NCBI GenBank assembly: GCA_014874485.1
Contig: JADBJK010000014.1
Location: 1 to 62,295 of the forward strand
Direction of reading: 5' to 3'
Length of the DNA: 62,295 bases
Source: Chloroflexota bacterium
GTDB taxonomy: Bacteria; Chloroflexota; Anaerolineae; DTLA01
Shown here: positions 1-62,295 of the stretch, in pieces
Numbering within the stretch: the first letter of the stretch is position 1
Layout: each line of letters opens with the position of its first letter
Translations under genes and position numbers: made by a program
The notes under the pieces: generated by a model
The model's input: only the letters and a program-made list of their open reading frames with translations
The model's database searches: none
What the model was told of the DNA's origin: nothing

Positions 1-30
1 AATCGTCGTAACAGGCCGCCACACTCGCCG

Positions 31-91
31 GGTGGTACACATCAAGGCGGCGATGGGTGGTACACATCACCCGACTATAGGTGGTACACAT
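31..91. repeat. Three spaced direct repeats, possible IS end
   Basis: The 12-mer ggtggtacacat occurs at 31-42, 56-67 and 80-91, with start-to-start spacing of 25 and 24 bp. Regularly spaced short direct repeats are typical of transposase-binding ends of multi-site IS elements (for example the IS21 group). The last copy stops about 15 bp before a truncated transposase gene begins, so it may be the end of an element inserted into that gene. The rest of the element lies outside the window. Confidence 0.45.
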
Positions 92-106
92 GCGGGCGGC
101 AATTGA

Positions 107-466
107 CACGGGTTCGTTCAGTCAGTGTTCAACAGTTACACAAAGGCCTTCAACAACATGTACGAGCGCAGTGGGACCCTGTTTGAGGGTCCCTATCGTG
201 CGATCCTCATTTCAGATGAGGTGTATATTCTCCATCTCTGCCGCTACATCCATCGTAATCCGGTAGAGGCGGGCTTGGTGGAGAGACCGGAGGATTGGCC
301 CTACTCCAATTACCTTGAGTGGATCGGAAGGCGTGGGGGCACGCTCTTGGATCGGGATTTCGTGACCGCTCGCTTTGAGCGGCCTGAAGCATACGCTCGC
401 TTCGTTATGGATTATGTGCCACCGGCGCACGTGGAAGACTCGGTGAGGCGAATTGCATGTGAGTAG
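107..466 (+). pseudogene. REP-associated Y1 transposase, 5'-truncated
   Basis: Encodes only the C-terminal half of a REP-associated (RAYT, IS200/IS605-like Y1) transposase. Recognisable blocks are FVQSVFNSYTKAFN, the RSGTLFEGPYRAIL block and RYIHRNPVEAGLV, which are the conserved C-terminal signatures of the family. The frame runs back only to a TGA at 104-106, so the N-terminal region with the HUH metal-binding motif is absent; the GTG at 125 is probably not a true start. The break coincides with spaced ggtggtacacat repeats just upstream, suggesting disruption by another element. A perfect REP-like palindrome lies 53 bp downstream (520-552), the arrangement expected of a RAYT gene beside its cognate repeat. 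Not expected to be active. Confidence 0.8.
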
Positions 467-519
467 CGACTCGCGTTCGGAGCGCGTTGGTGAGGAGCGC
501 GGGTGTGTGTGGGTCGTTC

Positions 520-552
520 ACGTGCGACGCACCTCCAAGGTGCGTCGCACGT
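520..552. repeat. REP-like palindrome, copy 1
   Basis: Perfect 15-bp arms (acgtgcgacgcacct and its complement) around a 3-nt cca loop. First of six related palindromes in the window sharing the core GCGACGCACC/GGTGCGTCGC (others at 20452, 20644, 26216, 54782 and 57634). It lies 53 bp after the RAYT transposase remnant. Confidence 0.85.
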
Positions 553-594
553 AATACCGCGGGATCAAGTGAGCAGTGGCGCTGGGGGTGAGGG

Positions 595-1734
595 GTGCGC
601 ATCGGGATTGACTACACGTCGGCGGCGCGGCAGAGCGCGGGCATCGGGCGGTTCACGCGGGAGTTGATCCGCGCGGCGATGGCGCTGGACACAGGGAACG
701 AGTACCGCCTGTTGGTGGCGGGCCGCCAGCCTATCGCCAAGGCCCACCTGCCCGGCACGGGCCGAGGCTTCCGTCTGGTGCAGACGCCGCTCTCGGAGCG
801 CAACCTGGTGCGGCTGTGGCACCGACTGCAAATCCCGCTGCCGGTGGAGGTGTTCCTGGGCCGCCTGGACGTCTTCCACTCGCCGGATTTCGTGCTGCCG
901 CCCGTGGCGCGAGCCGTGAAGGTGCTGACGATTCACGACCTGTCGTTCCTGCGCGTGCCCGAGTGCGCCGACCCGCGCCTGCGCTGGTACCTGGGGCAGG
1001 TGGTGCCGCGTTCGGTGCGGCGGGCCGATTTCCTCCTGGCCGATTCGGAGAGCACGCGCCGAGACTTGATAGAACTCCTGGGCGTGCCGCCCGACCGCGT
1101 GCAGGTCATCTACGGCGGCGTGGATGCGCGGTTCGCGCCGGTGGAGGACGCGGAGGCGCTGCGCCGTGTACGCGAGACGTATGCGGGCGGGCGGCCGTTC
1201 ATCCTCGCGGTCGGCACGCTGGAGCCGCGCAAGAACTATCCCACCCTGATCCGCGCGTTCGCGCAGGCGCGACAGGCGGCACGGCTTCCGCACGCCCTGG
1301 TCATCGTGGGGCGCAAGGGGTGGGTGTACGAACCGATTTTCGCCGCCGTGGACGAGTTGGGCCTGCACGACCACGTGCTGTTCCCCGGCTTCGTGCCCGA
1401 CGAGGAACTGCCCGTCCTGTACAGCGCGGCGGACGTGCTGGTTACGCCGTCGTTCTACGAGGGGTTCGGGCTGCCCGCACTGGAGGCGATGGCCTGCGGC
1501 ACGCCCGTCATCGTGTCCGATGTGTCATCGCTGCCCGAGGTGGTGGGCGACGCAGGCGTGCGCATAGACCCGCGCGACGAGGCGGGCCTGGCCGAGGCGA
1601 TGGTGCACGTGGTGCAGGATTCGGCCCTGCGCGCCGCCTTGCGTGCAGCGGGGTGGGAGCGGGCGCGTCGGTTCACGTGGGACGACGCGGCACGCGAATT
1701 GCTGGCCGTGTACGCTCGCGTGGGCGGCGGGTGA
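595..1734 (+). CDS. Glycosyltransferase family 4 (GT-B fold)
   Basis: A 379-residue GT-B glycosyltransferase of the GT4/glycosyl-transferase-group-1 type, which moves a sugar from a nucleotide-sugar donor to an acceptor, usually for cell-surface glycan. The N-terminal acceptor domain opens with [19 protein letters not shown]; the C-terminal donor domain carries [18 protein letters not shown] and the [18 protein letters not shown] block with the conserved E-x7-E pair. The GTG start at 595 follows a purine-rich gggggtgaggg at 584-594. Donor and acceptor cannot be told. It stands alone, ending 2 bp before the convergent peptidase gene. Confidence 0.9.
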
Positions 1735-1736
1735 GG

Positions 1737-2894
1737 CTAGCCGTCCAGTTCGCGCAGGAGCGCCCACAGGAAGGCTTCGCTGCGGGCCAACACGTCCGCG
1801 TCCAGGTTTTCCACCGTGTCCGTGGGACGGTGCCACTCGGTGAGCACCCCGCCCGGCGGCGCCGAAGTCAGCGTGAGCACGCGGAAGCCGTGCAAGACGC
1901 CAATCGCGCCTTCCGTGTACGCGCCCGAGAAGGTATCGCCCTCAGCGCCCAGGTCTGGGTGGCTGGCGGCGATGCGTTGGGCCAGCGCGACCAGGTCGGG
2001 GTCGCTCGGCGCGGGCACAAGGAAGGTCTCGCGGGTGATGTACACCGGACGGCCCCGGCTCCCGACGCCGTCCAGCGCGATCCAGACGGCGCGGCCCAGT
2101 TCGGCCTTGTGCGCCCGCGCGAAGGCGTCGGCTCCGTAGCATCCCACTTCCTCGCACCCGCTGAGCACAGCCCAGACCTCCGTGTGCGCCAGCGGTTCGG
2201 CCCGCAGGCGTTCCGCCGTGTGCAAGACGATGCCCACGGCGCTGGCGTTGTCGTTCGCGCCCGCGGTGAACGGCGTCCGGTCGGCCTGAATCGTGAGGGC
2301 GAGTATCCCGGCGAGGAGCGACGCCAGCGGGAGCGATGCGGCCCGCCAGCCGAACCCCTGTGTGCCAACGCCGACGGCGAACATCACGAGCAACAGAACG
2401 CTGGCTGCCAGACCGAGGGGAACCAATGTCTTGAACAGGCGCAGCCAGGCGTCGGTGGAGAAGACAAGCGGCGTGCGATGGGTATCCAGGTGGCCCAGCA
2501 GGACGACGCGCGTCTTGACCGCGCCCGTTGGCGAGATGCGCGCCCAGACGTTCTGGCTGCGGCCCTTGGGCAGCACGGCGCGGAACGGATTGGGGCGGAA
2601 GGCCAGTTCCAGCAGCACGGAGCCGATGGCGATGAGGGCGAGCACGAGCGCGGCGATGGCTCCCGGCCTTCCCCCGAGCCAGAACAGGATGGCGCCGACG
2701 AGCATGAGCGCCGAGAAGAGCACATACGGATGCCAGGCGGATTTCGCGCTGGTGAACGGTTCCACCGTCGGCTCCAGTCCCAGGTCGCGCAGGACGTCGG
2801 CGGCGTACCGGGCGGCTCGCGCCTCGTCGGGCGTCGTGGAGCCGCGCGGCCCGATGGTTTCGGCCAGGTAGCGAACGTGATCCATGGCGGTCAT
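1737..2894 (-). CDS. Membrane-embedded M28 family zinc peptidase
   Basis: A 385-residue M28-type aminopeptidase/carboxypeptidase-like metalloprotease. Zinc-site motifs are HLDTHR (His135/Asp137), GANDNASA (bridging Asp), LSGCEEVG (general-base and ligand Glu) and a late EWHRPTD histidine. Four hydrophobic segments are present: a pair at about 55-100, and a pair lying between the HLD and GANDN motifs, so the catalytic domain is split by membrane segments. The ATG at 2894 is chosen because AGGAGG (minus strand, 2903-2908) sits 8 nt upstream; an open frame extends to 3008 without a ribosome site. It follows the S41 protease gene on the same strand. Confidence 0.87.
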   Translation of the reverse strand: MTAMDHVRYLAETIGPRGSTTPDEARAARYAADVLRDLGLEPTVEPFTSAKSAWHPYVLFSALMLVGAILFWLGGRPGAIAALVLALIAIGSVLLELAFRPNPFRAVLPKGRSQNVWARISPTGAVKTRVVLLGHLDTHRTPLVFSTDAWLRLFKTLVPLGLAASVLLLVMFAVGVGTQGFGWRAASLPLASLLAGILALTIQADRTPFTAGANDNASAVGIVLHTAERLRAEPLAHTEVWAVLSGCEEVGCYGADAFARAHKAELGRAVWIALDGVGSRGRPVYITRETFLVPAPSDPDLVALAQRIAASHPDLGAEGDTFSGAYTEGAIGVLHGFRVLTLTSAPPGGVLTEWHRPTDTVENLDADVLARSEAFLWALLRELDG

Positions 2895-2986
2895 GGCGGT
2901 TGCCTCCTGTATGTGATGTAAGCGCGCCCCTGTCGGGGCGAGAACGCCCGGCGGTTCGCTTGCCCGTGCCCGCCTGGCACGGCGTC

Positions 2987-4291
2987 TCAATTCACGGCGG
3001 CAGGGCACTGGCGGTCGGGTACGGTGGTCGCGGCGCTGAAGGTGGGCGCGGCCACCGTCGTCCGACCCGACAGAATCTGAATCGCGCGCGCAAGTTGGGT
3101 GTCGCCGGCTTTCTCAATCTCATCGGGCGCCAACTTCCCCGAATCCGCAGGCGTCAGGATGCGCCCATCGGTGGGCAGCGCCACCAACTCGTCCGGCGTA
3201 ATCCCCTCGCGGCGGAGGCTGCGCCCGCTGGGGGTGAGCCATTGGCCCGTCCCCAGCAGCACGGCCGAGCCGTCGCTGAGGTTGAACGTCGTCAGGATGG
3301 TGCCCGTGCCGAAGGTGGGCTGGCCGACGATGACGCCTCGCTTTTGGTCCTGGATGGCGCCCGCGAAGATTTCGGATGCGCTGGCCGAGCCTTCGTTCAC
3401 CAGCACGGCGATGGGGATGTCCACGGCCAAGCCGCCCTCTTCCACCGGGTAGGGCTTGCGGGTCCCGTCGCGCCGCCCCTCCAGCACTACGTTGCCCGAC
3501 GCCAGGAACTGGCTGGCGACGGACACAGCCTGGTCCAGCAGGCCGCCTGGGTTGTTGCGCACGTCCACGATGAGCGCCTGGGCACCGGCGGCCTTGGCGG
3601 CGGCGATGGCGTCCTTCAGGCCGGGCAGGGCGGTCGCGCTGAACTGGCTGATGCGGATGTGGGCGATGTGGGTTTCGGGAATCATGGCCCATGAGACGGC
3701 GGCGATTCGGATGATTTCGCGCACGATGGTGAATTCCAAGAGCGAGGCGCTGCCCGGGCGCATGATGGTCAGCCTGACTTGGGACCCTTCGGGGCCTCGG
3801 ATGCGGGCCACGACCTCGTCCAGCGACAGGCCGGCGGTGTCCTCGCCGTCCACGCGGATGACGTAATCGCCGGCCTGGATGCCGGCCTGCTGGGCGGGCG
3901 AGCCGTCAAAGGGGGCGATGATGATGGGGCGACCGTCGCGCATGCCGATCTCCGCGCCGATGCCGGAGTACTTCCCCGTCATGCTCACGCGCTCCTCGGC
4001 CAGGTCCTTCGGCGTGAGGAAGCGCGTGTGGCCGATGTCTCCGAGGGAATCCAGCATCCCGCGGATGGCCCCGTAGGTCATGGCCTTCGGGTCCAGCGCC
4101 GTCGGGTCCACGAAGTTCTCCTGGGCGATGTTCCACGCCTCCCAGAAGACGGAAAACTGCTGCTCAACGCTGGCGGGCTGCTGCTGGTAGCGGGCGATCA
4201 TCCACCCGCGGGCCAAGAAACCGGCCCCAAAAGCGCCGATGATGAGGGCAAACACGACAAAAGCCGAAAGCACATACCGGGTTGTGCGCAA
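2987..4291 (-). CDS. S41 (C-terminal processing) peptidase with PDZ domain
   Basis: A 434-residue tail-specific-protease family member: N-terminal signal anchor (about 7-27), a helical region, a PDZ domain (about 105-190, containing GSPAQQAGIQAGDYVI) and an S41 catalytic core. The nucleophile block NEGSASASEIF is intact (Ser302). The usual catalytic-lysine motif TFGKG reads TFGTG here, so the Ser/Lys dyad is not canonical. Likely secreted or membrane-anchored and acting on extracytoplasmic proteins if active. It lies 31 bp downstream of ppa on the same strand and probably shares its promoter. Confidence 0.88.
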   Translation of the reverse strand: MRTTRYVLSAFVVFALIIGAFGAGFLARGWMIARYQQQPASVEQQFSVFWEAWNIAQENFVDPTALDPKAMTYGAIRGMLDSLGDIGHTRFLTPKDLAEERVSMTGKYSGIGAEIGMRDGRPIIIAPFDGSPAQQAGIQAGDYVIRVDGEDTAGLSLDEVVARIRGPEGSQVRLTIMRPGSASLLEFTIVREIIRIAAVSWAMIPETHIAHIRISQFSATALPGLKDAIAAAKAAGAQALIVDVRNNPGGLLDQAVSVASQFLASGNVVLEGRRDGTRKPYPVEEGGLAVDIPIAVLVNEGSASASEIFAGAIQDQKRGVIVGQPTFGTGTILTTFNLSDGSAVLLGTGQWLTPSGRSLRREGITPDELVALPTDGRILTPADSGKLAPDEIEKAGDTQLARAIQILSGRTTVAAPTFSAATTVPDRQCPAAVN

Positions 4292-4322
4292 TCTTCACCT
4301 CCAGGTGGGGCATCGTCAGGAA

Positions 4323-4859
4323 TTACCGAAACCGCATGCCTTCCTTGCTGTAGAGTTCCACGGCGTGGCGAATGTGCTCGTAGGCGGCTTCGCGCGGCTC
4401 CCAGCCGATGGGCTTGACACGGGTCTCCTCCAGGTCCTTGTACACCGAGAAGAAGTGAGCCACCTCGCGCAGGAAGTGGGGCGGGACGTCCTCCAGGTCG
4501 CGGATTTCGGTGTAGAGGGGGTCCGACGCGGGCACGGCGAGTATCTTGTCGTCGGGGAGGTCCTTGTCCATCATGCGGAAGAAGCCGACGGGCCGCGCCT
4601 CCAGGACACAGCCGGGGAATGTCGGCTCGTTGATCATCACGAGGACGTCCAGCGGGTCGCCGTCTTCGTAGTGGGTGCGCGGGATGAGGCCGTAGTCGCC
4701 GGGATAGTACAGGGATGAAAACAGGACGCGGTTCAGTTTGATGACGCCGCGAGTCTTGTCGTACTCGTACTTGTTGCGGCTGCCCTTGGGGATTTCCACG
4801 ATGACGTTGATGACTTCGGGCCAGTCGGGTCCCACGGGAAGTTCGTGCCACAGGTTCAT
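4323..4859 (-). CDS. ppa: Inorganic pyrophosphatase, family I
   Basis: A 178-residue soluble family I pyrophosphatase that hydrolyses PPi to two phosphates and pulls biosynthetic reactions forward. The signature YEDGDPLDVLV supplies the metal-binding aspartates; the N-terminal EIPKGSRNKYEYD and the GDYGLIPRT block are also typical, and the length matches the bacterial family. The ATG at 4859 has a gggggtg purine run just upstream. It is first in a ppa / S41 / M28 minus-strand cluster with a good promoter at 4893-4921. Confidence 0.97.
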   Translation of the reverse strand: MNLWHELPVGPDWPEVINVIVEIPKGSRNKYEYDKTRGVIKLNRVLFSSLYYPGDYGLIPRTHYEDGDPLDVLVMINEPTFPGCVLEARPVGFFRMMDKDLPDDKILAVPASDPLYTEIRDLEDVPPHFLREVAHFFSVYKDLEETRVKPIGWEPREAAYEHIRHAVELYSKEGMRFR

Positions 4860-4892
4860 GTTCGCACCCCCATCAGCGGTCTGTGTACGGGC

Positions 4893-4921
4893 ATTCTATG
4901 CGCGGGTGGCGCGGGCGTCAA
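4893..4921 (-). promoter_or_regulatory. Sigma-A promoter for ppa
   Basis: Minus strand TTGACG (4916-4921), 17-bp spacer, TAGAAT (4893-4898), about 35 bp upstream of the ppa ATG. Confidence 0.7.
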
Positions 4922-4939
4922 GTTGCGCACGGGGCGGCG

Positions 4940-5184
4940 GTTTACCCCTGTCATCCCCCGGCCCCTTCTCTCCCCGCAAGCGGGGCTACCCCTCTCATCC
5001 CCCGGCCCCTTCTCTCCCCGCAGGCGGGGTCTACCCCTCTCATCCCCCGGCCCCTTCTCTCCCCGCAGGCGGGGTCTACCCCTCTCATCCCCCGGCCCCT
5101 TCTCTCCCCGCAGGCGGGGTCTACCCCTCTCATCCCCCGGCCCCTTCTCTCCCCGCAGGCGGGGAAAGAAGGGGAGAAGGGCGG
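4940..5184. repeat. 45-bp tandem repeat array, five units
   Basis: Units start at 4952, 4996, 5041, 5086 and 5131 (one 44 bp, the others 45 bp), each carrying catcccccggccccttctct followed by ccccgcaggcgggg. The last unit ends in a longer hairpin with ggggaaagaaggggagaagg. Because 45 is divisible by three, the array leaves several frames open as Pro/Ser-rich repeats, but these have no credible start and I regard it as non-coding. It fills the gap between the divergent ppa and signal-peptidase-like genes. Confidence 0.9.
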
Positions 5185-5194
5185 GGCGGCGATT

Positions 5195-5223
5195 TTGTCA
5201 GGCGGCGCGTTTTCGGGTATTGT
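5195..5223 (+). promoter_or_regulatory. Sigma-A promoter for the lspA-like gene
   Basis: TTGTCA (5195-5200), 17-bp spacer, TATTGT (5218-5223), ending 27 bp before the ATG at 5251. Confidence 0.55.
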
Positions 5224-5250
5224 AGGACGCAATCTTTCGCCGAGGTGGAC

Positions 5251-5817
5251 ATGAGCAAACGGACACTGGAGCGCGTGGCGGTCATTGGGATTGGCGTGGG
5301 ACTTTTTGCACTGGACTGGGCGGCGAAGGCGGTGGCCGAGCGGTCGCTGGTCTTCGGTGCCGAGCCGATTCCCTCGCCGATTCCGTTCGTCTCCTGGTAC
5401 TTGAGTTACAACGAGGGGTATCACTACATCTTCGGGGCGCTGGGGCCGTACCGATGGATCGCGGGCGCGTCGCTGGTGCTGGCGGTGGGGATGGTGGCGT
5501 ACCTGCTGCGCTGGGCGGGGCAGATGGACGCGACGGCGCCCGCGCGCAAGGTGGTGCTCGTCATGGCGACGCTCCTGGTCGGTGCGCTGAGCAATCCCGT
5601 GGAGATTCTGTTGCGTGGCCACGCCACGGATTTCTTCCGGGTGCGCGGGTTCCCGTGGACGGCGAACCTGTGCGATCAGTACGTGAACCTCATCGTGTAC
5701 GTGCTGACGCCGATTCTGCTGGTGCTGGTCTGGCGCGGGGGAGATAAGCCGCGAGGGGCTGTGGACGCACCGCAGGGAGCGGAGCCTGTAGAAGAGGGCG
5801 AGGGCGCCAACACATAG
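5251..5817 (+). CDS. Signal peptidase II-like membrane protein (divergent)
   Basis: A 188-residue protein with four predicted membrane helices that resembles lipoprotein signal peptidase (LspA), the aspartyl protease that removes prolipoprotein signal peptides. Matching landmarks in order: LDWAAK (D-x3-K), YNEGYHYIFG (N-x-G...F), GALSNPVE, HATDFF (first catalytic Asp) and ANLCDQY (second catalytic Asp). The normally strict N-x2-DR segment reads NPVE, so it is a diverged member. Start at 5251: ATG with gaggtgg at 5242-5248. The same frame is open upstream through the tandem repeats, but no ribosome site supports that extension. Convergent with valS. Confidence 0.68.
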   Translation: MSKRTLERVAVIGIGVGLFALDWAAKAVAERSLVFGAEPIPSPIPFVSWYLSYNEGYHYIFGALGPYRWIAGASLVLAVGMVAYLLRWAGQMDATAPARKVVLVMATLLVGALSNPVEILLRGHATDFFRVRGFPWTANLCDQYVNLIVYVLTPILLVLVWRGGDKPRGAVDAPQGAEPVEEGEGANT

Positions 5818-5837
5818 GGCGAACGCGTGGCGAACAC

Positions 5838-5860
5838 GGGGCGAACACGAGGTTCGCCCC
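5838..5860. terminator. Hairpin between convergent genes
   Basis: ggggcgaa (5838-5845) pairs with ttcgcccc (5853-5860) in the 93-bp gap between the convergent lspA-like and valS genes. There is no clear T-run on either side, so termination is only a suggestion. Confidence 0.35.
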
Positions 5861-5910
5861 TGCGGTTGTCATCCCAGGGGTGCAGGCGCGCCCCTGTGTG
5901 CCGAATCTGC

Positions 5911-8640
5911 CTACGCGCCCAGCACGCGCACCTGCTCCTCCAGGCGGGCGCGGCGATCGCGGAGCGCGGCCAGTTTCTCCCGCTCCTCCTCCACCACGTC
6001 TTCCGGGGCCTTGCGGATGAACCCCTCGTTGGCCAGCAGTTTCTCCGAGCGGGCGATGTCGGCGGTAACGCGCTCCAATTCCTTCGCCAGGCGGGCGCGC
6101 TCCTTGTCCACGTCCACCATGCCCGCCAGCGGCAGGTACACCTCCACGCCCGGGAACACCAGCGCCAGCGCCTTGTCGGGGCGGCGGGCCAGCGACGGGG
6201 CCAACTCCAGCCGCTCCGGGTCCAGCCGGGCCAGGCGCACCAGGATGTCGCGCTGGGACGCGAACGTGGCGTAGAACGCGCCGGCGGCGATGTGCGCCTC
6301 TATCGGCTTGCCCGCCTCCACGTTGTACTCGGCGCGGGCGTTGCGGATGGCGCGGACGGCGTCCATGAGCGCGCCCATCTCGCGCTCGGCGTCCTCATCG
6401 CGGGGGCCGGGTTCGGGCCACGGCGCGACGATGAGCGCCTCGCCCTCGTGGGGCAGGTTCTGCCAGATTTCCTCGGTTACGAAGGGCATGAACGGGTGCA
6501 GGAGGCGCAGGGTGCGCTCCAGCACGTGCACCAGCACCGACAGGGCAGCCTGCTTTGACGCCAACCGTGCGGTCGCGTCGGCATGCGACTCCGCCTCGGC
6601 GTACAACCGCGGCTTGGTGGCCTCAATGTACCAGTCGCAGTACTCGCCCCACAGGAACTCGTAGATTTGGCGGCCGGCCTCGCCGAACTGGTAGTCCTCC
6701 ATCAGGCGATTGACCTCGGCGATGAGGCGGTTGTGTCGGCTGAGTATCCAGCGGTCCACCGGCTCCAGCGGGAGCGTCCAGGGGTCCGTGGCCAGCGGCT
6801 CGTCGCCCAGGTTGGACAGGACGAACCGCGCCGCGTTCCAAATCTTGTTGGCGAAGTTGCGGTTGGACGCGATGCGCTCGGGCGAGAGTTTCATGTCCTG
6901 GCCTGGGGTGCTGCCGGTAACCAGGGTGAAGCGCAGGGCGTCGGCCCCGTACTCGTCAATCACGTTGAGCGGGTCGTACTTGTCGGCGTCGGGCATGGAC
7001 TTGGATATCTTCTTGCCCTGGGCGTTGCGCACCAGGCCGTGCAGGTACACCACGCGGTAGGGGACCTCGCCGGTCATGGCCAGGCCCAGCATGATTTCCC
7101 GCGCCACCCAGAAGAACAGGATGTCGTAGCCGGTCTCGCGCACCGTCGTCGGGTAGAAGTAGCGCATGTCTTCGGTGTCGTCGGGCCAGCCCAGCGTGGA
7201 GAAGGGCCAGAGGCCCGACGAGAACCACGTGTCCAGCACGTCGGGGTCCTGGTGGATGTTCTTGCTGCCGCAGGAGCCGCACGCCGTCGGGTCGGTAACG
7301 CCGGTGGTCTGCGCGCCGCAGTCGTCGCAGCACCAGACAGGGATGCGGTGGCCCCACCACAGTTGGCGTGAGATGCACCAGTCGCGGATGTTCTCCATCC
7401 AGTTGGTGTAGATTTTGACGAAGCGCTCGGGCACGATGCGGATGCGGCCATCCTGGACGGCCTGGAGCGCCGGCTCGGCCAGGGGCTTGATGCGCACGAA
7501 CCACTGGGTGGAGATGCGCGGCTCAATGATGGTGTGGCATCGCTGGCAGGTGCCCACGGCGTGGGTGTACGGCTCAATCTTGACTAGGAGCCCCTCTTTC
7601 TCTAGGTCGGCCACCAGGTTGCGGCGGCACTCAAACCGGTCCTGCCCCCGATACGGGCCGGCCAGTTCGTTCATGCGGCTCTCCTCGTCCATGACGATGG
7701 GCGCGTCCAGCCCGTGCTGCAGGCCGATTTCGTAGTCGGTGGGGTCGTGGGCGGGCGTAACCTTGACCGCGCCTGTGCCGAAGGCCGTGTCCACCGTCAG
7801 GCTGCCGATGACGGGGATGACGCGGCCGATGGCGGGCAGGACCGCCTGCCGTCCGATGAGGCCCGCGTGGCGGTCGTCGTTGGGGTTCACGGCCACGGCG
7901 GTGTCGCCCAGGATGGTCTCGGGGCGGGTGGTCGCCACCTGGATGAACTCGGTTGCGCCCTCGGCCCAGCGGCCGCTGCCCCACTCGTGCCGCGGCCCGT
8001 CCCAGTCGCCGTTGAGCAGGGGGTAGCGGACGTACCAGAGGCTGGTGGCCTGCTCTTCATGCTCCACTTCCAGGTCCGAGATGGCCGACGTGCAGCGCGG
8101 GCACCAGTTGACCAGGTACGTGCCTCTGTAGATGAGGCCGCGCTCGTACAGGCGCACGAAGGCGGTGCGGACGGCGCGCGACAGCCCTTCGTCCAGGGTG
8201 AACCGCTCGCGCTCCCAGTCGCACGAGACGCCGAGTTTGCGGTGCTGGTCGGTGATGCGGCGATGGTAGATGTGCTTCCACTCCCAGCACTTTTCAATGA
8301 ATTTCTCGCGGCCCAGGTCGTGGCGGGTGAGGCCCTGCTTGGCCAGTTCGCGCTCCACCACGGCCTGCGTGGCGATGCCCGCGTGGTCCGAGCCAGGGAG
8401 GAACAGAGTCGGCTCGCCACGCATGCGGTGCCAGCGGGTCATGAGGTCCTCAATGGCGGCGGTGATGGCGTGGCCCAGGTGCAGCGCGCCCGTAACGTTG
8501 GGCGGGGGCATGGTGATGGTCCAGGGCTTCTTCGCCGGATCAATGCGCGGGCGGAAGTAGCCCCGCGATTCCCACCACTCGTAGATGCGCTGCTCGGTGG
8601 CGGTTGGGTCGTAGGTTTTCGGCATCTCTTTGGGACTCAT
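5911..8640 (-). CDS. valS: Valine--tRNA ligase
   Basis: A 909-residue class I synthetase that charges tRNA-Val. Visible elements: the HIGH-type motif in PPPNVTGALHLGHA, the CP1 editing domain, a Cys4 zinc-like segment (WCCDDCG...CGSCG), the KMSKS-type motif GKKISKSMPD, the anticodon-binding domain, and the C-terminal coiled-coil tRNA-binding arm (last ~65 residues, rich in EKERAR-type heptads) characteristic of ValRS. Start: ATG at 8640 with ggaggt 6 nt upstream; an 8-codon longer frame lacks a ribosome site. A promoter and T-box leader lie upstream, so expression should rise when uncharged tRNA-Val accumulates. Confidence 0.97.
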   Translation of the reverse strand: MSPKEMPKTYDPTATEQRIYEWWESRGYFRPRIDPAKKPWTITMPPPNVTGALHLGHAITAAIEDLMTRWHRMRGEPTLFLPGSDHAGIATQAVVERELAKQGLTRHDLGREKFIEKCWEWKHIYHRRITDQHRKLGVSCDWERERFTLDEGLSRAVRTAFVRLYERGLIYRGTYLVNWCPRCTSAISDLEVEHEEQATSLWYVRYPLLNGDWDGPRHEWGSGRWAEGATEFIQVATTRPETILGDTAVAVNPNDDRHAGLIGRQAVLPAIGRVIPVIGSLTVDTAFGTGAVKVTPAHDPTDYEIGLQHGLDAPIVMDEESRMNELAGPYRGQDRFECRRNLVADLEKEGLLVKIEPYTHAVGTCQRCHTIIEPRISTQWFVRIKPLAEPALQAVQDGRIRIVPERFVKIYTNWMENIRDWCISRQLWWGHRIPVWCCDDCGAQTTGVTDPTACGSCGSKNIHQDPDVLDTWFSSGLWPFSTLGWPDDTEDMRYFYPTTVRETGYDILFFWVAREIMLGLAMTGEVPYRVVYLHGLVRNAQGKKISKSMPDADKYDPLNVIDEYGADALRFTLVTGSTPGQDMKLSPERIASNRNFANKIWNAARFVLSNLGDEPLATDPWTLPLEPVDRWILSRHNRLIAEVNRLMEDYQFGEAGRQIYEFLWGEYCDWYIEATKPRLYAEAESHADATARLASKQAALSVLVHVLERTLRLLHPFMPFVTEEIWQNLPHEGEALIVAPWPEPGPRDEDAEREMGALMDAVRAIRNARAEYNVEAGKPIEAHIAAGAFYATFASQRDILVRLARLDPERLELAPSLARRPDKALALVFPGVEVYLPLAGMVDVDKERARLAKELERVTADIARSEKLLANEGFIRKAPEDVVEEEREKLAALRDRRARLEEQVRVLGA

Positions 8641-8664
8641 GATAGCACCTCCAGGGTATAGCAT

Positions 8665-8858
8665 TCGGCATTCGGCGGTCAGCGGTCAGCGTTCAGCGAT
8701 CAGCGGTCAGCGACCAGCAGTCAGCGATCAGCGGTCAGCGACCAGCAGTCAGCGATCAGCGGTCAGCGATCAACCTTTAGCCATTGGCCATTGGCCATTG
8801 GCCTTTAGCCGTTCGCCTGCATGTTGGGCCAATGGCTAACGGCCAAAGGCTAATGGCT
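8665..8858. repeat. Short tandem and inverted repeats inside the valS leader
   Basis: From 8665 to about 8772 the sequence is built of imperfect 7-bp units (tcagcgg, tcagcga, ccagcag). It is followed by ccattggccattggcc-type repeats and an inverted counterpart ggccaatggctaacggcc up to 8858. A related motif (ccgttagcctttggccgttg) occurs near 16881. The block lies between the T-box terminator and the valS start, so it is transcribed in the read-through mRNA. Confidence 0.8.
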
Positions 8859-8861
8859 GTG

Positions 8862-8899
8862 AAAAACAAAAACCCCCTTCGCCACAAGGACGAAAGGGG
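8862..8899 (-). terminator. T-box intrinsic terminator
   Basis: On the minus strand cccctttcgtcc pairs with the gaaggggg side around the loop, with gtttttgttttt beyond (complement of 8862-8873). This is the regulated terminator of the valS T-box. Confidence 0.85.
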
Positions 8900-9131
8900 C
8901 AAGCCTTCCGCGGTACCACCTTGCTTCCAGCCGCGACGGAATCGCGGCGGACGCTCTTGGGCTGTAACGGGCTGACCCGGGGCCGCTTACTCCGCCATCG
9001 GTTCGGCGGCCCGACTCCCAGGCGACGTTCGGCGGGTTCCGCTGCGAGGGGCTTTCAGCCGGTGGCCCCTCTTCTCTACCAGCATCCGCCGCCTACTCCT
9101 CCTGTTCGGCGTCGTTCGGTTTCGGTTGTTG
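8862..9131 (-). promoter_or_regulatory. T-box riboswitch leader of valS
   Basis: The RNA (minus strand) contains the near-invariant T-box GGTGGTACCGCG (complement of 8909-8920), which base-pairs with the acceptor end of uncharged tRNA. It is followed by a terminator stem (8874-8899) and U-rich tract (8862-8872). Upstream lies a Stem I with an AGAGA-like bulge and a GGCTGAAAGCC distal loop. In the expected position, GAAC is followed by GTC (complement of 9024-9026), a valine codon and the likely specifier. A T-box lets stalled uncharged tRNA-Val favour the antiterminator and so raise valS transcription. Confidence 0.93.
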
Positions 9132-9136
9132 GGCGG

Positions 9137-9165
9137 ATTATAGCATGGGCGCGCGGGGGTGTCAA
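9137..9165 (-). promoter_or_regulatory. Consensus sigma-A promoter for valS
   Basis: Minus strand TTGACA (9160-9165), 17-bp spacer, TATAAT (9137-9142): a full consensus match. The predicted start is near 9130, just before the T-box leader. Confidence 0.9.
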
Positions 9166-9185
9166 ATGAGTCGGGCGCCTGGGTG

Positions 9186-9413
9186 GGGCGCATTTCAGTC
9201 TGGGGGCAAGGCTGCTGCAATGGGCAGCCTCTTTCGCCGCCTGACGTAGAGGGACGGGTCTGCTTGACCTCACCTAACCCCTCCCGCACCCTCCCCTTTC
9301 CTCTCCGCCCGCGGAGAGGAAAGAGGAGGGCCGGGGTGGGGATAGGTGAAGTAAATTCCGCTCAGCAACCTGACGACGTTCGGTCATTCTCGCGCCAAAA
9401 TTGAAATGCACCC
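9186..9413. mobile_element. 228-bp MITE-like element, copy A
   Basis: Ends are inverted repeats: GGGCGCATTTCAGTCTGG at the left and ATTGAAATGCACCC at the right (terminal consensus GGGTGCATTTC). The interior carries a long hairpin, ctcccctttcctctccgc pairing with gcggagaggaaagaggag, and the flanking blocks gacctcacctaacccctccc and ggggtggggataggtg. No coding capacity. Copy B at 49646 has the same length and close sequence; copy C at 38608 is truncated. It fills the gap between the divergent valS and dnaG promoters, with its right end 15 bp from the dnaG -35 box. No target duplication was evident. Confidence 0.82.
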
Positions 9414-9428
9414 CTACCGGCGCGGCGC

Positions 9429-9458
9429 TTGACAGCCGCGATGCCCTGCACGTATAAT
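9429..9458 (+). promoter_or_regulatory. Consensus sigma-A promoter for dnaG-sigA
   Basis: TTGACA (9429-9434), 18-bp spacer, TATAAT (9453-9458), ending 26 bp before the dnaG ATG. The 228-bp element ends 15 bp upstream of the -35 box. Confidence 0.88.
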
Positions 9459-9484
9459 CTGCGGGCGAAGGGAAGGGTCCGGTC

Positions 9485-11392
9485 ATGGGCGTGGTGGACG
9501 AGATCAAGAACCGCATAGACATTGTGGATTTCATCTCGGGCTATGTGGCGCTCAAGAAGGCGGGGCGCAACTACAAGGGCCTCTGCCCGTTCCATTCCGA
9601 GAAGACGCCGTCGTTCATCGTGTTCCCCGACTCGCAATCGTGGCACTGCTTTGGGGCGTGCGGGACCGGCGGGGACATCTTCACCTTCCTGATGAAGCGG
9701 GAGAACCTGGACTTCGGCGAGGCTCTGCGTATCCTGGCGGCGCGGGCCGGCGTCCAGTTGGAGCCGGTAACCCCCGCCAAGGCCGCCGAGCAGGAGCAGG
9801 AAGAGCGCCTGTTCGCCGTGAACGCCGCGGCGGCGGAGTACTTCCACGACCTGCTTGTCTCGTCGGCGCAGGCCGAGCACGCCCGCGCTTACCTGGAGAA
9901 GCGCGGCGTAACGCCGGAATCCTGGCGGGCGTTCCAGTTGGGCTACAGCCTCAACGACTGGCACGCCCTGCAGAACCACCTGCGCGGCAGGGGCTTCCGA
10001 CACGAGGACATCGCCGAGGTGGGCCTGATCATCCAGCGCGAGGGCGGCGAGGGGTACTACGACCGATTCCGGGGGCGTCTGATGTTCCCCATCCGCGACA
10101 TCCGCGGGCGTGTCATCGGCTTCGGCGGGCGCGTGCTGGACGCCTCCGAGCCCAAGTACATGAACTCGCCGCAGTCGCCCATCTTTGACAAGGGCAGCGT
10201 CCTGTACGGGATTGACCTGGCGCGTGGCCCCATCCGCTCGCTCAACCAGGTCATCATCGTGGAAGGGTACATGGATGTCATCATGGCCCACCAGCACGGC
10301 ATCGCCAACGTCGTCGCCTCTATGGGCACGGCGCTTACGGAGACGCAACTGCGCGCCTTGTCGCGGCTGACCAAGCGGTTTGCGCTGGCGCTGGACTCGG
10401 ACGCGGCGGGGAGCGCTGCCACGCTGCGAGGGCTGGAAACCGCCCGCGCCGCGCTGGACCGGGAAGTGAAGCCCGTGCCGGTGGGTCCCGGCCTGATTCG
10501 CTTTGAGTCCAGCCTCAAGGTGGACCTGCGCATCGTAATGCTACCGCCGGGCAAGGACCCGGATGAGATCATCCGCGAGAGCCGCGAGACCTGGGATGCA
10601 CTCCTGGCCCAGGCCATTCCGCTCGTGGACTACTACTTCCAAATCGTAACGGCCGAACTGGACCTCACCACCGCCAAAGGCAAGAGCGAGGCTGTCCAAC
10701 GCCTGAAGCCTGTCCTGCAGGACATCGGCGACCCCATCCAGCGCCAACATTACATCCAGCGCCTGGCCCGCCTGGTGCGCATAGACGAGCGCACGCTGGC
10801 GGAGGCGCTTGGATCGCCGGCCCGGGCCGCCAAGGCGCGGCCTCAGCCCGAAGGCGAAGTGCCGGTTCCGGGCCGCGCCGACCGCGCCACATACGAGGAC
10901 TACGTGCTGTATCTGATTTCGCGTTCCCCGGGCGTCGTGCCGTGGGTGGGTCAAGCCCTGGCCGATGCGGGACTGCAGCCGCCCCGGCCCGACGAGTTCC
11001 GCGACCCGCGGAGCCGCGCCATCCTGGAGCGCATCTGGGAGCCGCTGGCGTCCGAGAGCGCATCGTGGCCCGATATTCAGGGCGGCCTTCCGCAGATCAT
11101 GCAGGACCATCTGGCCGAACTCGCCCAGCGGATGGGCTCGCTGCCCCCGTTGCCCGATGAACAGGTGCGCGCCGAAGTCTTCCAGACCATCCTGCGCCTG
11201 CGCCAGCAGTACCTCAAGAGCGTGCTGGCGGACCTGCGTTTCCTGTGCCAGGATGCCGAGGAGCAGCACGATGAGGAAGCCCTGGCGCAGTACACCCTCG
11301 CCATCGGGCAGCACACCCAGGAACTGCGAGCCGTTCAGAAGGCCCTCGGCGCTCGGAACGAACAGCGCGCCCCTCTCTTCCAGCGCGAATGA
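9485..11392 (+). CDS. dnaG: DNA primase
   Basis: A 635-residue DnaG-type primase that makes RNA primers for replication. The N-terminal zinc-binding domain shows CPFHSEKTPSF and HCFGACGTGGD (CHC2 type). The central catalytic core has the Toprim glutamate in VIIVEGYMDVI and the metal aspartates in LALDSDAAG. A helical C-terminal domain (from about 440) would contact the DnaB helicase. ATG at 9485 follows a gggaaggg purine run. It is followed by sigA, the classical macromolecular-synthesis operon order, here without rpsU. Confidence 0.97.
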   Translation: MGVVDEIKNRIDIVDFISGYVALKKAGRNYKGLCPFHSEKTPSFIVFPDSQSWHCFGACGTGGDIFTFLMKRENLDFGEALRILAARAGVQLEPVTPAKAAEQEQEERLFAVNAAAAEYFHDLLVSSAQAEHARAYLEKRGVTPESWRAFQLGYSLNDWHALQNHLRGRGFRHEDIAEVGLIIQREGGEGYYDRFRGRLMFPIRDIRGRVIGFGGRVLDASEPKYMNSPQSPIFDKGSVLYGIDLARGPIRSLNQVIIVEGYMDVIMAHQHGIANVVASMGTALTETQLRALSRLTKRFALALDSDAAGSAATLRGLETARAALDREVKPVPVGPGLIRFESSLKVDLRIVMLPPGKDPDEIIRESRETWDALLAQAIPLVDYYFQIVTAELDLTTAKGKSEAVQRLKPVLQDIGDPIQRQHYIQRLARLVRIDERTLAEALGSPARAAKARPQPEGEVPVPGRADRATYEDYVLYLISRSPGVVPWVGQALADAGLQPPRPDEFRDPRSRAILERIWEPLASESASWPDIQGGLPQIMQDHLAELAQRMGSLPPLPDEQVRAEVFQTILRLRQQYLKSVLADLRFLCQDAEEQHDEEALAQYTLAIGQHTQELRAVQKALGARNEQRAPLFQRE

Positions 11393-11408
11393 TGCCCGCG
11401 GGTGGCAG

Positions 11409-11437
11409 TTGACAAGGCGCGCGTTTCGGTGAAAAAT
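11409..11437 (+). promoter_or_regulatory. Possible internal promoter for sigA
   Basis: TTGACA (11409-11414), 17-bp spacer, AAAAAT (11432-11437). The -35 is consensus and the -10 is poor (4 of 6). It would let sigA be transcribed apart from dnaG. Confidence 0.4.
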
Positions 11438-11473
11438 ACGTCCTGACCCAAGGAGACAGGAGACGGCCACATC

Positions 11474-12826
11474 ATGGACACGACCGAACTCGCTGGTGCA
11501 CCCAAACGCAAATCCCGGCGTGCGGCATCTTCAACGCCTGCGCGCGCGGGCCGTGGCGACTCCACTCGGAAAGACGTTTCCCCCGATGACGCGCCCGAAG
11601 AACTGGTCGTGGATGAGGAGATAGAATCCGAGGACGAGGAACTCACCGACCTCCTGGAAGCCGTGGAAGTTCCCCTGGACGAGGAGGAACTGGAGGAACT
11701 GGACCTGGAGGCCGAGGAGGACTTGGACCTCGCCGAGGCCGCCGATGCCTGGGAGGACATTGAGGCCGCCGGGGCTGAGGAGCGGCGTGTTCCGCTGCGG
11801 GCGCTGGTGGAGGTGTCCACAACGGACCTGGGCGGCGACCCCGTTCGGATGTACCTGAGCGAGATCGGGCAGGTTCCGCTCCTGTCCACCGCCCAGGAGG
11901 CGCGACTGGCGCGGAAAATCCAGAAGGGCGAGGAGGCCAAGCGGCGGCTGGAGGCCGAGAAGGACCAACTGACGCCGAAGGAACGCGCCAAACTGCGCCG
12001 TGCGGTCCGCGAAGGCGCGGCTGCCCGCCGCAAGTTGGTGGAGGCCAACCTGCGGCTGGTGGTCAGTGTCGCCAAGCGTTACCTGGGCCGGGGCCTGTCG
12101 CTGCTGGACCTCGTCCAGGAGGGCAACATGGGCCTCCTGCGGGCCGTGGAGAAGTTTGACCCCAGCATGGGGTACAAGTTCAGCACCTATGCCACCTGGT
12201 GGATCCGCCAGGCCATCAGCCGCTCCATTGCCGACCAGTCGCGGACCATCCGCATTCCCGTCCACATGATTGAGACGATCAATCGCCTGTTCCGCGCCTC
12301 GCAGGCGTTGCAGCAGGAACTGGGCCGCGAGCCGACGCCTGAGGAACTGGCCCTGGAGATGGGGTTCGTGGAGCCGGAGGATCGCGTCCGGATTGAGGAG
12401 GCGCTGGCCAACGGCGGCAAGATGGACAAGCACCTGGAGCGACGCCTGCGCCGCGCTGCCTTCCGCGTGCGTCGCATCCAGCGCATCGCCCAGGAGCCCA
12501 TGTCGCTGGAGGCTCCGATAGGCTCCGAGGACAGCAGTTACCTGGGGGATTTCATAGAGGATGACTCGCTGCCGGGGCCGGCCGATGCGGCCTCGCTGCA
12601 ACTCCTGCGCGAGCAGATGCACGAGATTCTGGGGGGACTTTCGGACCGCGAGCGGGAGGTGCTGGCGCTGCGCTTCGGGCTAGAGGACGGCCAGGGCCAT
12701 ACGCTGGAGGAGGTGGGCCAGCGGCTGGGTGTTACCCGCGAGCGCATTCGGCAGATTGAGTCCAAGGCGCTCCGCAAACTCCGCCACCCCATCCGCACGC
12801 GCAAGTTGAAGGACTACCTGGGGTAG
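11474..12826 (+). CDS. sigA: Primary sigma factor (sigma-70 / SigA)
   Basis: A 450-residue housekeeping sigma factor. A very acidic, low-complexity segment (about 35-100) replaces region 1.1. Region 1.2 begins near [11 protein letters not shown]; region 2 holds the core- and -10-binding block ([31 protein letters not shown]); region 3 follows IRIPVHMIE; region 4 ends with the -35-reading helix-turn-helix [20 protein letters not shown]. It lies 81 bp downstream of dnaG and probably reads the many TTGACA-17-TATAAT promoters seen in this window. Confidence 0.96.
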
Positions 12827-12868
12827 CCACGTCGCCCTTCGTGTGTGGCCAGCGCGATTAGCCCGGCG

Positions 12869-15800
12869 CTACGCATTCGCCGCGAGGTACTCCCGCAGGG
12901 CCTGGGACAGCCGCTCCACCTCGGCCTGCAAGCGGTCGGCGGCGGCGGGAGCCTCGTCCATGCGGCCCTCGTCGCCGATGTGCTCCACGTCCAGCGCCGC
13001 CTGGGCCGCGTCCTCGGCCCCGAAGTTGCGCGCCAAGCCCTTCAGCGTGTGGCCCGTGCGCTTGAGCAGGGCCGCGTCGCCCTCGGCGATGGCCTGCCGC
13101 ATCTGCGCCAGGAGATTCTGCGACTCCAACAGGAACATCTCCGCGATTTCGCGCAGCAAGTCCTCATCGCCGCCCGCGCGTTGCAACGCCACGTCCGGGC
13201 GGAACGCCGCCTCGGCACCCACAACCTGGTGCGGCGTGGGTTCCTGCGATTCCGCTTTCTCCTGCGGGCCGCCGGCAAGGCGCTCTATGATCTCCATCAG
13301 TTGCTCCACCCGCAGCGGCTTGGGAATGTAGTCGTCCATGCCCGCTGCCAGGCATCGCTCGCGGTCGCCCTTCATGGCGTGGGCGGTCATGGCCACGATG
13401 GGGATGTGCGTGCCCGTCTTCTTTTCGCGCTCGCGGATGGCCGCCGTGGCAGCGAATCCATCCATGACGGGCATCTCCACGTCCATGAGCACGATGTCAA
13501 ACGTATCGCGCTCCAGAGCGGCCAGCGCCTCCTGCCCGTTGTTGGCGACGGTAACGATGTGCCCGCGCTTCTCCAGCAGCCGCGTTGCCAGGCGTTGGTT
13601 CACCGGGTTGTCTTCCGCCAGCAGAACGCGCACCCGCTTGTGCATCTCGCGCAGGGTGTGCCGCGTAATCAAGGCAGGGGCCTTGGCCTCGCCTTCCTTG
13701 GGCGCCATGGCCGTGAGGATGGCGTCCAGCAACTCGGACTGCTTGACGGGCTTGATGAGGTACGCGGACACGCCCAGTTCGCGGCACCGCGCAGCGTCGC
13801 CTACCATTCCCGCCGAGGAGAGGATGATGACGCGCGTGCCGGCCAACGCCGCGTCGGCGCGTATCTGCTCTATCAGCATGAACCCGTCCATCTCGGGCAT
13901 GCGCACGTCGGTGATGACAAGGGGGAAGGGCGTGCCGCGCCGGATGGCATCCTGCATCATAGCCAGCGCCTGGCGTCCGTTTGCAGCCAAACTCGGGCGC
14001 AGCCCCCATGAGGCTAGCATGTCGTGCAGGATGCGGCGATTCGTCTCGTTGTCGTCCACCGCCAGGACGGACATCCCGCGGATGTCGCCCAGTTCGGCGG
14101 TGGGCCACACGCTCACGCCCTTCTGGATGCCGAACCGCGCCGTGAAGAAGAACGTGCTGCCGACGCCGACCTCGCTCTCCACCCAAATCTTGCCGCCCAT
14201 CATCTCCGCGAGGCGCGCGGAGATGGTGAGGCCCAGGCCGGTGCCGCCATACTGGCGCGTGGTGGAACTGTCGGCCTGGGTGAAGGCCTCAAAGATGGCC
14301 TGTTGGCGGTCGGGCGGGATGCCGATGCCGGTGTCGGCCACGGCGAATTGAAGCACGGCCTCGTCGTCGGTTTCCTCGGCGCACTCCACGAACAGGACAA
14401 CCTCGCCCTGCTCGGTGAACTTGATGGCGTTGCCCACCAGGTTGGCCACGATTTGGCGCAGGCGGCCCGGGTCGCCGATGAGCGCATCGGGCACGTGCGC
14501 TGGGATGTCCATTGCCAGTTCCAGCCCCTTGTTGTGCGCACGCACTGCCAGCGCCTTCATGGTGTCGCCCAGGCAGTCGCGCAGGCTGAAGGGGATGGAT
14601 TCCATGTCCAGTTTGCCCGCCTCAATCTTGGAGAAGTCCAGGATGTCGTTGAGGATGCGCAGCAGGGACTCGGCGGAGTTGCGCGCCATGGTGAGGTACT
14701 CCCGCTGCTCGGGCGTGAGTTCTGTGTCCAGCGCCAGTTCGGTCATGCCGATGATGCCGTTCATGGGGGTGCGGATTTCGTGGCTGATGTTGGCGAGGAA
14801 CTCGCTCTTGGCGCGGTTGGCAGCCTCGGCGGCCTCTTTTGCCGCGCGCAGTTCCTCCTGCACGCGCTTGCGCTCGGTGATGTCCTCCAGGCTGCCCTCG
14901 TAGTGCAGGGCGCGGCCCTCGGCGTCCCGTATCACGCGCACGTTGTCCAGCACCCAGATGACCGAGCCATCCTTGCGGCGCATGCGCTGCTCAAAGGCGC
15001 GCGCCACGCCCTCGCGCTCCAGGATTTCCTGCTGACGCTTGCGGTCGGCGGGGTCCACGTACACGTCGCTGGCGCTGACTCGCTGCAACTCCTCCATGCT
15101 GTCGTAGCCCAGCATCTCCAGCAGGGCGGGGTTGGCGTCCAGGATGCGCCCGTCGGGCGCGGTGCGGTACAGGCCGATGGGGATGTTGTCAAACAGGGCA
15201 CGGTAGCGGGCCTCGCTCTCGCGCAGGGCCTGCTCGGCGCGCTTGCGCTCGGTGATGTCGCGGAAGATGCCCCGCGTGGACACGGGCTTGCCGTTCTCCA
15301 TGCGGCAGGAGACGCTGCCCTCCACCGGGACCGCCCGTCCGTCCTTCGCCAGGAACAGAGCCTCCACGTTCACCGCCTGGCACCGCCCCGATGTCATGTC
15401 CCCGAACAAGCGCATGCAGTGGTCCATGGAGTCGGGGTGGATGATGTCGGGAAGGGTGAGGTTGGCAACCTCGGCCTCGGAGTATCCCAGGGACTCGCGC
15501 CACGCGCGGTTGACGTACAGGAACTTGCCTTGCGTGTCCACCATCTGAATCAGGTCTGTGGCGTTGTCCAGGAAGTCCTGGAGCCGCTCTTGGCTCTCGC
15601 GCAGGGCCTGCTCGGCACGCTTGCGCTCGGTGATGTCGACGTACACGGCCACGGCGCCGATGAAGTGCCCTTCCACGAGCACAGGCGCGCCGGCCACGAT
15701 GACGTCCACCGGCGTCCCGTCCTTGCGATAGCGCACCGTTTCGGTGGGCGGCACCGGCTCGCCGCTCATCACCTGGGCGGTGAGCGCCGTCGCCTCGGAA

Positions 15801-16750
15801 ACCGAATGGGCATTGGTGATGAGGTCATCCAGACTCTTGCCGATCACCTCATCCCGCGTGTAGCCGAAAAGGCGCTCGGCTCCCGCGTTCCACTCCGCGA
15901 CGCGTTGCTGGGCGTCCAGCGTTACGATGGCGTCGGGCGCTGCGGCCAGCACCGCCTCCAGGTACAGCCGCCGCTCGGCGATCTGCCGCTCGGCTTCCTT
16001 GCGCGCGGTAACGTCGCGGGCGATGCCCAGCACCAACGACTGCCCCTGTATCTTGACGGGGTAGGTGCGAATCTCGGCGACGACTTTGGTGCCATCCTTG
16101 CGCGTGAGGACGAATTCGTCGGGGCCAGTGGGCTGCCCCAGGAGATTGCGGGCCAGCAGCGCCGCGGCCTTGGGTATCTGCGACGGCGAGAGGAGTTTCA
16201 ACTTCAGGAAACTGCCGCCGATGAGTTCCTCGCGCTTGTAGCCCACCATCTCCTCGGCGGCGCGGTTGCCGTCCACGAAGATGCCCTTCATGTCGCTGAT
16301 GTAGTAGGCGTCGGGCGCGTGCTCAAACAGGATGCGCAGCCGCTCCTCCGAGGCTTTCAGCGCCTCCTCGGCCTGCTTGCGCTCGGTGATGTCCTCCACG
16401 ACGCCCTCGTAGTACAAAATCTTGCCGACATCGTCGCGGATGGCGCGGGCCGATTCCCGCACGAAGACGCGGCTTCCGTCGCGGCGCACCCATGACGTCT
16501 CCCAGCCCGCAATAAAGCCGTCGCGCTCCATGCGTTTCTTGAATTCGGCGCGGGAGTATTCGTCGCCGAAACTTTCTTTCTCCAGATTGCGGTGCATGAG
16601 TTCCTCGGGCGAGGCGTAGCCCAGCATACGGGCAAGGGCAGGGTTAGCCAACAGGACATGTCCGTCGGGCGTCGTGCGGTACACGCCGACGGGCAGGTTC
16701 TCAAACAGTGTGCGGTACTCGGTATCGCCAGTGGGATTAGAAACGCTCAT
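12869..16750 (-). CDS. Hybrid sensor histidine kinase with five PAS domains
   Basis: A 1293-residue soluble (no membrane helix) hybrid kinase. Order: five PAS/PAC repeats (about 10-120, 135-250, 260-375, 385-500 and 510-625), each followed by an ITERKRAE-type linker; HisKA with phospho-acceptor [10 protein letters not shown] (about 640-705); HATPase_c with N-box NLVGNAIKF and DTGIGIP; two receiver domains ([13 protein letters not shown] and [13 protein letters not shown], each with its Asp); and a C-terminal Hpt domain with HTLKG. The full phosphorelay is thus in one polypeptide. The ATG at 16750 is chosen for gcaggaggtc at correct spacing; the frame opens further upstream without one. No partner regulator or output gene lies next to it. 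Confidence 0.95.
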
Positions 16751-16802
16751 GCACATGACCTCCTGCGGGCGGTGGTGTGCGTGGTCGCCCGCGTCGCGTG
16801 CA

Positions 16803-16831
16803 ATTCTACCCCATGCGCGGCCGAGGGGCAA
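16803..16831 (-). promoter_or_regulatory. Sigma-A promoter for the hybrid kinase
   Basis: Minus strand TTGCCC (16826-16831), 17-bp spacer, TAGAAT (16803-16808), about 50 bp upstream of the ATG. Confidence 0.6.
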
Positions 16832-16937
16832 ACCGCGCCGCACGGACGCCCACCTGTCTGCCCTTATCAACGCGGCGGTAAGCCGTTAGCCTTTGGCCGT
16901 TGGCTGTGAGACGTCGCCTGGCCACTGGGAGGCTGCC

Positions 16938-18455
16938 ATGCCCAACCGACATCGCCTGCGCCTGTACGCCTTGACGCGCATCCTGCGCCGCATAGACCTG
17001 TTCAGCCGCCACATCCTGGCGCGGCCTCTGCGCGCCTATCAACTGGCCCCCGCCCAGGCCATCGTGGACAGCGTGCTGCGCGGGCGCGGCCTGACGTTCG
17101 CCGTGATGATGAGCCGCCAGGCGGGCAAGAACGAACTGTCGGCCCAGATGGAGGCGTACCTGCTGGCGCTCCATTCGCGCGTCGGCGGGACGCTGGTCAA
17201 GGCCGCGCCGACCTTCGCGCCGCAGGCCGTTGTGAGCATGGAGCGCCTCGCGGCCCTGCTGGAGAACCCGCTGACGCGCGGGCACGTCGTCCGCGAGCAT
17301 GGCAATACCCTCACGCTGGGCAAGGCGCGCGCCGTGTTCCTGAGCGCCCACCCCGAGGCCAACGTCGTGGGCCAGACGGCCAGCATCCTGCTGGAGTGCG
17401 ACGAGGCGCAGGATGTGGACCCCGACAAGTGGGACAAGGAGTTCGCCCCCATGGGCGCGTCGGCCAACGTTACCACGGTGTTCTACGGCACGGCGTGGAC
17501 GCGCCACACCCTGCTGGCACGGGTGGTCCGCGAACTGCGCGCCCAAGAGGCCCGCGACGGGGTTCGCCGCGTGTTCCTCGTGCCCGCCGATGTAGTGGCT
17601 GCCGAACTGCCCGCCTACGCCGCGCACTTGGAGAAGGAGGTCGCGCGCCTGGGCCGTATGCACCCGCTCGTCCGCACGCAGTACTTCCTGGAGGAACTGG
17701 ACGCGGGCGCGGGGATGTTCCCGCCCGAGCGCCGCGCGCTGATGCAGGGCAGCCACCCGCCTCATCTGTCGCCTCAACCCGACTGCGCCTACGCTTTCCT
17801 GCTGGATTTCGGCGGGCCTGCGGCCTCTGCGCCGCGTGAGGATGGCGGGGACGGCGCAGGGGAGGCGTCGGGCGAGGGGCGTGCGCCCGATCACGACGCC
17901 ACCGCCCTCACCGTCGTTGCGGTGGACGCCGACGACGCCGTGGGCCTGCCCGTGTACCGCGTGGTGCACCGCAGGGCGTGGGTGGGCGTGGATCATCGCA
18001 CGCTGTACGGCCAGATTCGGGCGCTGGCCGAGGCATGGAACCCCGCGGCCATCGTGGCCGACGCCACGGGCGTGGGTGCGGGGCTGACCGACCTGCTGCG
18101 GTCCGCCCTGGGCGAGCGGGTCATCCCCATTGTGTTCACCGCCGCCAGGAAGTCCGACATCGGCTGGCGGTTCATGGTGGCCTGCGACGTGGGGCGGTTT
18201 CGGGATCATGCGGCCACGCTCCCGACTGGGCAGGGCGCGGGCGGGAGGCTGGCGGAACTGCAGCGGGAATTCTGGGCGCAGGTGGAGGCGGCGCAGGTGG
18301 AGTACCTGCCTGGCCCAGGACAGCGCATCCGCTGGGGCGTGCCCGAATCGGCGGGGCACGACGATTTGCTCGTGAGCGCCGCCCTGTGCGTGGTGCTGGA
18401 CGACGGCGGGTGGGGGTGCGGCGGGAGCGTGCTGGTGCCTCGCCGCCGACCATAG
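16938..18455 (+). CDS. Terminase large subunit-like ATPase/nuclease, lone gene
   Basis: A 505-residue protein with the two-domain plan of phage terminase large subunits. The ATPase domain has a Walker A-like SRQAGKNE, Walker B ILLECDEAQD and a coupling-type FYGTAWT. The C-terminal RNase H-like nuclease region has acidic clusters LLDFGG, IVADATGVGAGLTDLL and ESAGHDDLL. These correspond to the DNA-translocating motor and cleaving parts of headful packaging enzymes. ATG at 16938 with gggagg 6 nt upstream. No portal, capsid, integrase or small terminase gene is adjacent, so it is either a domesticated relic or a stand-alone gene of unknown role. A 35-residue low-complexity Gly/Glu insert lies near residue 300. 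Confidence 0.72.
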   Translation: MPNRHRLRLYALTRILRRIDLFSRHILARPLRAYQLAPAQAIVDSVLRGRGLTFAVMMSRQAGKNELSAQMEAYLLALHSRVGGTLVKAAPTFAPQAVVSMERLAALLENPLTRGHVVREHGNTLTLGKARAVFLSAHPEANVVGQTASILLECDEAQDVDPDKWDKEFAPMGASANVTTVFYGTAWTRHTLLARVVRELRAQEARDGVRRVFLVPADVVAAELPAYAAHLEKEVARLGRMHPLVRTQYFLEELDAGAGMFPPERRALMQGSHPPHLSPQPDCAYAFLLDFGGPAASAPREDGGDGAGEASGEGRAPDHDATALTVVAVDADDAVGLPVYRVVHRRAWVGVDHRTLYGQIRALAEAWNPAAIVADATGVGAGLTDLLRSALGERVIPIVFTAARKSDIGWRFMVACDVGRFRDHAATLPTGQGAGGRLAELQREFWAQVEAAQVEYLPGPGQRIRWGVPESAGHDDLLVSAALCVVLDDGGWGCGGSVLVPRRRP

Positions 18456-18465
18456 ATGCGGGGCA

Positions 18466-18494
18466 TTGACGGAGTGTGCCCGCTGCGCTATACT
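18466..18494 (+). promoter_or_regulatory. Sigma-A promoter for the SDR gene
   Basis: TTGACG (18466-18471), 17-bp spacer, TATACT (18489-18494), ending 68 bp before the ATG at 18563. Confidence 0.75.
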
Positions 18495-18562
18495 TCCTGC
18501 ACGCAACGCCTGCCACCATTGCATTCGGCCCGTGGGCATCGGGGCATGTTCAGGAGGTGCGT

Positions 18563-19354
18563 ATGGACCTGGGATTGTCCGAGCGGGTGGCGATCACGAC
18601 GGCGTCCAGCAAGGGGCTGGGCAAGGCCATCGCTATGGAACTGGCGCGCGAGGGGGCGAAGGTGGTCATCTCGTCTCGGGATGAGGCCCGCCTGCGCCAT
18701 GCGGCTCACGAGATTTCCACGGCGACGGGCAATCCGGTGGTGCCCGTCGTGGCCGACGTTACGCGCGCCGAGGACGTGGAGCGCCTGGTGGCCGAGACGC
18801 TGCGGCGCTTCGGGCGGCTGGACATCCTCGTTACCAACGCGGGCGGGCCGCCGCCGGGTGGGTTTGAGGCCCACGACGACGCCGCGTGGGAAGCCGCCTT
18901 CCGCCTCACGCTGCTGAGCGTAACGCGGCTGATACGGGCGGCGCTCCCCGCGATGAAGGCGCGGCGCTGGGGGCGCATCATCAACGTTACGGGAACCTCG
19001 GCCCGCCAGCCGGTGGACGACCTGGTGCTGTCCAACGCGTACCGCGCCGCCGTGGTGAACCTGGCGAAGACCCTGTCGCGGTCGCTGGCTCCGTACAACA
19101 TCACAGTGAACAACGTGGCGGCGGGGACCATCCTCACCGACCGCGTGCAGGAGTTGGCCGAAAGTCGGGCGCGGGCGCAGGGCATTGAGGTGGAACAGGC
19201 GCTGGCGCAGTTCACGCGGGAGATACCCCTGGGCAGGCTGGGCCGCCCGGAGGAATTCGCGGCGGTGGTGGTGTTCCTGGCGTCGGAGCGGGCCGGGTAC
19301 ATCACGGGCGTTACGCTGCCGGTGGACGGCGGCGTCATCCGCGCCAGTTGGTAG
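18563..19354 (+). CDS. Short-chain dehydrogenase/reductase, atypical active site
   Basis: A 263-residue classical-length SDR (FabG-like), which would transfer hydride between NAD(P)H and a carbonyl/alcohol. The cofactor site TASSKGLGKA and the NAG motif (TNAGG) are present, and the catalytic-serine region reads TGTSARQP. Aligning downstream LAKTLS with the family places LSNAYR where YxxxK should be, so Tyr is Ser and Lys is Arg. The C-terminal GRLGRPEEFA...VDGG block is normal. ATG at 18563 with aggagg 5 nt upstream; an upstream in-frame ATG at 18476 lies inside the promoter and is rejected. Substrate unknown. Confidence 0.88.
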   Translation: MDLGLSERVAITTASSKGLGKAIAMELAREGAKVVISSRDEARLRHAAHEISTATGNPVVPVVADVTRAEDVERLVAETLRRFGRLDILVTNAGGPPPGGFEAHDDAAWEAAFRLTLLSVTRLIRAALPAMKARRWGRIINVTGTSARQPVDDLVLSNAYRAAVVNLAKTLSRSLAPYNITVNNVAAGTILTDRVQELAESRARAQGIEVEQALAQFTREIPLGRLGRPEEFAAVVVFLASERAGYITGVTLPVDGGVIRASW

Positions 19355-19381
19355 CGCCGAAAGGCAGAGAGGAGGCAGAGG

Positions 19382-20437
19382 TTGGCAGAAGTGGCAGAGA
19401 CGGCACGAAAGTTCCTGGAGGACTCGCGCAAGACGCTGGAAAAGGTATCCGCGAAACTGGCAAACATCCGCGGCGCGCTGGGACAGGGCGCGGCGCTGGA
19501 GAAGACAGTCGCGAGCCTGGAGGCAAGCCGCGACAGCCTGGTCAAGCGGCTGGACGCGCTCCAGCCCGACCAGCCGCTGGATGCAGCGGTGAAGCGGGAC
19601 ATCCAGAGCGACCTAACCACCCTGAAGCGGCGGGTGTCGCGCGTCAATGACGGCATCCAGTTTGCGGTGGACCCGCAGCCGCCCCGCCTGGGTGCCTGGG
19701 TGTGGTTTCTGTCCGAGTTGGTGCTCATCTTCCTGGTGGCGTGGTTGTACGTGGACATCCACAGCGGGCGGCCGCTGCGGGCGTTCCTCAAAGGCGTCAG
19801 CCCGGCGGCGCGGGTGGAACTGGCGCTCCAGACGGCGGAACTGAAGGCGCTGGCGACGGCCCAGCCGGCCGACCTGGAGGCGCTGACCAAGGGGGTCGCG
19901 GCGCTGGACGCGGCCTTCGCCAAGGCGGGGTTCCCGCCCGATGATGCCAAGATCTTCGCCGATGCTGTGGAGCGGATACGGGAGGAACTGGCCCGCAAGG
20001 ACAAAGCCAACGGTGAGGTCGTGGCCGTGTACCTGGACCGCATCGTGGAGGATGTCCTGAAGAGCGAGGAGGGGTTCTTCTGGGACCGCGGCGTGGGGCG
20101 CTATGTGGAGGTCCTGTTCGCCATCTTCTTCGGCGTCATGGCGTTTGCGCTGTACAACACGTGGGAGTACATGCGGCACCCGGGGCGCTCGTGGTGGGTC
20201 GCGTGGCACGTGGCCAAGGCGTTCATGGCGCTGGTGCTGGGGTTCGTTACCATCGTCATCCTCAGCCAGGTGAACTTCGCCACGCCCACCAGCCTGGAGA
20301 AGCAGACGGCGTTGGGCCTGGGCACCGCGCCGATTGAACTGGTGATGGCGGTTTCGGCGCTGGCCGGGTACTTCAGCCACCGGATGCTGGGGTTCCTGGA
20401 CCGCTACGCGGACAAGGTGTTCGGCCCGCCGGCGTAG
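19382..20437 (+). CDS. Unknown coiled-coil membrane protein
   Basis: A 351-residue protein I do not recognise. The first ~95 residues are charged, helical and probably coiled-coil (repeated KTLEKVSAKLANI / TVASLEASRDSL heptad-like pattern). A membrane helix follows at about 105-125, then a soluble helical segment (about 130-225), then three more hydrophobic stretches (about 240-260, 275-300 and 312-335). The start is TTG at 19382, with ggagg (19371-19375) 6 nt upstream; GTG at 19391 is an alternative. It begins 27 bp after the SDR gene and is probably co-transcribed with it. Confidence 0.75.
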   Translation: MAEVAETARKFLEDSRKTLEKVSAKLANIRGALGQGAALEKTVASLEASRDSLVKRLDALQPDQPLDAAVKRDIQSDLTTLKRRVSRVNDGIQFAVDPQPPRLGAWVWFLSELVLIFLVAWLYVDIHSGRPLRAFLKGVSPAARVELALQTAELKALATAQPADLEALTKGVAALDAAFAKAGFPPDDAKIFADAVERIREELARKDKANGEVVAVYLDRIVEDVLKSEEGFFWDRGVGRYVEVLFAIFFGVMAFALYNTWEYMRHPGRSWWVAWHVAKAFMALVLGFVTIVILSQVNFATPTSLEKQTALGLGTAPIELVMAVSALAGYFSHRMLGFLDRYADKVFGPPA

Positions 20438-20451
20438 TGCTGTGTGGGCAA

Positions 20452-20488
20452 CGAGATGCGACGCACCACGGAGGTGCGCCGCATCTCG
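20452..20488. repeat. REP-like palindrome, copy 2 (imperfect)
   Basis: cgagatgcgacgcacc pairs with ggtgcgccgcatctcg with one mismatch and a 5-nt loop. Same core as the other five copies. It lies 15 bp after the stop of the coiled-coil membrane protein gene. Confidence 0.75.
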
Positions 20489-20527
20489 GATTCCGGCGCT
20501 GTTGGGGCTGTTACTGTACCACAGGGA

Positions 20528-20761
20528 TTCTTGGTGGTTTGTCATTGCGAGGGCGCGCAGCGTCCGTAGGGACAATTCATGAATTGTCCCTACTGGGGCG
20601 CTCGTCAACCGAGGATGCTTCGCTCCGCTCACATTGACGCGAGAAGGCACGTGCGACGCACCTCCAAGGTGCGTCGCACGTGCCTTCGGCGCTCCGCGCC
20701 TCAGAATGACAGTTCATCAGGATTGTTTCGCTTCGCTCGCAATGACAACGGGCAATTCTCT
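20528..20761. repeat. Composite intergenic repeat, copy 1
   Basis: About 234 bp that recurs at 57504-57721. Order: ttcttggtggtttgtcattg, a gtagggacaattcatg palindrome (20566-20593), a cgctcgtcaaccgaggatgc block, a REP-like palindrome (20644-20686) and a terminal cgcttcgctcgcaatgacaa block. It fills the gap between two convergent genes. No coding potential. Confidence 0.85.
20644..20686. repeat. REP-like palindrome, copy 3
   Basis: The longest copy: perfect 20-bp arms (aaggcacgtgcgacgcacct and complement) around cca. It sits inside the composite repeat between convergent genes, where it could also stop transcription from either side. Confidence 0.88.
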
Positions 20762-20773
20762 CTGCGGTGAACT

Positions 20774-22486
20774 CTAGCCCTGCTGTTGCTTCTGGGCCAG
20801 TTTCCGCTTCTCCTCTTCCACCAGGAGCCTCCGCAGGATTTTGCCCACCATGGTTTTGGGCAGTTCCTTGCGGAACTCCACGGCGCGCGGGACCTTGTAC
20901 TTGGCCAGGCGCGTGCGGCAGAACTCTATGATCTCCTCCTCGGTGGCCGTCTCGCCTTCCTTCAGGACCACGTAGGCCTTGACCATCTCGCCGCGGTACT
21001 CGTCGGGCACGCCCGCCACGACGGCTTCCTTGATCTTGGGGTGCTCGTACAGGACTTCCTCCACGTCGCGCGGATAGACGTTGTATCCGCCGGTGATGAT
21101 CATGTCCTTCTTGCGGTCCACGATTTGGAAGTAGCCGTCGGCGTCCATGCGGGCCATGTCGCCGGTGTAGAGCCAGCCGTTGCGCAGGACCATGGCGGTC
21201 TCATCGGGCTTGTTCCAGTAGCCCTTCATGACCTGCGGGCCGCGCACCGCCAGTTCGCCCACCTCGCCCACGGGCAGTTCCTTGGTGCCGGTCTCCAGGT
21301 CCACGATGCGGGCGTCGGTGTCGGGGAACGGGATGCCGATGGTGCCCACCTTGTTCTGGCCGTAGATGGGGTTGGCGTGGGTTACGGGCGATGCCTCGGA
21401 CAGGCCATAGCCCTCCACCAGTTTGCCGCCGGTGAGTTGCTGGAACTTCTCCTGCACCTCCACGGGCAGGCCCGCAGCGCCGCTGATGCACGCGCGGATG
21501 GAGTTGACGCCGTAGGACTGCACGTTGGGGAAGTTGTTGAATGCCACGTACATGGTCGGGACGCCCGGGAACACCGTGGGCTGGAAGTTCTTGATGGCGA
21601 GCATGATCCCGTGGTAGTCGCGCGGGTTGGGGATGAGGATCATGGACGCGGCGGTGGCCATGGCGAAGTTCATGCAGGTGGTCATGCCGTAACTGTGGAA
21701 CAGGGGCAGGGCGGTCAGGACGGTCTCGCCCGCCTCCTGGGCCTTGAACCACGCGGCGGTCTGGAGGGCGTTGGCCAGCAGGTTGCTGTTGGACAGTTCC
21801 GCGCCCTTGGGGACGCCGGTGGTGCCGCCGGTGTAGAGCAGGCAGAGGGTGTCGCTCGGCTTGATGTCCACCGGCTGGAGCGCGGGCGCGCCGGCCAGCA
21901 CGTCCTGGAACCAGTAGGTGTCCTTCTCGCCCTCAATGCTCAGCGCGTGGCCCTCTTTCTTCTCCTTGGCGAGGGTAAAGAGGGTGCGCAGCAGGCCAGG
22001 GAAGTACTCCTTGACGTTGGTAACGATGACGCGCTTGAGCGGCGTGTTGGCCCGCACCTGTTTCACGTTGCCGTAGAAGGCGGTCAGCGCGATGAGGGTC
22101 TCCGCGCCCGAGTCGTTGACCTGGTGCTCCAACTCGCGGGCCACGTACAGCGGGTTGCAGGGGACGATGACCGCGCCCGCGCGCGCCGCGCCGTAGTAGG
22201 CGATGATGTACTGCGGGCAGTTGGGCAGGTAGATGGCCACACGGTCGCCCTTCTTCACGCCCAGTTTCTGCAGGCCCGCTGCGAATCGGCTCACCAGGTT
22301 GTCCAATTCACGATAGGTGATCTTCTTCGCCAGGTAGCGGGAGCCCAAGGGCGCGCCGTAGATGAGGGCCACGCGGTCGGGGTGCTTCTGTGCGGACCGC
22401 TTCAGCAGTTCGTGCACGGGTATCGCCGGATAGTCAATGTGTTTCGGGACCGACTCGTCGTAGAACTTGTGCCAGGGCTTTTCCAT
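20774..22486 (-). CDS. Long-chain acyl-CoA ligase (AMP-forming)
   Basis: A 570-residue ANL-superfamily acyl-CoA synthetase (FadD-like), which activates a fatty or other carboxylic acid with ATP and CoA. Motifs: P-loop-like LLYTGGTTGVPKGAELS, the acyl-site GYGLSEASPV, the YTGDMARMD aspartate, hinge DRKKDMIITGGYNVYP and the catalytic lysine in PKTMVGKILRR. ATG at 22486 has an aggaggaggt ribosome site. It is the last gene of the 17-kb same-strand acyl-CoA cluster and would feed it with acyl-CoA. Chain-length preference cannot be read from sequence. Confidence 0.93.
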   Translation of the reverse strand: MEKPWHKFYDESVPKHIDYPAIPVHELLKRSAQKHPDRVALIYGAPLGSRYLAKKITYRELDNLVSRFAAGLQKLGVKKGDRVAIYLPNCPQYIIAYYGAARAGAVIVPCNPLYVARELEHQVNDSGAETLIALTAFYGNVKQVRANTPLKRVIVTNVKEYFPGLLRTLFTLAKEKKEGHALSIEGEKDTYWFQDVLAGAPALQPVDIKPSDTLCLLYTGGTTGVPKGAELSNSNLLANALQTAAWFKAQEAGETVLTALPLFHSYGMTTCMNFAMATAASMILIPNPRDYHGIMLAIKNFQPTVFPGVPTMYVAFNNFPNVQSYGVNSIRACISGAAGLPVEVQEKFQQLTGGKLVEGYGLSEASPVTHANPIYGQNKVGTIGIPFPDTDARIVDLETGTKELPVGEVGELAVRGPQVMKGYWNKPDETAMVLRNGWLYTGDMARMDADGYFQIVDRKKDMIITGGYNVYPRDVEEVLYEHPKIKEAVVAGVPDEYRGEMVKAYVVLKEGETATEEEIIEFCRTRLAKYKVPRAVEFRKELPKTMVGKILRRLLVEEEKRKLAQKQQQG

Positions 22487-22635
22487 TTTCTACCTCCTCC
22501 TCTTGTGCAAATGCTTGAACACGTTTCTAGACACCGGCGGGCGACCAGCCTGTGGGTTCGGTTCTGCGCCTCGTTCACATAGGACACCTCCCTGTGCGAT
22601 GCCCATCTGCGGGCGGGACAAGCGAATCTCTCCGA

Positions 22636-23379
22636 CTATGGCTGGACTTTGGCCAGGCGCTCCTTCAGGAACGCCTGAATGGTCTCAAAGACTTTCTCGC
22701 GCTCCAGGTCGCGCATCATCTCGTGGTGGCTCCGCTCAAACCAGACGATGCGCTTGTCGGTGGATGCGATGCGGTCGTGGATGATCTGCGCCGACTTGGG
22801 GTGCACCGTCTGGTCTTTGTAGGACTGGATGATGAGGGCGGGGACTTTCACCTCTGGCAGTCGCCCCTCCACGTAGGCGGTGTACTCCAGGAAGGACAGG
22901 ATGGCGTCCATCGGGGCGCGGTCGTAGTTTGTGTCGTACTTCTCCAGTTCCTTGTCGGCGTAGTTGGGCGGCATGGGCCACCAGCGCGCCAGTTTGCGGA
23001 CGAGGGGCTGCAGGAAGGCCAGGGCATTGCCGGGGGCCATGGGGTTGCGCAATTTCAGCGCGGCGGCCACCAGGGCGATGCTGTCCACCTGGTCGGGGTG
23101 CTCGGCGGCCAGTTGCAGGGCGACTAGCCCGCCCATGGACAGGCCGACGACGACCGCCTTGTCGGCCTCGGTCAGCAGGTCGCGCAGGGCAGCCTCGGCG
23201 TCGGCGTACCAGTCGCGCCAGGTTACGCCGATCAGGGCCTCGGGCGTCTGCATGTGCCCGCGGAGCACGGGCATGCGGTAGGGCAGGCCCAGGGCCTCAA
23301 TGTACGGGTTGAGGCCGTTGACGCAGTCCAGGCTGGATGTGAATCCGTGCAGGTTGAGCACTCCAAGCGGCGCTTTCAT
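22636..23379 (-). CDS. Alpha/beta hydrolase (carboxylesterase / lipase-like)
   Basis: A 247-residue serine hydrolase of the monoacylglycerol-lipase/Est30 type. The nucleophile elbow is GLSMGGLVAL, the acid lies in YKDQTVHP and the catalytic His in ERSHHEMMRD; LHGF near the N-terminus forms the oxyanion hole. It would hydrolyse esters to free acids. ATG at 23379 with caaggagg upstream. It lies between the DUF362 gene (39 bp) and the acyl-CoA ligase (149 bp), so a supply of free fatty acid to the ligase is plausible. Confidence 0.88.
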   Translation of the reverse strand: MKAPLGVLNLHGFTSSLDCVNGLNPYIEALGLPYRMPVLRGHMQTPEALIGVTWRDWYADAEAALRDLLTEADKAVVVGLSMGGLVALQLAAEHPDQVDSIALVAAALKLRNPMAPGNALAFLQPLVRKLARWWPMPPNYADKELEKYDTNYDRAPMDAILSFLEYTAYVEGRLPEVKVPALIIQSYKDQTVHPKSAQIIHDRIASTDKRIVWFERSHHEMMRDLEREKVFETIQAFLKERLAKVQP

Positions 23380-23418
23380 AGAGCCTCCTTGACATAACGG
23401 ATGATATGGGTTCTGTCG

Positions 23419-24495
23419 CTATACGTTGCGGGCGATGTCCGCCGGGCTGGGTGGACAGCCCCGCACGAGTCGGTACCCTCCTTTGCGGGCGAACGCCGCG
23501 GTACAGTCGCCCACGCACACCACGCGCCCGTGGTCGGGCGGGAGTGCCGCGCCGCTCCCCAGCACGATGTCGGTGCGGCGCAGTTGCCCGCTCCACAGCA
23601 GCCGAATGCGGCCCCATCGGGATTTTCGCAGTGCGCGGAAGGCGAGGTAGAGGGCGGCGTTGCATCCGCTGCATGAGTCCGAGATATGTTCGTACACGTT
23701 ATGATAGCGGAAGTATCCGGGATAGTTCAACGCGAACGACCGCCTAGCCTCGGCGATGGGCACGCCCACCGCGTGAACGGGCGTCGGGGGGATGTGGGGT
23801 GCGCGTTCGCGGGGCATGCCCATCAGGTCCAGGCAGGCGCTGTCTACCCCCAGCATGTCCGTGCCCGCGACTAGGATGCCCATGTCCACCGGAGTGCCGA
23901 AGCGCCACGGCCCCAGCCCCTCCAGCGCCACGATGCCGTCCACCACCGTCAGGTGCGGCATGGCGACGCGGGCCAGGGCCGGAATGGCGCGATCCAGGCC
24001 GATTTTGTGAAACCGCTTCTTGTCGGCCTCGGTGAGCAGGCCCTTCTGGTTCTTCATGCCCAGCGTTACGCCGGTCTGGATGTGGGTCTTCATCTTGGCG
24101 ACGTTGATGTACTCGTGGGTCTGGAGGAGGGCGGGGAGGCGGAGTTTGCCGAATTCCCACTCCACCTCTACGCGCGGCGCATCGTTGAGGTCCACCAGTT
24201 GCGCCCCGTAGCGGCGGGCCAGGTCGGCGTAGCCCGTGCGCTTGAACGCCTCCATGGCCGAGCGGCCCACGATGGCCCCCTCGCCGATGACAATGGGGCG
24301 GCCCGCGAAGTAGCGCAGCAGGCCCTCCACCACGGCGGGGTCGGTGAACAGGCCGATGCCCGGCGGGCCGTAGTCGGGCACGTTGGGCTTGATGAACACG
24401 GCCTCGCGGCTAGGCTTGTATGCGATTAGGTCCAGCGCCTGAGCCAGGGCGTCGGCGGCCTGTTCCAGGCTGCTGCGCACGATGGCGACCGTCAT
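23419..24495 (-). CDS. DUF362 family protein
   Basis: A 358-residue DUF362 protein, a family of uncertain function often linked with Fe-S metabolism. Conserved features are the early FIKPN, the YINVAKMKTH segment, LGMKNQKGL and the glycine-rich VVDGIVALEGLGP. A short C-terminal cysteine pair CSGCNA replaces the usual ferredoxin tail. The ATG at 24495 overlaps the stop of the upstream MBL gene by 4 bp (ATGA), so translation is coupled. An open frame extending further upstream is antisense-like noise. Confidence 0.85.
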   Translation of the reverse strand: MTVAIVRSSLEQAADALAQALDLIAYKPSREAVFIKPNVPDYGPPGIGLFTDPAVVEGLLRYFAGRPIVIGEGAIVGRSAMEAFKRTGYADLARRYGAQLVDLNDAPRVEVEWEFGKLRLPALLQTHEYINVAKMKTHIQTGVTLGMKNQKGLLTEADKKRFHKIGLDRAIPALARVAMPHLTVVDGIVALEGLGPWRFGTPVDMGILVAGTDMLGVDSACLDLMGMPRERAPHIPPTPVHAVGVPIAEARRSFALNYPGYFRYHNVYEHISDSCSGCNAALYLAFRALRKSRWGRIRLLWSGQLRRTDIVLGSGAALPPDHGRVVCVGDCTAAFARKGGYRLVRGCPPSPADIARNV

Positions 24496-25295
24496 GTGTC
24501 CCTCAGGAAGACGCGAACCAGGTTGACGCTGGAGAAATGCCCGCCGGTCAGGTATGTGAGCGAGCCTTCGCGGCCGAACAGGGCGCGGGCGATGCGCTTC
24601 TCGTCCCACCCGCGGGTGTGGAGTTGCCGTATCCGCTCGTGCAGTTCCTCCAGGTAGGCGATCTTGTCCAGGATTTCCTGGCGCGGGTTCTGGCGGACGC
24701 TGCCGCTGCCCGGGAACAGGTACGAGATGTCCAGCGCCGCGAGGCGGCGGAGCGATTCCAGCGTGGCGCGGATGTCGTAGTCGGGGCGGTACGCGCGGTC
24801 CCGTCCGCCGATGAACAGATCGCCGGTGAACGCCCAGCCCATGTTCGGCTCGTAGAGGACGAGGTGGTCGGGGCTGTGGCCCGGCGCGTGGATGACGTGG
24901 AACCGATGGCGCTCGGTGAGGATTTCGCGCGGGGCTTCGCGGCCCTCCGACGGCATAGGCCATCCCCAGAAGACGCGCCGGTACAGTTGCAGGCCGATGA
25001 GCGACGGGTCGCGCAGGTAGGGCAGCGCCAGCGGGTGGGCGTAGATGGTGGCGCCGTGCTCGCGGACGATTTCGGCGTTGGCCCCGATGTGATCCTCGTG
25101 GTGGTGGGTGTTCACGATGTAGCGGACGGTGTGGCGGCGCAGCGCCGAGCAGAGTTCGCGGGCGGTGAAGTGGCAGCCCGTGTCCACCAGCAGGCCGTCG
25201 GCGAAGTAGGCCGCCGTCCAGTAGGCCGGACGCCCCAAGAAGCCCCTGGCGAGGCGGAACTTGATGACGCTGTCTATCTGCTCGGTCTGGATCAC
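24492..25295 (-). CDS. Metallo-beta-lactamase fold hydrolase
   Basis: A 267-residue MBL-fold protein. The metal motif NTHHHEDHIG satisfies HxHxDH, and later ligands are the His in HAPGHSPDHLV and the Asp in FTGDLFIGG. This form is closest to glyoxalase-II/thioesterase-like hydrolases, so a CoA- or glutathione-thioester substrate is possible but unproven. The GTG start at 25295 overlaps the upstream thioesterase stop (GTGA), and its own stop overlaps the DUF362 start. Confidence 0.9.
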   Translation of the reverse strand: MIQTEQIDSVIKFRLARGFLGRPAYWTAAYFADGLLVDTGCHFTARELCSALRRHTVRYIVNTHHHEDHIGANAEIVREHGATIYAHPLALPYLRDPSLIGLQLYRRVFWGWPMPSEGREAPREILTERHRFHVIHAPGHSPDHLVLYEPNMGWAFTGDLFIGGRDRAYRPDYDIRATLESLRRLAALDISYLFPGSGSVRQNPRQEILDKIAYLEELHERIRQLHTRGWDEKRIARALFGREGSLTYLTGGHFSSVNLVRVFLRDT

Positions 25296-25714
25296 GGGTT
25301 CTGCTCCAGCAATAGTTTCCTTCGGAACTCTTCAGGGATTGGAATCGGCTTGAACGTCTTGGGATCCATCATCACCTGCACGGTCTCGCCCTCGGCCAAG
25401 AGGGTGCCCGTGTCCTGGTTGAGGACATGGTACGCGAAGGTGAAACTGCGCTGACGGACCTGGCTGATCCACGTGCGGATGAGGATGGGGTCGTCAAAGC
25501 GGGCCGAGGCGTGATACCGGCAGTGCGCCTCGGCGATGACGAACGAGATGCCCTGCCGTTCGCGCTCGCGGAAGTCAAAACCGATTTCTCGCAGGTAGTT
25601 GACGCGCCCCACCTCAAACCAGACGAAGTAGTTGGCGTAGTACACGATGCCCTGGGCGTCGGTTTCGGCGAAGCGCACACGGAGCGTGCTTTCAGAGACG
25701 CGCGGCGATGTCAT
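25292..25714 (-). CDS. Hotdog acyl-CoA thioesterase (YbgC/FcbC type)
   Basis: A 140-residue 4HBT-family thioesterase that cleaves acyl-CoA to acid and CoA. The family signature RFAETDAQGIVYYANYF contains the catalytic Asp. The ATG at 25714 overlaps the stop of the neighbouring thioesterase gene (ATGA); the frame opens further upstream only within that gene. Second of a tandem pair that probably arose by duplication and now differs in its pocket residues. Confidence 0.93.
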   Translation of the reverse strand: MTSPRVSESTLRVRFAETDAQGIVYYANYFVWFEVGRVNYLREIGFDFRERERQGISFVIAEAHCRYHASARFDDPILIRTWISQVRQRSFTFAYHVLNQDTGTLLAEGETVQVMMDPKTFKPIPIPEEFRRKLLLEQNP

Positions 25715-26127
25715 GGGATGTGGCCCCCTCCGCTCAGGATTTGACGAAGCCATATCGGGATGGTCTGCACCTCACGGTTCTTGTTGACGCAGATGTGGCG
25801 GGTGTGGCCCGTCGCAAGGAGCACGTCGGCGGCGTTGCGCACCTCGTACTGGAAGGTGAGGCCACGGCTCCGTATTTCCGTCAGGCGCGTGTGCACGGCC
25901 ACCTCTTCGTCGTAGAAGGCCGAGTGGGAGAAGCGGACGTAGAGTTCGCTGACGGGCAGTAAGACGCCCCTGGCCTCGCACTCGGCGTAGGAGATGCCGG
26001 CGGCGCGGAAGAAATCGGCGCGCCCGGCCTCAAACCAGATGGCGTGCTGCGAATGGTGCACGATGCCCATCGCGTCCGTTTCGGCGTACCGAACTCGGAA
26101 GCGGGTTACGACTTCCGCCACAGGCAC
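25711..26127 (-). CDS. Hotdog acyl-CoA thioesterase (YbgC/FcbC type)
   Basis: A 138-residue 4HBT-family thioesterase with the signature RYAETDAMGIVHHSQHAIWF. I choose the GTG at 26127 because aaggagg lies 4 nt upstream and because the longer frame starts in an intergenic palindrome region. It begins a chain of four genes joined by 4-bp start/stop overlaps: thioesterase, thioesterase, MBL hydrolase, DUF362. Confidence 0.9.
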   Translation of the reverse strand: MPVAEVVTRFRVRYAETDAMGIVHHSQHAIWFEAGRADFFRAAGISYAECEARGVLLPVSELYVRFSHSAFYDEEVAVHTRLTEIRSRGLTFQYEVRNAADVLLATGHTRHICVNKNREVQTIPIWLRQILSGGGHIP

Positions 26128-26153
26128 GTGGCCTCCTTGCTGACGAATCCCCC

Positions 26154-26186
26154 GGAGCGGTGCGCCACGAGCGCGACGCACCGCTC
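26154..26186. repeat. REP-related palindrome beside copy 4
   Basis: ggagcggtgcg (26154-26164) pairs with cgcaccgctcc (26176-26186). It shares the GGTGCG/CGCACC core with the REP-like palindromes and lies 29 bp from copy 4, forming a two-palindrome cluster like a BIME. Confidence 0.6.
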
Positions 26187-26215
26187 CCGTGCGATGCAAC
26201 CCAGACGTGATCCTA

Positions 26216-26248
26216 ACCTGCGACGCACCTCCGAGGTGCGTCGCAGGT
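26216..26248. repeat. REP-like palindrome, copy 4
   Basis: Perfect 15-bp arms (acctgcgacgcacct and complement) around ccg, just after the etfA stop and before the thioesterase pair on the same strand. Confidence 0.85.
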
Positions 26249-26253
26249 AGCGT

Positions 26254-27456
26254 TTACACAGCCGTCCCTGCGGTGGCCGCCTCAATCTCCTTGATGAGGG
26301 CGGGGATGACCTTGTACAGGTCGCCCACAACCCCGAAGTCGGCGATCTGGAAGATGGGTGCCGACGGGTCCTTGTTAATGGCGATGATGTACTTGGCTTC
26401 CTTCATGCCCGCCTGGTGCTGGATGGCACCGGAGACGCCGCAGGCGATGTAGAGTTCCGGATGGACGGTCTTGCCGGTCTGGCCCACTTGGTGGTCGTGG
26501 GAAATCCAGCCTGCGTCCACTGCCGCGCGGGAAGCGCCCACGGCCCCGCCGAGCAGGGCGGCCAGTTGCTCAATGAGTTTGAACCCATCGGGGCCGCCCA
26601 GTCCGCGCCCGCCGGTTACGATGACCTTGGCATCCTCCAGGTCCACCGTGTGCTTGCCTTCCTTGACGATTTGCAGAATCTTGGTCATCAGGTCGGTCTC
26701 GGACAGGTCCACCTCTACGCGGGTGATTTCGCCCGTGCGGGACTTGTCCTCGGGCAGGGCGCGCATGACGCCCGGGCGCACGGTGGCCATCTGCGGGCGG
26801 TGGCGCGGGCAGGCGATGGTGGCCATGATGTTGCCGCCGAAGGCCGGTCGGGTCTGGAGCAGGAGCCGCTCGCTCTCATCAATGTCCAGGCCGGTGCAGT
26901 CGGCGGTGAGGCCGGTGTGCAGGCGCTGGGCCACGCGCGGGGCCAGGTCGCGGCCGACGTGCGTCGCGCCGAAGAGGACGATCTCCGGCTTCTTCTCCTG
27001 CACCAGGTTGGCGAAGACCTTGGTGTAGGCATCGGTGCGGTAGTGCTCCAGCAGCGGGTGATCGGCGTGGAGCACTTCGTCGGCCCCGTACCAGATGAGT
27101 TCCTGGGCCAGGTTGTCCACGTTGTGGCCCAGGAGCACGGCGATGGCCTTGGCGCCCAGCGTGTCGGCCAGTTCGCGGGCCTTGCCCATGAGTTGGCGGG
27201 CGACCTTGGTCAGCATGCCGTCGCGCTGCTCGGCGAAGACCCACACGTTGCGGTAGTCCTCCAGCCGCACGCCGGTGGTGGGCAGTTCGCCGAGGACGAG
27301 GGCCTGCTCGGGGCACGCCTCCACGCAGATGCCGCAGGAGACGCAGGTCTCGTAGACGACGGCCACGTTCCCCTTGACTTCAATGGCTCCGAATGGGCAG
27401 ACCACCTGGCAGGTGCCACACGCTGTGCATTTTTCCTCAATGACCTTCAGTTCCAT
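26254..27456 (-). CDS. etfA: Electron transfer flavoprotein alpha subunit with N-terminal ferredoxin domain
   Basis: A 400-residue EtfA. Residues about 1-60 form a two-cluster ferredoxin domain ([15 protein letters not shown] and [15 protein letters not shown], each CxxCxxCxxxCP). The EtfA domain follows, ending in the FAD-binding block [11 protein letters not shown]...[11 protein letters not shown]...[12 protein letters not shown]. EtfAB moves electrons from acyl-CoA dehydrogenases to other carriers; ferredoxin-fused EtfA is known from the caffeyl-CoA reductase complex of Acetobacterium (CarE), where flavin-based bifurcation occurs. ATG at 27456 with aaggaggtc. Its EtfB partner lies about 5 kb upstream in the same cluster instead of adjacent. 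Confidence 0.95.
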
Positions 27457-27533
27457 CCTTGACCTCCTTGCTGGCAGTAGTTGGTGGGTTCAACGAACGA
27501 CGGCGAGCGCACCGTGGCGCTCGCAGAGAGCAC

Positions 27534-28763
27534 TCATCCGAATTCGCGCATGATGGCGCGGGCCAGGCGCTGGATGCCCTCGCGGATGATCTCCGGACGG
27601 CAGTAGGAGAAGTTCAGGCGCATGGCGTTGTGATCGCCCTCGTCGGGGTAGAACGCGGCGCCGGGCACATAGGCCACCTTCTCCTCCAGCGCGGTCTTCA
27701 TGAACTCGGTGGTGTCAATCTGCGGTGGCAGGCGCACCCATAGGAACAGGCCGCCCTGGGGCCGGGTCCAGGTTACGCCGGCCGGGAAGTGTTCCTCCAT
27801 GGCCTGGAGCATGGCGTTGCGCCGCTCGTAGTAGGCTTCGCGCACTTTTTTCACATGGGAGCGCAGCAGGCCGCGGCTGCAGATGTCGTGGGCCACCATC
27901 TGCACAAAGACGCCCGTGTGCAGGTCAGCGCCCTGCTTGGCCTGCACCAGTTTGCTGATGATCTTGGACGGCGCGGTAACCCACCCGATGCGGATGCCTG
28001 GGGCCAGGGTCTTGGAGAACGTGCTCAGGTAGATGACGTTCTCCTTGTGCAGCGTCTCTATGGGGGTGATGTCCTCGCCCTCAAACCGCAGTTCGCCGTA
28101 GGGGTCGTCCTCAACGATGGGCACGCCGTACTTGGCCGCCAGGCGCACCAACTCTATGCGGCGCTCCAGGGGCAGGGTGGTCCCCGCCGGGTTGTGGAAG
28201 TTGGGCAGGACGTAGATGAACTTGACCTTGCCCTGGTGCGCCTTCAGGACAGGCTCCAACTCGTCCACGCACATGCCGTCGTCGTCCAGGGGGACGGTGG
28301 CGAATTGCGGCTCGTAGGCGCGCCAGGCTTGAAGCGCGCCCAGGTACGTGGGGCGTTCGGTGATGACCACGTCGCCCTTGTCCAGGAAGATGCGGCCGAT
28401 GAGGTCCAGCGCCTGCTGCGAGCCGTTGGTGATGATGATGTTCTCCACCTCGGCGGGGACGCCGTACTTCTGCATCTTCTCGCTGAGATACTCGCGCAGG
28501 GGCGTGTACCCCTCGGTTGCGCCGTACTGGAGCGCCTTGCTGCCGTTGGTGGTGAGGACGTACTCGCACGCCTCGCGGAACTCGCGGATGGGGAACAGTT
28601 CGGCAGCGGGGAGCCCGCCCGCGAACGAGATGATGTCGGGCTTCTCGGTGAGTTTGAGCAGTTCGCGGATGACGGAACTGGTCATCTTCACCGCGCGGGC
28701 TGCCATCTTGGCGTCCCAATCGGTGGTAACCTCGGTTTCCACAGGCTGAATGGGTAACGACAT
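27534..28763 (-). CDS. PLP-dependent aminotransferase, LysN/2-aminoadipate type
   Basis: A 409-residue fold-type I class I/II aminotransferase that exchanges an amino group between an amino acid and a 2-oxo acid. The PLP-lysine region is YLSTFSKTLAPGIRIGW; the early ISFAGGLPAAELFP block is characteristic of the 2-aminoadipate/aromatic (LysN, KAT II-like) subgroup. ATG at 28763, whose gaggagg ribosome site overlaps the end of the CoA-transferase gene 9 bp away. Its place in an acyl-CoA cluster suggests it generates a 2-oxo acid for catabolism, perhaps 2-oxoadipate, but the substrate is an inference. Confidence 0.9.
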   Translation of the reverse strand: MSLPIQPVETEVTTDWDAKMAARAVKMTSSVIRELLKLTEKPDIISFAGGLPAAELFPIREFREACEYVLTTNGSKALQYGATEGYTPLREYLSEKMQKYGVPAEVENIIITNGSQQALDLIGRIFLDKGDVVITERPTYLGALQAWRAYEPQFATVPLDDDGMCVDELEPVLKAHQGKVKFIYVLPNFHNPAGTTLPLERRIELVRLAAKYGVPIVEDDPYGELRFEGEDITPIETLHKENVIYLSTFSKTLAPGIRIGWVTAPSKIISKLVQAKQGADLHTGVFVQMVAHDICSRGLLRSHVKKVREAYYERRNAMLQAMEEHFPAGVTWTRPQGGLFLWVRLPPQIDTTEFMKTALEEKVAYVPGAAFYPDEGDHNAMRLNFSYCRPEIIREGIQRLARAIMREFG

Positions 28764-28772
28764 GGGTCCTCC

Positions 28773-29615
28773 TCATTGAGTGGTTGGATATGTCCGGGAG
28801 TCTCGTCGTTGAGATTGCATCTCCCGGTGGATGATTTCTTTCAACAATTGTGCGCGCGCCGCCCCGCCCACGGTCTCCAGTTTGCGGATGCCGAGGGGGT
28901 CAATCTCCTCGCGGAGCAGGCGCAACTCCTCGGCGGTGGGCGGCTCGGTCTGGCGCAGCGGCTGGGCCACTTGGAGCGGGAACCCCGTGCGGGCCTGCAC
29001 GTCGTCCTGCGACACGCCTGGGTGCAGCGTGAGGAGCCGCACGTGACCCTCGTGCAGGTCAAAGGTCGCCAGGTCGCTGACCAGGTACCAGTCGCGGGGG
29101 CGGTCGGGCACGTGGCCCACGCCGCTGATGAAGTCCACCGCCTCCACGAAGACGCGGGCATCGTGGCGCGGGACGTAGAGTTCCACGCGCCGGTAGATGG
29201 GCGTGATGTCGGCGATGCCGCCGCAGCCCGGCAGGCGCAACCGGGGCCGGCGCCAGTCGCCGATGCAGACGTTGTTGAAGTGGCCGCGACGGTCCACCTG
29301 GGCGGGGCGCAGGAATTCGCGCGGCTCCAGCGTGGGTAGGATTTCGCGGCAGATGGACGGGAAGTTCATGCGGCGCAGCGGGCGGTCCAGCCACATGGCC
29401 TCGTCGTGCACCAGTGACAGCGGCTTCCAGTCCAGGGTAACTGCCATGCCGACCGCCGACGCCAGCACCAGGTTGGGCGCGTAAGTGCATTTGGCGAGGA
29501 TGTAGCCGGCCAGGGTCAGGGGCGTGGACAGCCCCTGCACCACGATGTCGCCATCGCGGAGCCGCCGGCTGATGCATGTGGCGATGATTTCGTCGGGCGT
29601 GAATTCGGGTTTCAT
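28773..29615 (-). CDS. CoA-transferase family I, beta-type subunit
   Basis: A 280-residue subunit of the glutaconate CoA-transferase/IpdAB type. It contains the LRDGDIVVQGLSTPL and CTYAPNLVLASAVG strands of the family I fold and RRMNFPSICREILPTLEPRE, plus a C-terminal extension with DPLGIRKLETV. ATG at 29615 overlaps the alpha-subunit stop by 4 bp. Homologues either transfer CoA between carboxylic acids or, as in IpdAB, hydrolyse a ring-fission acyl-CoA; I cannot decide which from the sequence. Confidence 0.85.
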   Translation of the reverse strand: MKPEFTPDEIIATCISRRLRDGDIVVQGLSTPLTLAGYILAKCTYAPNLVLASAVGMAVTLDWKPLSLVHDEAMWLDRPLRRMNFPSICREILPTLEPREFLRPAQVDRRGHFNNVCIGDWRRPRLRLPGCGGIADITPIYRRVELYVPRHDARVFVEAVDFISGVGHVPDRPRDWYLVSDLATFDLHEGHVRLLTLHPGVSQDDVQARTGFPLQVAQPLRQTEPPTAEELRLLREEIDPLGIRKLETVGGAARAQLLKEIIHREMQSQRRDSRTYPTTQ

Positions 29616-30397
29616 GTCTCCAGCCACGCGCTCAAGTACTGTTGGAATCGGTCGGACTGGCAAGCGTCCACGTAGGCCACGATGGCCTCGGCGTCCAGCG
29701 GGTACAATGGGTAGCAGGATGTGGGCGCAGCGCCATGGGGCGCTTCCACCACATGGGTTACGCGCTGGCCCAGCAGGTCGGCTTCGGCCGACAGACGCGG
29801 CACCACGCGCTCGGCGGTTACGATGACGGTTCGCGCCGTCAGGCTGAGTTCCCAGTCCACGGCCAGGTTGCCGCCCAGGATGGCGTTGCCCATGGGGTCG
29901 GCTTCCAGCGCGTGGATGAGGGCGACGTCGGGCATGATGGCCGGGAAGGCGACGCAGGTCTCGCCGGTGTACGGGTCGGCGATGGTGCGCACGTCGGGTC
30001 GCACGCGCAGGAAGTCGGTGCCCACCCACGCGGGCGATGCGATGAAGCCGACGCGGGCGAGGGTCGCCCGAAGGCCGCAGGCGATGCTGGTCTCGGTCTC
30101 CTCTACGATTTCCAGCGCGCCCTCGGATGCGGCGCGGGTGAACATGGGCGCCAGGCCGAAGGCTTCCAGGCCGAAGTAGCAGGTGCGCACGCGCCGCGCC
30201 AGGCCCGCGCCCACGAGCAGGTCGGCTTCCAGGCCCAGGGTCGCGCCCAGCAGGGTCAGGCCGCCGATGCGGGCGCGGACGAGTTCGCGCACGGCGGCCA
30301 TGGGGCGGCGGTGGAGCATGAGGCCGCCGATGGCGAGGGTGCTGCCGGGCGCGATGGCCGCGATGGCCTGGGCGAGGGTGCAGGTCTTGTCCGTCAT
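29612..30397 (-). CDS. CoA-transferase family I, alpha-type subunit
   Basis: A 261-residue partner of the preceding subunit. The glycine-rich N-terminal strand GSTLAIGGLMLHRRPMA and the later ADPYTGETCVAFPAIMPDVALIHA-type segment are typical of GctA/IpdA-like alpha chains. It is linked by a 4-bp ATGA overlap to the thiolase-HAD fusion upstream and by another to the beta subunit downstream, so the three are translated as a unit. Confidence 0.85.
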   Translation of the reverse strand: MTDKTCTLAQAIAAIAPGSTLAIGGLMLHRRPMAAVRELVRARIGGLTLLGATLGLEADLLVGAGLARRVRTCYFGLEAFGLAPMFTRAASEGALEIVEETETSIACGLRATLARVGFIASPAWVGTDFLRVRPDVRTIADPYTGETCVAFPAIMPDVALIHALEADPMGNAILGGNLAVDWELSLTARTVIVTAERVVPRLSAEADLLGQRVTHVVEAPHGAAPTSCYPLYPLDAEAIVAYVDACQSDRFQQYLSAWLET

Positions 30398-32304
30398 TTT
30401 GCCCCCTCCACCCTGCTCGGCAGCCGCCCATCCAGCAGCGCCGTGATGCGCGGCAGGTCCTCTATGCGCGGGATGGCGAAATGGGCGTCGTTGGGGTCAT
30501 CGCTGCCCACGAGGACGGTGAGCATGCCCATCGCCCGCCCGGGCACCAGGTTGCGCGGCATATCGTCCAGGAGCAGGCACTCCTCGGCGCGCGCGCCCAG
30601 CAGTGCCAGCGCCTGTTGGTAGGCTTCCGGGTCCGGCTTGTTTACATAATGAGTTGCCTTGATGTCTATGATGGCAGAGAAGTGGTGCGCCACGCCGAGG
30701 AGTTCTAGCACGCGGCGGGCGTGGGCCTCGCTGGCGTTGGTGAACACGACCTTGGTCAGCGGGAGCGCGGCCAGGGCCCGGTCCAGCGCGGGATTGGGCG
30801 CGATGAACTGCTCCAACGGCAGGTTGTGGACGTAGGCCAGGTAGTCGTCGGGGTCCACGCCGTGGTGGAGCATGAGGCCGCGCAGGGTGGTGCCGTACTC
30901 GCGGAAGTAGCGGTCGCGCAGCGCCACGATGTCGGCCTCGGCAAAGCCGCACCGCTCGCGCATGTACTGCTTGATGAGGCGGCCCACCTCGTCCATGAGG
31001 CCCGACGTCATGGGGTACAGGGTCTGATCCAGGTCAAACAGGGCGAATCGGAGCGGCGGCGGGTCGGACTTTGCGGCGCGCGTGCGCGGTCTGGCCGATG
31101 CGCTGGCCTTCGCGCGTTTGCGCAGCACATCGGGCTCGGACGCCAGCAGGACGGCGGCGCCATTGGCCCCCGCGCCGCACAGGGTCGCCACGCCCAGGGC
31201 CGCCCCACGCCGTCGCATCTCGTAGGCCAGCGTCATCAGGATGCGCGCGCCCGTAGCGCCGACCGGGTGGCCGATGGCGACCGCGCCGCCGTTGACGTTG
31301 ACGCGGTCGGGGTCAATGTCCAGTTCGCGGATGCAGATGAGGGGCACCGCGGCAAACGCTTCGTTGATTTCCCACAAGTCCACGTCCTGGGGCCGCAGGC
31401 CGCGCTCGGCCAGCAGTTTGCGGGCGGTGTCGGCGGGGACGGTGGAGATGCGCGGCGGCTCGTCGGAGACCTGGGCCGCGCCGACGATGAAGGCCAGCGG
31501 CTCCAGGCCCAGCGCCCGCGCCTCGGCCTCGTCCATGAGCACAAGGGCCGCAGCGCCGTCGTTGAGGCCCGGCGCGTTGCCCGCCGTTACCGTCCCCTCG
31601 GGCGAGAAGGCCGGGGGCAGGGCGGCCAGTTTTTCCAGCGTGGTGTCGGCGCGGGGCTGTTCGTCCGCGTCCAGGACAGTCTCCGTTTTGCCGACCTTGA
31701 CCGTGGCGGGGAGGATTTCGTCGCGGAACGCCCCCGCCTCCTTGGCGGCAAAGTAGCGCCGATGGCTGCGGAGCGCCCACTCGTCCTGCATGGCGCGGGT
31801 GATGCCGTAGGCTCGGGCGGCGTCGTTGGCGTAGTCGCCCATGTGCTTGCCCTGGAGCGGGCAGGTGAGCGACGCGGTCAGGTCGTCCACCAGCGGGCCG
31901 TCGCCCAGGCGGTAGCCCCAGCGGGCGCGGGGCAGGATGTAGGGCGACTGGCTCATGTTCTCCATGCCGCCGGCGACGACCCAGCGGGCGCGGCCGGTCT
32001 GGACGAGCAGGTCGCCCCAGATGACGGCGTTGAGTGCCGAGGTGCAGGCCGTGTTCAGGGACATGGCGTTCATGGCGACGGGCAGGCCGGCACGCAGGGC
32101 GGCCTGGCGCGCGGGCACCTGGCCCACGCCTCCGCCCACGCAGTGGCCCAGGATGAGGTGGTCGCGCTCGTCGGGCGCGAGGGCCACGCGGGAACAGGCG
32201 GCGCGGATGGCCCACGCGCCCAGTTCCACGGCGGGCACGTCCTTTAGCGCGCCGCCGAAACGCCCGAACGGCGTCCGAACGGCGGATACGATGACCGTTG
32301 CCAT
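30394..32304 (-). CDS. Thiolase fused to a HAD-superfamily phosphatase
   Basis: A 636-residue two-enzyme protein in one uninterrupted frame. Residues about 1-385 are a thiolase (nucleophilic Cys in NTACTSAL, GGMENMSQSP, NEAFAAV, catalytic NGGAVAIGHPVGATG and CGAGANG) that cleaves or forms 3-oxoacyl-CoA. A basic Ala/Lys/Arg linker (about 390-410) leads to a HAD hydrolase of the pyrimidine-5'-nucleotidase/SDT1-like group: motif I DLDQTLYP, motif II TNAS, motif III Lys in NKPDPEAY, motif IV LLLDDMPRN. I know of no standard enzyme with this architecture. It lies between etfB and the CoA-transferase genes. A sequencing frameshift joining two genes is possible but would have to remove a stop, start and ribosome site cleanly. 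Confidence 0.9.
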   Translation of the reverse strand: MATVIVSAVRTPFGRFGGALKDVPAVELGAWAIRAACSRVALAPDERDHLILGHCVGGGVGQVPARQAALRAGLPVAMNAMSLNTACTSALNAVIWGDLLVQTGRARWVVAGGMENMSQSPYILPRARWGYRLGDGPLVDDLTASLTCPLQGKHMGDYANDAARAYGITRAMQDEWALRSHRRYFAAKEAGAFRDEILPATVKVGKTETVLDADEQPRADTTLEKLAALPPAFSPEGTVTAGNAPGLNDGAAALVLMDEAEARALGLEPLAFIVGAAQVSDEPPRISTVPADTARKLLAERGLRPQDVDLWEINEAFAAVPLICIRELDIDPDRVNVNGGAVAIGHPVGATGARILMTLAYEMRRRGAALGVATLCGAGANGAAVLLASEPDVLRKRAKASASARPRTRAAKSDPPPLRFALFDLDQTLYPMTSGLMDEVGRLIKQYMRERCGFAEADIVALRDRYFREYGTTLRGLMLHHGVDPDDYLAYVHNLPLEQFIAPNPALDRALAALPLTKVVFTNASEAHARRVLELLGVAHHFSAIIDIKATHYVNKPDPEAYQQALALLGARAEECLLLDDMPRNLVPGRAMGMLTVLVGSDDPNDAHFAIPRIEDLPRITALLDGRLPSRVEGAK

Positions 32305-32389
32305 GCGCTCGTCCCTTCGCGGTGCGGGTTCTCGCCTCCGAGGGTTGGGGCGGCGGGCCGCGTTGGCCCCCGGAGGCGCAGACCCAGCC

Positions 32390-33181
32390 TTACCCCTGGA
32401 TGATGTTGCGAGCCTTGAGCCGGCTCAAAATCTGGCGCGCGGCCTCTTCGGGCGGCGCGGTGATGGTCTCGCCGGGCTCCTTGGCCGGCGGGCTGAAGGA
32501 GCGCCGCACCTGCGTGGGCGAGCCTTCCAGTCCCAGCGTACCGGGTTCCGCGCCCAGGTCTTTGGACGTCCACAGCGTTACCTGGCGCGCGCGGTAGGCC
32601 GTAATGATGCCCGGTGCGGTGGGGTACCGGGGCTTGTTGGCCTCCTTGGTGATGGTGAGCAGGGCGGGCAACGGCGCTTCAATGATCTCGTAGCCGTCCT
32701 CCAGTTTGCGTTTGGCGCGCACGCTGCCGTCGGTGAGCGTGAGTTCGGTTACGTAGGTGATCTGGGGGATGCCCAGATACTCGGCCAACTGCGGGCCGAC
32801 CTGCGCCGTGTCGCCGTCAATGGCCTGGCGGCCGGCGAGGATGAGGTCGTACTCGCCGATCTTCTTGATGGCCATGCCCAGGGTCGTGGCGGTGGCCCAG
32901 GTGTCGGCACCCGCGAAGGCGCGGTCGGACAGCAGGATGGCTTCGTCGGCGCCCATGGCCAGGGCCTCGCGCAGCGCGTCGTCGGCCTGGGGCGGGCCCA
33001 TGGTGATGACCACCACGTGGGCGCCCAATGTGTCCTTGAGTTTCAGCGCCTCCTCCAGCGCGTTCTTGTCCTCCGGGTTGATGATGCTGGGCACCCCTTC
33101 GCGGATGAGCGTGCCGGTGCGGGGGTCCAGTTTGACCTCGGTGGTATCGGGTACCTGTTTGATGGTTACGACGATCTTCAT
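32390..33181 (-). CDS. etfB: Electron transfer flavoprotein beta subunit
   Basis: A 263-residue EtfB. Typical features are the N-terminal VVTIKQVPDT, the NPEDKNALEEALKLKD block and the AGRQAIDGDTAQVGP signature that contacts AMP or the second FAD. Start: ATG at 33181 with aggaggg upstream; the longer frame runs into the previous gene. It lies 37 bp after the acyl-CoA dehydrogenase, its likely electron donor; EtfA is 5 kb downstream in the same cluster. Confidence 0.96.
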   Translation of the reverse strand: MKIVVTIKQVPDTTEVKLDPRTGTLIREGVPSIINPEDKNALEEALKLKDTLGAHVVVITMGPPQADDALREALAMGADEAILLSDRAFAGADTWATATTLGMAIKKIGEYDLILAGRQAIDGDTAQVGPQLAEYLGIPQITYVTELTLTDGSVRAKRKLEDGYEIIEAPLPALLTITKEANKPRYPTAPGIITAYRARQVTLWTSKDLGAEPGTLGLEGSPTQVRRSFSPPAKEPGETITAPPEEAARQILSRLKARNIIQG

Positions 33182-33218
33182 ATTTGGCCCTCCTGTGATT
33201 GCTCCTGCGCGGCTCGCT

Positions 33219-34391
33219 CTAGCGGATGCGGACGCCGACTTTGCGGAACAGGTTGGTGGCGATGACAAGGCGCTGGATTTCGTTGGTGCCCTCAAAGATG
33301 CGGGTGATGCGGGCGTCGCGATACATCCGCTCCACGGGGTACTTCTTCATGTAGCCCATGCCGCCGTGGATTTGCACGCACTTGTCCACGCAGCGATCCA
33401 ACACTTCGGAGCCGAAGACCTTGCACATGGCGGCGTAGGTGCTGAAGTCGCGGTCCATGTGGCCCGAGTCCATCATCCAGGCGGTGCGGTACACGAGCGA
33501 GCGCAGCGCCTCAATCTCGGTGGCCATGTCGGCGATCATCCACTGGATGGCCTGCTTTTGGGCGATGGGCTGGCCGAACTGGTAGCGGTTCTTGGCGAAG
33601 TCAATGGCCGCCTCCAGGGCCGCCTGCGCGCCGCCGAGGCAGCCCGCGCCCAGGCTGATGCGCCCCACGTCCAGCGTCTTCAGGGCGGTGAGGAACCCTG
33701 CGCCGAACTGCCCCAGGACGTTCTCCTTGGGCACGACGCAGTCCTCAAAGATGATTTCCGCGGTGGATGAGCCACGGATGCCCATCTTGGTCTCCTTGGT
33801 GCCCACGCGGAAGCCGGGGAAGGTCTTCTCCACGATGAAGGCGGTAACGCCGCCGCGCGCGCCCAGGGCCGGGTCCGTTACGGCGAACACGGTGATGATG
33901 TCGGCGATGTCGCCGTTGGTGATCCAGATTTTGGTGCCGTTGAGGATGAAGTTGTCGCCATCGCGGACGGCGCGGGTCTGGATGGCGGCGGCATCCGAGC
34001 CGGCGTTGGGTTCGGTGAGGGCGAAGGCGGCGATCTTCTCGCCACGGGCCAGCGGCGTGAGGTACTTCTCCTTCTGCTCCGGCGTGCCGTCCAGGTAGAT
34101 GGCCATGGCGCCGATGCCGGTGTGGGCGCCGATGACGGTGGCCGTGGAGGCGCAGACCTTGTTGAGTTCCTCCATGAGGATGCAGTAGCCGATCTCGCCC
34201 GCGCCCGCGCCCCCGTACTCCTGGGGGAAGGGCACGCCCATCAGGCCCAGTTTGCCCGCCTTGCGGATGACGTCCATGGGGACTTTTTCTTCTACGTCAA
34301 TCTCCTCGGCGATGGGCGCGACTTCGTTTTGCGCGAACTCGCGGATCATGCGGCGAAGGAGTTCGTATTCTTTGGGAAATGTGAAGTCCAT
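33219..34391 (-). CDS. Acyl-CoA dehydrogenase, short-chain type
   Basis: A 390-residue FAD-dependent acyl-CoA dehydrogenase that makes the trans-2-enoyl-CoA and passes electrons to ETF. Signatures: FALTEPNAGSDAAAIQT, the WITNG FAD-contact, QIHGGMGYMKKYPVERMYRD and the C-terminal IFEGTNEIQR holding the catalytic Glu, as in butyryl-CoA dehydrogenase-type enzymes. The full family length is present. It is followed by etfB at 37 bp. Confidence 0.96.
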   Translation of the reverse strand: MDFTFPKEYELLRRMIREFAQNEVAPIAEEIDVEEKVPMDVIRKAGKLGLMGVPFPQEYGGAGAGEIGYCILMEELNKVCASTATVIGAHTGIGAMAIYLDGTPEQKEKYLTPLARGEKIAAFALTEPNAGSDAAAIQTRAVRDGDNFILNGTKIWITNGDIADIITVFAVTDPALGARGGVTAFIVEKTFPGFRVGTKETKMGIRGSSTAEIIFEDCVVPKENVLGQFGAGFLTALKTLDVGRISLGAGCLGGAQAALEAAIDFAKNRYQFGQPIAQKQAIQWMIADMATEIEALRSLVYRTAWMMDSGHMDRDFSTYAAMCKVFGSEVLDRCVDKCVQIHGGMGYMKKYPVERMYRDARITRIFEGTNEIQRLVIATNLFRKVGVRIR

Positions 34392-34462
34392 AGATGCGCT
34401 CCTTTGTTGTGCGTCGGGCCTCCGAAGCCGATGCGACCTCGGAGGCCCGGGAGGTGGCTTGG

Positions 34463-35248
34463 CTACCGGTCTTCAAACTTGGCCTGGCGCTTCTGCAGGA
34501 AGGCGGCCACGCCTTCGCGCATGTCGTGCGTCTCGCAGAGTTTGGCGAAGTGCTCGGCCTCGTAGAGCAGGGCGTCTTGCAGGTCCATCTCCAGGCCCTT
34601 GTTCACCGCGTCAATGATGGCGGCGAGGGGCAGGGCCGACTTGGACACGATCTTCTTGGCGAGGCCCTTGGCTTCCTTGATGACGTCGCCGGCGGGCACG
34701 ACCTTGTTCACCAGGCCGATGCGGGCGGCCTCCTGGGCGGTGATCATGTCGCCCGTGAACAGGAGTTCAAAGGCCTTGCCCTTGCCGACGTAGCGCGGCA
34801 GGCGCTGGGTGCCGCCCCAGCCGGGGATGATGCCCAGGTTGATTTCGGGCTGGCCGAAGCGAGCGCGGTCCGAGGCGATGCGGATGTGGCAGGCCATGGC
34901 CAACTCGTTGCCGCCGCCCAGGCAGACGGCGTTGATGGCGGCGATGACCGGCTTGGGGCTGGCCTCAATCTTGCTGAACAGTTGCTGGCCTTTGACGACG
35001 ACTTCCTTCGCGTCGTCGTGGCCTTTCAGGGCGTTGATCTCGTTGATGTCGGCCCCTGCGACGAAGGCGAACTGCCCCGCGCCGGTGATGATGATGGCCT
35101 TGACCTCGGGGTTCGCCAGCACCTCGTCAAAGGCGGCGTTGAGGTCCATGACCGTTCGGGTATCAAAGGCGTTGGCCGGCGGATGGTCAATGGTCAGGAT
35201 GGCGATGCGCTCCTCAACGGAGACCTTGACATACTGATACTCACCCAT
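34463..35248 (-). CDS. Enoyl-CoA hydratase/isomerase family protein
   Basis: A 261-residue crotonase-fold enzyme adding water to trans-2-enoyl-CoA. The oxyanion-hole segment FVAGADINE and both catalytic glutamates (GGGNELAMAC and QPEINLGIIPGWGGTQRL) are present, which favours true hydratase activity. ATG at 35248. It lies between the hydroxyacyl-CoA dehydrogenase and acyl-CoA dehydrogenase genes, giving a complete beta-oxidation round. Confidence 0.95.
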   Translation of the reverse strand: MGEYQYVKVSVEERIAILTIDHPPANAFDTRTVMDLNAAFDEVLANPEVKAIIITGAGQFAFVAGADINEINALKGHDDAKEVVVKGQQLFSKIEASPKPVIAAINAVCLGGGNELAMACHIRIASDRARFGQPEINLGIIPGWGGTQRLPRYVGKGKAFELLFTGDMITAQEAARIGLVNKVVPAGDVIKEAKGLAKKIVSKSALPLAAIIDAVNKGLEMDLQDALLYEAEHFAKLCETHDMREGVAAFLQKRQAKFEDR

Positions 35249-35346
35249 GGTTACGCTCCTTTCTCTCTATGTGTTGTGTGCAATCCATCAGCCGTTGGGT
35301 TGGCGCGGGGCGGGGATGGCCGCCCCACGCCGGTTGGGATCACGCG

Positions 35347-36576
35347 TTAGGCCGTGTACTCCATGAAGCCCTTGCCGACCTTCTTGCCGAGGTGGCCGGC
35401 GCGGACTTTGGTCTTGAGCAGGCGTGCCGGACGGAACCGCGGGCCGTACTTGGCCGTGAACTCCTCCAGTTTCTGCAGGACGTAGTCCAGGCCCAGGGTG
35501 TCGGCCAACTGGAGCGGGCCCATGCGCTCGCCCTTGTAGGTCATGCCGGTGCCCGCGATCATGGCCATGTCAATGTCGTTGACGGCGGCGATGTGCTCGG
35601 TTACGCACAGGACGGCCTCGTTGATCATGGGCATGATGAGCCGCTCCCACGAGAACTCGGTGCCCGTCTGGGCCTTGCCCTCGGCCTGCACTTCCTTGAT
35701 CATCTTGATGACGGCCTCGGAGTCGCCGGTGCCCGGGTAGTCGTAGAACCCGGCGCCGGTCTTCTCGCCGAAGCGCTTGGCCTGCACCAGTTTGAAGAAC
35801 AGGTAGGCCGGGGTCATGCGCTCGCCGTACTCGGAGTACAGGTACTCGCCCACGTCGGCGCAGATGTCAATGCCCAGCATGTCCATGAGTTGGAAGGGGC
35901 CCATGGGCCAGCCGAAGTCGCGCATGGCGGCGTCAATGTTGGTGGCCGTCTCGGTGCCTTCCTGCAGGGCGTACACGGCCTCGTTCAGGTAGGGCATCAG
36001 CAGGCGGTTGACCAGGAAGCCGGGGCACTCTTGCACGACCACCGGAATCTTGCGCAGGCTTTCGGTGAACATCACCACGTCGTCAATGGTCTCCTGGGTG
36101 GTGTCCAGGCCGGGGATGATCTCCACCAGTTTCATGACGTGGGCGGGGTTGAAGAAGTGCATCCCGATGACCTTGCCCGGGCGCTTGGTGGCCGCGCCCA
36201 TCTCCGAGATGGACAGGGCGCTGGTGTTGGAGGCGAAGATGGTGTGCTCGGGGCAGACCTCGTCCAACTCGGCGAAGACGCGCTTCTTGATGGCCATCTT
36301 CTCGGGGACGGCCTCAATCACGATGTCCACGTCCTCAAACCCGTCGTAGGTGAGGGTGGACGTAACGAGGTCCAGTTTGCTCTGCATTTCGCCCGCGCTC
36401 ATCTTGCCCTTTTCCACGCGGCTCTGGTAGATGTTGCGAATGGTCTCCATGCCCTTGTCCAGGGCGGCCTGGTCAATGTCCTTGAGGACGACGGGCAGGC
36501 CGGAGAAACTGATGACTTGGGCGATGCCCCCGCCCATGGCGCCTGCACCTACCACTGCGGCTTTGAAAATGTACAT
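35347..36576 (-). CDS. 3-hydroxyacyl-CoA dehydrogenase with doubled C-terminal domain
   Basis: A 409-residue NAD-dependent 3-hydroxyacyl-CoA dehydrogenase. The N-terminal Rossmann domain has VVGAGAMGGGIAQV and the catalytic HFFNPAHVMKLVEII and ECPGFLVNRLL. It is longer than the ~285-residue single-domain enzyme because two 3HCDH C-terminal domains follow (about 190-285 and 305-405), fusing what is a dimer contact in short forms. ATG at 36576 with aggaggg; the upstream open frame has no ribosome site. Confidence 0.95.
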   Translation of the reverse strand: MYIFKAAVVGAGAMGGGIAQVISFSGLPVVLKDIDQAALDKGMETIRNIYQSRVEKGKMSAGEMQSKLDLVTSTLTYDGFEDVDIVIEAVPEKMAIKKRVFAELDEVCPEHTIFASNTSALSISEMGAATKRPGKVIGMHFFNPAHVMKLVEIIPGLDTTQETIDDVVMFTESLRKIPVVVQECPGFLVNRLLMPYLNEAVYALQEGTETATNIDAAMRDFGWPMGPFQLMDMLGIDICADVGEYLYSEYGERMTPAYLFFKLVQAKRFGEKTGAGFYDYPGTGDSEAVIKMIKEVQAEGKAQTGTEFSWERLIMPMINEAVLCVTEHIAAVNDIDMAMIAGTGMTYKGERMGPLQLADTLGLDYVLQKLEEFTAKYGPRFRPARLLKTKVRAGHLGKKVGKGFMEYTA

Positions 36577-36639
36577 CTTCGTACCCTCCTCTTGCGGTAT
36601 TGTGGGCCAGCCGCTCGTCCGCGCGGCCGGCAAAGGTTG

Positions 36640-36909
36640 CTACCAGGTTTTCAGCGGGATGTTCGCATCGGGCTGGCCGATGCGCACGAACAGCACCCAG
36701 GTGTCGGGGTGCTTCTGGAACATGGCCTTGTCGGCCTTGCCCAGGGTCTTGCCCACGACGTAGTCGCCGCTGTTGGGTTCTATGGCGACGATTTCGCCGT
36801 TGTGGGCCGGCTCCAACTGGCCCTTGAGCGAGTTGTAGATTTCCAGGCCCTTGCCGATGAATGCCTGGCGGGTTGCCTTGTCTTTGTACATTGCCATCAC
36901 GTCGGTCAT
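36640..36909 (-). CDS. Small conserved-looking unknown protein in the acyl-CoA cluster
   Basis: An 89-residue protein with no family I can name. It starts MTDVMAMYKDKATRQAF and has a compact alpha/beta look, with the segment IVAIEPNSGDYVVGKTLGKA and a terminal DTWVLFVRIG. ATG at 36909 with aaggaggc 5 nt upstream. It sits between thiolase (25 bp) and hydroxyacyl-CoA dehydrogenase (63 bp), so it is co-transcribed with them. The codon use and strong ribosome site support it as a real gene. Confidence 0.75.
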   Translation of the reverse strand: MTDVMAMYKDKATRQAFIGKGLEIYNSLKGQLEPAHNGEIVAIEPNSGDYVVGKTLGKADKAMFQKHPDTWVLFVRIGQPDANIPLKTW

Positions 36910-36934
36910 GCTACGCCTCCTTCTCCGTGCCGTG

Positions 36935-38134
36935 CTATTTGCGCTCAATGATGATGGTGCCGCCCAGCCCGCCGCCGACGCAGGCGGTGGCGAGGCCGAA
37001 CTGGACGTCGCGCTTGATCATCTCGTGCATCAGGGTAACGACGATGCGGGTGCCGGTGCAGCCGACGGGGTGGCCCAGGGCGATGGCGCCGCCGTTGACG
37101 TTGACCTTGCTCCAGTCCCACCCCTCGTCTTCCAACTCGCGGCCGCAGGCGATGGTCTGCGCAGCGAAGGCCTCGTTGATTTCAATCAGGTCAATGTCCT
37201 TGAGCGTGAGGCCCGCCTTCTTCAGGGCGATGGGGGTGGAGATGGCCGGGCCCAGGCCCATGATCTCCGGCGGCAGGCCGGCGTAGGCGTAGGCGCGGAT
37301 GTAGGCCCACGGCTTGAGGCCCAGCACGTCGGCCTTTTCCTTTGACATAACGAGGGTGGCCGCCGCGCCGTCGCTGATGGGGCAGGCGTTGGCCGGGGTT
37401 ACGACGCCGCCCTTCTTGAACACGGTGGGGTACAGCGCGGCCTTCTGCACCGACAGGGCCGGGTTGATGCACTCGTCCTGCACGATTTCCTCGTAGGCCA
37501 CCTCCTGACCGGCCACCTTCTTGGACACCCGGAAGGGGACGATTTCATCCTTGAAGCGGCCGGTGCGGGTGGCCATGAAGGCTTTCTTGTGCGATTCCAC
37601 CGCGTACTTGTCCAGTTCCTCGCGGGTGAGGCCGTACATCATGGCGAGGTTCTCGGCGGTGTAGCCCATGATCATGTCGCACACGGGGTCGGTGAGGCCC
37701 TCCCACAGGGTGTCAATGAAGGTGGTGGAGCGGAGTTTGAGGCCCCAGCGTGCGCCGCGCACGCAGTAGGGTGCGGTGGACATGCTTTCCACGCCAGCGC
37801 ACAGGTACAGGTCGCCGTCGCCAGCCTTGATGGCCTGGGCGGCGTTGGTGATGGCCATCATGCCCGACACGCAGTTGCGCTGGACGGTGTAGCCGGGGAC
37901 GTGGGTGGGGATGCCGGCCATGAGGGCGGCGACGCGGCCGATGTTGGGCGCATCGCTCTGCTGGCCGATGCACCCCATGATCACGTCGTCAATCTGGTTG
38001 GCGTCCACGCCGGTGCGCTGGATGACCTCCCGCAGCACCGCGGCTGCCAGGTCCTGCGCCGGCACGTCGCGGAACGCTCCCCCATGGCTCCCGATGGCCG
38101 TTCTGACTCCTCCGACGATGACAACTTCTTTCAT
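36935..38134 (-). CDS. Acetyl-CoA acetyltransferase (thiolase)
   Basis: A 399-residue thiolase that splits 3-oxoacyl-CoA with CoA or condenses two acetyl-CoA. Active-site residues: Cys in QRNCVSGM, His in GGAIALGHPVGCTG and Cys in ACVGGGLG; NEAFAAQT is intact. First gene of the 17-kb minus-strand acyl-CoA cluster. ATG at 38134 with aaaggaggcg; the frame extends upstream to 38209 without a ribosome site. The promoter at 38564-38592 leaves a ~420-nt leader holding a candidate operator. Confidence 0.95.
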   Translation of the reverse strand: MKEVVIVGGVRTAIGSHGGAFRDVPAQDLAAAVLREVIQRTGVDANQIDDVIMGCIGQQSDAPNIGRVAALMAGIPTHVPGYTVQRNCVSGMMAITNAAQAIKAGDGDLYLCAGVESMSTAPYCVRGARWGLKLRSTTFIDTLWEGLTDPVCDMIMGYTAENLAMMYGLTREELDKYAVESHKKAFMATRTGRFKDEIVPFRVSKKVAGQEVAYEEIVQDECINPALSVQKAALYPTVFKKGGVVTPANACPISDGAAATLVMSKEKADVLGLKPWAYIRAYAYAGLPPEIMGLGPAISTPIALKKAGLTLKDIDLIEINEAFAAQTIACGRELEDEGWDWSKVNVNGGAIALGHPVGCTGTRIVVTLMHEMIKRDVQFGLATACVGGGLGGTIIIERK

Positions 38135-38471
38135 GCGCGCCTCCTTTGCGACAGAATGAGAATACGGCTTGGCCCATTCCGGTGTGAGGTGAAGACACGT
38201 GTTTGCCAAACGGGACGCTCAAATCCCGTCATGTGCCCAAGGTCGGCGCGGGAGCCTGGTCAGGGATGCCTCAGGCCGGGCGTGGGACGGCCCCCGCTTC
38301 GGATTTCGTCAGCCGGTCGGTCGGTTCGTCTCGGTGCCAGAGAACGCCGGCACAATGCAAAAAGCACGGGGAAGTGGGGCGGACGGCCTAACCCACATCC
38401 TCGTGCTCGCTAATTCGGGAAGGACGCGCACAGGCGCAAAGGACGGTCTCGGAGTGTAACCGAATCCGGTT

Positions 38472-38490
38472 GCTAGTCAGACTGGCTAGC
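38472..38490. promoter_or_regulatory. Candidate operator of the acyl-CoA operon
   Basis: gctagtcag, 1-nt centre, ctggctagc: 9-bp arms with a single mismatch. It lies about 65 bp downstream of the predicted start of the acyl-CoA operon transcript, a plausible roadblock site for a TetR- or GntR-type regulator. No regulator gene is adjacent. Confidence 0.45.
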
Positions 38491-38563
38491 ATGCAAACTC
38501 CCTCGTTCATGGCGAGCCGCCGGCGCTCGTCGGTTGTCTTGGCCTGGTCTGCGCGTATACTCT

Positions 38564-38592
38564 ATTTTAGCACAGGTTGGCGATTTTTGCAA
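38564..38592 (-). promoter_or_regulatory. Sigma-A promoter of the acyl-CoA operon
   Basis: Minus strand TTGCAA (38587-38592), 17-bp spacer, TAAAAT (38564-38569). It directs transcription toward the thiolase gene and the 16 genes beyond. The truncated 228-bp-type element ends 15 bp upstream of the -35 box. Confidence 0.65.
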
Positions 38593-38607
38593 GTTGACAT
38601 AATTCAC

Positions 38608-38767
38608 GGGCATATTTCAATTTTGGGGCGGAATGAGCGAACGTCGTTGGGTTGCCGAGTGGAATCTACCCCACCTATCCCCACCCCGGCCCTCCCCTTT
38701 CCTCTCCGCGGGCGGCGAGGAAAGGGGAGGGTGTGGGAGGGGTTAGGTGAGGTCAAGCAGCCCCGCC
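38608..38767. mobile_element. MITE-like element, copy C (truncated, inverted)
   Basis: About 160 bp in opposite orientation to copies A and B. It starts with the right terminal repeat (gggcatatttcaattttggg) and contains the same hairpin core (ctcccctttcctctccgcgg) and ggggttaggtgaggtcaagc. It loses homology after gtcaagcagccccgcc, where the truncated transposase pseudogene begins. Confidence 0.78.
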
Positions 38768-38778
38768 ATTGCCCGCGC

Positions 38779-39142
38779 GTGGAATTGGATGCGTTCGCGG
38801 TGATGCCGAATCACGTGCACGGGGTGATCGTGATTCGGGGCGATGCGGGGAACGCCGCACGCGTAGGGGCGGGTCTCGTAGGGGCGCAATTGAATTGCGC
38901 CCCTACGAGAGACCAACGTTGCGCCCCAATCGTTGGGCGCCATCGTGCGGGCGTTCAAATCGGCCGCTGCGAAACGCATCAACGAATTGCGGGGGGCGCC
39001 GCGCGCGCCCGTGTGGCAACGGAATGATTACGAACGCATCATCCGCAACGACCGCGAATGGAACGCGGTGCGCGAATACATCCACAACAACCCGGCCAAT
39101 TGGGCACAGGACGCGGAAAACGCCGACGCGGGTTTGCGGTAG
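38779..39142 (+). pseudogene. REP-associated Y1 transposase remnant, two frames
   Basis: The N-half in one frame (VELDAFAVMPNHVHGVIVI, with the metal-binding NHVHG of HUH enzymes) and the C-half in another (LGAIVRAFKSAAAKRINEL, WQRNDYERIIRN, YIHNNPANWAQDAENA) together make a RAYT-like transposase. The first ~50 residues are missing because copy C of the 228-bp element abuts. A gtaggggcgcaattg palindrome (38877-38907) sits in the variable loop at the frame change. It belongs to a different RAYT subgroup from the fragment at 107-466. Confidence 0.8.
38877..38907. repeat. Second-family palindrome inside the transposase remnant
   Basis: cgtaggggcgcaatt and its complement form a 31-bp palindrome of the GTAGGG(G/A)C..AATT..CCCTAC kind. 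The same general type occurs at 20566-20593 and 57542-57569 within the composite repeats. Confidence 0.8.
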
Positions 39143-39214
39143 GGTGCGTTCGTGGGGCGGCAGGCCCGCGCCAACGAACATGCGCACACGGGGCGCAGCG
39201 CCGACCGTCGCGCC

Positions 39215-39784
39215 CTACGGCAGGGCGATGGTCTTGCCGAATCGGCGGGCCTGTTCCAGGATGTCGGGGTTGGCTGCGGCGTCGCCCGCGTCCTCCAGGC
39301 TGTTGAACGTCAGCGCGCCGTCGTAGGTGGCGTCCAGGGCGTCCATCCACACGCGCATGGTCAGGCCCATGCAGTCAAACTTGATGCGCGGGTGGCCCGC
39401 CGCCGCGACGAGGTACCCCTTGCGCGGGTGCGGCACGGGCGGCATGGGACGCCGCACGATGTACTTGCGGGCGTAGAAGCACTGGCAGCGGTCTATGAGT
39501 TGTTTGGCCTGGGCCGAGACGTGGCCGAAGAACATGGGCGTGGCCAGGATGATGCGCTCGGCCACCTCCAGTTTGGGGTACAGGAGTTGGAAGTCGTCCT
39601 GGACGACGCAGAGGCCCTCTTTCCAGCAGCCGTTGCACTCAATGCACGGGGCGATGCGGTACTGGGCCAGGACGATGCGCTCCACGTCGGCGCCCTCGGC
39701 GCGCGCGCCCTCCAGCACGTGATCCAGCAGCGTGTCGGTGTTGCCGCCGCGGCGGGGGCTGGCCGCAAATGCCAGGACGTACAT
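39215..39784 (-). CDS. Iron-sulfur flavoprotein (NADPH-dependent FMN reductase fold)
   Basis: A 189-residue flavodoxin-like protein of the Isf group. The FMN phosphate loop is ASPRRGGNTDTLL; the cluster motif CIECNGCWKEGLC fits the compact cysteine pattern that binds a 4Fe-4S cluster in these proteins; ATPMFFGHVSAQAKQLIDR is the second flavin contact. Isf-type proteins shuttle electrons from ferredoxin in anaerobes and may handle oxygen or peroxide. It begins 13 bp after the dehydrogenase gene on the same strand. Confidence 0.88.
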   Translation of the reverse strand: MYVLAFAASPRRGGNTDTLLDHVLEGARAEGADVERIVLAQYRIAPCIECNGCWKEGLCVVQDDFQLLYPKLEVAERIILATPMFFGHVSAQAKQLIDRCQCFYARKYIVRRPMPPVPHPRKGYLVAAAGHPRIKFDCMGLTMRVWMDALDATYDGALTFNSLEDAGDAAANPDILEQARRFGKTIALP

Positions 39785-39797
39785 GGGCCGCTCCGCG

Positions 39798-40706
39798 TTA
39801 CGCCTCGTGCTTCTGGACGACGGTGCCCGCCAGTTCTTCCAGGAGCGTGGTGATGGCCGAATGGTCCAGGTCGCCGCGCCCCGCCACCTTGAGCCGCTTG
39901 AACATCTCGGTAACCAGGGCGGTAACGGGCAGCGGGACCTCGTAGGCTTTGGCGGCGGCCAGAGCGTTGTTCAGGTCCTTGTAGTGCAGGCGGACGCGGA
40001 ACCCAGGCGCGAAGTCGCGGTTCACGATGCGCATCCCGCGCGTTTCCAGCACGCCGCACCGCGCAAGGCCACCGCTGAGCACCTGCACGATCTTGGCGGG
40101 GTCCACGCCCGCCTTGGCCCCCAGGACCAGCGCCTCGGCGACGGCCTCCAGTTGCAGGGCCACGAGTATCTGGTTGCACAGTTTGGTGATCTGGCCCGCG
40201 CCGTGCCCGCCGCACAGGACGATGTTCTTGCCCAGCGCCTGGAACACGGGCAGGGCCTCGTTGAACACGTCTTCGGGGCCGCCGACCATGATGGAGAGGG
40301 TGGCCTGGCGCGCACCCACATCGCCGCCGCTCACGGGCGCATCCAGCACCTTCACGCTCTTTTTGCCCAGTTCTTCGGCCACCTTGACGGCGGTAACGGG
40401 CGAGATGGAACTCATGTCAATGAGGAGGCTGCCCGCGCGGATGCCCTCGGCGACGCCGTTGGGGCCGAAGATGACCTGCTCCACGTCGGGCGAGTCGGGC
40501 AGCATGAGGATGACGATGTCGGCGCGGGCGGCCACGTCGGCGGGCGACGTGCCCAGCATCGCGCCCTCGGCGGCCAGTTCGTCCATGGGCGCGCGGCTGC
40601 GGTTGTAGGCGATGAGGGGATAGCCCGCGCGCATGAGGTTGCGGGCCATGGGCTTGCCCATGATGCCCAGGCCGATGAATCCAACGGTCGGTTTGGCGTC
40701 TGCCAT
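39798..40706 (-). CDS. Beta-hydroxyacid dehydrogenase (GarR/MmsB family)
   Basis: A 302-residue NAD(P)-dependent dehydrogenase of the 3-hydroxyisobutyrate / tartronate-semialdehyde reductase family. The Rossmann motif is FIGLGIMGKPMARNL, the substrate-binding DAPVSGGDVGA is intact, and the catalytic Lys is in GAGQITKLCNQ. Family members are hard to separate by sequence. It lies between the Rrf2 regulator and the Fe-S flavoprotein on one strand. Confidence 0.92.
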   Translation of the reverse strand: MADAKPTVGFIGLGIMGKPMARNLMRAGYPLIAYNRSRAPMDELAAEGAMLGTSPADVAARADIVILMLPDSPDVEQVIFGPNGVAEGIRAGSLLIDMSSISPVTAVKVAEELGKKSVKVLDAPVSGGDVGARQATLSIMVGGPEDVFNEALPVFQALGKNIVLCGGHGAGQITKLCNQILVALQLEAVAEALVLGAKAGVDPAKIVQVLSGGLARCGVLETRGMRIVNRDFAPGFRVRLHYKDLNNALAAAKAYEVPLPVTALVTEMFKRLKVAGRGDLDHSAITTLLEELAGTVVQKHEA

Positions 40707-40748
40707 CGTTCTCCCTCCGTAGCGCAGGCCCGCGCCAAAGGCGGGCGG

Positions 40749-41171
40749 CTATCCTGCGATGGCGCGGGTCTCGGCCTGCGCCAGTTGGTCAAAGGTGATT
40801 CTTGAGAGTTCGTCCACCATCTGCGCTTCCATTTTCTTCCATACCTGGTGCATGGGGCAGAAGGCACTGCGCGGGCACTCGTGGGGGTGCAGGGTGCAGC
40901 GGGCGATGGCGATAGGCCCCTCCAGCGCCTGGATGGCGTCCAGCATGGTGAGGCTGCGCGGGTCGCGGCCCAGTTCCAGCCCGCCGCCGAGTCCAGGGTA
41001 AGCGCGGACCAGGCCCGCCTGGGCCAGTTGCCGCGCGATCTTGCTCAGGAAGGTAATGGGGATGCGCTGCTTGTTCGCGATTTCCTCCGTGGATGTCCGA
41101 CTCCCTTCGGGGAGCATGGACAGTTCCAGCAGCAGGCGAATCCCGTAGTCGGCTCGTCGGCTCAGTTGCAT
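40749..41171 (-). CDS. Rrf2 family transcriptional regulator
   Basis: A 140-residue winged-helix Rrf2 protein beginning MQLSRRADYGIRLLLEL, with DNA-reading helix residues near ITFLSKIARQLAQAGLV and the GLGGGLEL wing. Three cysteines (C-x6-C-x5-C, CTLHPHECPRSAFC) lie where IscR and RsrR hold an Fe-S cluster, so it probably senses Fe-S or redox status. ATG at 41171. It starts 19 bp after gltX and is the only regulator in this strand run, a candidate controller of the downstream flavoprotein. Confidence 0.93.
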   Translation of the reverse strand: MQLSRRADYGIRLLLELSMLPEGSRTSTEEIANKQRIPITFLSKIARQLAQAGLVRAYPGLGGGLELGRDPRSLTMLDAIQALEGPIAIARCTLHPHECPRSAFCPMHQVWKKMEAQMVDELSRITFDQLAQAETRAIAG

Positions 41172-41190
41172 ATCCCTCTCCTTCTTCGCG

Positions 41191-42690
<1,500 letters not shown>

Positions 42691-42733
42691 GAAGTCCTCC
42701 GATGCGAATGTGAGACGGGATTCGCCAGGGATT

Positions 42734-42795
42734 CACCGCAGAGTGCGCAGAGATTTGTCTGGACTCCCTCTGTGTTCTCCGTGTGCTCTGCGGTG
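42734..42795. repeat. Inverted repeat in the gltX leader
   Basis: caccgcagag (42734-42743) pairs with ctctgcggtg (42786-42795), with further pairing inside. The same caccgcagag motif starts each unit of the 115-bp tandem array at 49231. Confidence 0.65.
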
Positions 42796-42900
42796 GATGG
42801 ACAGCCTTTTCGGCGAAACCCCGACTATTATACTCCGAAATGCGGGGAAGGGAAAGAAAGGGCGCATCCCCCTAGTACGCATTTCCCATTGCCCTCGGAG

Positions 42901-42930
42901 TTGGCCGGGCGTACAATGGCGGTGTATAAT
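42901..42930 (+). promoter_or_regulatory. Sigma-A promoter for the C25-like peptidase
   Basis: TTGGCC (42901-42906), 18-bp spacer, TATAAT (42925-42930). The ATG follows 18 bp after the -10, so the leader is very short, with agggaag as ribosome site. Confidence 0.6.
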
Positions 42931-42948
42931 CCCGTCCGAGGGAAGTGG

Positions 42949-45285
42949 ATGCGCGTCCTTATCCGTGTCGTTTCGTTGGTCCTCGTCGTTGCGTTCGTGT
43001 TGGCGCTGGCCGCGCCTGCCTTCGCGCAGGACGCCGCTGGCGGTTCCGCTGTCGCCCTCACCCTGGAGAGTGCCCCGTACCAGGTGCTGCCCGAAGGCGA
43101 CGGCTCGGTGCGCCTCGCCATGGACGGTTTTCAGACTGCCCTCATCCCGGGCTATCCCGCGCTGCCCGTGCGCGTGGTGGACGTGGCGCTGCCGGCGGGC
43201 ACCCGCGCGGTTGGCGTTGTGGTCAGGGAGGCCCAGACCGAGCCGCTGGGCGAGGGATGGAGTCTCGTGCAGGTCCCGCCCCAGGTCTCTGACGACGGGC
43301 GGATTGCGCAGTTGGAACTCACCGAGACGTTTCCCGAATCGCCCGTGGTGCTGGAAGGGACCCATGCCCAGGGCGGCGTGGTGTTCGCGCGGCTGCACCA
43401 CTTCCCGTTCCGGTACGACCCGCGCACCGGCGCGCTGACCCTCACCCGGCGCGTGTCGGTGAGCGTGCGGTACGTGCGGGCCGAAGGGCCATCCCTGCCC
43501 GTGAGGCACGGCGACCTGGCGGCCCTGGCCCTGGCGAACGCGGATGAGGCCCGCGAGTGGTATGACGCCGGCCCCGAAGTCCAGGCGGGCGAAGGCTACC
43601 TCATCCTGACCAGCGCCACCCTCGCCGGCTCCCAGGCCGTGCAGAACTTCGCGGCGCACAAGGCTGGCCTGGGCTTCTCGGTGTACGTCGCCACACCCTC
43701 CAACTGGGCAGGCTTCCCGGGCGGCGACTCCGCCGACAAGATTCGTAACTTCCTCATCAACCGCTACGCGGCGTGGAATCTGCGATACCTGCTCATCATC
43801 GGCAGCGCGTCCACGATTCCGATGAAGACGGTCTATCCCAGCCCCACAGATCACGGGGGCAGTTGGCCCACGCCGACCGACGCCTACTACGCCGACCTGA
43901 CGGGTAACTGGGATGCCGACGGCGACGGCTACTACGGCGAGCGGGGCGAGGACGCGCCCGACTTCGCTGCCGAACTCCGGGTGGGCCGCATCCCCTTTGA
44001 CAGCGAGTCGGTAGTGGGGCCGATCCTCCAGAAGACGATAACCTATGCCACCACCGACGGCGACTGGCGGCGCAAGGCCCTGCTGGCCATGGCGATCCAG
44101 GGCTACACCAGCGGCGGGGCCATCCAAACCGACGGCGGCTACCTGGGCGAGGAGATGCGCAACCGCTATCTGAACGCGGCGGGGTTCACGTCATATCGCC
44201 TTTACGAGGAGAACCCGCCCGCTACCTCGCTCCCCCACGAGGCGGGCCTGACGCTATCCCGCATGACGTCCACGTGGGCCAGCGGATACGGCCTGGTAAC
44301 CTGGTGGGGACACGGCAACGCTTACGGAGCCTACCGGCGGCTCTGGGACGGTAGCAGTGCCTACGACACGCCCTTCATCACCTACGATAACCTGTCGGGG
44401 TTGGACGATTCCAAGCCGTCCATCGTGTTCCAGAACTCTTGCCTGAACGCGCAGGTGGGCTACACCAACCTGGCGTCGGAACTGCTGAAGCGCGGAGCGG
44501 TGGCCACCGTTGCCGCCACGACGGTAACGTGGTACTACCTGTACTGGGACGCTTACAATGACGGCGGCAACGCGACGATGGCCTATCTCTTCGGCCAGAA
44601 CCTGGTGAGCGACCGCGACACGGCCGGCGCTGCGTTGGCCGATGCCAGGGCCACCTACGCCCAGTCCTACGTCTGGTTCACGGGCGACGTGCAGAACCTG
44701 GCGGCGATCAACCTGCACGGCGACCCCTCGGTGGGCCTGTGGCCGGCGGGCGTAACGCTGCAGAGGTCGCTGTCGCCCGGGTGGAACCTCATCTCGTTCT
44801 CCAACTTGGCTACGGCCGTGCCAGTCGCCGACGCGTTCGCGTCCATAAGTGGCTTCTACACCCAGGTGTACGCCTACGACCTCCTCGCCCCGGGCGGGCC
44901 GTGGCTCCACTATGTTCCGGGGGGCAATCCTGCCGAGAACACCCTGACGACTGTGGACGGCGCGCATGGCTACTGGGTAGAGGTTACATCTGCCTGCACA
45001 TTGCAGTTCACCAGCACCAGCGCCCCGTCGTCCTCGTATTCCATCCCCCTGTACGCCGGGTGGAATCTGGTGTCCTACCCGCGCATGTCGCCCAAGGCGG
45101 TAAGCGAAGCGCTGGCGACCATCGCCGATAAGGTGCTGCTGGTCTTCGCCGCCGACGCGGGCAGCCCCAACGGGTGGCTGCGGCACAACCCCACCGCGCC
45201 CGCGTGGGCCAACAGCCTGACGACGTTCCAGCCGGGTGTGGGGTACTGGATCAAGGTCTCCGCCAACACCGTGTGGACGCCGTAA
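42949..45285 (+). CDS. Secreted C25-like (gingipain-family) cysteine peptidase
   Basis: A 778-residue secreted protein. A signal peptide (1-26) ends in AFA before QD. An N-terminal propeptide-like beta domain (about 30-215) precedes a caspase-like C25 core with the catalytic pair His455 (TWWGHGNAYG) and Cys498 (FQNSCLNAQ). Two C-terminal ~90-residue modules follow (about 603-695 and 697-778), each with GWNL(I/V)S at the start and GYW(V/I) at the end, probably surface or substrate-binding modules. ATG at 42949; an upstream in-frame ATG at 42914 overlaps the -10 box and is rejected. No LPXTG or Por-type sorting signal is seen. Confidence 0.85.
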   Translation: MRVLIRVVSLVLVVAFVLALAAPAFAQDAAGGSAVALTLESAPYQVLPEGDGSVRLAMDGFQTALIPGYPALPVRVVDVALPAGTRAVGVVVREAQTEPLGEGWSLVQVPPQVSDDGRIAQLELTETFPESPVVLEGTHAQGGVVFARLHHFPFRYDPRTGALTLTRRVSVSVRYVRAEGPSLPVRHGDLAALALANADEAREWYDAGPEVQAGEGYLILTSATLAGSQAVQNFAAHKAGLGFSVYVATPSNWAGFPGGDSADKIRNFLINRYAAWNLRYLLIIGSASTIPMKTVYPSPTDHGGSWPTPTDAYYADLTGNWDADGDGYYGERGEDAPDFAAELRVGRIPFDSESVVGPILQKTITYATTDGDWRRKALLAMAIQGYTSGGAIQTDGGYLGEEMRNRYLNAAGFTSYRLYEENPPATSLPHEAGLTLSRMTSTWASGYGLVTWWGHGNAYGAYRRLWDGSSAYDTPFITYDNLSGLDDSKPSIVFQNSCLNAQVGYTNLASELLKRGAVATVAATTVTWYYLYWDAYNDGGNATMAYLFGQNLVSDRDTAGAALADARATYAQSYVWFTGDVQNLAAINLHGDPSVGLWPAGVTLQRSLSPGWNLISFSNLATAVPVADAFASISGFYTQVYAYDLLAPGGPWLHYVPGGNPAENTLTTVDGAHGYWVEVTSACTLQFTSTSAPSSSYSIPLYAGWNLVSYPRMSPKAVSEALATIADKVLLVFAADAGSPNGWLRHNPTAPAWANSLTTFQPGVGYWIKVSANTVWTP

Positions 45286-45316
45286 GTGCTGTATCCGCGA
45301 ATCCCGCGAATCTACA

Positions 45317-45345
45317 CGAATGGCAAGGAGATTCGTGGCCATTCG
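45317..45345. repeat. Short inverted repeat
   Basis: cgaatggc (45317-45324) pairs with gccattcg (45338-45345) 31 bp after the peptidase stop; it could end that transcript, though no T-run follows. Confidence 0.35.
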
Positions 45346-45374
45346 CGCTGTTCGTGGATCGGATTGGCGCGGGC

Positions 45375-45403
45375 TTGCCTGCCTGCGCGCGTGCGGGTAC
45401 AAT
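45375..45403 (+). promoter_or_regulatory. Sigma-A promoter for the macrodomain gene
   Basis: TTGCCT (45375-45380), 17-bp spacer, TACAAT (45398-45403), ending 34 bp before the ATG. Confidence 0.65.
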
Positions 45404-45437
45404 CTCCTCGCAATGCCTGTGCGGGAGGTTTGAGCCT

Positions 45438-45977
45438 ATGGAAGTGCGAGTCGGTTCGTCCATTCTAGAACTTGTGGAGGGCGACATCACGCAGCAGGGC
45501 ACCGATGCCATCGTGAACGCGGCGAACCCCACGCTGCTGGGCGGGGGCGGCGTGGACGGGGCCATCCACCGCGCGGGAGGCCCGCAGATTCTGGAGGAGT
45601 GTCGGCGCATCGGCGGGTGTCCCACAGGCGAGGCGCGCATCACCAACGCCGGGCGGCTCAAGGCCAAGAAGGTTATCCATACGGTAGGGCCGGTGTATCA
45701 CCGCGACGGCGACCGCGCGCCCCAACTCCTCGCCAGCGCTTACCGCAACTCGCTGCGCCTGGCCTCGGAGCACGGGTTGCGCTCGGTGGCGTTCCCGTCC
45801 ATCAGCACGGGGGCCTACGGCTATCCGATGGAGGAGGCCGCGCCCATCGCCCTGCAAACCGTCATGGACTACCTGCGGGAGCACCCGGAGATAGAGAGGG
45901 TTCGGTTTGTGTTGTTCGGCCGCACGGCCTACGAGACCTACCGCCGCGCCCTGGAGGCTTTGATGCGGCGCGAATAG
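45438..45977 (+). CDS. Macrodomain protein (ADP-ribose / O-acetyl-ADP-ribose hydrolase type)
   Basis: A 179-residue stand-alone macrodomain of the YmdB/MacroD type. Ligand-binding blocks are VEGDITQQGTDAIVNAANP, LLGGGGVDGAIHRAGG (catalytic Asp and Gly loop) and the phosphate loop PSISTGAYGYP. Such proteins remove the acetyl group from O-acetyl-ADP-ribose or release ADP-ribose from modified glutamates. ATG at 45438 with gggagg upstream; the frame opens earlier inside the peptidase gene without a start signal. Monocistronic. Confidence 0.95.
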   Translation: MEVRVGSSILELVEGDITQQGTDAIVNAANPTLLGGGGVDGAIHRAGGPQILEECRRIGGCPTGEARITNAGRLKAKKVIHTVGPVYHRDGDRAPQLLASAYRNSLRLASEHGLRSVAFPSISTGAYGYPMEEAAPIALQTVMDYLREHPEIERVRFVLFGRTAYETYRRALEALMRRE

Positions 45978-46301
45978 CCCACGGGCCAACCCGGCAGATG
46001 TCCGCCTTGCGCAGCCTGTGTTCGGCCCAAGAGGCTCCCCTTTTGCGCCAAGATGAACAGATTGTCATCCAAAGGGGTTTGCGTTTTCATCGTTTTTTCA
46101 TCTTGGTGCGCTATAGTGGTGGTGAGGGGAATGGGCTGAGGGAGGCCTTTTCGCAGGTCGCACAGGGACCCTGTGCCGCATCGCCGTTGCCTACCTCCGC
46201 AATCCCAACCGGCAGTATCCTGGCGTTTTGGCATGCGGATTGCATGGGGACTCTCGCCAACGCAAACGCTATGCCACACGCCGCGAGCGGAGGAAGCGAA
46301 G
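45978..46301. other. 323-bp intergenic region without a gene
   Basis: No coding frame of note. It holds a long imperfect inverted repeat (gcgccaagatga near 46043 against tcatcttggtgcgc near 46099), a perfect small hairpin gcacaggg/ccctgtgc near 46160 and a sigma-54-like site (46229-46244). I looked for c-di-GMP and other common riboswitch cores and did not find one. Confidence 0.6.
46229..46244 (+). promoter_or_regulatory. Sigma-54-like promoter sequence
   Basis: TGGCATG, 4 nt, TTGCA: fits the -24/-12 consensus TGGCACG-N4-TTGCW with one change, 57 bp upstream of the ATG at 46302. No enhancer-binding activator gene or rpoN is in the window, so it may be chance. Confidence 0.3.
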
Positions 46302-46952
46302 ATGAGCGTTGAACCGGCTGCTGTGGACGCGACGACCCTGGAATCCAGCCTGAGGCAGGTGAAGGGCGTGTACGCGTGTCGGGTGGTGATGGATACGCCC
46401 GACGAGATCGGCGAGATTCACGTAGTGGGCGCGCCCGACCGCAAGCCCAAGCAAATCGTCCGAGACATAGAGTCGCTCCTGTTCGCCAAGTTCGGCCTGC
46501 GGGTGAACTACCGCAAGATCAGCCTGGCGCAGATGCAGGAGGAGAAAGCCTTCGCGGGGTTGGGGTCTCGCCCCCGGCTCCTGGCGGCGGAATGCGTGAG
46601 CGAAGGCGACGCCGAGGTGGTGCGGGTGCGGTTGGCCGACAACGGCAACGTCTTTGAGGGCGTGGCCCACCACCCGAAGGGCGACGACAACGCGGGCCGG
46701 GCCGCGTGCCTGGCGACGCTGGACGCCCTCAACCGGATGGTGAGCAAGAGCGGGCTGTTTACCTTGGACGCGCTGGAAGTGATGCCGGTGGCGAACCGCG
46801 AAATCGTGATCGTGGTGGTTACGTTTGCCTTTGCCGCGGGCGAGGAGCACCTCATCGGCACCAGTTTCTATCGCGGGGATATGGTGGAATCGGCCGTGCG
46901 GGCCACGCTGGACAGCGTCAACCGACGGCTTTCACTCATACGGTCGCTCTAG
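46302..46952 (+). CDS. Unknown two-lobed soluble protein
   Basis: A 216-residue protein not assigned to a named family. The first half (about 18-75) reads as a small alpha/beta unit: VKGVYACRVV, IGEIHVVG, KQIVRDIESLLFAKFGLRVN. The second half (about 95-216) repeats a beta-rich pattern with RVRLADNGNVFEGVA, a helix AACLATLDALNRM and a final RATLDSVNRRLSLI. It has no membrane segment or catalytic motif. ATG at 46302 with ggagg upstream. It precedes the 26-residue peptide gene and the HD-GYP gene on the same strand. Confidence 0.75.
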   Translation: MSVEPAAVDATTLESSLRQVKGVYACRVVMDTPDEIGEIHVVGAPDRKPKQIVRDIESLLFAKFGLRVNYRKISLAQMQEEKAFAGLGSRPRLLAAECVSEGDAEVVRVRLADNGNVFEGVAHHPKGDDNAGRAACLATLDALNRMVSKSGLFTLDALEVMPVANREIVIVVVTFAFAAGEEHLIGTSFYRGDMVESAVRATLDSVNRRLSLIRSL

Positions 46953-47103
46953 GGTTTGGGCGCGGAGACGCCCGACCGAGCGCAACGGAAGGGATGGGAG
47001 GCGGCATCTGGCTGAAGAAGCCTGAAGCGGAGCGAAGGGGAATCGGAAGAGACCTCACATACTTTCGGCCGAAAGGCTAGACTAGCGAAGGAGGAGATTC
47101 CCC

Positions 47104-47184
47104 ATGAAGTGGAGAGTCCTTTACGCGCTGATGATCGTCGCCAGCATCGTCGCCGCAGCCGGCGCCACCGCCAAGTGGCACTAG
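47104..47184 (+). CDS. 26-residue hydrophobic peptide
   Basis: A tiny gene with a textbook start: aggagg at 47089-47094, 9 nt before ATG, and a TAG stop at 47182. The peptide begins MKWRVLYALM, has one hydrophobic helix (about 5-22, rich in Val/Ile/Ala) and ends AKWH. The basic N-terminus and hydrophobic core suggest a membrane peptide or an exported pro-peptide. It lies between the 216-residue unknown gene and the HD-GYP gene. Too short for homology arguments; the evidence is the strong ribosome site and the placement. Confidence 0.55.
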   Translation: MKWRVLYALMIVASIVAAAGATAKWH

Positions 47185-47225
47185 GATGAACACACCGGCC
47201 GCCTCCCATCTCCGTCCGGTTAGAC

Positions 47226-47254
47226 TTGCCGATTTGTCCAACTCTGAATAAACT
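47226..47254 (+). promoter_or_regulatory. Weak promoter before the HD-GYP gene
   Basis: TTGCCG (47226-47231), 17-bp spacer, TAAACT (47249-47254), 77 bp upstream of the GTG at 47332. Confidence 0.4.
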
Positions 47255-47331
47255 CGGCATGTGGCCTCTGGGAATCCCGGGGCGAAACACGACAACCCGC
47301 AGGATCGTGCGGTTTCGGGGAGAATGTTCTT

Positions 47332-48666
47332 GTGAGGGAACTGCCCAGGCGCGCTCAAGTCTACATCATCTTCCTCGCGTTGGCAGCCCTGTTGGGAATC
47401 CTGGGCATGTTGCCGACGCTGATGGCTCAGCCATCCCTGTGGCCTGTTGTTCTGCTCTTCGCAGGGCTCATCTGTCTGTCTGACCTCTTCCCCATCGTGA
47501 TGCCATTTCCAGGCGACGCCGAAATGACCGTATCGGGCGCGGTGCAGGCGGCGGTCGCCATCCTGTTCGGCCCGGCTGTGGCGGTGTGGGCCGCCTTCCT
47601 GGGCACGCTGGTGGCCGAGGCCATCCTGCGTCGGGCCTGGCACAAGGCAACGTTCAACGTGTCCCAGATGGTGATCACCTTCGGGGCTATGGGCTCGTTG
47701 TATCGCCTTCTCTACGATGGGAGCGTGAACCCGCTGAACTCCCCCCAGAATGCGGCGGCCCTGGCGATCCTGGCCGTCTTCTACTACGTGGTCAACACGG
47801 GGATGGTGTCGCTCATCATTGCCTTCGTGAACCAGGTCTCGGCGTCCTACGTCTGGAAGGTGAGTTTCCGCAACATTGCCTGGCACGAACTCACCATGGT
47901 TCCGCTGGGCGCCATGATCGCGATCCTGTGGCAGGCCAGCCCGTGGGCCATTGTCCTGATGGTGCTGCCGCTGGCGGTGGTGCGCACCTCGCTGCTGCAG
48001 TCCAGCACCCTGCAACTGCAAACGATGGAGACGCTCATGGCGCTGGCGGATACGATTGACCAGCGCGACCCGACCACCTACGAGCACTCGCAGCGCGTGG
48101 CCATGTTCGCCGAGATGATCGCCAGGGAGATGGGGCTTCCGCAGGATCAGGTGGAACTCATCTCCATGTCGGCGCGCCTGCACGATGTGGGCAAGATCGG
48201 CATGAGCAATGCGCTGCTGTACAAGCCTCAGCAGTTCTCGCTGGAGGAGTGGCACGAGTTCCGCCGCCATCCCACCATCGGCGCGAGCATGGTGGAGAAC
48301 TTCCCCCTGTTCCGCAAGGGCCGCGACCTGATTCTGCATCACCACGAGCGCTGGGACGGGCAGGGCTATCCAGACCGCCTGGCGGGCGAGGAGATTCCCC
48401 TGGGCGCGCGCATCATCGCCGCCGCCGACGCGCTGGAGGCCATGACCGCAGACCGCGTGTACCGCGACGCGCTGACCCTGGACGCCGCCGTGGAGGAGTT
48501 CAGGCGGGAGCGGGGTCGCCAGTTTGACCCCAAGGTGGCCGACGCCCTTATCGCCGTGCTGGAACGGTACCGCCGCGAGGAGCCCGACTGGGAGCGCGAG
48601 ACGTTCCAGAAGCGCGTGCGCGGGTACCCGGTGGTGCAGCCCATCTCCAGCCAGGTGGGGAGTTGA
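47332..48666 (+). CDS. Membrane HD-GYP domain phosphodiesterase
   Basis: A 444-residue protein with about seven hydrophobic helices in residues 8-220, including WPVVLLFAGLICLSDLFPIV and several Ala/Val-rich segments, then a cytoplasmic HD-GYP domain (about 235-425). The metal motif is ARLHDVGKIG, followed by HHHERWDGQGYP (GYP loop) and IIAAADALEAMTADR. HD-GYP enzymes hydrolyse c-di-GMP to pGpG/GMP. The membrane half resembles input domains that sense an unknown signal. GTG at 47332 with a cggggag purine run. One base separates its stop from the DUF5317 start. Confidence 0.92.
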   Translation: MRELPRRAQVYIIFLALAALLGILGMLPTLMAQPSLWPVVLLFAGLICLSDLFPIVMPFPGDAEMTVSGAVQAAVAILFGPAVAVWAAFLGTLVAEAILRRAWHKATFNVSQMVITFGAMGSLYRLLYDGSVNPLNSPQNAAALAILAVFYYVVNTGMVSLIIAFVNQVSASYVWKVSFRNIAWHELTMVPLGAMIAILWQASPWAIVLMVLPLAVVRTSLLQSSTLQLQTMETLMALADTIDQRDPTTYEHSQRVAMFAEMIAREMGLPQDQVELISMSARLHDVGKIGMSNALLYKPQQFSLEEWHEFRRHPTIGASMVENFPLFRKGRDLILHHHERWDGQGYPDRLAGEEIPLGARIIAAADALEAMTADRVYRDALTLDAAVEEFRRERGRQFDPKVADALIAVLERYRREEPDWERETFQKRVRGYPVVQPISSQVGS

Positions 48667-48667
48667 C

Positions 48668-49246
48668 GTGATCCTGCTGGTCTTCGCGCTGCTGGCGCTC
48701 CTCATCGCATTGGCCCGCGGCGGCGACATCATGGCGCTGGCGCGGGTTCCCTTCCGGATGGGCTGGCTGGCGATTCTCGCTGTGGGCCTCCAGATTCTCA
48801 TTTTCTCGCAGTGGTGGGCGCGGTCGGCGCTGGCCGGTTGGACGCCGGCGCTGTACGTCCTGTCGCTGGCGCTGCTCGTGGGGCTGGTGGCGGCCAACTG
48901 GCGGCTGCCTGGGATGCCGGTGGTGGGGCTGGGGCTGGCATGCAATGCGCTGGCCATCGGGCTGAACGGCGGGAGGATGCCGGCTTCGCTCGCCGCCCTG
49001 CGCACCGCCGGTCTGGAGTTCGTCATCCTCAAGGCCGGGACGCTCGGCTCCTCGGCCAATACGGTCCTGCTGGGGCCGGAGACGCGCGTCCCCTTCCTGT
49101 GCGACATCTTCGCACTCCCCTCGTGGTTCCCCCTGGCGACGGTCTTCTCGGTGGGCGACGTGCTCATCGCGGTGGGGGCCGCCTGGTTCTTGCTGGCGGT
49201 CGTGCGGCCCAGGGCCAGGAGTGGGACTTCACCGCAGAGACGCTGA
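48668..49246 (+). CDS. DUF5317 membrane protein
   Basis: A 192-residue protein with about five membrane helices that matches the DUF5317 pattern: ILLVFALLALLIALARGGD at the start, NALAIGLNGGRMPAS and KAGTLGSSANTVLLGPET in the middle, and PLATVFSVGDVLIAVGAAW near the end. Function unknown. GTG at 48668 directly follows the HD-GYP stop, so the pair is translationally linked. The last residues (RSGTSPQRR) and the stop codon are encoded by the first unit of the 115-bp tandem repeat. Confidence 0.82.
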   Translation: MILLVFALLALLIALARGGDIMALARVPFRMGWLAILAVGLQILIFSQWWARSALAGWTPALYVLSLALLVGLVAANWRLPGMPVVGLGLACNALAIGLNGGRMPASLAALRTAGLEFVILKAGTLGSSANTVLLGPETRVPFLCDIFALPSWFPLATVFSVGDVLIAVGAAWFLLAVVRPRARSGTSPQRR

Positions 49247-49640
49247 GGGCGCAGAGGGTTTGTCTTTTGTCATCCTGAGCGAAGCGAAGGATCCCGGTGG
49301 GCGGGGTGCTTCGCGGCTGCACCGCTCGGCATGACAGGCTACAGCACCGCAGAGTCGCTGAGGGCGCAGAGGGTTTGTCTTTTGTCATCCTGAGCGACGC
49401 GAAGGATCCCGGTGGGCGGGGTGCTTCGCGGCTGCACCGCTCGGCATGACAGGCTACAGCACCGCAGAGTCGCTGAGGGCGCAGAGGGTTTGTCTTTTGT
49501 CATCCTGAGCGAAGCGAAGGATCCCGGTGGGCGGGGTGCTTCGCGGCTGCACCGCTCGGCATGACAGGCTACCGCACCGCAGGGACGCTGAGGGCGCAAA
49601 GGGTTTTGTTTTCTTTCATCCTGGTCGCTCGGCATGATGG
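49231..49640. repeat. 115-bp tandem repeat array
   Basis: Units start at 49231, 49346 and 49461 (exact 115-bp period), with a partial diverged unit from 49576. Each begins accgcagag, contains gtcatcctgagcgaagcgaa and ends ctcggcatgacaggctac. The array starts inside the DUF5317 gene and ends 5 bp before copy B of the 228-bp element. No coding function is evident. Confidence 0.93.
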
Positions 49641-49645
49641 CGGCT

Positions 49646-49873
49646 GGGTGCATTTCAGTGTGGGGGCAAGGCTGCTGCGATAGGCAGTCTCTTTCGCCGC
49701 CTGGCGTAGGGCGATGGGGCTGCTTGACCTCACCTAACCCCTCCCACACCCTCCCCTTTCCTCTCCGCCCGCGGAGAGGAAAGGGGAGGGCCGGGGTGGG
49801 GATAGGTGAGGTAGATTCTGCGCGACAATCTAACGACATTCGGTCACTCTTGCCCCAGAATGGAAATGCACCC
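49646..49873. mobile_element. 228-bp MITE-like element, copy B
   Basis: Same length as copy A. Terminal inverted repeats: GGGTGCATTTCAGTGTGGGG at the left and complementary ccagaatggaaatgcaccc at the right. The central hairpin is perfect (cctcccctttcctctccgc with its complement). Its right end is 15 bp from the -35 box of the radical SAM gene promoter. Non-coding. Confidence 0.85.
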
Positions 49874-49888
49874 TGGTGTCCCCCTCCA

Positions 49889-49917
49889 TTGCCCGCGCCC
49901 GACGTCCGTGTTACAAT
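49889..49917 (+). promoter_or_regulatory. Sigma-A promoter for the radical SAM gene
   Basis: TTGCCC (49889-49894), 17-bp spacer, TACAAT (49912-49917), ending 28 bp before the ATG at 49946. Confidence 0.7.
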
Positions 49918-49945
49918 AGGGCGACAGGGTTTCCGGGGGCGATGC

Positions 49946-51004
49946 ATGGCCAGGTGTGCGTTCTGCGGCAAGCGCGACCGGTTGGTGGCGGAAGTGCTGG
50001 GCGTATGCGCCGACTGCATCCGTTCGCGGCCCGAGGCGCTGGCCCGCGTTGCGGAGCGTCGGGCGCAGGCCCGTCGCGAGTTCGGCCTGCCGGTTGCGCC
50101 CCCGCGTACCGAGGGGGGCGTGGTCTGCCGCATCTGCGCCAACGAGTGCCGCATGGGCGAAGGCGAGCGCGGGTTCTGCGGCCTGCGGGTGGCGCGCAGG
50201 GGCAAACTCGTTCATCTGGCGGGCACGCCGCGCGCCGGCCTGTTGCAGAGTTACCACGACCCGCTCCCCACGAACTGCGTCGCCGACCCCGTGTGCATCG
50301 GCCATTCCAAGCGCGGGCGCACGAACCTTGCCGTCTTCTACGGCGCGTGCTCCTTTGACTGCGTGTACTGCCAGAACTGGCACTTCCGGCAGATGACCCC
50401 ATCGGGGCGGCGGATGTCGGCGCGGGAACTGGCCGACCAGGCAGGGACGCGCGCCGCGTGCGTGTGCTACTTCGGCGGCGATCCCACGCCGCAGATGCCC
50501 CACGCGCTGGCGGCGTCGCGCATCCTGGCCCAGCGCGGGCTCCACGTGTGCTGGGAGACCAACGGCTCCATGAACCCGCGCCTGCTGCACCAGGCCGTGC
50601 GCCTGTCGCTGGCCACCGGCGGGACGGTGAAGTTTGACCTGAAGGCGTGGGACAGGTCGCTGCACATGGCGCTCACGGGCGCGGACAACCGCCGGACCTT
50701 GGAGAACTTCGCGCGGGCCGCAGAGATGGGTCGGTCGCGCGCCGAACCACCCCTGGTCGTGGCCAGCACGCTCCTGGTGCCTGGCTACGTGGACGCGCAG
50801 GAGGTGCGGGCCATCGCGCGGTTCATCGCCGCGCTTGACCGCAATATCCCCTACGTCCTGCTGGCGTTCGCGCCCGCGTTCCTCATGCATGACCTGCCGT
50901 GCACGTCGTCGGCCCACGCCCGCGAGGCGCTGGAGGCGGCACAGGCCGAGGGGCTGACGCGGGTACGCACCGGCAACCGCCACCTGCTGGACGTGGGCTG
51001 GTAG
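49946..51004 (+). CDS. Radical SAM protein, PFL-activase-like
   Basis: A 352-residue radical SAM enzyme with the cluster motif CSFDCVYCQNW (CxxxCxxC, about residues 134-141). Upstream are two cysteine-rich segments, CAFCGKRDRLV...CADC and CRICANECRMGEGERGFCG, the latter typical of the pyruvate-formate-lyase-activating-like/AmmeMemoRadiSam relatives. The SAM-binding FGGDPTPQ and ETNG blocks follow. The target is unknown; relatives make glycyl radicals or modify small molecules. ATG at 49946. Confidence 0.88.
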   Translation: MARCAFCGKRDRLVAEVLGVCADCIRSRPEALARVAERRAQARREFGLPVAPPRTEGGVVCRICANECRMGEGERGFCGLRVARRGKLVHLAGTPRAGLLQSYHDPLPTNCVADPVCIGHSKRGRTNLAVFYGACSFDCVYCQNWHFRQMTPSGRRMSARELADQAGTRAACVCYFGGDPTPQMPHALAASRILAQRGLHVCWETNGSMNPRLLHQAVRLSLATGGTVKFDLKAWDRSLHMALTGADNRRTLENFARAAEMGRSRAEPPLVVASTLLVPGYVDAQEVRAIARFIAALDRNIPYVLLAFAPAFLMHDLPCTSSAHAREALEAAQAEGLTRVRTGNRHLLDVGW

Positions 51005-51018
51005 CGGGCAGCGCGGCT

Positions 51019-51047
51019 TTGCCAGGTGGCGCCACATCCGCTACAAT
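51019..51047 (+). promoter_or_regulatory. Sigma-A promoter for the ferredoxin gene
   Basis: TTGCCA (51019-51024), 17-bp spacer, TACAAT (51042-51047), ending 28 bp before the ATG at 51076. Confidence 0.7.
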
Positions 51048-51075
51048 ATGCCCACGTGTCGCCCTGGAGGCGCTG

Positions 51076-52053
51076 ATGAACGTCGTGCTTCGCGCACTGC
51101 TGTACGCTGCAGGGGGTGTGGTGGCCGTCCTCGCGGCCGTGTGGGTATTCGGCGAGCGGTGGCGGCTCATCCGTCCTTCCACGCGCCGCTGGTTCGCGGG
51201 CGGATGGCGCAACCTGCCGCAGAAGATTCACGGGTACGTGTACGCGCGGTGGAGCAATCAGTACATCGGCATCGCTATACACCGCATGCGCCCAGGCCCG
51301 CGCAAGTTCCAGAGCAACTCGGCGGACCATTACCACGGCAAGGTGCTGCCCCATGCATTGGCGCGACAGGTGGTCATGCTCAATCACGACCTGGACCTGC
51401 GCGACCAGGAGCAGGTGATCCCGTATCCCGTGGCGCGCGACATCGTGCTGCGCAGCCCCGAGCACATCGCCGTGTACGATTGCCCGTGCCGCTCGGCCAG
51501 GACCAACCCGTGCCTGCCGCTGGACGTGTGCATGATCGTCGGCGAGCCGTTCGTGAGTTTCCTGCTGGAGCACAACCCGCAATCGGCGCGGCGCATCACG
51601 CGCGAGGAGGCGCTCGCCATCCTGGAGGCCGAGCACGCGCGCGGGCACGTGCACACGGCGTACTTCAAGGATGCCATGGAGGGGCGGTTCTACGCTATCT
51701 GCAACTGCTGCAAATGCTGCTGCGGCGGGATTCAGGCCATGGTGCAGGCGGGCGTGCCGATGATCGCCTCGTCGGGGTATATCGCGCAGATAGACCCAAG
51801 CCGATGCACGGGGTGCGGGCTGTGTGCCGAGGTGTGCCCGTTCAAGGCGGTGCGCGTGGAGGATGGCGGGTCGGGCAGGCGCGTGGCGCGGGTGGACGAG
51901 GCCCTGTGCATGGGGTGCGGCGTGTGCCAGGCGCGGTGCGCCTTCGGCGTGCCCGTGCTGGTGCGAGATGCGCGCAAGCCCGTGCCGATGGACATCGCGG
52001 CCCTGGAAGGCCAGCGGCCGTTCCGAGAGCGGATTCTGGAATCCGAAAACTGA
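51076..52053 (+). CDS. Membrane-anchored 4Fe-4S ferredoxin-like protein
   Basis: A 325-residue protein with one N-terminal membrane helix (about 4-26), a middle domain with its own cysteines (YDCPCRSARTNPC and the unusual CNCCKCCCGG), and a C-terminal two-cluster ferredoxin (CTGCGLCAEVCPF and CMGCGVCQARCAF). It probably transfers electrons at the inner face of the membrane; the middle cysteines could hold a further cluster. ATG at 51076 with ctggagg. It shares its strand with the zinc-ribbon gene 19 bp downstream. Confidence 0.87.
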   Translation: MNVVLRALLYAAGGVVAVLAAVWVFGERWRLIRPSTRRWFAGGWRNLPQKIHGYVYARWSNQYIGIAIHRMRPGPRKFQSNSADHYHGKVLPHALARQVVMLNHDLDLRDQEQVIPYPVARDIVLRSPEHIAVYDCPCRSARTNPCLPLDVCMIVGEPFVSFLLEHNPQSARRITREEALAILEAEHARGHVHTAYFKDAMEGRFYAICNCCKCCCGGIQAMVQAGVPMIASSGYIAQIDPSRCTGCGLCAEVCPFKAVRVEDGGSGRRVARVDEALCMGCGVCQARCAFGVPVLVRDARKPVPMDIAALEGQRPFRERILESEN

Positions 52054-52072
52054 TACCTTATGGAGGTTCGCA

Positions 52073-52603
52073 ATGCGGTGCGTTTCGTGTGGCGGGGAGT
52101 TGGTGGGGACGGAGGCGTGCGGCCTGCAGATTGACCGCTGCCACCTGTGCGGCGGGATGTGGCTGAACCGAGGCGAACTGGACAGCCTGGTGAGCGCCGA
52201 GGACGAGGACGTGCGGTGGATGGACCTGGACCTGTGGGCCGAGGCGCAGAAGGTAACGGGCGCGGTTTCGCCGCGGGAGTGTCCCTACGGCCACGGGCCG
52301 CTGGCTACGCTCACCTACGGCGATTCGGGCGTGCAGGTGGACGTGTGCCGAACGTGCGGCGGCGTGTGGCTGGATTCGGGCGAGTTGGAGCGGATTGTGG
52401 ACTACCTGGAGGAGCAGGCGGCGTCGCTGTCGTTGTCGGGATACGTCCGCGAGTCGCTACAGGAGGCGAAGGAGTTGATCGCGGGCGGCGAGGGCCGTGC
52501 CGCCGAATGGAAGGACCTGCGGGCGGTGCTGCGGATGCTGCGGATGCGCCTGGCGGTAGAGCACCCGGCCATTGCGGCGGTCCTGCGGTCGCTCCCGCGC
52601 TAG
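52073..52603 (+). CDS. Double zf-TFIIB zinc-ribbon protein
   Basis: A 176-residue protein with two CxxC...CxxCGG(M/V)WL zinc ribbons of the zf-TFIIB kind: CVSCGGELVG with CHLCGGMWLNRGELD, and CPYGHG with CRTCGGVWLDSGELE. A helical tail follows (about 105-176). Proteins of this type are small, poorly characterised zinc binders. ATG at 52073 with tggagg. Probably co-transcribed with the ferredoxin. Confidence 0.88.
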   Translation: MRCVSCGGELVGTEACGLQIDRCHLCGGMWLNRGELDSLVSAEDEDVRWMDLDLWAEAQKVTGAVSPRECPYGHGPLATLTYGDSGVQVDVCRTCGGVWLDSGELERIVDYLEEQAASLSLSGYVRESLQEAKELIAGGEGRAAEWKDLRAVLRMLRMRLAVEHPAIAAVLRSLPR

Positions 52604-52604
52604 A

Positions 52605-52773
52605 GAAGAGGTGCGGGGCCCTGAGGGCCGGGCCCCGCATTCGTGGGGTGAGGGTGCGCCAGAGGGGCATCTGGGCGTACCGTAGAGGGGCATCCGTCGG
52701 GGGCGCGAACCCCGACACGGCAGGCACCGCTGTTCATGTGCGTTCCAGGGCTTGGAACGTTTGTTCTACCGAC
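52605..52773 (-). ncRNA. Candidate small RNA
   Basis: A strong promoter (52780-52808) points into 170 bp with no gene on this strand. The predicted RNA has a hairpin cgttcca/tggaacg near its 5' end, a gtcgggg/ccccgac hairpin in the middle, two copies of gatgcccctct, and ends in a 10-bp GC hairpin (52612-52639) followed by cctcttct. It matches none of the SRP, 6S, RNase P or tmRNA landmarks that I could check by eye. Called from promoter plus terminator-like hairpin only. Confidence 0.45.
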
Positions 52774-52779
52774 AGTCCC

Positions 52780-52808
52780 ATCATAGCACAGATGTTCTAT
52801 TCTGTCAA
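52780..52808 (-). promoter_or_regulatory. Promoter with embedded ACAGA-N8-TCTGT inverted repeat
   Basis: Minus strand TTGACA (52803-52808), 17-bp spacer, TATGAT (52780-52785). The inverted repeat ACAGA-N8-TCTGT overlaps the -35 and spacer. Nearly the same as the cold-shock gene promoter at 56843-56871. Confidence 0.75.
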
Positions 52809-52848
52809 GGGGATTTTGTTTAAAATTTCGTGCACGGGGAGGAATACG

Positions 52849-53235
52849 ATGGGCAAGCACATCATCGCGACGGACAAAGCGCCCGCGGCGGCAGGGCCGT
52901 ACTCGCAGGCGGTGCGGGTGGGGAATTTGGTGTTCACGGCGGGGCAGGTGGGCCTCGTGCCGGGGACCAAGGAGTTCGCCGGGCCGGATATCGCCTCGCA
53001 GACCCGCCAGGTGCTCAAGAACATCCAGGGGATTCTGGAGGCCGCCGGTTCGGGCCTGGAGCACGTGGTGAAGACCACGGTGTTCCTGCAGGACATCGCC
53101 GAGTGGCCCGCGATGAACGCGGTGTACGCCGAGTTCTTCCCGACCAACGCGCCGGCGCGGTCGGCGGTGCAGGTGGCGGCGCTGCCCCTGGGCGCCAAGG
53201 TGGAGATTGAGGTCGTGGCCGAGGTGCCCGCGTAG
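52849..53235 (+). CDS. ridA: RidA family enamine/imine deaminase
   Basis: A 128-residue RidA (YjgF/UK114) protein that hydrolyses reactive enamines/imines made by PLP enzymes. Typical segments: KAPAAAGPYSQAV, VFTAGQVGLVPGT, VVKTTVFLQDIAEWPAMN and FFPTNAPARSAVQVAALP with the conserved Arg. ATG at 52849 with ggggagg upstream. It is divergent from the candidate small RNA. Confidence 0.96.
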   Translation: MGKHIIATDKAPAAAGPYSQAVRVGNLVFTAGQVGLVPGTKEFAGPDIASQTRQVLKNIQGILEAAGSGLEHVVKTTVFLQDIAEWPAMNAVYAEFFPTNAPARSAVQVAALPLGAKVEIEVVAEVPA

Positions 53236-53385
53236 CGCGGCGCTTGCTGCGCGGGGCTGGCCCGCCGAAGCCGGGCGGCGGATGCGGAGCGCCCGTCGTG
53301 GGGCGGCTCCGGTGGATTCCGACACGCATAGAGGAATGCGACAGGGGTGCATGGCGGCCGCGTCGCTTTGCGGTTCTCCTGGGCT

Positions 53386-53414
53386 TTGACAGTCCGCCGC
53401 TCGCACGCTATTCT
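53386..53414 (+). promoter_or_regulatory. Sigma-A promoter for the ferritin-like gene
   Basis: TTGACA (53386-53391), 17-bp spacer, TATTCT (53409-53414), ending 27 bp before the ATG. Confidence 0.75.
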
Positions 53415-53441
53415 TTGCGCAACCAACTCCGGAGGAAACGC

Positions 53442-53921
53442 ATGGATCAGAAGGGACTCTTGGAAGCCGTGCAGACTGCCATAGAAGCCGAACGCGCTGC
53501 GCGTCAGTTCTACCTTTCCGCTGCCGACAAGGCTACCAATCCCCAGGGCAAGGCCCTGCTCCTGCAACTGGCCGATTCTGAGGCGTACCACGAGCAGAAG
53601 TTGTTGGACCTCGTGCAGTCGCTGGGCGCGGGTCGGTTCATCGCCTACGAGGGCAGGGAATTGGCCCGACCCAAACCCGAGGGAGGCCGCGCGTCGCGGG
53701 AGGAAGCAAACCCGCGCGACGTCGTAGATGTCCTCAACCTGGCCATGGAGGCCGAACAGAAGGCCCAGGACAGGTATCGGAAACTCGCCGAGTCCACGGC
53801 CGACCCGTTGGGGAAGGCGATGTTTGAGCGCCTGGCCCAGGAGGAGGGCGTCCATTACCGAATCTTGTCGGACGAGTTCTATACCCTGTCCAACAAGGGC
53901 TTGTGGGTGTGGGCCGAGTAA
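53442..53921 (+). CDS. Ferritin-like (rubrerythrin-type) di-iron protein
   Basis: A 159-residue four-helix protein with two internally similar halves. Each carries the di-iron pattern: AIEAERAARQFY with ADSEAYHEQKL, then AMEAEQKAQDRY with AQEEGVHYRIL (E and ExxH pairs). It lacks the rubredoxin tail of full rubrerythrin; a rubredoxin domain is instead found on the FTR-like protein encoded about 800 bp downstream. Likely role: peroxide reduction or iron handling. ATG at 53442 with ggagg. Confidence 0.9.
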   Translation: MDQKGLLEAVQTAIEAERAARQFYLSAADKATNPQGKALLLQLADSEAYHEQKLLDLVQSLGAGRFIAYEGRELARPKPEGGRASREEANPRDVVDVLNLAMEAEQKAQDRYRKLAESTADPLGKAMFERLAQEEGVHYRILSDEFYTLSNKGLWVWAE

Positions 53922-53990
53922 GCCGCGAGCGAACCCGCCGGCTTCCCGCCGCATCTAACGTGTAGAACCTTGGAACATGAGGAGAAAATG

Positions 53991-54260
53991 ATGAACAAAC
54001 CGACCCGGCAACGTCCATTGATGTATGGCTTGAGCACCTGCGGCTGGTGCCGCAAGGCGCGAACGTGGCTTGAAGAACGCTTCGGGGAAGGGGGATTTGA
54101 CCTGGTGTATGTGGATCTCCTTCCGACCGAGGAGAAGATGCAGGTCATGCAAGAACTTCGCAAGTACACGCCGAGCCCGGCCTTTCCGATGGTCCTGGCC
54201 GACGACGAGTGCATCATCGGCTACCGCGAAGATGAGTACAGGAGGGTGTTTGGCGCATGA
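53991..54260 (+). CDS. Glutaredoxin-like protein (CGWC)
   Basis: An 89-residue thioredoxin-fold protein with active site STCGWCRKA, the cis-proline segment in SPAFPMV and a compact C-terminal DDECIIGYREDEYR. It would carry electrons as a dithiol. Two ATGs are adjacent; 53991 has the better spacing from aggag. Its stop overlaps the FTR-like gene start by 4 bp (ATGA), implying that the two proteins work together. Confidence 0.9.
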   Translation: MNKPTRQRPLMYGLSTCGWCRKARTWLEERFGEGGFDLVYVDLLPTEEKMQVMQELRKYTPSPAFPMVLADDECIIGYREDEYRRVFGA

Positions 54261-54766
54261 CGATAGACCCCGAGCGCGTCCGCAAGACTTACGAGCAGTT
54301 GAAAGCCGACGCGGAGGCGGGCGGCTACCATCTGAACCCCGATGAGGCGTGGACGCTGGGACTGGTGGAGGGGCTTCTCACCAATGAGGACCGCTACGGC
54401 TACTGGGCCTGTCCCTGCCGCCTGGCTTCGGGCAACAAGGACGAGGACCTGGACATCATCTGCCCGTGCGATTACCGAGACGCCGACCTGAACGACTGGG
54501 GCGCGTGCTACTGCGCGCTGTACGTCTCGGAGGAGGTGCTGGAAGGAAAGCGCCCGCTGCAGGCGATTCCCGAACGTCGCCCCGCCCAGCGGCCCAAGGG
54601 TGGCGTCCGGGAGGAGCCGTCGGGCGGGATACGGCTGTGGCGATGTCGGGTGTGCGGGTATCTGTGCGCCCGCGAGCACCCGCCCGCGGTGTGTCCGGTG
54701 TGCAAGGCCAAGCGCGAGCGGTTTGAGCCGTTCGTCTTGCCGCCCAGTGCCCTGCCAGGCCCGTAA
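54257..54766 (+). CDS. Ferredoxin-thioredoxin reductase beta-like protein fused to rubredoxin
   Basis: A 169-residue fusion. Residues about 1-100 resemble the catalytic beta chain of ferredoxin:thioredoxin reductase, with the CPC / CPC / CYC set (WACPCRL, IICPCDYRD, GACYCALYV) that holds a 4Fe-4S cluster next to a redox disulfide. A linker of ~30 residues leads to a rubredoxin-type Fe(Cys)4 domain (CRVCGYLCA and CPVCKAKRERFEPF). Probable path: one-electron donor to rubredoxin or cluster, then to the disulfide, then to the co-encoded glutaredoxin. Confidence 0.9.
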   Translation: MTIDPERVRKTYEQLKADAEAGGYHLNPDEAWTLGLVEGLLTNEDRYGYWACPCRLASGNKDEDLDIICPCDYRDADLNDWGACYCALYVSEEVLEGKRPLQAIPERRPAQRPKGGVREEPSGGIRLWRCRVCGYLCAREHPPAVCPVCKAKRERFEPFVLPPSALPGP

Positions 54767-54781
54767 TGCGCGCAACACGAG

Positions 54782-54814
54782 AACTGCGACGCACCTCGCC
54801 GGTGCGTCGCAGTT
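54782..54814. repeat. REP-like palindrome, copy 5
   Basis: Perfect 14-bp arms (aactgcgacgcacc and complement) around tcgcc, between the convergent ends of the FTR-like and PA14 genes. Confidence 0.82.
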
Positions 54815-54856
54815 TGCAGTGGCCGCGAAACCCCATGCGTCGGGAAGCGGGCGGGC

Positions 54857-56278
54857 CTACGGGCTGGCGGTCGCCTGGGCCGTCGGCGTGAACGTCGGGG
54901 CGGGCGTGGCGGTGGCCGTGGGCAGCGGCGCGACATCCCACCAGACCTTGCAGGCGGCCCCGCCCGTGTTCTCGTAGTACTCCACGCGGACCGTATGCGG
55001 CCCGGCTTGCAGGGCGATTTCGCCCACGTAGGCGCGGCGCAGCGAGTCGTGCCACTTGTCTATCAGCAGTTGGCCGTCCACCCACAGGCGCACGCCATCA
55101 TCGGCCAGGGTGCGGAAGCGATACAGCCCTGCCCCCAGGTTCAGCGTGCGCGTCCAGCGGACCGAGAAGCGGTCGGGCGTGGCCAGGCCGGGGGGCGCGC
55201 CCTCGCCCCAGTCAAAGTCTATCTGCGGCTCGTCGCGTACCAGGACGGGCGCTCCGGCCAGGTCGCGGTTCTCGTAGTACTCGGCCTTCCAGCCCGCGAA
55301 CTGGGTCAGCGGCGTCCACCACAGTTTGGCCACGGCGTTGTCCACGGCGTCGTAGTACTCCATGCGGATGAAGTGCCGGCCCGCCGTCAGGTACAGCGGC
55401 GCGGTGTACTCGGTGAGGCCCGAATCGTGCCACTCGTTGATGATGAGGCGCTGGTCCACCCAGAGCCGCGCGCCGTCGTCCACGGCGACGTGGAAGATGT
55501 AGGCCCCCTCGTCAAAGGCGAGTTCGCGGGTCCAGCGCGCCGAGAAGCGGTCGGCGGGGAGGGCGGGGTCGGGCGCGGCGGTTCCCCACGCGAAGTCCAC
55601 CTTGACATCGTTGCGCTGCAATACGGGGTCGCCCGATAGGTTGGGGTTGGCCCAGTACTCACCTAGCCAGTCGGTGGCCACGAAGGGGGTGCGGGTGGGC
55701 GTGGGCGTTGCCACCGTAGGCGTGGGCGTGGGTGTGCCGGGCGTCGACGTGGGTGTGAGGGTCAGCGTGGCGGTTGCCGTCGGGGTGCTGGTGGGCGGGA
55801 CCACCTGGAACACCGCGCGCGCCTCGCTGCCCGTCCGGTTGGAACGCGCCAGCACCGTGAGTTCGGCCATGCCCTCCCACGGCGCTCCCTTCGGAACGTT
55901 GAACGACTTCTCAAACCCGCCCTGCTCGTTCGTAACGGCCACGGCAACCGTGAGGCTCTCGTTTAGGTTGCCGCTGGGGGCCAGCAGGAAGACCACCACG
56001 ACCTCACCCGGGACCCAGCCAGACCCGCGGATGAAGACCGGCGTGCCCAGCGCGCCGACGTTCGGCTCCAGGCGAATCTGCGTCTTGAGTTCGGGCGTGG
56101 CGGTTGCCGGCGGGGTGGTGGGGGCCGGCGCGACCGCACCGCGGTTGCGCAGGAGCATCAGCCCGCCCACCAGGGCCGCGGCGGCGCACGCCAGCGCCAC
56201 CATGCCCACGATGAGCGCGGCGATGAGCAGGCGTTGGCTGGATCGGTCGGGCTCCGGTTGGAGTGGCTCTCGGTACAT
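54857..56278 (-). CDS. Membrane-anchored protein with two PA14 domains
   Basis: A 473-residue protein: short cytoplasmic N-terminus, one membrane helix (about 17-43), a beta-sandwich-like domain (about 65-155, with PVFIRGSGWVPGEVV), a Thr/Pro-rich stalk (about 160-200), and two PA14 domains (about 203-325 and 328-450). These carry paired GEYWANPNLSG / AEYYENRDLAG starts, the RWTRELAFDEGAYIF and RWTRTLNLGAGLYRF strands, and DDGARLWVD / DDGVRLWVD. A Thr/Pro tail ends it. PA14 domains bind carbohydrate, so an extracellular glycan-binding role is likely. ATG at 56278 with gggagggg. Confidence 0.9.
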   Translation of the reverse strand: MYREPLQPEPDRSSQRLLIAALIVGMVALACAAAALVGGLMLLRNRGAVAPAPTTPPATATPELKTQIRLEPNVGALGTPVFIRGSGWVPGEVVVVFLLAPSGNLNESLTVAVAVTNEQGGFEKSFNVPKGAPWEGMAELTVLARSNRTGSEARAVFQVVPPTSTPTATATLTLTPTSTPGTPTPTPTVATPTPTRTPFVATDWLGEYWANPNLSGDPVLQRNDVKVDFAWGTAAPDPALPADRFSARWTRELAFDEGAYIFHVAVDDGARLWVDQRLIINEWHDSGLTEYTAPLYLTAGRHFIRMEYYDAVDNAVAKLWWTPLTQFAGWKAEYYENRDLAGAPVLVRDEPQIDFDWGEGAPPGLATPDRFSVRWTRTLNLGAGLYRFRTLADDGVRLWVDGQLLIDKWHDSLRRAYVGEIALQAGPHTVRVEYYENTGGAACKVWWDVAPLPTATATPAPTFTPTAQATASP

Positions 56279-56362
56279 GATTCCCCTCCCGTTGCGTTCT
56301 CTCCTGTCAAAGACGGCAGGCGGCTGGCAGGTGTTCCCGATGGGCCCGCGGGTGCCGTGCGT

Positions 56363-56391
56363 ATTATGACCGAACTCGGCGCTGCGGGCAA
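56363..56391 (-). promoter_or_regulatory. Sigma-A promoter for the PA14 gene
   Basis: Minus strand TTGCCC (56386-56391), 17-bp spacer, CATAAT (56363-56368), about 85 bp upstream of the ATG. Confidence 0.55.
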
Positions 56392-56418
56392 GCGCCAGAG
56401 GGGGTGCGCGTGGTGGGC

Positions 56419-56450
56419 AAAAAGAAAAGGCCCCGTTTGGGCGGGGCCTT
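56419..56450 (-). terminator. Intrinsic terminator of the cold-shock gene
   Basis: Minus strand aaggccccg and cggggcctt form a 9-bp stem, followed by ttttctttttg. It lies 25 bp after the csp stop codon. Confidence 0.85.
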
Positions 56451-56474
56451 TGCGTATTCAGTTGTTGTCGTGGC

Positions 56475-56690
56475 TTACTGTTCCAGTTTCACCACGTCGG
56501 CGGCCTGGGGCCCCTTCTCGGTGTTCTGGACGGTGAACTCCACCTTCTCGCCTTCGTATAGGTTGCGGTAGCCCTCACCACGAATGGCCGAGTAGTGGAC
56601 GAAAACGTCCGCCCCATCCGGCTGGGTGATGAAGCCGTAGCCCTTCACCCGATTGAACCACTTGACTGTACCTGTAACTCGCTCACCCAT
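56475..56690 (-). CDS. Cold-shock domain protein
   Basis: A 71-residue single cold-shock (OB-fold) domain that binds RNA or single-stranded DNA. RNP1 is KGYGFITQ and RNP2 VFVHYSAI; the start GTVKWFN and the end EKGPQAADV are typical of CspA-like chaperones. ATG at 56690 with aggagg. It has its own promoter 150 bp upstream, a long leader with a terminator-like hairpin, and a strong terminator after the gene. Confidence 0.97.
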
Positions 56691-56756
56691 GGTTAGAAAA
56701 CAAACCTCCTGCGGTATTCTGTAGGACAGGGCTTGCGTGTTCGGGCGCCAGATAGC

Positions 56757-56785
56757 AAAAAGCCGCCATGATACGTCGTGGCGGC
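56757..56785 (-). terminator. Terminator-like hairpin in the csp leader
   Basis: Minus strand gccgcca and tggcggc form a 7-bp stem with a 10-nt loop, followed by ttttt (complement of 56757-56761). It lies about 50 nt into the predicted csp mRNA and would end it before the coding region unless refolded. Confidence 0.6.
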
Positions 56786-56842
56786 GATTTCCTATTCTGA
56801 GTCATCCCGATACGGCATCTTCCTGCAACCTACTTCAAGCCC

Positions 56843-56871
56843 ATCATATCACAGAGTGCGGGTTCTGTCAA
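56843..56871 (-). promoter_or_regulatory. Promoter of the cold-shock gene with ACAGA-N8-TCTGT
   Basis: Minus strand TTGACA (56866-56871), 17-bp spacer, TATGAT (56843-56848), carrying the same inverted repeat and the same flanking GGG as the promoter at 52780-52808. The transcript would have a leader of about 145 nt. Confidence 0.82.
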
Positions 56872-57079
56872 ATCCGACCTGCGGCGGCGTATTTTTTGGG
56901 TGGGCGAGTGGCCGCGCCCTCGGCTTCCCACGCATGGGGCGGTGGCCTGGTTGCGCAAGGAACCCAGGGGTTTGCCGTGGCGCGGAAGATTCTTATACTA
57001 CAGCCATCGGGGCTTCGCGAAGGCCCTCTGCGACCTTGACCCATCAACGAACGTGGCCACAGACTGGCTGGAGGTGTGC

Positions 57080-57487
57080 ATGGAGAAAGACCTGGAAACG
57101 TTGATTCGGGAGTTCACCAACTTGCGCGTGTGGGCGGTTGTGGGGGCGTCCACCAACCCGGCCAAGTACGGGAACCGCATCTTCCGCACGCTGCGCGACG
57201 CCGGCTACAAGGTGTACGGCGTAAACCCGGGCGGAGGCGAGATTGACGGGCGGGCGCTGTATCCCAGCCTGGCCTCGCTGCCCGAAAAGCCGCAGGTGGT
57301 TGATTTGGTGGTGCCGCCGCAGGTTACCGAGCAGGTGGTGCAGGAGTGCGCCGCGCTGGGGCTGACGCGGGTGTGGATGCAGCCTGGATCCGAGTCCGAG
57401 GCCGCCATCCGGTACTGCCAAGAGCAGGGCATTGAGGTGGTCCACGACGCCTGCGCCATGCTCCACAGGCGCGACTGGGGGGATTAG
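57080..57487 (+). CDS. CoA-binding domain protein (YccU type)
   Basis: A 135-residue Rossmann-like CoA-binding protein of the YccU family. The N-terminal nucleotide loop is VVGASTNPAKYGNRIFRTL; the following YKVYGVNPGGGEIDG and PPQVTEQVVQECAALGLTRVWMQPG segments match the family. Role unknown; relatives bind CoA. ATG at 57080 with gaggtg. The ~200 bp upstream of it, up to the csp promoter, hold nothing else that I recognise. Confidence 0.92.
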   Translation: MEKDLETLIREFTNLRVWAVVGASTNPAKYGNRIFRTLRDAGYKVYGVNPGGGEIDGRALYPSLASLPEKPQVVDLVVPPQVTEQVVQECAALGLTRVWMQPGSESEAAIRYCQEQGIEVVHDACAMLHRRDWGD

Positions 57488-57503
57488 CACTTTACCACGG
57501 GCG

Positions 57504-57721
57504 TTCTTGGTGGTTTGTCATTGCGAGGGCGCGGAGCGCCCGTAGGGACAATTCATGAATTGTCCCTACTTGGGCGCGCAGCGCCTAAGAATCTCGTCAA
57601 CCGAGATGCTTCGCTCGCAATGACGCGAGAAGGCACGTGCGACGCACCTCCGAGGTGCGTCGCACGTGGGCCGACTGGATTGCTTCGCTTCGCTCGCAAT
57701 GACAACGGGCGATTTTCTCTA
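57504..57721. repeat. Composite intergenic repeat, copy 2
   Basis: Repeats the 20528-20761 region in the same order: ttcttggtggtttgtcattg, the gtagggacaattcatg palindrome (57542-57569), the ctcgtcaaccgag block, a REP-like palindrome (57634-57668) and ttcgctcgcaatgacaacgg. It occupies most of the 384-bp gap between the CoA-binding and fur genes. Confidence 0.85.
57634..57668. repeat. REP-like palindrome, copy 6
   Basis: Perfect 16-bp arms (cacgtgcgacgcacct and complement) around ccg, inside composite repeat copy 2. Confidence 0.87.
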
Positions 57722-57809
57722 GGGGGTCAATTACCAGGGCGCTGGGCCACGGAGACGGGGGCCGCGCGCGGGGCGTGGGACGGGGATTCGTCCTGCGCCC
57801 CGCTTCTTT

Positions 57810-57838
57810 TTGACAACGATCAGGCTCTTGGCTATAAT
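57810..57838 (+). promoter_or_regulatory. Consensus sigma-A promoter of the fur-cbi operon
   Basis: TTGACA (57810-57815), 17-bp spacer, TATAAT (57833-57838), ending 33 bp before the ATG. Confidence 0.9.
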
Positions 57839-57854
57839 GGTTGCAGATGTAATT

Positions 57855-57870
57855 GCTTACAGGAGTAAGC
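57855..57870 (+). promoter_or_regulatory. Inverted repeat enclosing the fur ribosome site
   Basis: gcttac and gtaagc flank agga, so the Shine-Dalgarno AGGAG lies at the centre and edge of a 6-bp hairpin immediately before the ATG. As DNA it is a 16-bp inverted repeat 16 bp after the -10 box, a natural autoregulatory operator; gtaattgcttac (57849-57860) overlaps it as a second GTAA-N4-TTAC half-site pair. Confidence 0.5.
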
Positions 57871-57871
57871 C

Positions 57872-58342
57872 ATGTCTCACCACATGAAGGTCGCGCGCCA
57901 GTTGCAGGGTCAGGGGTACCGCCTCACGCCCCAGCGCCTGGCCATCCTGGAAGTCATCAAGGGCGCGGGCTGCCACATGTCCATTCAGGACATCCTGGAC
58001 AAACTCGCGGACTCGTACCCGACGCTGTCGGTGCCCACGGTGTACCGCAATCTCCAGTGGCTGAAGGCGGCGGGCCTGGTCGCCGAGACGGATTTGGGCG
58101 GCGAGTGCCATGAGTACGAGTACATCGCCGAGCACCCGCACCATCATCTGGTCTGCCTGGAGTGCGGCGAGCGGCTCACGCTCCCCGATTCGCTGCTGGA
58201 CCCTGTGCGCGAGTACCTGCGGGACACGTTGGGCTACCTGCCCCGCGCCGAGCATTTCGCCTTCTTCGGCATCTGCCCCGCATGCCAGGCGCGCGAGGAC
58301 CACGATCACCCACACGAGGAGCACCACGCCGACGCGCCGTAG
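57872..58342 (+). CDS. Fur family metalloregulator
   Basis: A 156-residue Fur-family repressor. It has an N-terminal winged helix (RLTPQRLAILEVI, SVPTVYRNLQWLKAAGL), the metal-site HPHHHLVCLECGE and a second CPAC, giving the structural Cys4 zinc. The C-terminus is unusually histidine-rich (EDHDHPHEEHHADAP), a likely extra metal-binding tail. The operon encodes a cobalt/nickel ECF transporter, so the sensed metal is probably Ni or Co (Nur-like) rather than Fe or Zn; this is inference from context. First gene of the operon. Confidence 0.93.
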   Translation: MSHHMKVARQLQGQGYRLTPQRLAILEVIKGAGCHMSIQDILDKLADSYPTLSVPTVYRNLQWLKAAGLVAETDLGGECHEYEYIAEHPHHHLVCLECGERLTLPDSLLDPVREYLRDTLGYLPRAEHFAFFGICPACQAREDHDHPHEEHHADAP

Positions 58343-58388
58343 CGGTCAGGCGGCGTCGGCTCAACATTTCACACGAGGAGATGAGACG

Positions 58389-59405
58389 ATGTCAGGCACT
58401 GCGGTAGGTTCTTCGTTGGCGGCGATAGGACGCATCGCGGGGGGTGTTGGACCCACGGGCGGCCCGCAGCCCATGCACATCCCCGACGGCTTCCTCTCGG
58501 TTCCCGTGTCGGTGGTGTTCTGGATTGTGGCGGTCGTCGTCATCGGCTACGCGCTGCGGCGGGTGAGCCGTGAGTTGGACGAGCGCAGGGTTCCGCTGCT
58601 GGCCGTGCTGGCGGCCGTCATCTTCGCGGGCCAGATGCTGAACTTCTCGGTAACGGGCGGCACGTCGGGCCACCTGCTGGGGGCCACGCTGGCGGCGGTG
58701 CTTCTGGGGCCGTGGGCGGCGATGGTCGTCATGACGGCAGTCGTGAGCATCCAGGCGCTGGTGTTCCAGGACGGCGGCATCCTGGTGCTGGGCGCGAACC
58801 TGTTCAACATGGCGATTGTGGGCGTCCTGGTAGGGTACGGCGTGTACCAGTTGGTGAGCCGCGCGCTGGGCAATCGGCGGTGGGCGGTGCCCGTGAGCGG
58901 ATTCGTGGCGGCGTGGCTGTCCATCGTCGTGGCGGCGCTGGCGTGCGCGCTGGAGTTGGCGCTGTCGGGGACGTCGCCCGCCAACATCGCCGTGCCTGCC
59001 ATGGGCGGCATCCACGCCCTCATCGGCATCGGCGAGGGGCTGATCACGGCGGGGGCGCTGGTGTTCGTGCTGGCCGCGCGGCCCGACCTGGTGGCCCCGA
59101 CGGCGAAGGCGACCGCGGGGCAGAAGGCGCTCTGGATTGGCGGGGCGGCGCTGGCGGTGGTGCTGGCGGTGCTGTCGCCGCTGGCCTCGGCGCACCCCGA
59201 TGGGCTGGAGTGGGTGGCCGAGCAGCAGGGATTCCTTGAGGCGGCCCGCGACCCGCTGTACAGCATTATCCCCGATTACGTGTTCCCTGGCATTTCCAAC
59301 GAGGCCCTGGCTACCATCGTCGCGGGCGTGGTAGGCACGCTTATCGTCGCGGCTGCGGCGTACCTGGTGGCGCAGGGCGTGCGGCGCAGGGCCACCCAGC
59401 AGTAA
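58389..59405 (+). CDS. cbiM: Cobalt/nickel ECF transporter S component, CbiM-CbiN fusion
   Basis: A 338-residue membrane protein. Residues 29-235 are CbiM/NikM: MHIPDGFLS, SVTGGTSGHLLGATL and the GGIHALIGIGEGLIT block, with six to seven helices. A CbiN-like part follows (about 250-338: helix, LASAHPDGLEWVAEQQGF, FPGISNEALATIVAG, helix). In studied NikM the free N-terminal Met-His binds the metal; here 28 residues precede MHIPDG. The start at 58389 has a strong gaggag site, while the ATG at 58473 has none, so the leader seems real. Confidence 0.92.
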   Translation: MSGTAVGSSLAAIGRIAGGVGPTGGPQPMHIPDGFLSVPVSVVFWIVAVVVIGYALRRVSRELDERRVPLLAVLAAVIFAGQMLNFSVTGGTSGHLLGATLAAVLLGPWAAMVVMTAVVSIQALVFQDGGILVLGANLFNMAIVGVLVGYGVYQLVSRALGNRRWAVPVSGFVAAWLSIVVAALACALELALSGTSPANIAVPAMGGIHALIGIGEGLITAGALVFVLAARPDLVAPTAKATAGQKALWIGGAALAVVLAVLSPLASAHPDGLEWVAEQQGFLEAARDPLYSIIPDYVFPGISNEALATIVAGVVGTLIVAAAAYLVAQGVRRRATQQ

Positions 59406-59423
59406 GCGGCGTTTGGAGAGCGG

Positions 59424-60215
59424 ATGGCGGACGTTCTAGATCCCTATCGCCCGCGGGCGAGCCTGATCCACCGAGCCGACCCGCGCGTGAAGGTTGTCGT
59501 CGCCGTGATGAGCATCCTCATCACGGCGGCGCTGCCTCTAGGCGCGTGGCCGTCATATGTCCTGCTGCTGGCGGCGGCGCTTGCCCTCTCGGTTGCGGCG
59601 CAGTTGGGCGTCGGGTTCACGCTCAAGCGGGGACTCATCGCGGTGCCCTTCGCGCTGGCGGCGCTGCCGCTGGTGTTCTCCACGCCTGGCGATGTCCTGG
59701 CGTCGCTCCGCATCGGCCCGCTGGCGCTGGATGCGAGCCTGGCGGGGGTGGAACGCTTCGCGTCCGTGCTGGTGAAATCTTACATCTCCGTGCAGTTCGC
59801 CATCCTGCTGACCGCGACGACGCGCTTCACCGACATGCTGGCGGCCATGCGCGCGCTGCGGATTCCGCGCCTGCTGGTGGTCATCTTCTCGCTGATGTGG
59901 CGGTATCTGTTCCTGTTCGCCCACGAGGCCAAAACGCTGCGCATTGCCCGCGACTCGCGCAGCGCCGACGTGGGGCCGAAGAGCGGCGGGTCGGTGGCCT
60001 GGCGGGCGCGGGTTACGGGCGGCATGGTGGGAAACCTGTTCGTGCGCGGCTACGAGCGCAGCGAACGGGTGTACCAGGCCATGCTGGCGCGCGGGTACGA
60101 TGGGGACATTCGGACGTTTGCCCTACGGCCGCTTGCGTCGTCCGAGTACGCGGCGCTGGCGGGCGCGGTGGTCATCCTGGCGCTGCTGGGCCTTCTGGGA
60201 ATCCTGTTCGGTTAG
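59424..60215 (+). CDS. cbiQ: Cobalt/nickel ECF transporter transmembrane (T) component
   Basis: A 263-residue CbiQ/EcfT protein with about five helices. It couples the ATPase to the substrate-binding CbiM. It begins with the typical DPRVKVVVA segment after an N-terminal HRADPR and ends with the Ala-Arg-Gly coupling motif region ERSERVYQAMLARGYDG. It lies 18 bp after cbiM and 6 bp before the ATPase gene. Confidence 0.95.
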   Translation: MADVLDPYRPRASLIHRADPRVKVVVAVMSILITAALPLGAWPSYVLLLAAALALSVAAQLGVGFTLKRGLIAVPFALAALPLVFSTPGDVLASLRIGPLALDASLAGVERFASVLVKSYISVQFAILLTATTRFTDMLAAMRALRIPRLLVVIFSLMWRYLFLFAHEAKTLRIARDSRSADVGPKSGGSVAWRARVTGGMVGNLFVRGYERSERVYQAMLARGYDGDIRTFALRPLASSEYAALAGAVVILALLGLLGILFG

Positions 60216-60221
60216 GAGCGA

Positions 60222-60944
60222 ATGGTGGAGCGCACACCGTTGATTGAGGTCAACAACCTGTCGTTTCGGTATCCCGATGGCCAGCAGGCGCTGGTGGACG
60301 TGAACCTGGTCGTGTATGAGGGCGAGCGGGTGGCGCTGGTCGGCCCCAACGGTGCGGGCAAGTCCACGCTCATCCTGCACCTGAACGGCATCTTCGCCAG
60401 CCAGGATGGGCACGTGCGGGTGGCGGGGCTGCCTGTGGCGGGCGAGCACGTGAAGAAGGTGCGCGCACTGGTGGGGCTGGTGTTCCAGGATCCCGACGAC
60501 CAGTTGTTCTCGCCGACGGTGTTTGACGACGTGGCCTACGGGCCGCTGTACATGGGCCTGCCCGAGGACGAGGTGCGGCGGCGGGTGGAGCGGGCGCTGG
60601 CCGCCGTGGGGATGCAGGGCTACGGCGACCGCGTGCCGCATCGCCTGAGCGCGGGCGAGAAGAAGCGCGTCGCGCTGGCCACCGTGCTGGCGATGGAGCC
60701 ATCGGTGCTGGTGCTGGACGAGCCGACGGCGGGGCTGGATCCGCGCGGGCGCCGCATGTTGATCCGCCTGCTGGACTCCATGCCGCAGACGATGATCGTG
60801 AGCACCCACGACCTGCTGATGGTGCGCGATTTGTTCCCCCGCATGGTGATTCTGGATCGCGGGCGCGTGGTGGCCGATGGCCCCAGCGCCGACCTGCTGC
60901 GCGACAGGGCGCTGCTGGAAACGCACGGGCTGGAGTTGCCGTAG
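60222..60944 (+). CDS. cbiO: Cobalt/nickel ECF transporter ATPase
   Basis: A 240-residue ABC ATPase. Walker A GPNGAGKST, Q-loop VFQDPDDQLFSPTVFDDVA (typical of ECF-type A components), signature LSAGEKKRVALA, Walker B VLVLDEPTAGLD and switch His in VSTHDLL are all intact. A single A component suggests a homodimer. Last gene of the fur-cbiMN-Q-O operon. Confidence 0.95.
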   Translation: MVERTPLIEVNNLSFRYPDGQQALVDVNLVVYEGERVALVGPNGAGKSTLILHLNGIFASQDGHVRVAGLPVAGEHVKKVRALVGLVFQDPDDQLFSPTVFDDVAYGPLYMGLPEDEVRRRVERALAAVGMQGYGDRVPHRLSAGEKKRVALATVLAMEPSVLVLDEPTAGLDPRGRRMLIRLLDSMPQTMIVSTHDLLMVRDLFPRMVILDRGRVVADGPSADLLRDRALLETHGLELP

Positions 60945-61123
60945 GGGGTGAGGGTTTGCCGCGGAGACGAGGCGGGTGCCGCGGCGGCACAGCAACGGGA
61001 GCGGACGCTGCGCCTGCGCCACAACGACACGCGACGGCGAATGCCCAACCCATGGCACGCACGATTGCGGCGCGAACGGCCCCAATCCGAACCGTTCGCG
61101 CCTTTGGGTTGCGGAGCACGCGC

Positions 61124-61561
61124 CTACACGGGCTGGACGGGGCGGTGCGCGAGGGCATAGGCGGCGGCAAGGAGCGCCAGCCCCGCCGCGTCAAAGGCGA
61201 TGAACCGCGTGCCCGTGGCGCGCAGAACCTCGTGGCCGCCAGGCAGGGTGGCCAGCATCCACGACTCGCCTGCCAACCCGATGGCCTGCATGGCGAGGAT
61301 GACCGCGAAGCAGGCGCGATGGCGTCGGGGGTTCCAGATGACGGGCAGGAACGGCACCTGCCACATGAGGAAGAGGATGCCCATGCCGCGCACCAGCGCT
61401 TCGCCGCCTGCGCCGCCCACCTCAAACTCTGGCGCGTAGCGAGCAGGCGCCAGGATGAACGGGACCGCCGCCGACAAGTTCCATGCGCACACGGTTGCGA
61501 CGGCAACCCGCGCCGCCCAGATGGGCCAGCGCCGCTGGGGGCTGGGCTTCACCTTCGCCAT
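61124..61561 (-). CDS. Unknown four-helix membrane protein
   Basis: A 145-residue hydrophobic protein of unknown function with about four membrane helices (about 14-36, 56-74, 84-103 and 122-140). Motif-like features are AAVPFILAPARYAPEFE near the N-terminus and WNPRRHR between helices 2 and 3. ATG at 61561. Transcribed alone on the minus strand; a weak TACACT -10 box lies near 61597. No catalytic motif visible. Confidence 0.7.
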   Translation of the reverse strand: MAKVKPSPQRRWPIWAARVAVATVCAWNLSAAVPFILAPARYAPEFEVGGAGGEALVRGMGILFLMWQVPFLPVIWNPRRHRACFAVILAMQAIGLAGESWMLATLPGGHEVLRATGTRFIAFDAAGLALLAAAYALAHRPVQPV

Positions 61562-61657
61562 CGGTTGGCCTCCGAGTTTCGGGCTTGTGGGGTGAAGTGT
61601 ACCACAGAACTGACGGCGGGAAAACCGCGAACGCGGCGCGCGGGCTTCCTGCCGCGT

Positions 61658-61686
61658 TTGCCCAATGCGCGCAATTCTGCTACACT
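61658..61686 (+). promoter_or_regulatory. Sigma-A promoter for the last gene
   Basis: TTGCCC (61658-61663), 17-bp spacer, TACACT (61681-61686), ending 32 bp before the ATG at 61719. Confidence 0.6.
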
Positions 61687-61718
61687 AGCCGCGAACGATT
61701 TCCTTTGGGAGGGACGCC

Positions 61719-62084
61719 ATGCCGACCATACCCAGCGCGCTGCTGAAGAAGTTGTACGTAAGAGGCAGCCTGAAGAACACGGAGAACGGGTTTGAGTTCG
61801 CGCTGAAGAATACGCTGGCCCCAGGCACCATCGTGGGCATTCGCACCCTGGTGGTGGACGGCCAGAAGGTGGACGGTTCGCGGGTGGAGGTGGCCTTTGG
61901 CGGCAAGACCTGGGCGCTGGAGCAGATTACGCTCCAGAGTCCGCTTGATTTCGCCGTGAACCTGGTGGTAACGGTGCGGGTCAAGGGCGCGCCGCTGGCC
62001 GCCGGGCCGCACCGTATCCTCATCGTGCCCAACACCAAAGAAGTGGGCGAACTAGACATAGAGATTGCCGACGAGGTGGCGTGA
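61719..62084 (+). CDS. Unknown beta-rich soluble protein
   Basis: A 121-residue protein that I do not recognise by name. It is mostly beta-strand in appearance (GFEFALKNTL, GIRTLVVDGQKV, VTVRVKGAPLAAGPHRILIV, ELDIEIADEV), with no signal peptide, membrane helix or cysteine. ATG at 61719 with gggaggg and its own promoter. It resembles small stand-alone beta-sandwich proteins; no function is proposed. Confidence 0.78.
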   Translation: MPTIPSALLKKLYVRGSLKNTENGFEFALKNTLAPGTIVGIRTLVVDGQKVDGSRVEVAFGGKTWALEQITLQSPLDFAVNLVVTVRVKGAPLAAGPHRILIVPNTKEVGELDIEIADEVA

Positions 62085-62099
62085 GGGACGGCGCGCCCG

Positions 62100-62295
62100 C
62101 CCGACGCTGAAGCATCGGGCTGACGGGGCAAAGCCCTGCGGGCTGGGGCTAGGCCCGAAGGGGGCTTGGTTCATTTAGCGCGGGGGTTCGGCCCCGCGCG
62201 GGCTTGCCCGACGCTGAAGCATCGGGCTGAAGGGGCAAAGCCCTGCGGGCTGGGGCTAGGCCCGAAGGGGGCTTGGTTCATTTAGCGCGGGGGTT
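62100..62295. repeat. 107-bp tandem repeat, running off the window
   Basis: Two units start at 62100 and 62207. Each begins cccgacgctgaagcatcggg (a short hairpin), then gggcaaagccctgcgggctg, ctaggcccgaagggggcttg and gttcatttagcgcgggggtt. The second unit is cut by the window edge, so the copy number is unknown. Confidence 0.9.

Follow-up and report, generated by a model that had tools for sequence, protein, structure and literature searches.

A thiolase fused in frame to a nucleotidase-like HAD phosphatase in a genus of Anaerolineae

The attachment of HAD domains to enzymes of acyl-CoA metabolism has been described in ACAD10, which combines HAD, kinase, and ACAD domains, and in which a HAD domain with an incomplete DxD motif restrains the kinase (PMC11342911). 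Free-standing HAD proteins include the XMP phosphatase (XMPP) of Arabidopsis and its SDT1 homologues (PMC8616923). In the stretch of DNA analyzed here, 62,295 nucleotides of an Anaerolineae genome (hereafter, the window), a HAD protein of the latter type is encoded in the same gene as a thiolase. Both domains belong to known families, and it is their pairing that is new. A limited search of the open-access literature found no description of an enzyme of exactly this layout, in agreement with a sequence-only reading of the window, which knew of none.

The fused gene and its domains

The gene (Table 1) has an ATG start and contains no internal stop codons. In the protein, Pfam recognizes Thiolase_N (residues 4–259), Thiolase_C (268–387), and a Hydrolase/HAD domain (from 421 to 593–599) only, and thus neither of the kinase and ACAD domains that are joined to the HAD of ACAD10. 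Residues 1–387 match the NCBIfam model TIGR01930 with 416.1 bits (curated cut-off 240.55), covering positions 1–384 of the 385 in the profile, and the best equivalog model, NF006086, is below its cut-off (478 against 526). The C/N/H/C set of the thiolases is conserved in an alignment of 20 rows, and the nearest solved relatives of this half are acetyl-CoA acetyltransferases, such as 7cw4.

The HAD half matches TIGR01993 (Pyr-5-nucltdase, NCBIfam) with 190.8 bits against a curated cut-off of 142.9, covering positions 3–183 of 183. Motifs I–IV are complete (D424/D426/T428, T522, K556, and D581), with motif I reading DLDQT, and hardly vary, if at all, among 60 homologues. The nearest solved relatives are nucleotidases, that is, XMPP itself (7ef6) and the yeast SSM1/SDT1 (3onn). 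The open frame, the Pfam and NCBIfam matches, and the two alignments thus bear out the sequence-only reading, which had described a complete thiolase and a complete HAD domain of a nucleotidase-like subfamily, joined by a linker in a single frame and retaining all of their catalytic motifs. In the AF2 model (20-row alignment), the pLDDT is mostly 80–98 over the thiolase, becomes low within the linker from residue 408, and is mostly below 50 in the HAD half, for which the alignment had a single homologue and the model is of no use.

Table 1. Features of the fused gene and its cluster in the window; dN/dS values are from the comparison of two species of the genus (G000 with G001).
Feature	Coordinates	Strand	Remarks
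Two thioesterase-like ORFs	25292–25753, 25711–26199	-	Slight overlap as called; 25292–25753 is of the 4HBT type (Pfam)
ETF alpha, two N-terminal 4Fe-4S-type motifs	26254–27456	-	Motifs predicted from the sequence; conserved in the cluster
Class I/II aminotransferase	27534–28763	-	Conserved in the cluster
CoA-transferase-like subunit B	28773–29615	-	Starts MKPEF; the presumed site of the catalytic Glu holds Ala
CoA-transferase-like subunit A	29612–30397	-	Start overlaps the stop of the fusion by 4 bp
Fused thiolase-HAD gene	30394–32304	-	636 aa, single open frame; same fusion in G001 and G002
HAD phosphatase domain, residues 417–636	30397–31056	-	TIGR01993; dN/dS 0.14
Ala/Arg/Lys/Pro linker, residues 389–416 (~28 aa)	31057–31140	-	dN/dS 0.89; 3-aa in-frame indel
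Thiolase domain, residues 1–388	31141–32304	-	TIGR01930; C87, N314, H346, C376; dN/dS 0.13
ETF beta	32390–33184	-	Start approximate
Acyl-CoA dehydrogenase	33219–34391	-	
Enoyl-CoA hydratase	34463–35248	-	
3-Hydroxyacyl-CoA dehydrogenase	35347–36573	-	Start approximate
Second, unfused thiolase of the cluster	36935–38134	-	

Maintenance and origin of the fusion

The fusion is real and maintained, with both domains under purifying selection and a linker that drifts almost neutrally (Table 1). The congener G001 carries the whole fusion in a single frame, with 89% identity to the window protein, and in a second congener, G002, the gene is split over two contigs, with the contig that holds the junction in frame. 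The sequence-only reading had left room for a stop and start between the domains, or for the absence of any homologue sharing the fusion, and this doubt is settled by the two congeners. For the window genome and both congeners, the assemblies are drafts of many contigs, one of them broken inside the gene itself, which might suggest that two genes were joined by an artefact of sequencing or assembly, but the frame is kept in two further genomes, in one case across a divergent linker with an indel of three amino acids. The near-neutral linker, the in-frame indel, and the purifying selection on both domains are not what a sequencing error would leave, and the artefact, rejected on the evidence of the congeners, has a negligible probability. 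No internal ATG, GTG, or TTG is conserved in the genus in the linker or near the start of the HAD, the GTG in the linker of G000 being absent from G001, which makes the production of a separate HAD from an internal start unlikely. This lack of a conserved start, together with the dN/dS pattern and the indel, also contradicts the idea of a dead second domain.

The fusion is found in three of the 396 Anaerolineae genomes searched, which are the three of this set that belong to the genus, and in none of the other 393. A sample of 400 genomes of the phylum contained no fusion besides the query at E<=1e-125. When contigs were scanned for a locus spanning both domains, only L054 (Anaerolineae MAG-31, coinciding with G074 and of the same class as the window genome) was recovered, and its pair is unfused. 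The long open frames that precede other HADs were considered as possible extra domains, and by eye look like overlapping out-of-frame sequence.

The unfused relatives suggest how the gene may have arisen. At L054, the thiolase (7992–9173) and the HAD (9170–9811) are separate genes overlapping by 4 bp, followed by CoA-transferase-like A, which starts at 9812. The gap between thiolase and HAD is likewise -4 in G007 and is +8 in G018, and the two are separated by one gene in G049 and by three in G059. In all five of the other genomes whose thiolase has at least 57% identity, the HAD lies next to it or no more than four genes away, and these thiolases group with the fused ones in a single clade (support 100/99). 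No HAD was found near the sister thiolases at the Bacillota and Actinobacteria loci. The tree of the HADs groups them mostly by family, which is consistent with vertical descent, with a backbone too poorly resolved to show which HAD is nearest to the fused copy. The co-regulation of the two activities, which had been proposed from the sequence, is well supported by these adjacent or overlapping genes of related families.

The presence of separate neighbours in the same order, some of them overlapping, indicates that the fusion merged two coupled genes, which were probably coupled in translation. In the simplest account, the stop between them would have been lost in the ancestor of the genus, together with a small change that adjusted the frame. 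It is how widely the unfused state is spread, rather than a rooted reconstruction, that points to fusion, and not fission, as the direction of the change.

The gene cluster and the role of the HAD domain

The cluster has an order common to fused and unfused loci, which is thiolase 2, HBD, ECH, ACAD, ETF-beta, thiolase, HAD, CoA-transferase-like A and B, aminotransferase, ETF-alpha, thioesterases, and an MBL-fold protein. This order is fullest in G001, G002, and G018, and less complete in G007 and L054; G018 may have an additional ORF after ETF-beta and before the thiolase. In the cluster, scans for promoters and terminators did no better than on shuffled sequence. The two N-terminal motifs of ETF alpha are ferredoxin-like, of the CxxCxxCxxxCP type, and the ACAD next to ETF beta has its best score, below the cut-off, against acryloyl-CoA reductase; the ETF and the ACAD might together form an electron-bifurcating ETF/reductase pair. 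Between the two ETF genes lie the fusion, the CoA-transferase-like pair, and the aminotransferase.

The structures closest to the A/B pair are 5mzw–5n03, labelled "glutaconate CoA-transferase family", followed by 6co6/6con. The former we take to be AibAB of Myxococcus, a decarboxylase, and the latter IpdAB; the open-access literature yielded nothing directly relevant on AibAB. Subunit B and its homologues carry the motif APNxxxxSA[IV]G, in which the Ala aligns with an Ala in the 5n00 chain. IpdAB, too, lacks the catalytic Glu54 of GCT (PMC5380842). Instead of transferring CoA, the pair may act as a hydrolase or a decarboxylase.

The best explanation of the fused gene, held with reasonable confidence, is a bifunctional protein in which a thiolase and an ancestral NMP-type phosphatase were merged from two neighbours of an operon for the degradation of acyl-CoA and amino acids. 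The N-terminal half would be a functional acetoacetyl-/3-ketoacyl-CoA thiolase, probably an oligomer, that cleaves or makes 3-ketoacyl-CoA, and the C-terminal half an independently folding HAD phosphatase that would keep the activity of its orthologues throughout the class. The predicted reaction of the latter is most probably the hydrolysis of a nucleoside monophosphate or a similar small phosphate ester, as suggested by the family resemblance to solved nucleotidases (1e-27 to 1e-18) within a promiscuous superfamily. The fused copy is the only protein of the window genome above the cut-off of TIGR01993, and so presumably does the job of the free-standing HAD. The main consequence of the fusion would be a fixed 1:1 dose of the two activities, in addition to their co-localization. 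No signs of substrate channelling between the halves were found, and they may be separated by proteolysis in vivo.

The surroundings of the HAD gene in other genomes raise the alternative of a phosphatase dedicated to the pathway, which would take phosphate off a nucleotide derived from CoA, an off-product of the phospho-acyl-CoA kind, or one of the cofactors of the cluster (FMN or PLP), so that the fusion would mark a real functional step. Acyl-CoA or aminotransferase neighbour types (same strand, within six genes of the HAD) recur at its side, with at least one type at 30 of 60 loci and at least three at 22, and with at least two in 12 of 33 families, although these loci, their genes called by a simple homology-ranked ORF picker, were drawn from the better HAD matches rather than at random, and the fractions are not population estimates. 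In G086 and G013, the HAD still adjoins CoA-transferase-like A, though with no thiolase at its side. However, acyl-CoA or aminotransferase neighbours are absent from half of the loci sampled and from about half of the families, which indicates that the HAD also acts outside the acyl-CoA pathway; it is widespread in the Anaerolineae both inside and outside these clusters, and a substrate dedicated to the thiolase is not required. A kinase partner of the LvaA/ACAD10 type is not evident either, the only APH match in the window genome being a weak one on a different contig, and a phospho-hydroxyacyl-CoA route like that of LvaA and ACAD10 was rejected for want of a convincing kinase. The dedicated phosphatase is thus an unlikely, albeit credible, reading. 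A role in the repair of CoA or a cofactor is possible, though nothing specific points to it, and the hydrolysis of a CoA-linked nucleotide, put forward like CoA repair in the sequence-only reading, is likewise conjectural.

Other HAD clusters hold D-components of 2-hydroxyacyl-CoA dehydratase, an M55 D-aminopeptidase, a PALP-family enzyme, and an EamA transporter, which suggest amino-acid fermentation. At five loci of families f42 and f29 (L155, L185, L186, L169, and L170), genes for 2-hydroxyglutaryl-CoA dehydratase D-components, assigned by cluster membership with one protein per group checked in Pfam, lie downstream of the thioesterases. That the HAD is a dedicated accessory enzyme of acyl-CoA and amino-acid fermentation in the Anaerolineae, with a side product of the CoA-derived or phospho-acyl kind as its substrate, seems distinctly improbable; were it true, the fusion would bring to light a step of dephosphorylation or repair not yet described for metabolism of the beta-oxidation type. 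Given the precedent of ACAD10, in which a HAD on an acyl-CoA enzyme restrains its partner domain (PMC11342911), the domain might instead be a regulatory appendage that has little activity as a phosphatase. The HAD of ACAD10 is without the second Asp of its DxD, whereas here motif I, the motif II Thr, the Lys, and the acidic motif are all preserved, as they are across the 60 homologues, and the score against TIGR02247, the model of phosphatases like the N-terminal domain of epoxide hydrolase, is far below the cut-off (40 against 125.4), which leaves this regulatory role very improbable.

Comparison with known systems

Together with the conserved neighbourhood, the pairing of the thiolase with the HAD provides a Rosetta-stone link between an uncharacterized HAD, widespread in the Anaerolineae, and the degradation of acyl-CoA and amino acids, and thus a small hypothesis on the substrate of this HAD and on metabolite housekeeping in the class. 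The unfused thiolase and HAD of L054/G074, G007, and G018 are homologous genes in the same order and cluster, from which the fusion differs in being one gene instead of two. The thiolase half conforms to the acetyl-CoA C-acyltransferase family (TIGR01930, 7cw4) in its full-length match and C/N/H/C set, to which the fused protein adds a C-terminal HAD. This HAD resembles the SDT1- and XMPP-type proteins of TIGR01993 (3onn, 7ef6) in its score and full motifs, and differs from them in forming the C-terminal part of a thiolase, rather than standing free. ACAD10 is alike in having a HAD domain attached to the machinery of acyl-CoA oxidation, but its partners are an ACAD and a kinase, in place of a thiolase, and the DxD is complete only in the present protein; the HAD of ACAD10 presumably belongs to a different subfamily. 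As fusions of HAD domains with acyl-CoA enzymes are already known from ACAD10, the gene of the window represents a new pairing of known parts.
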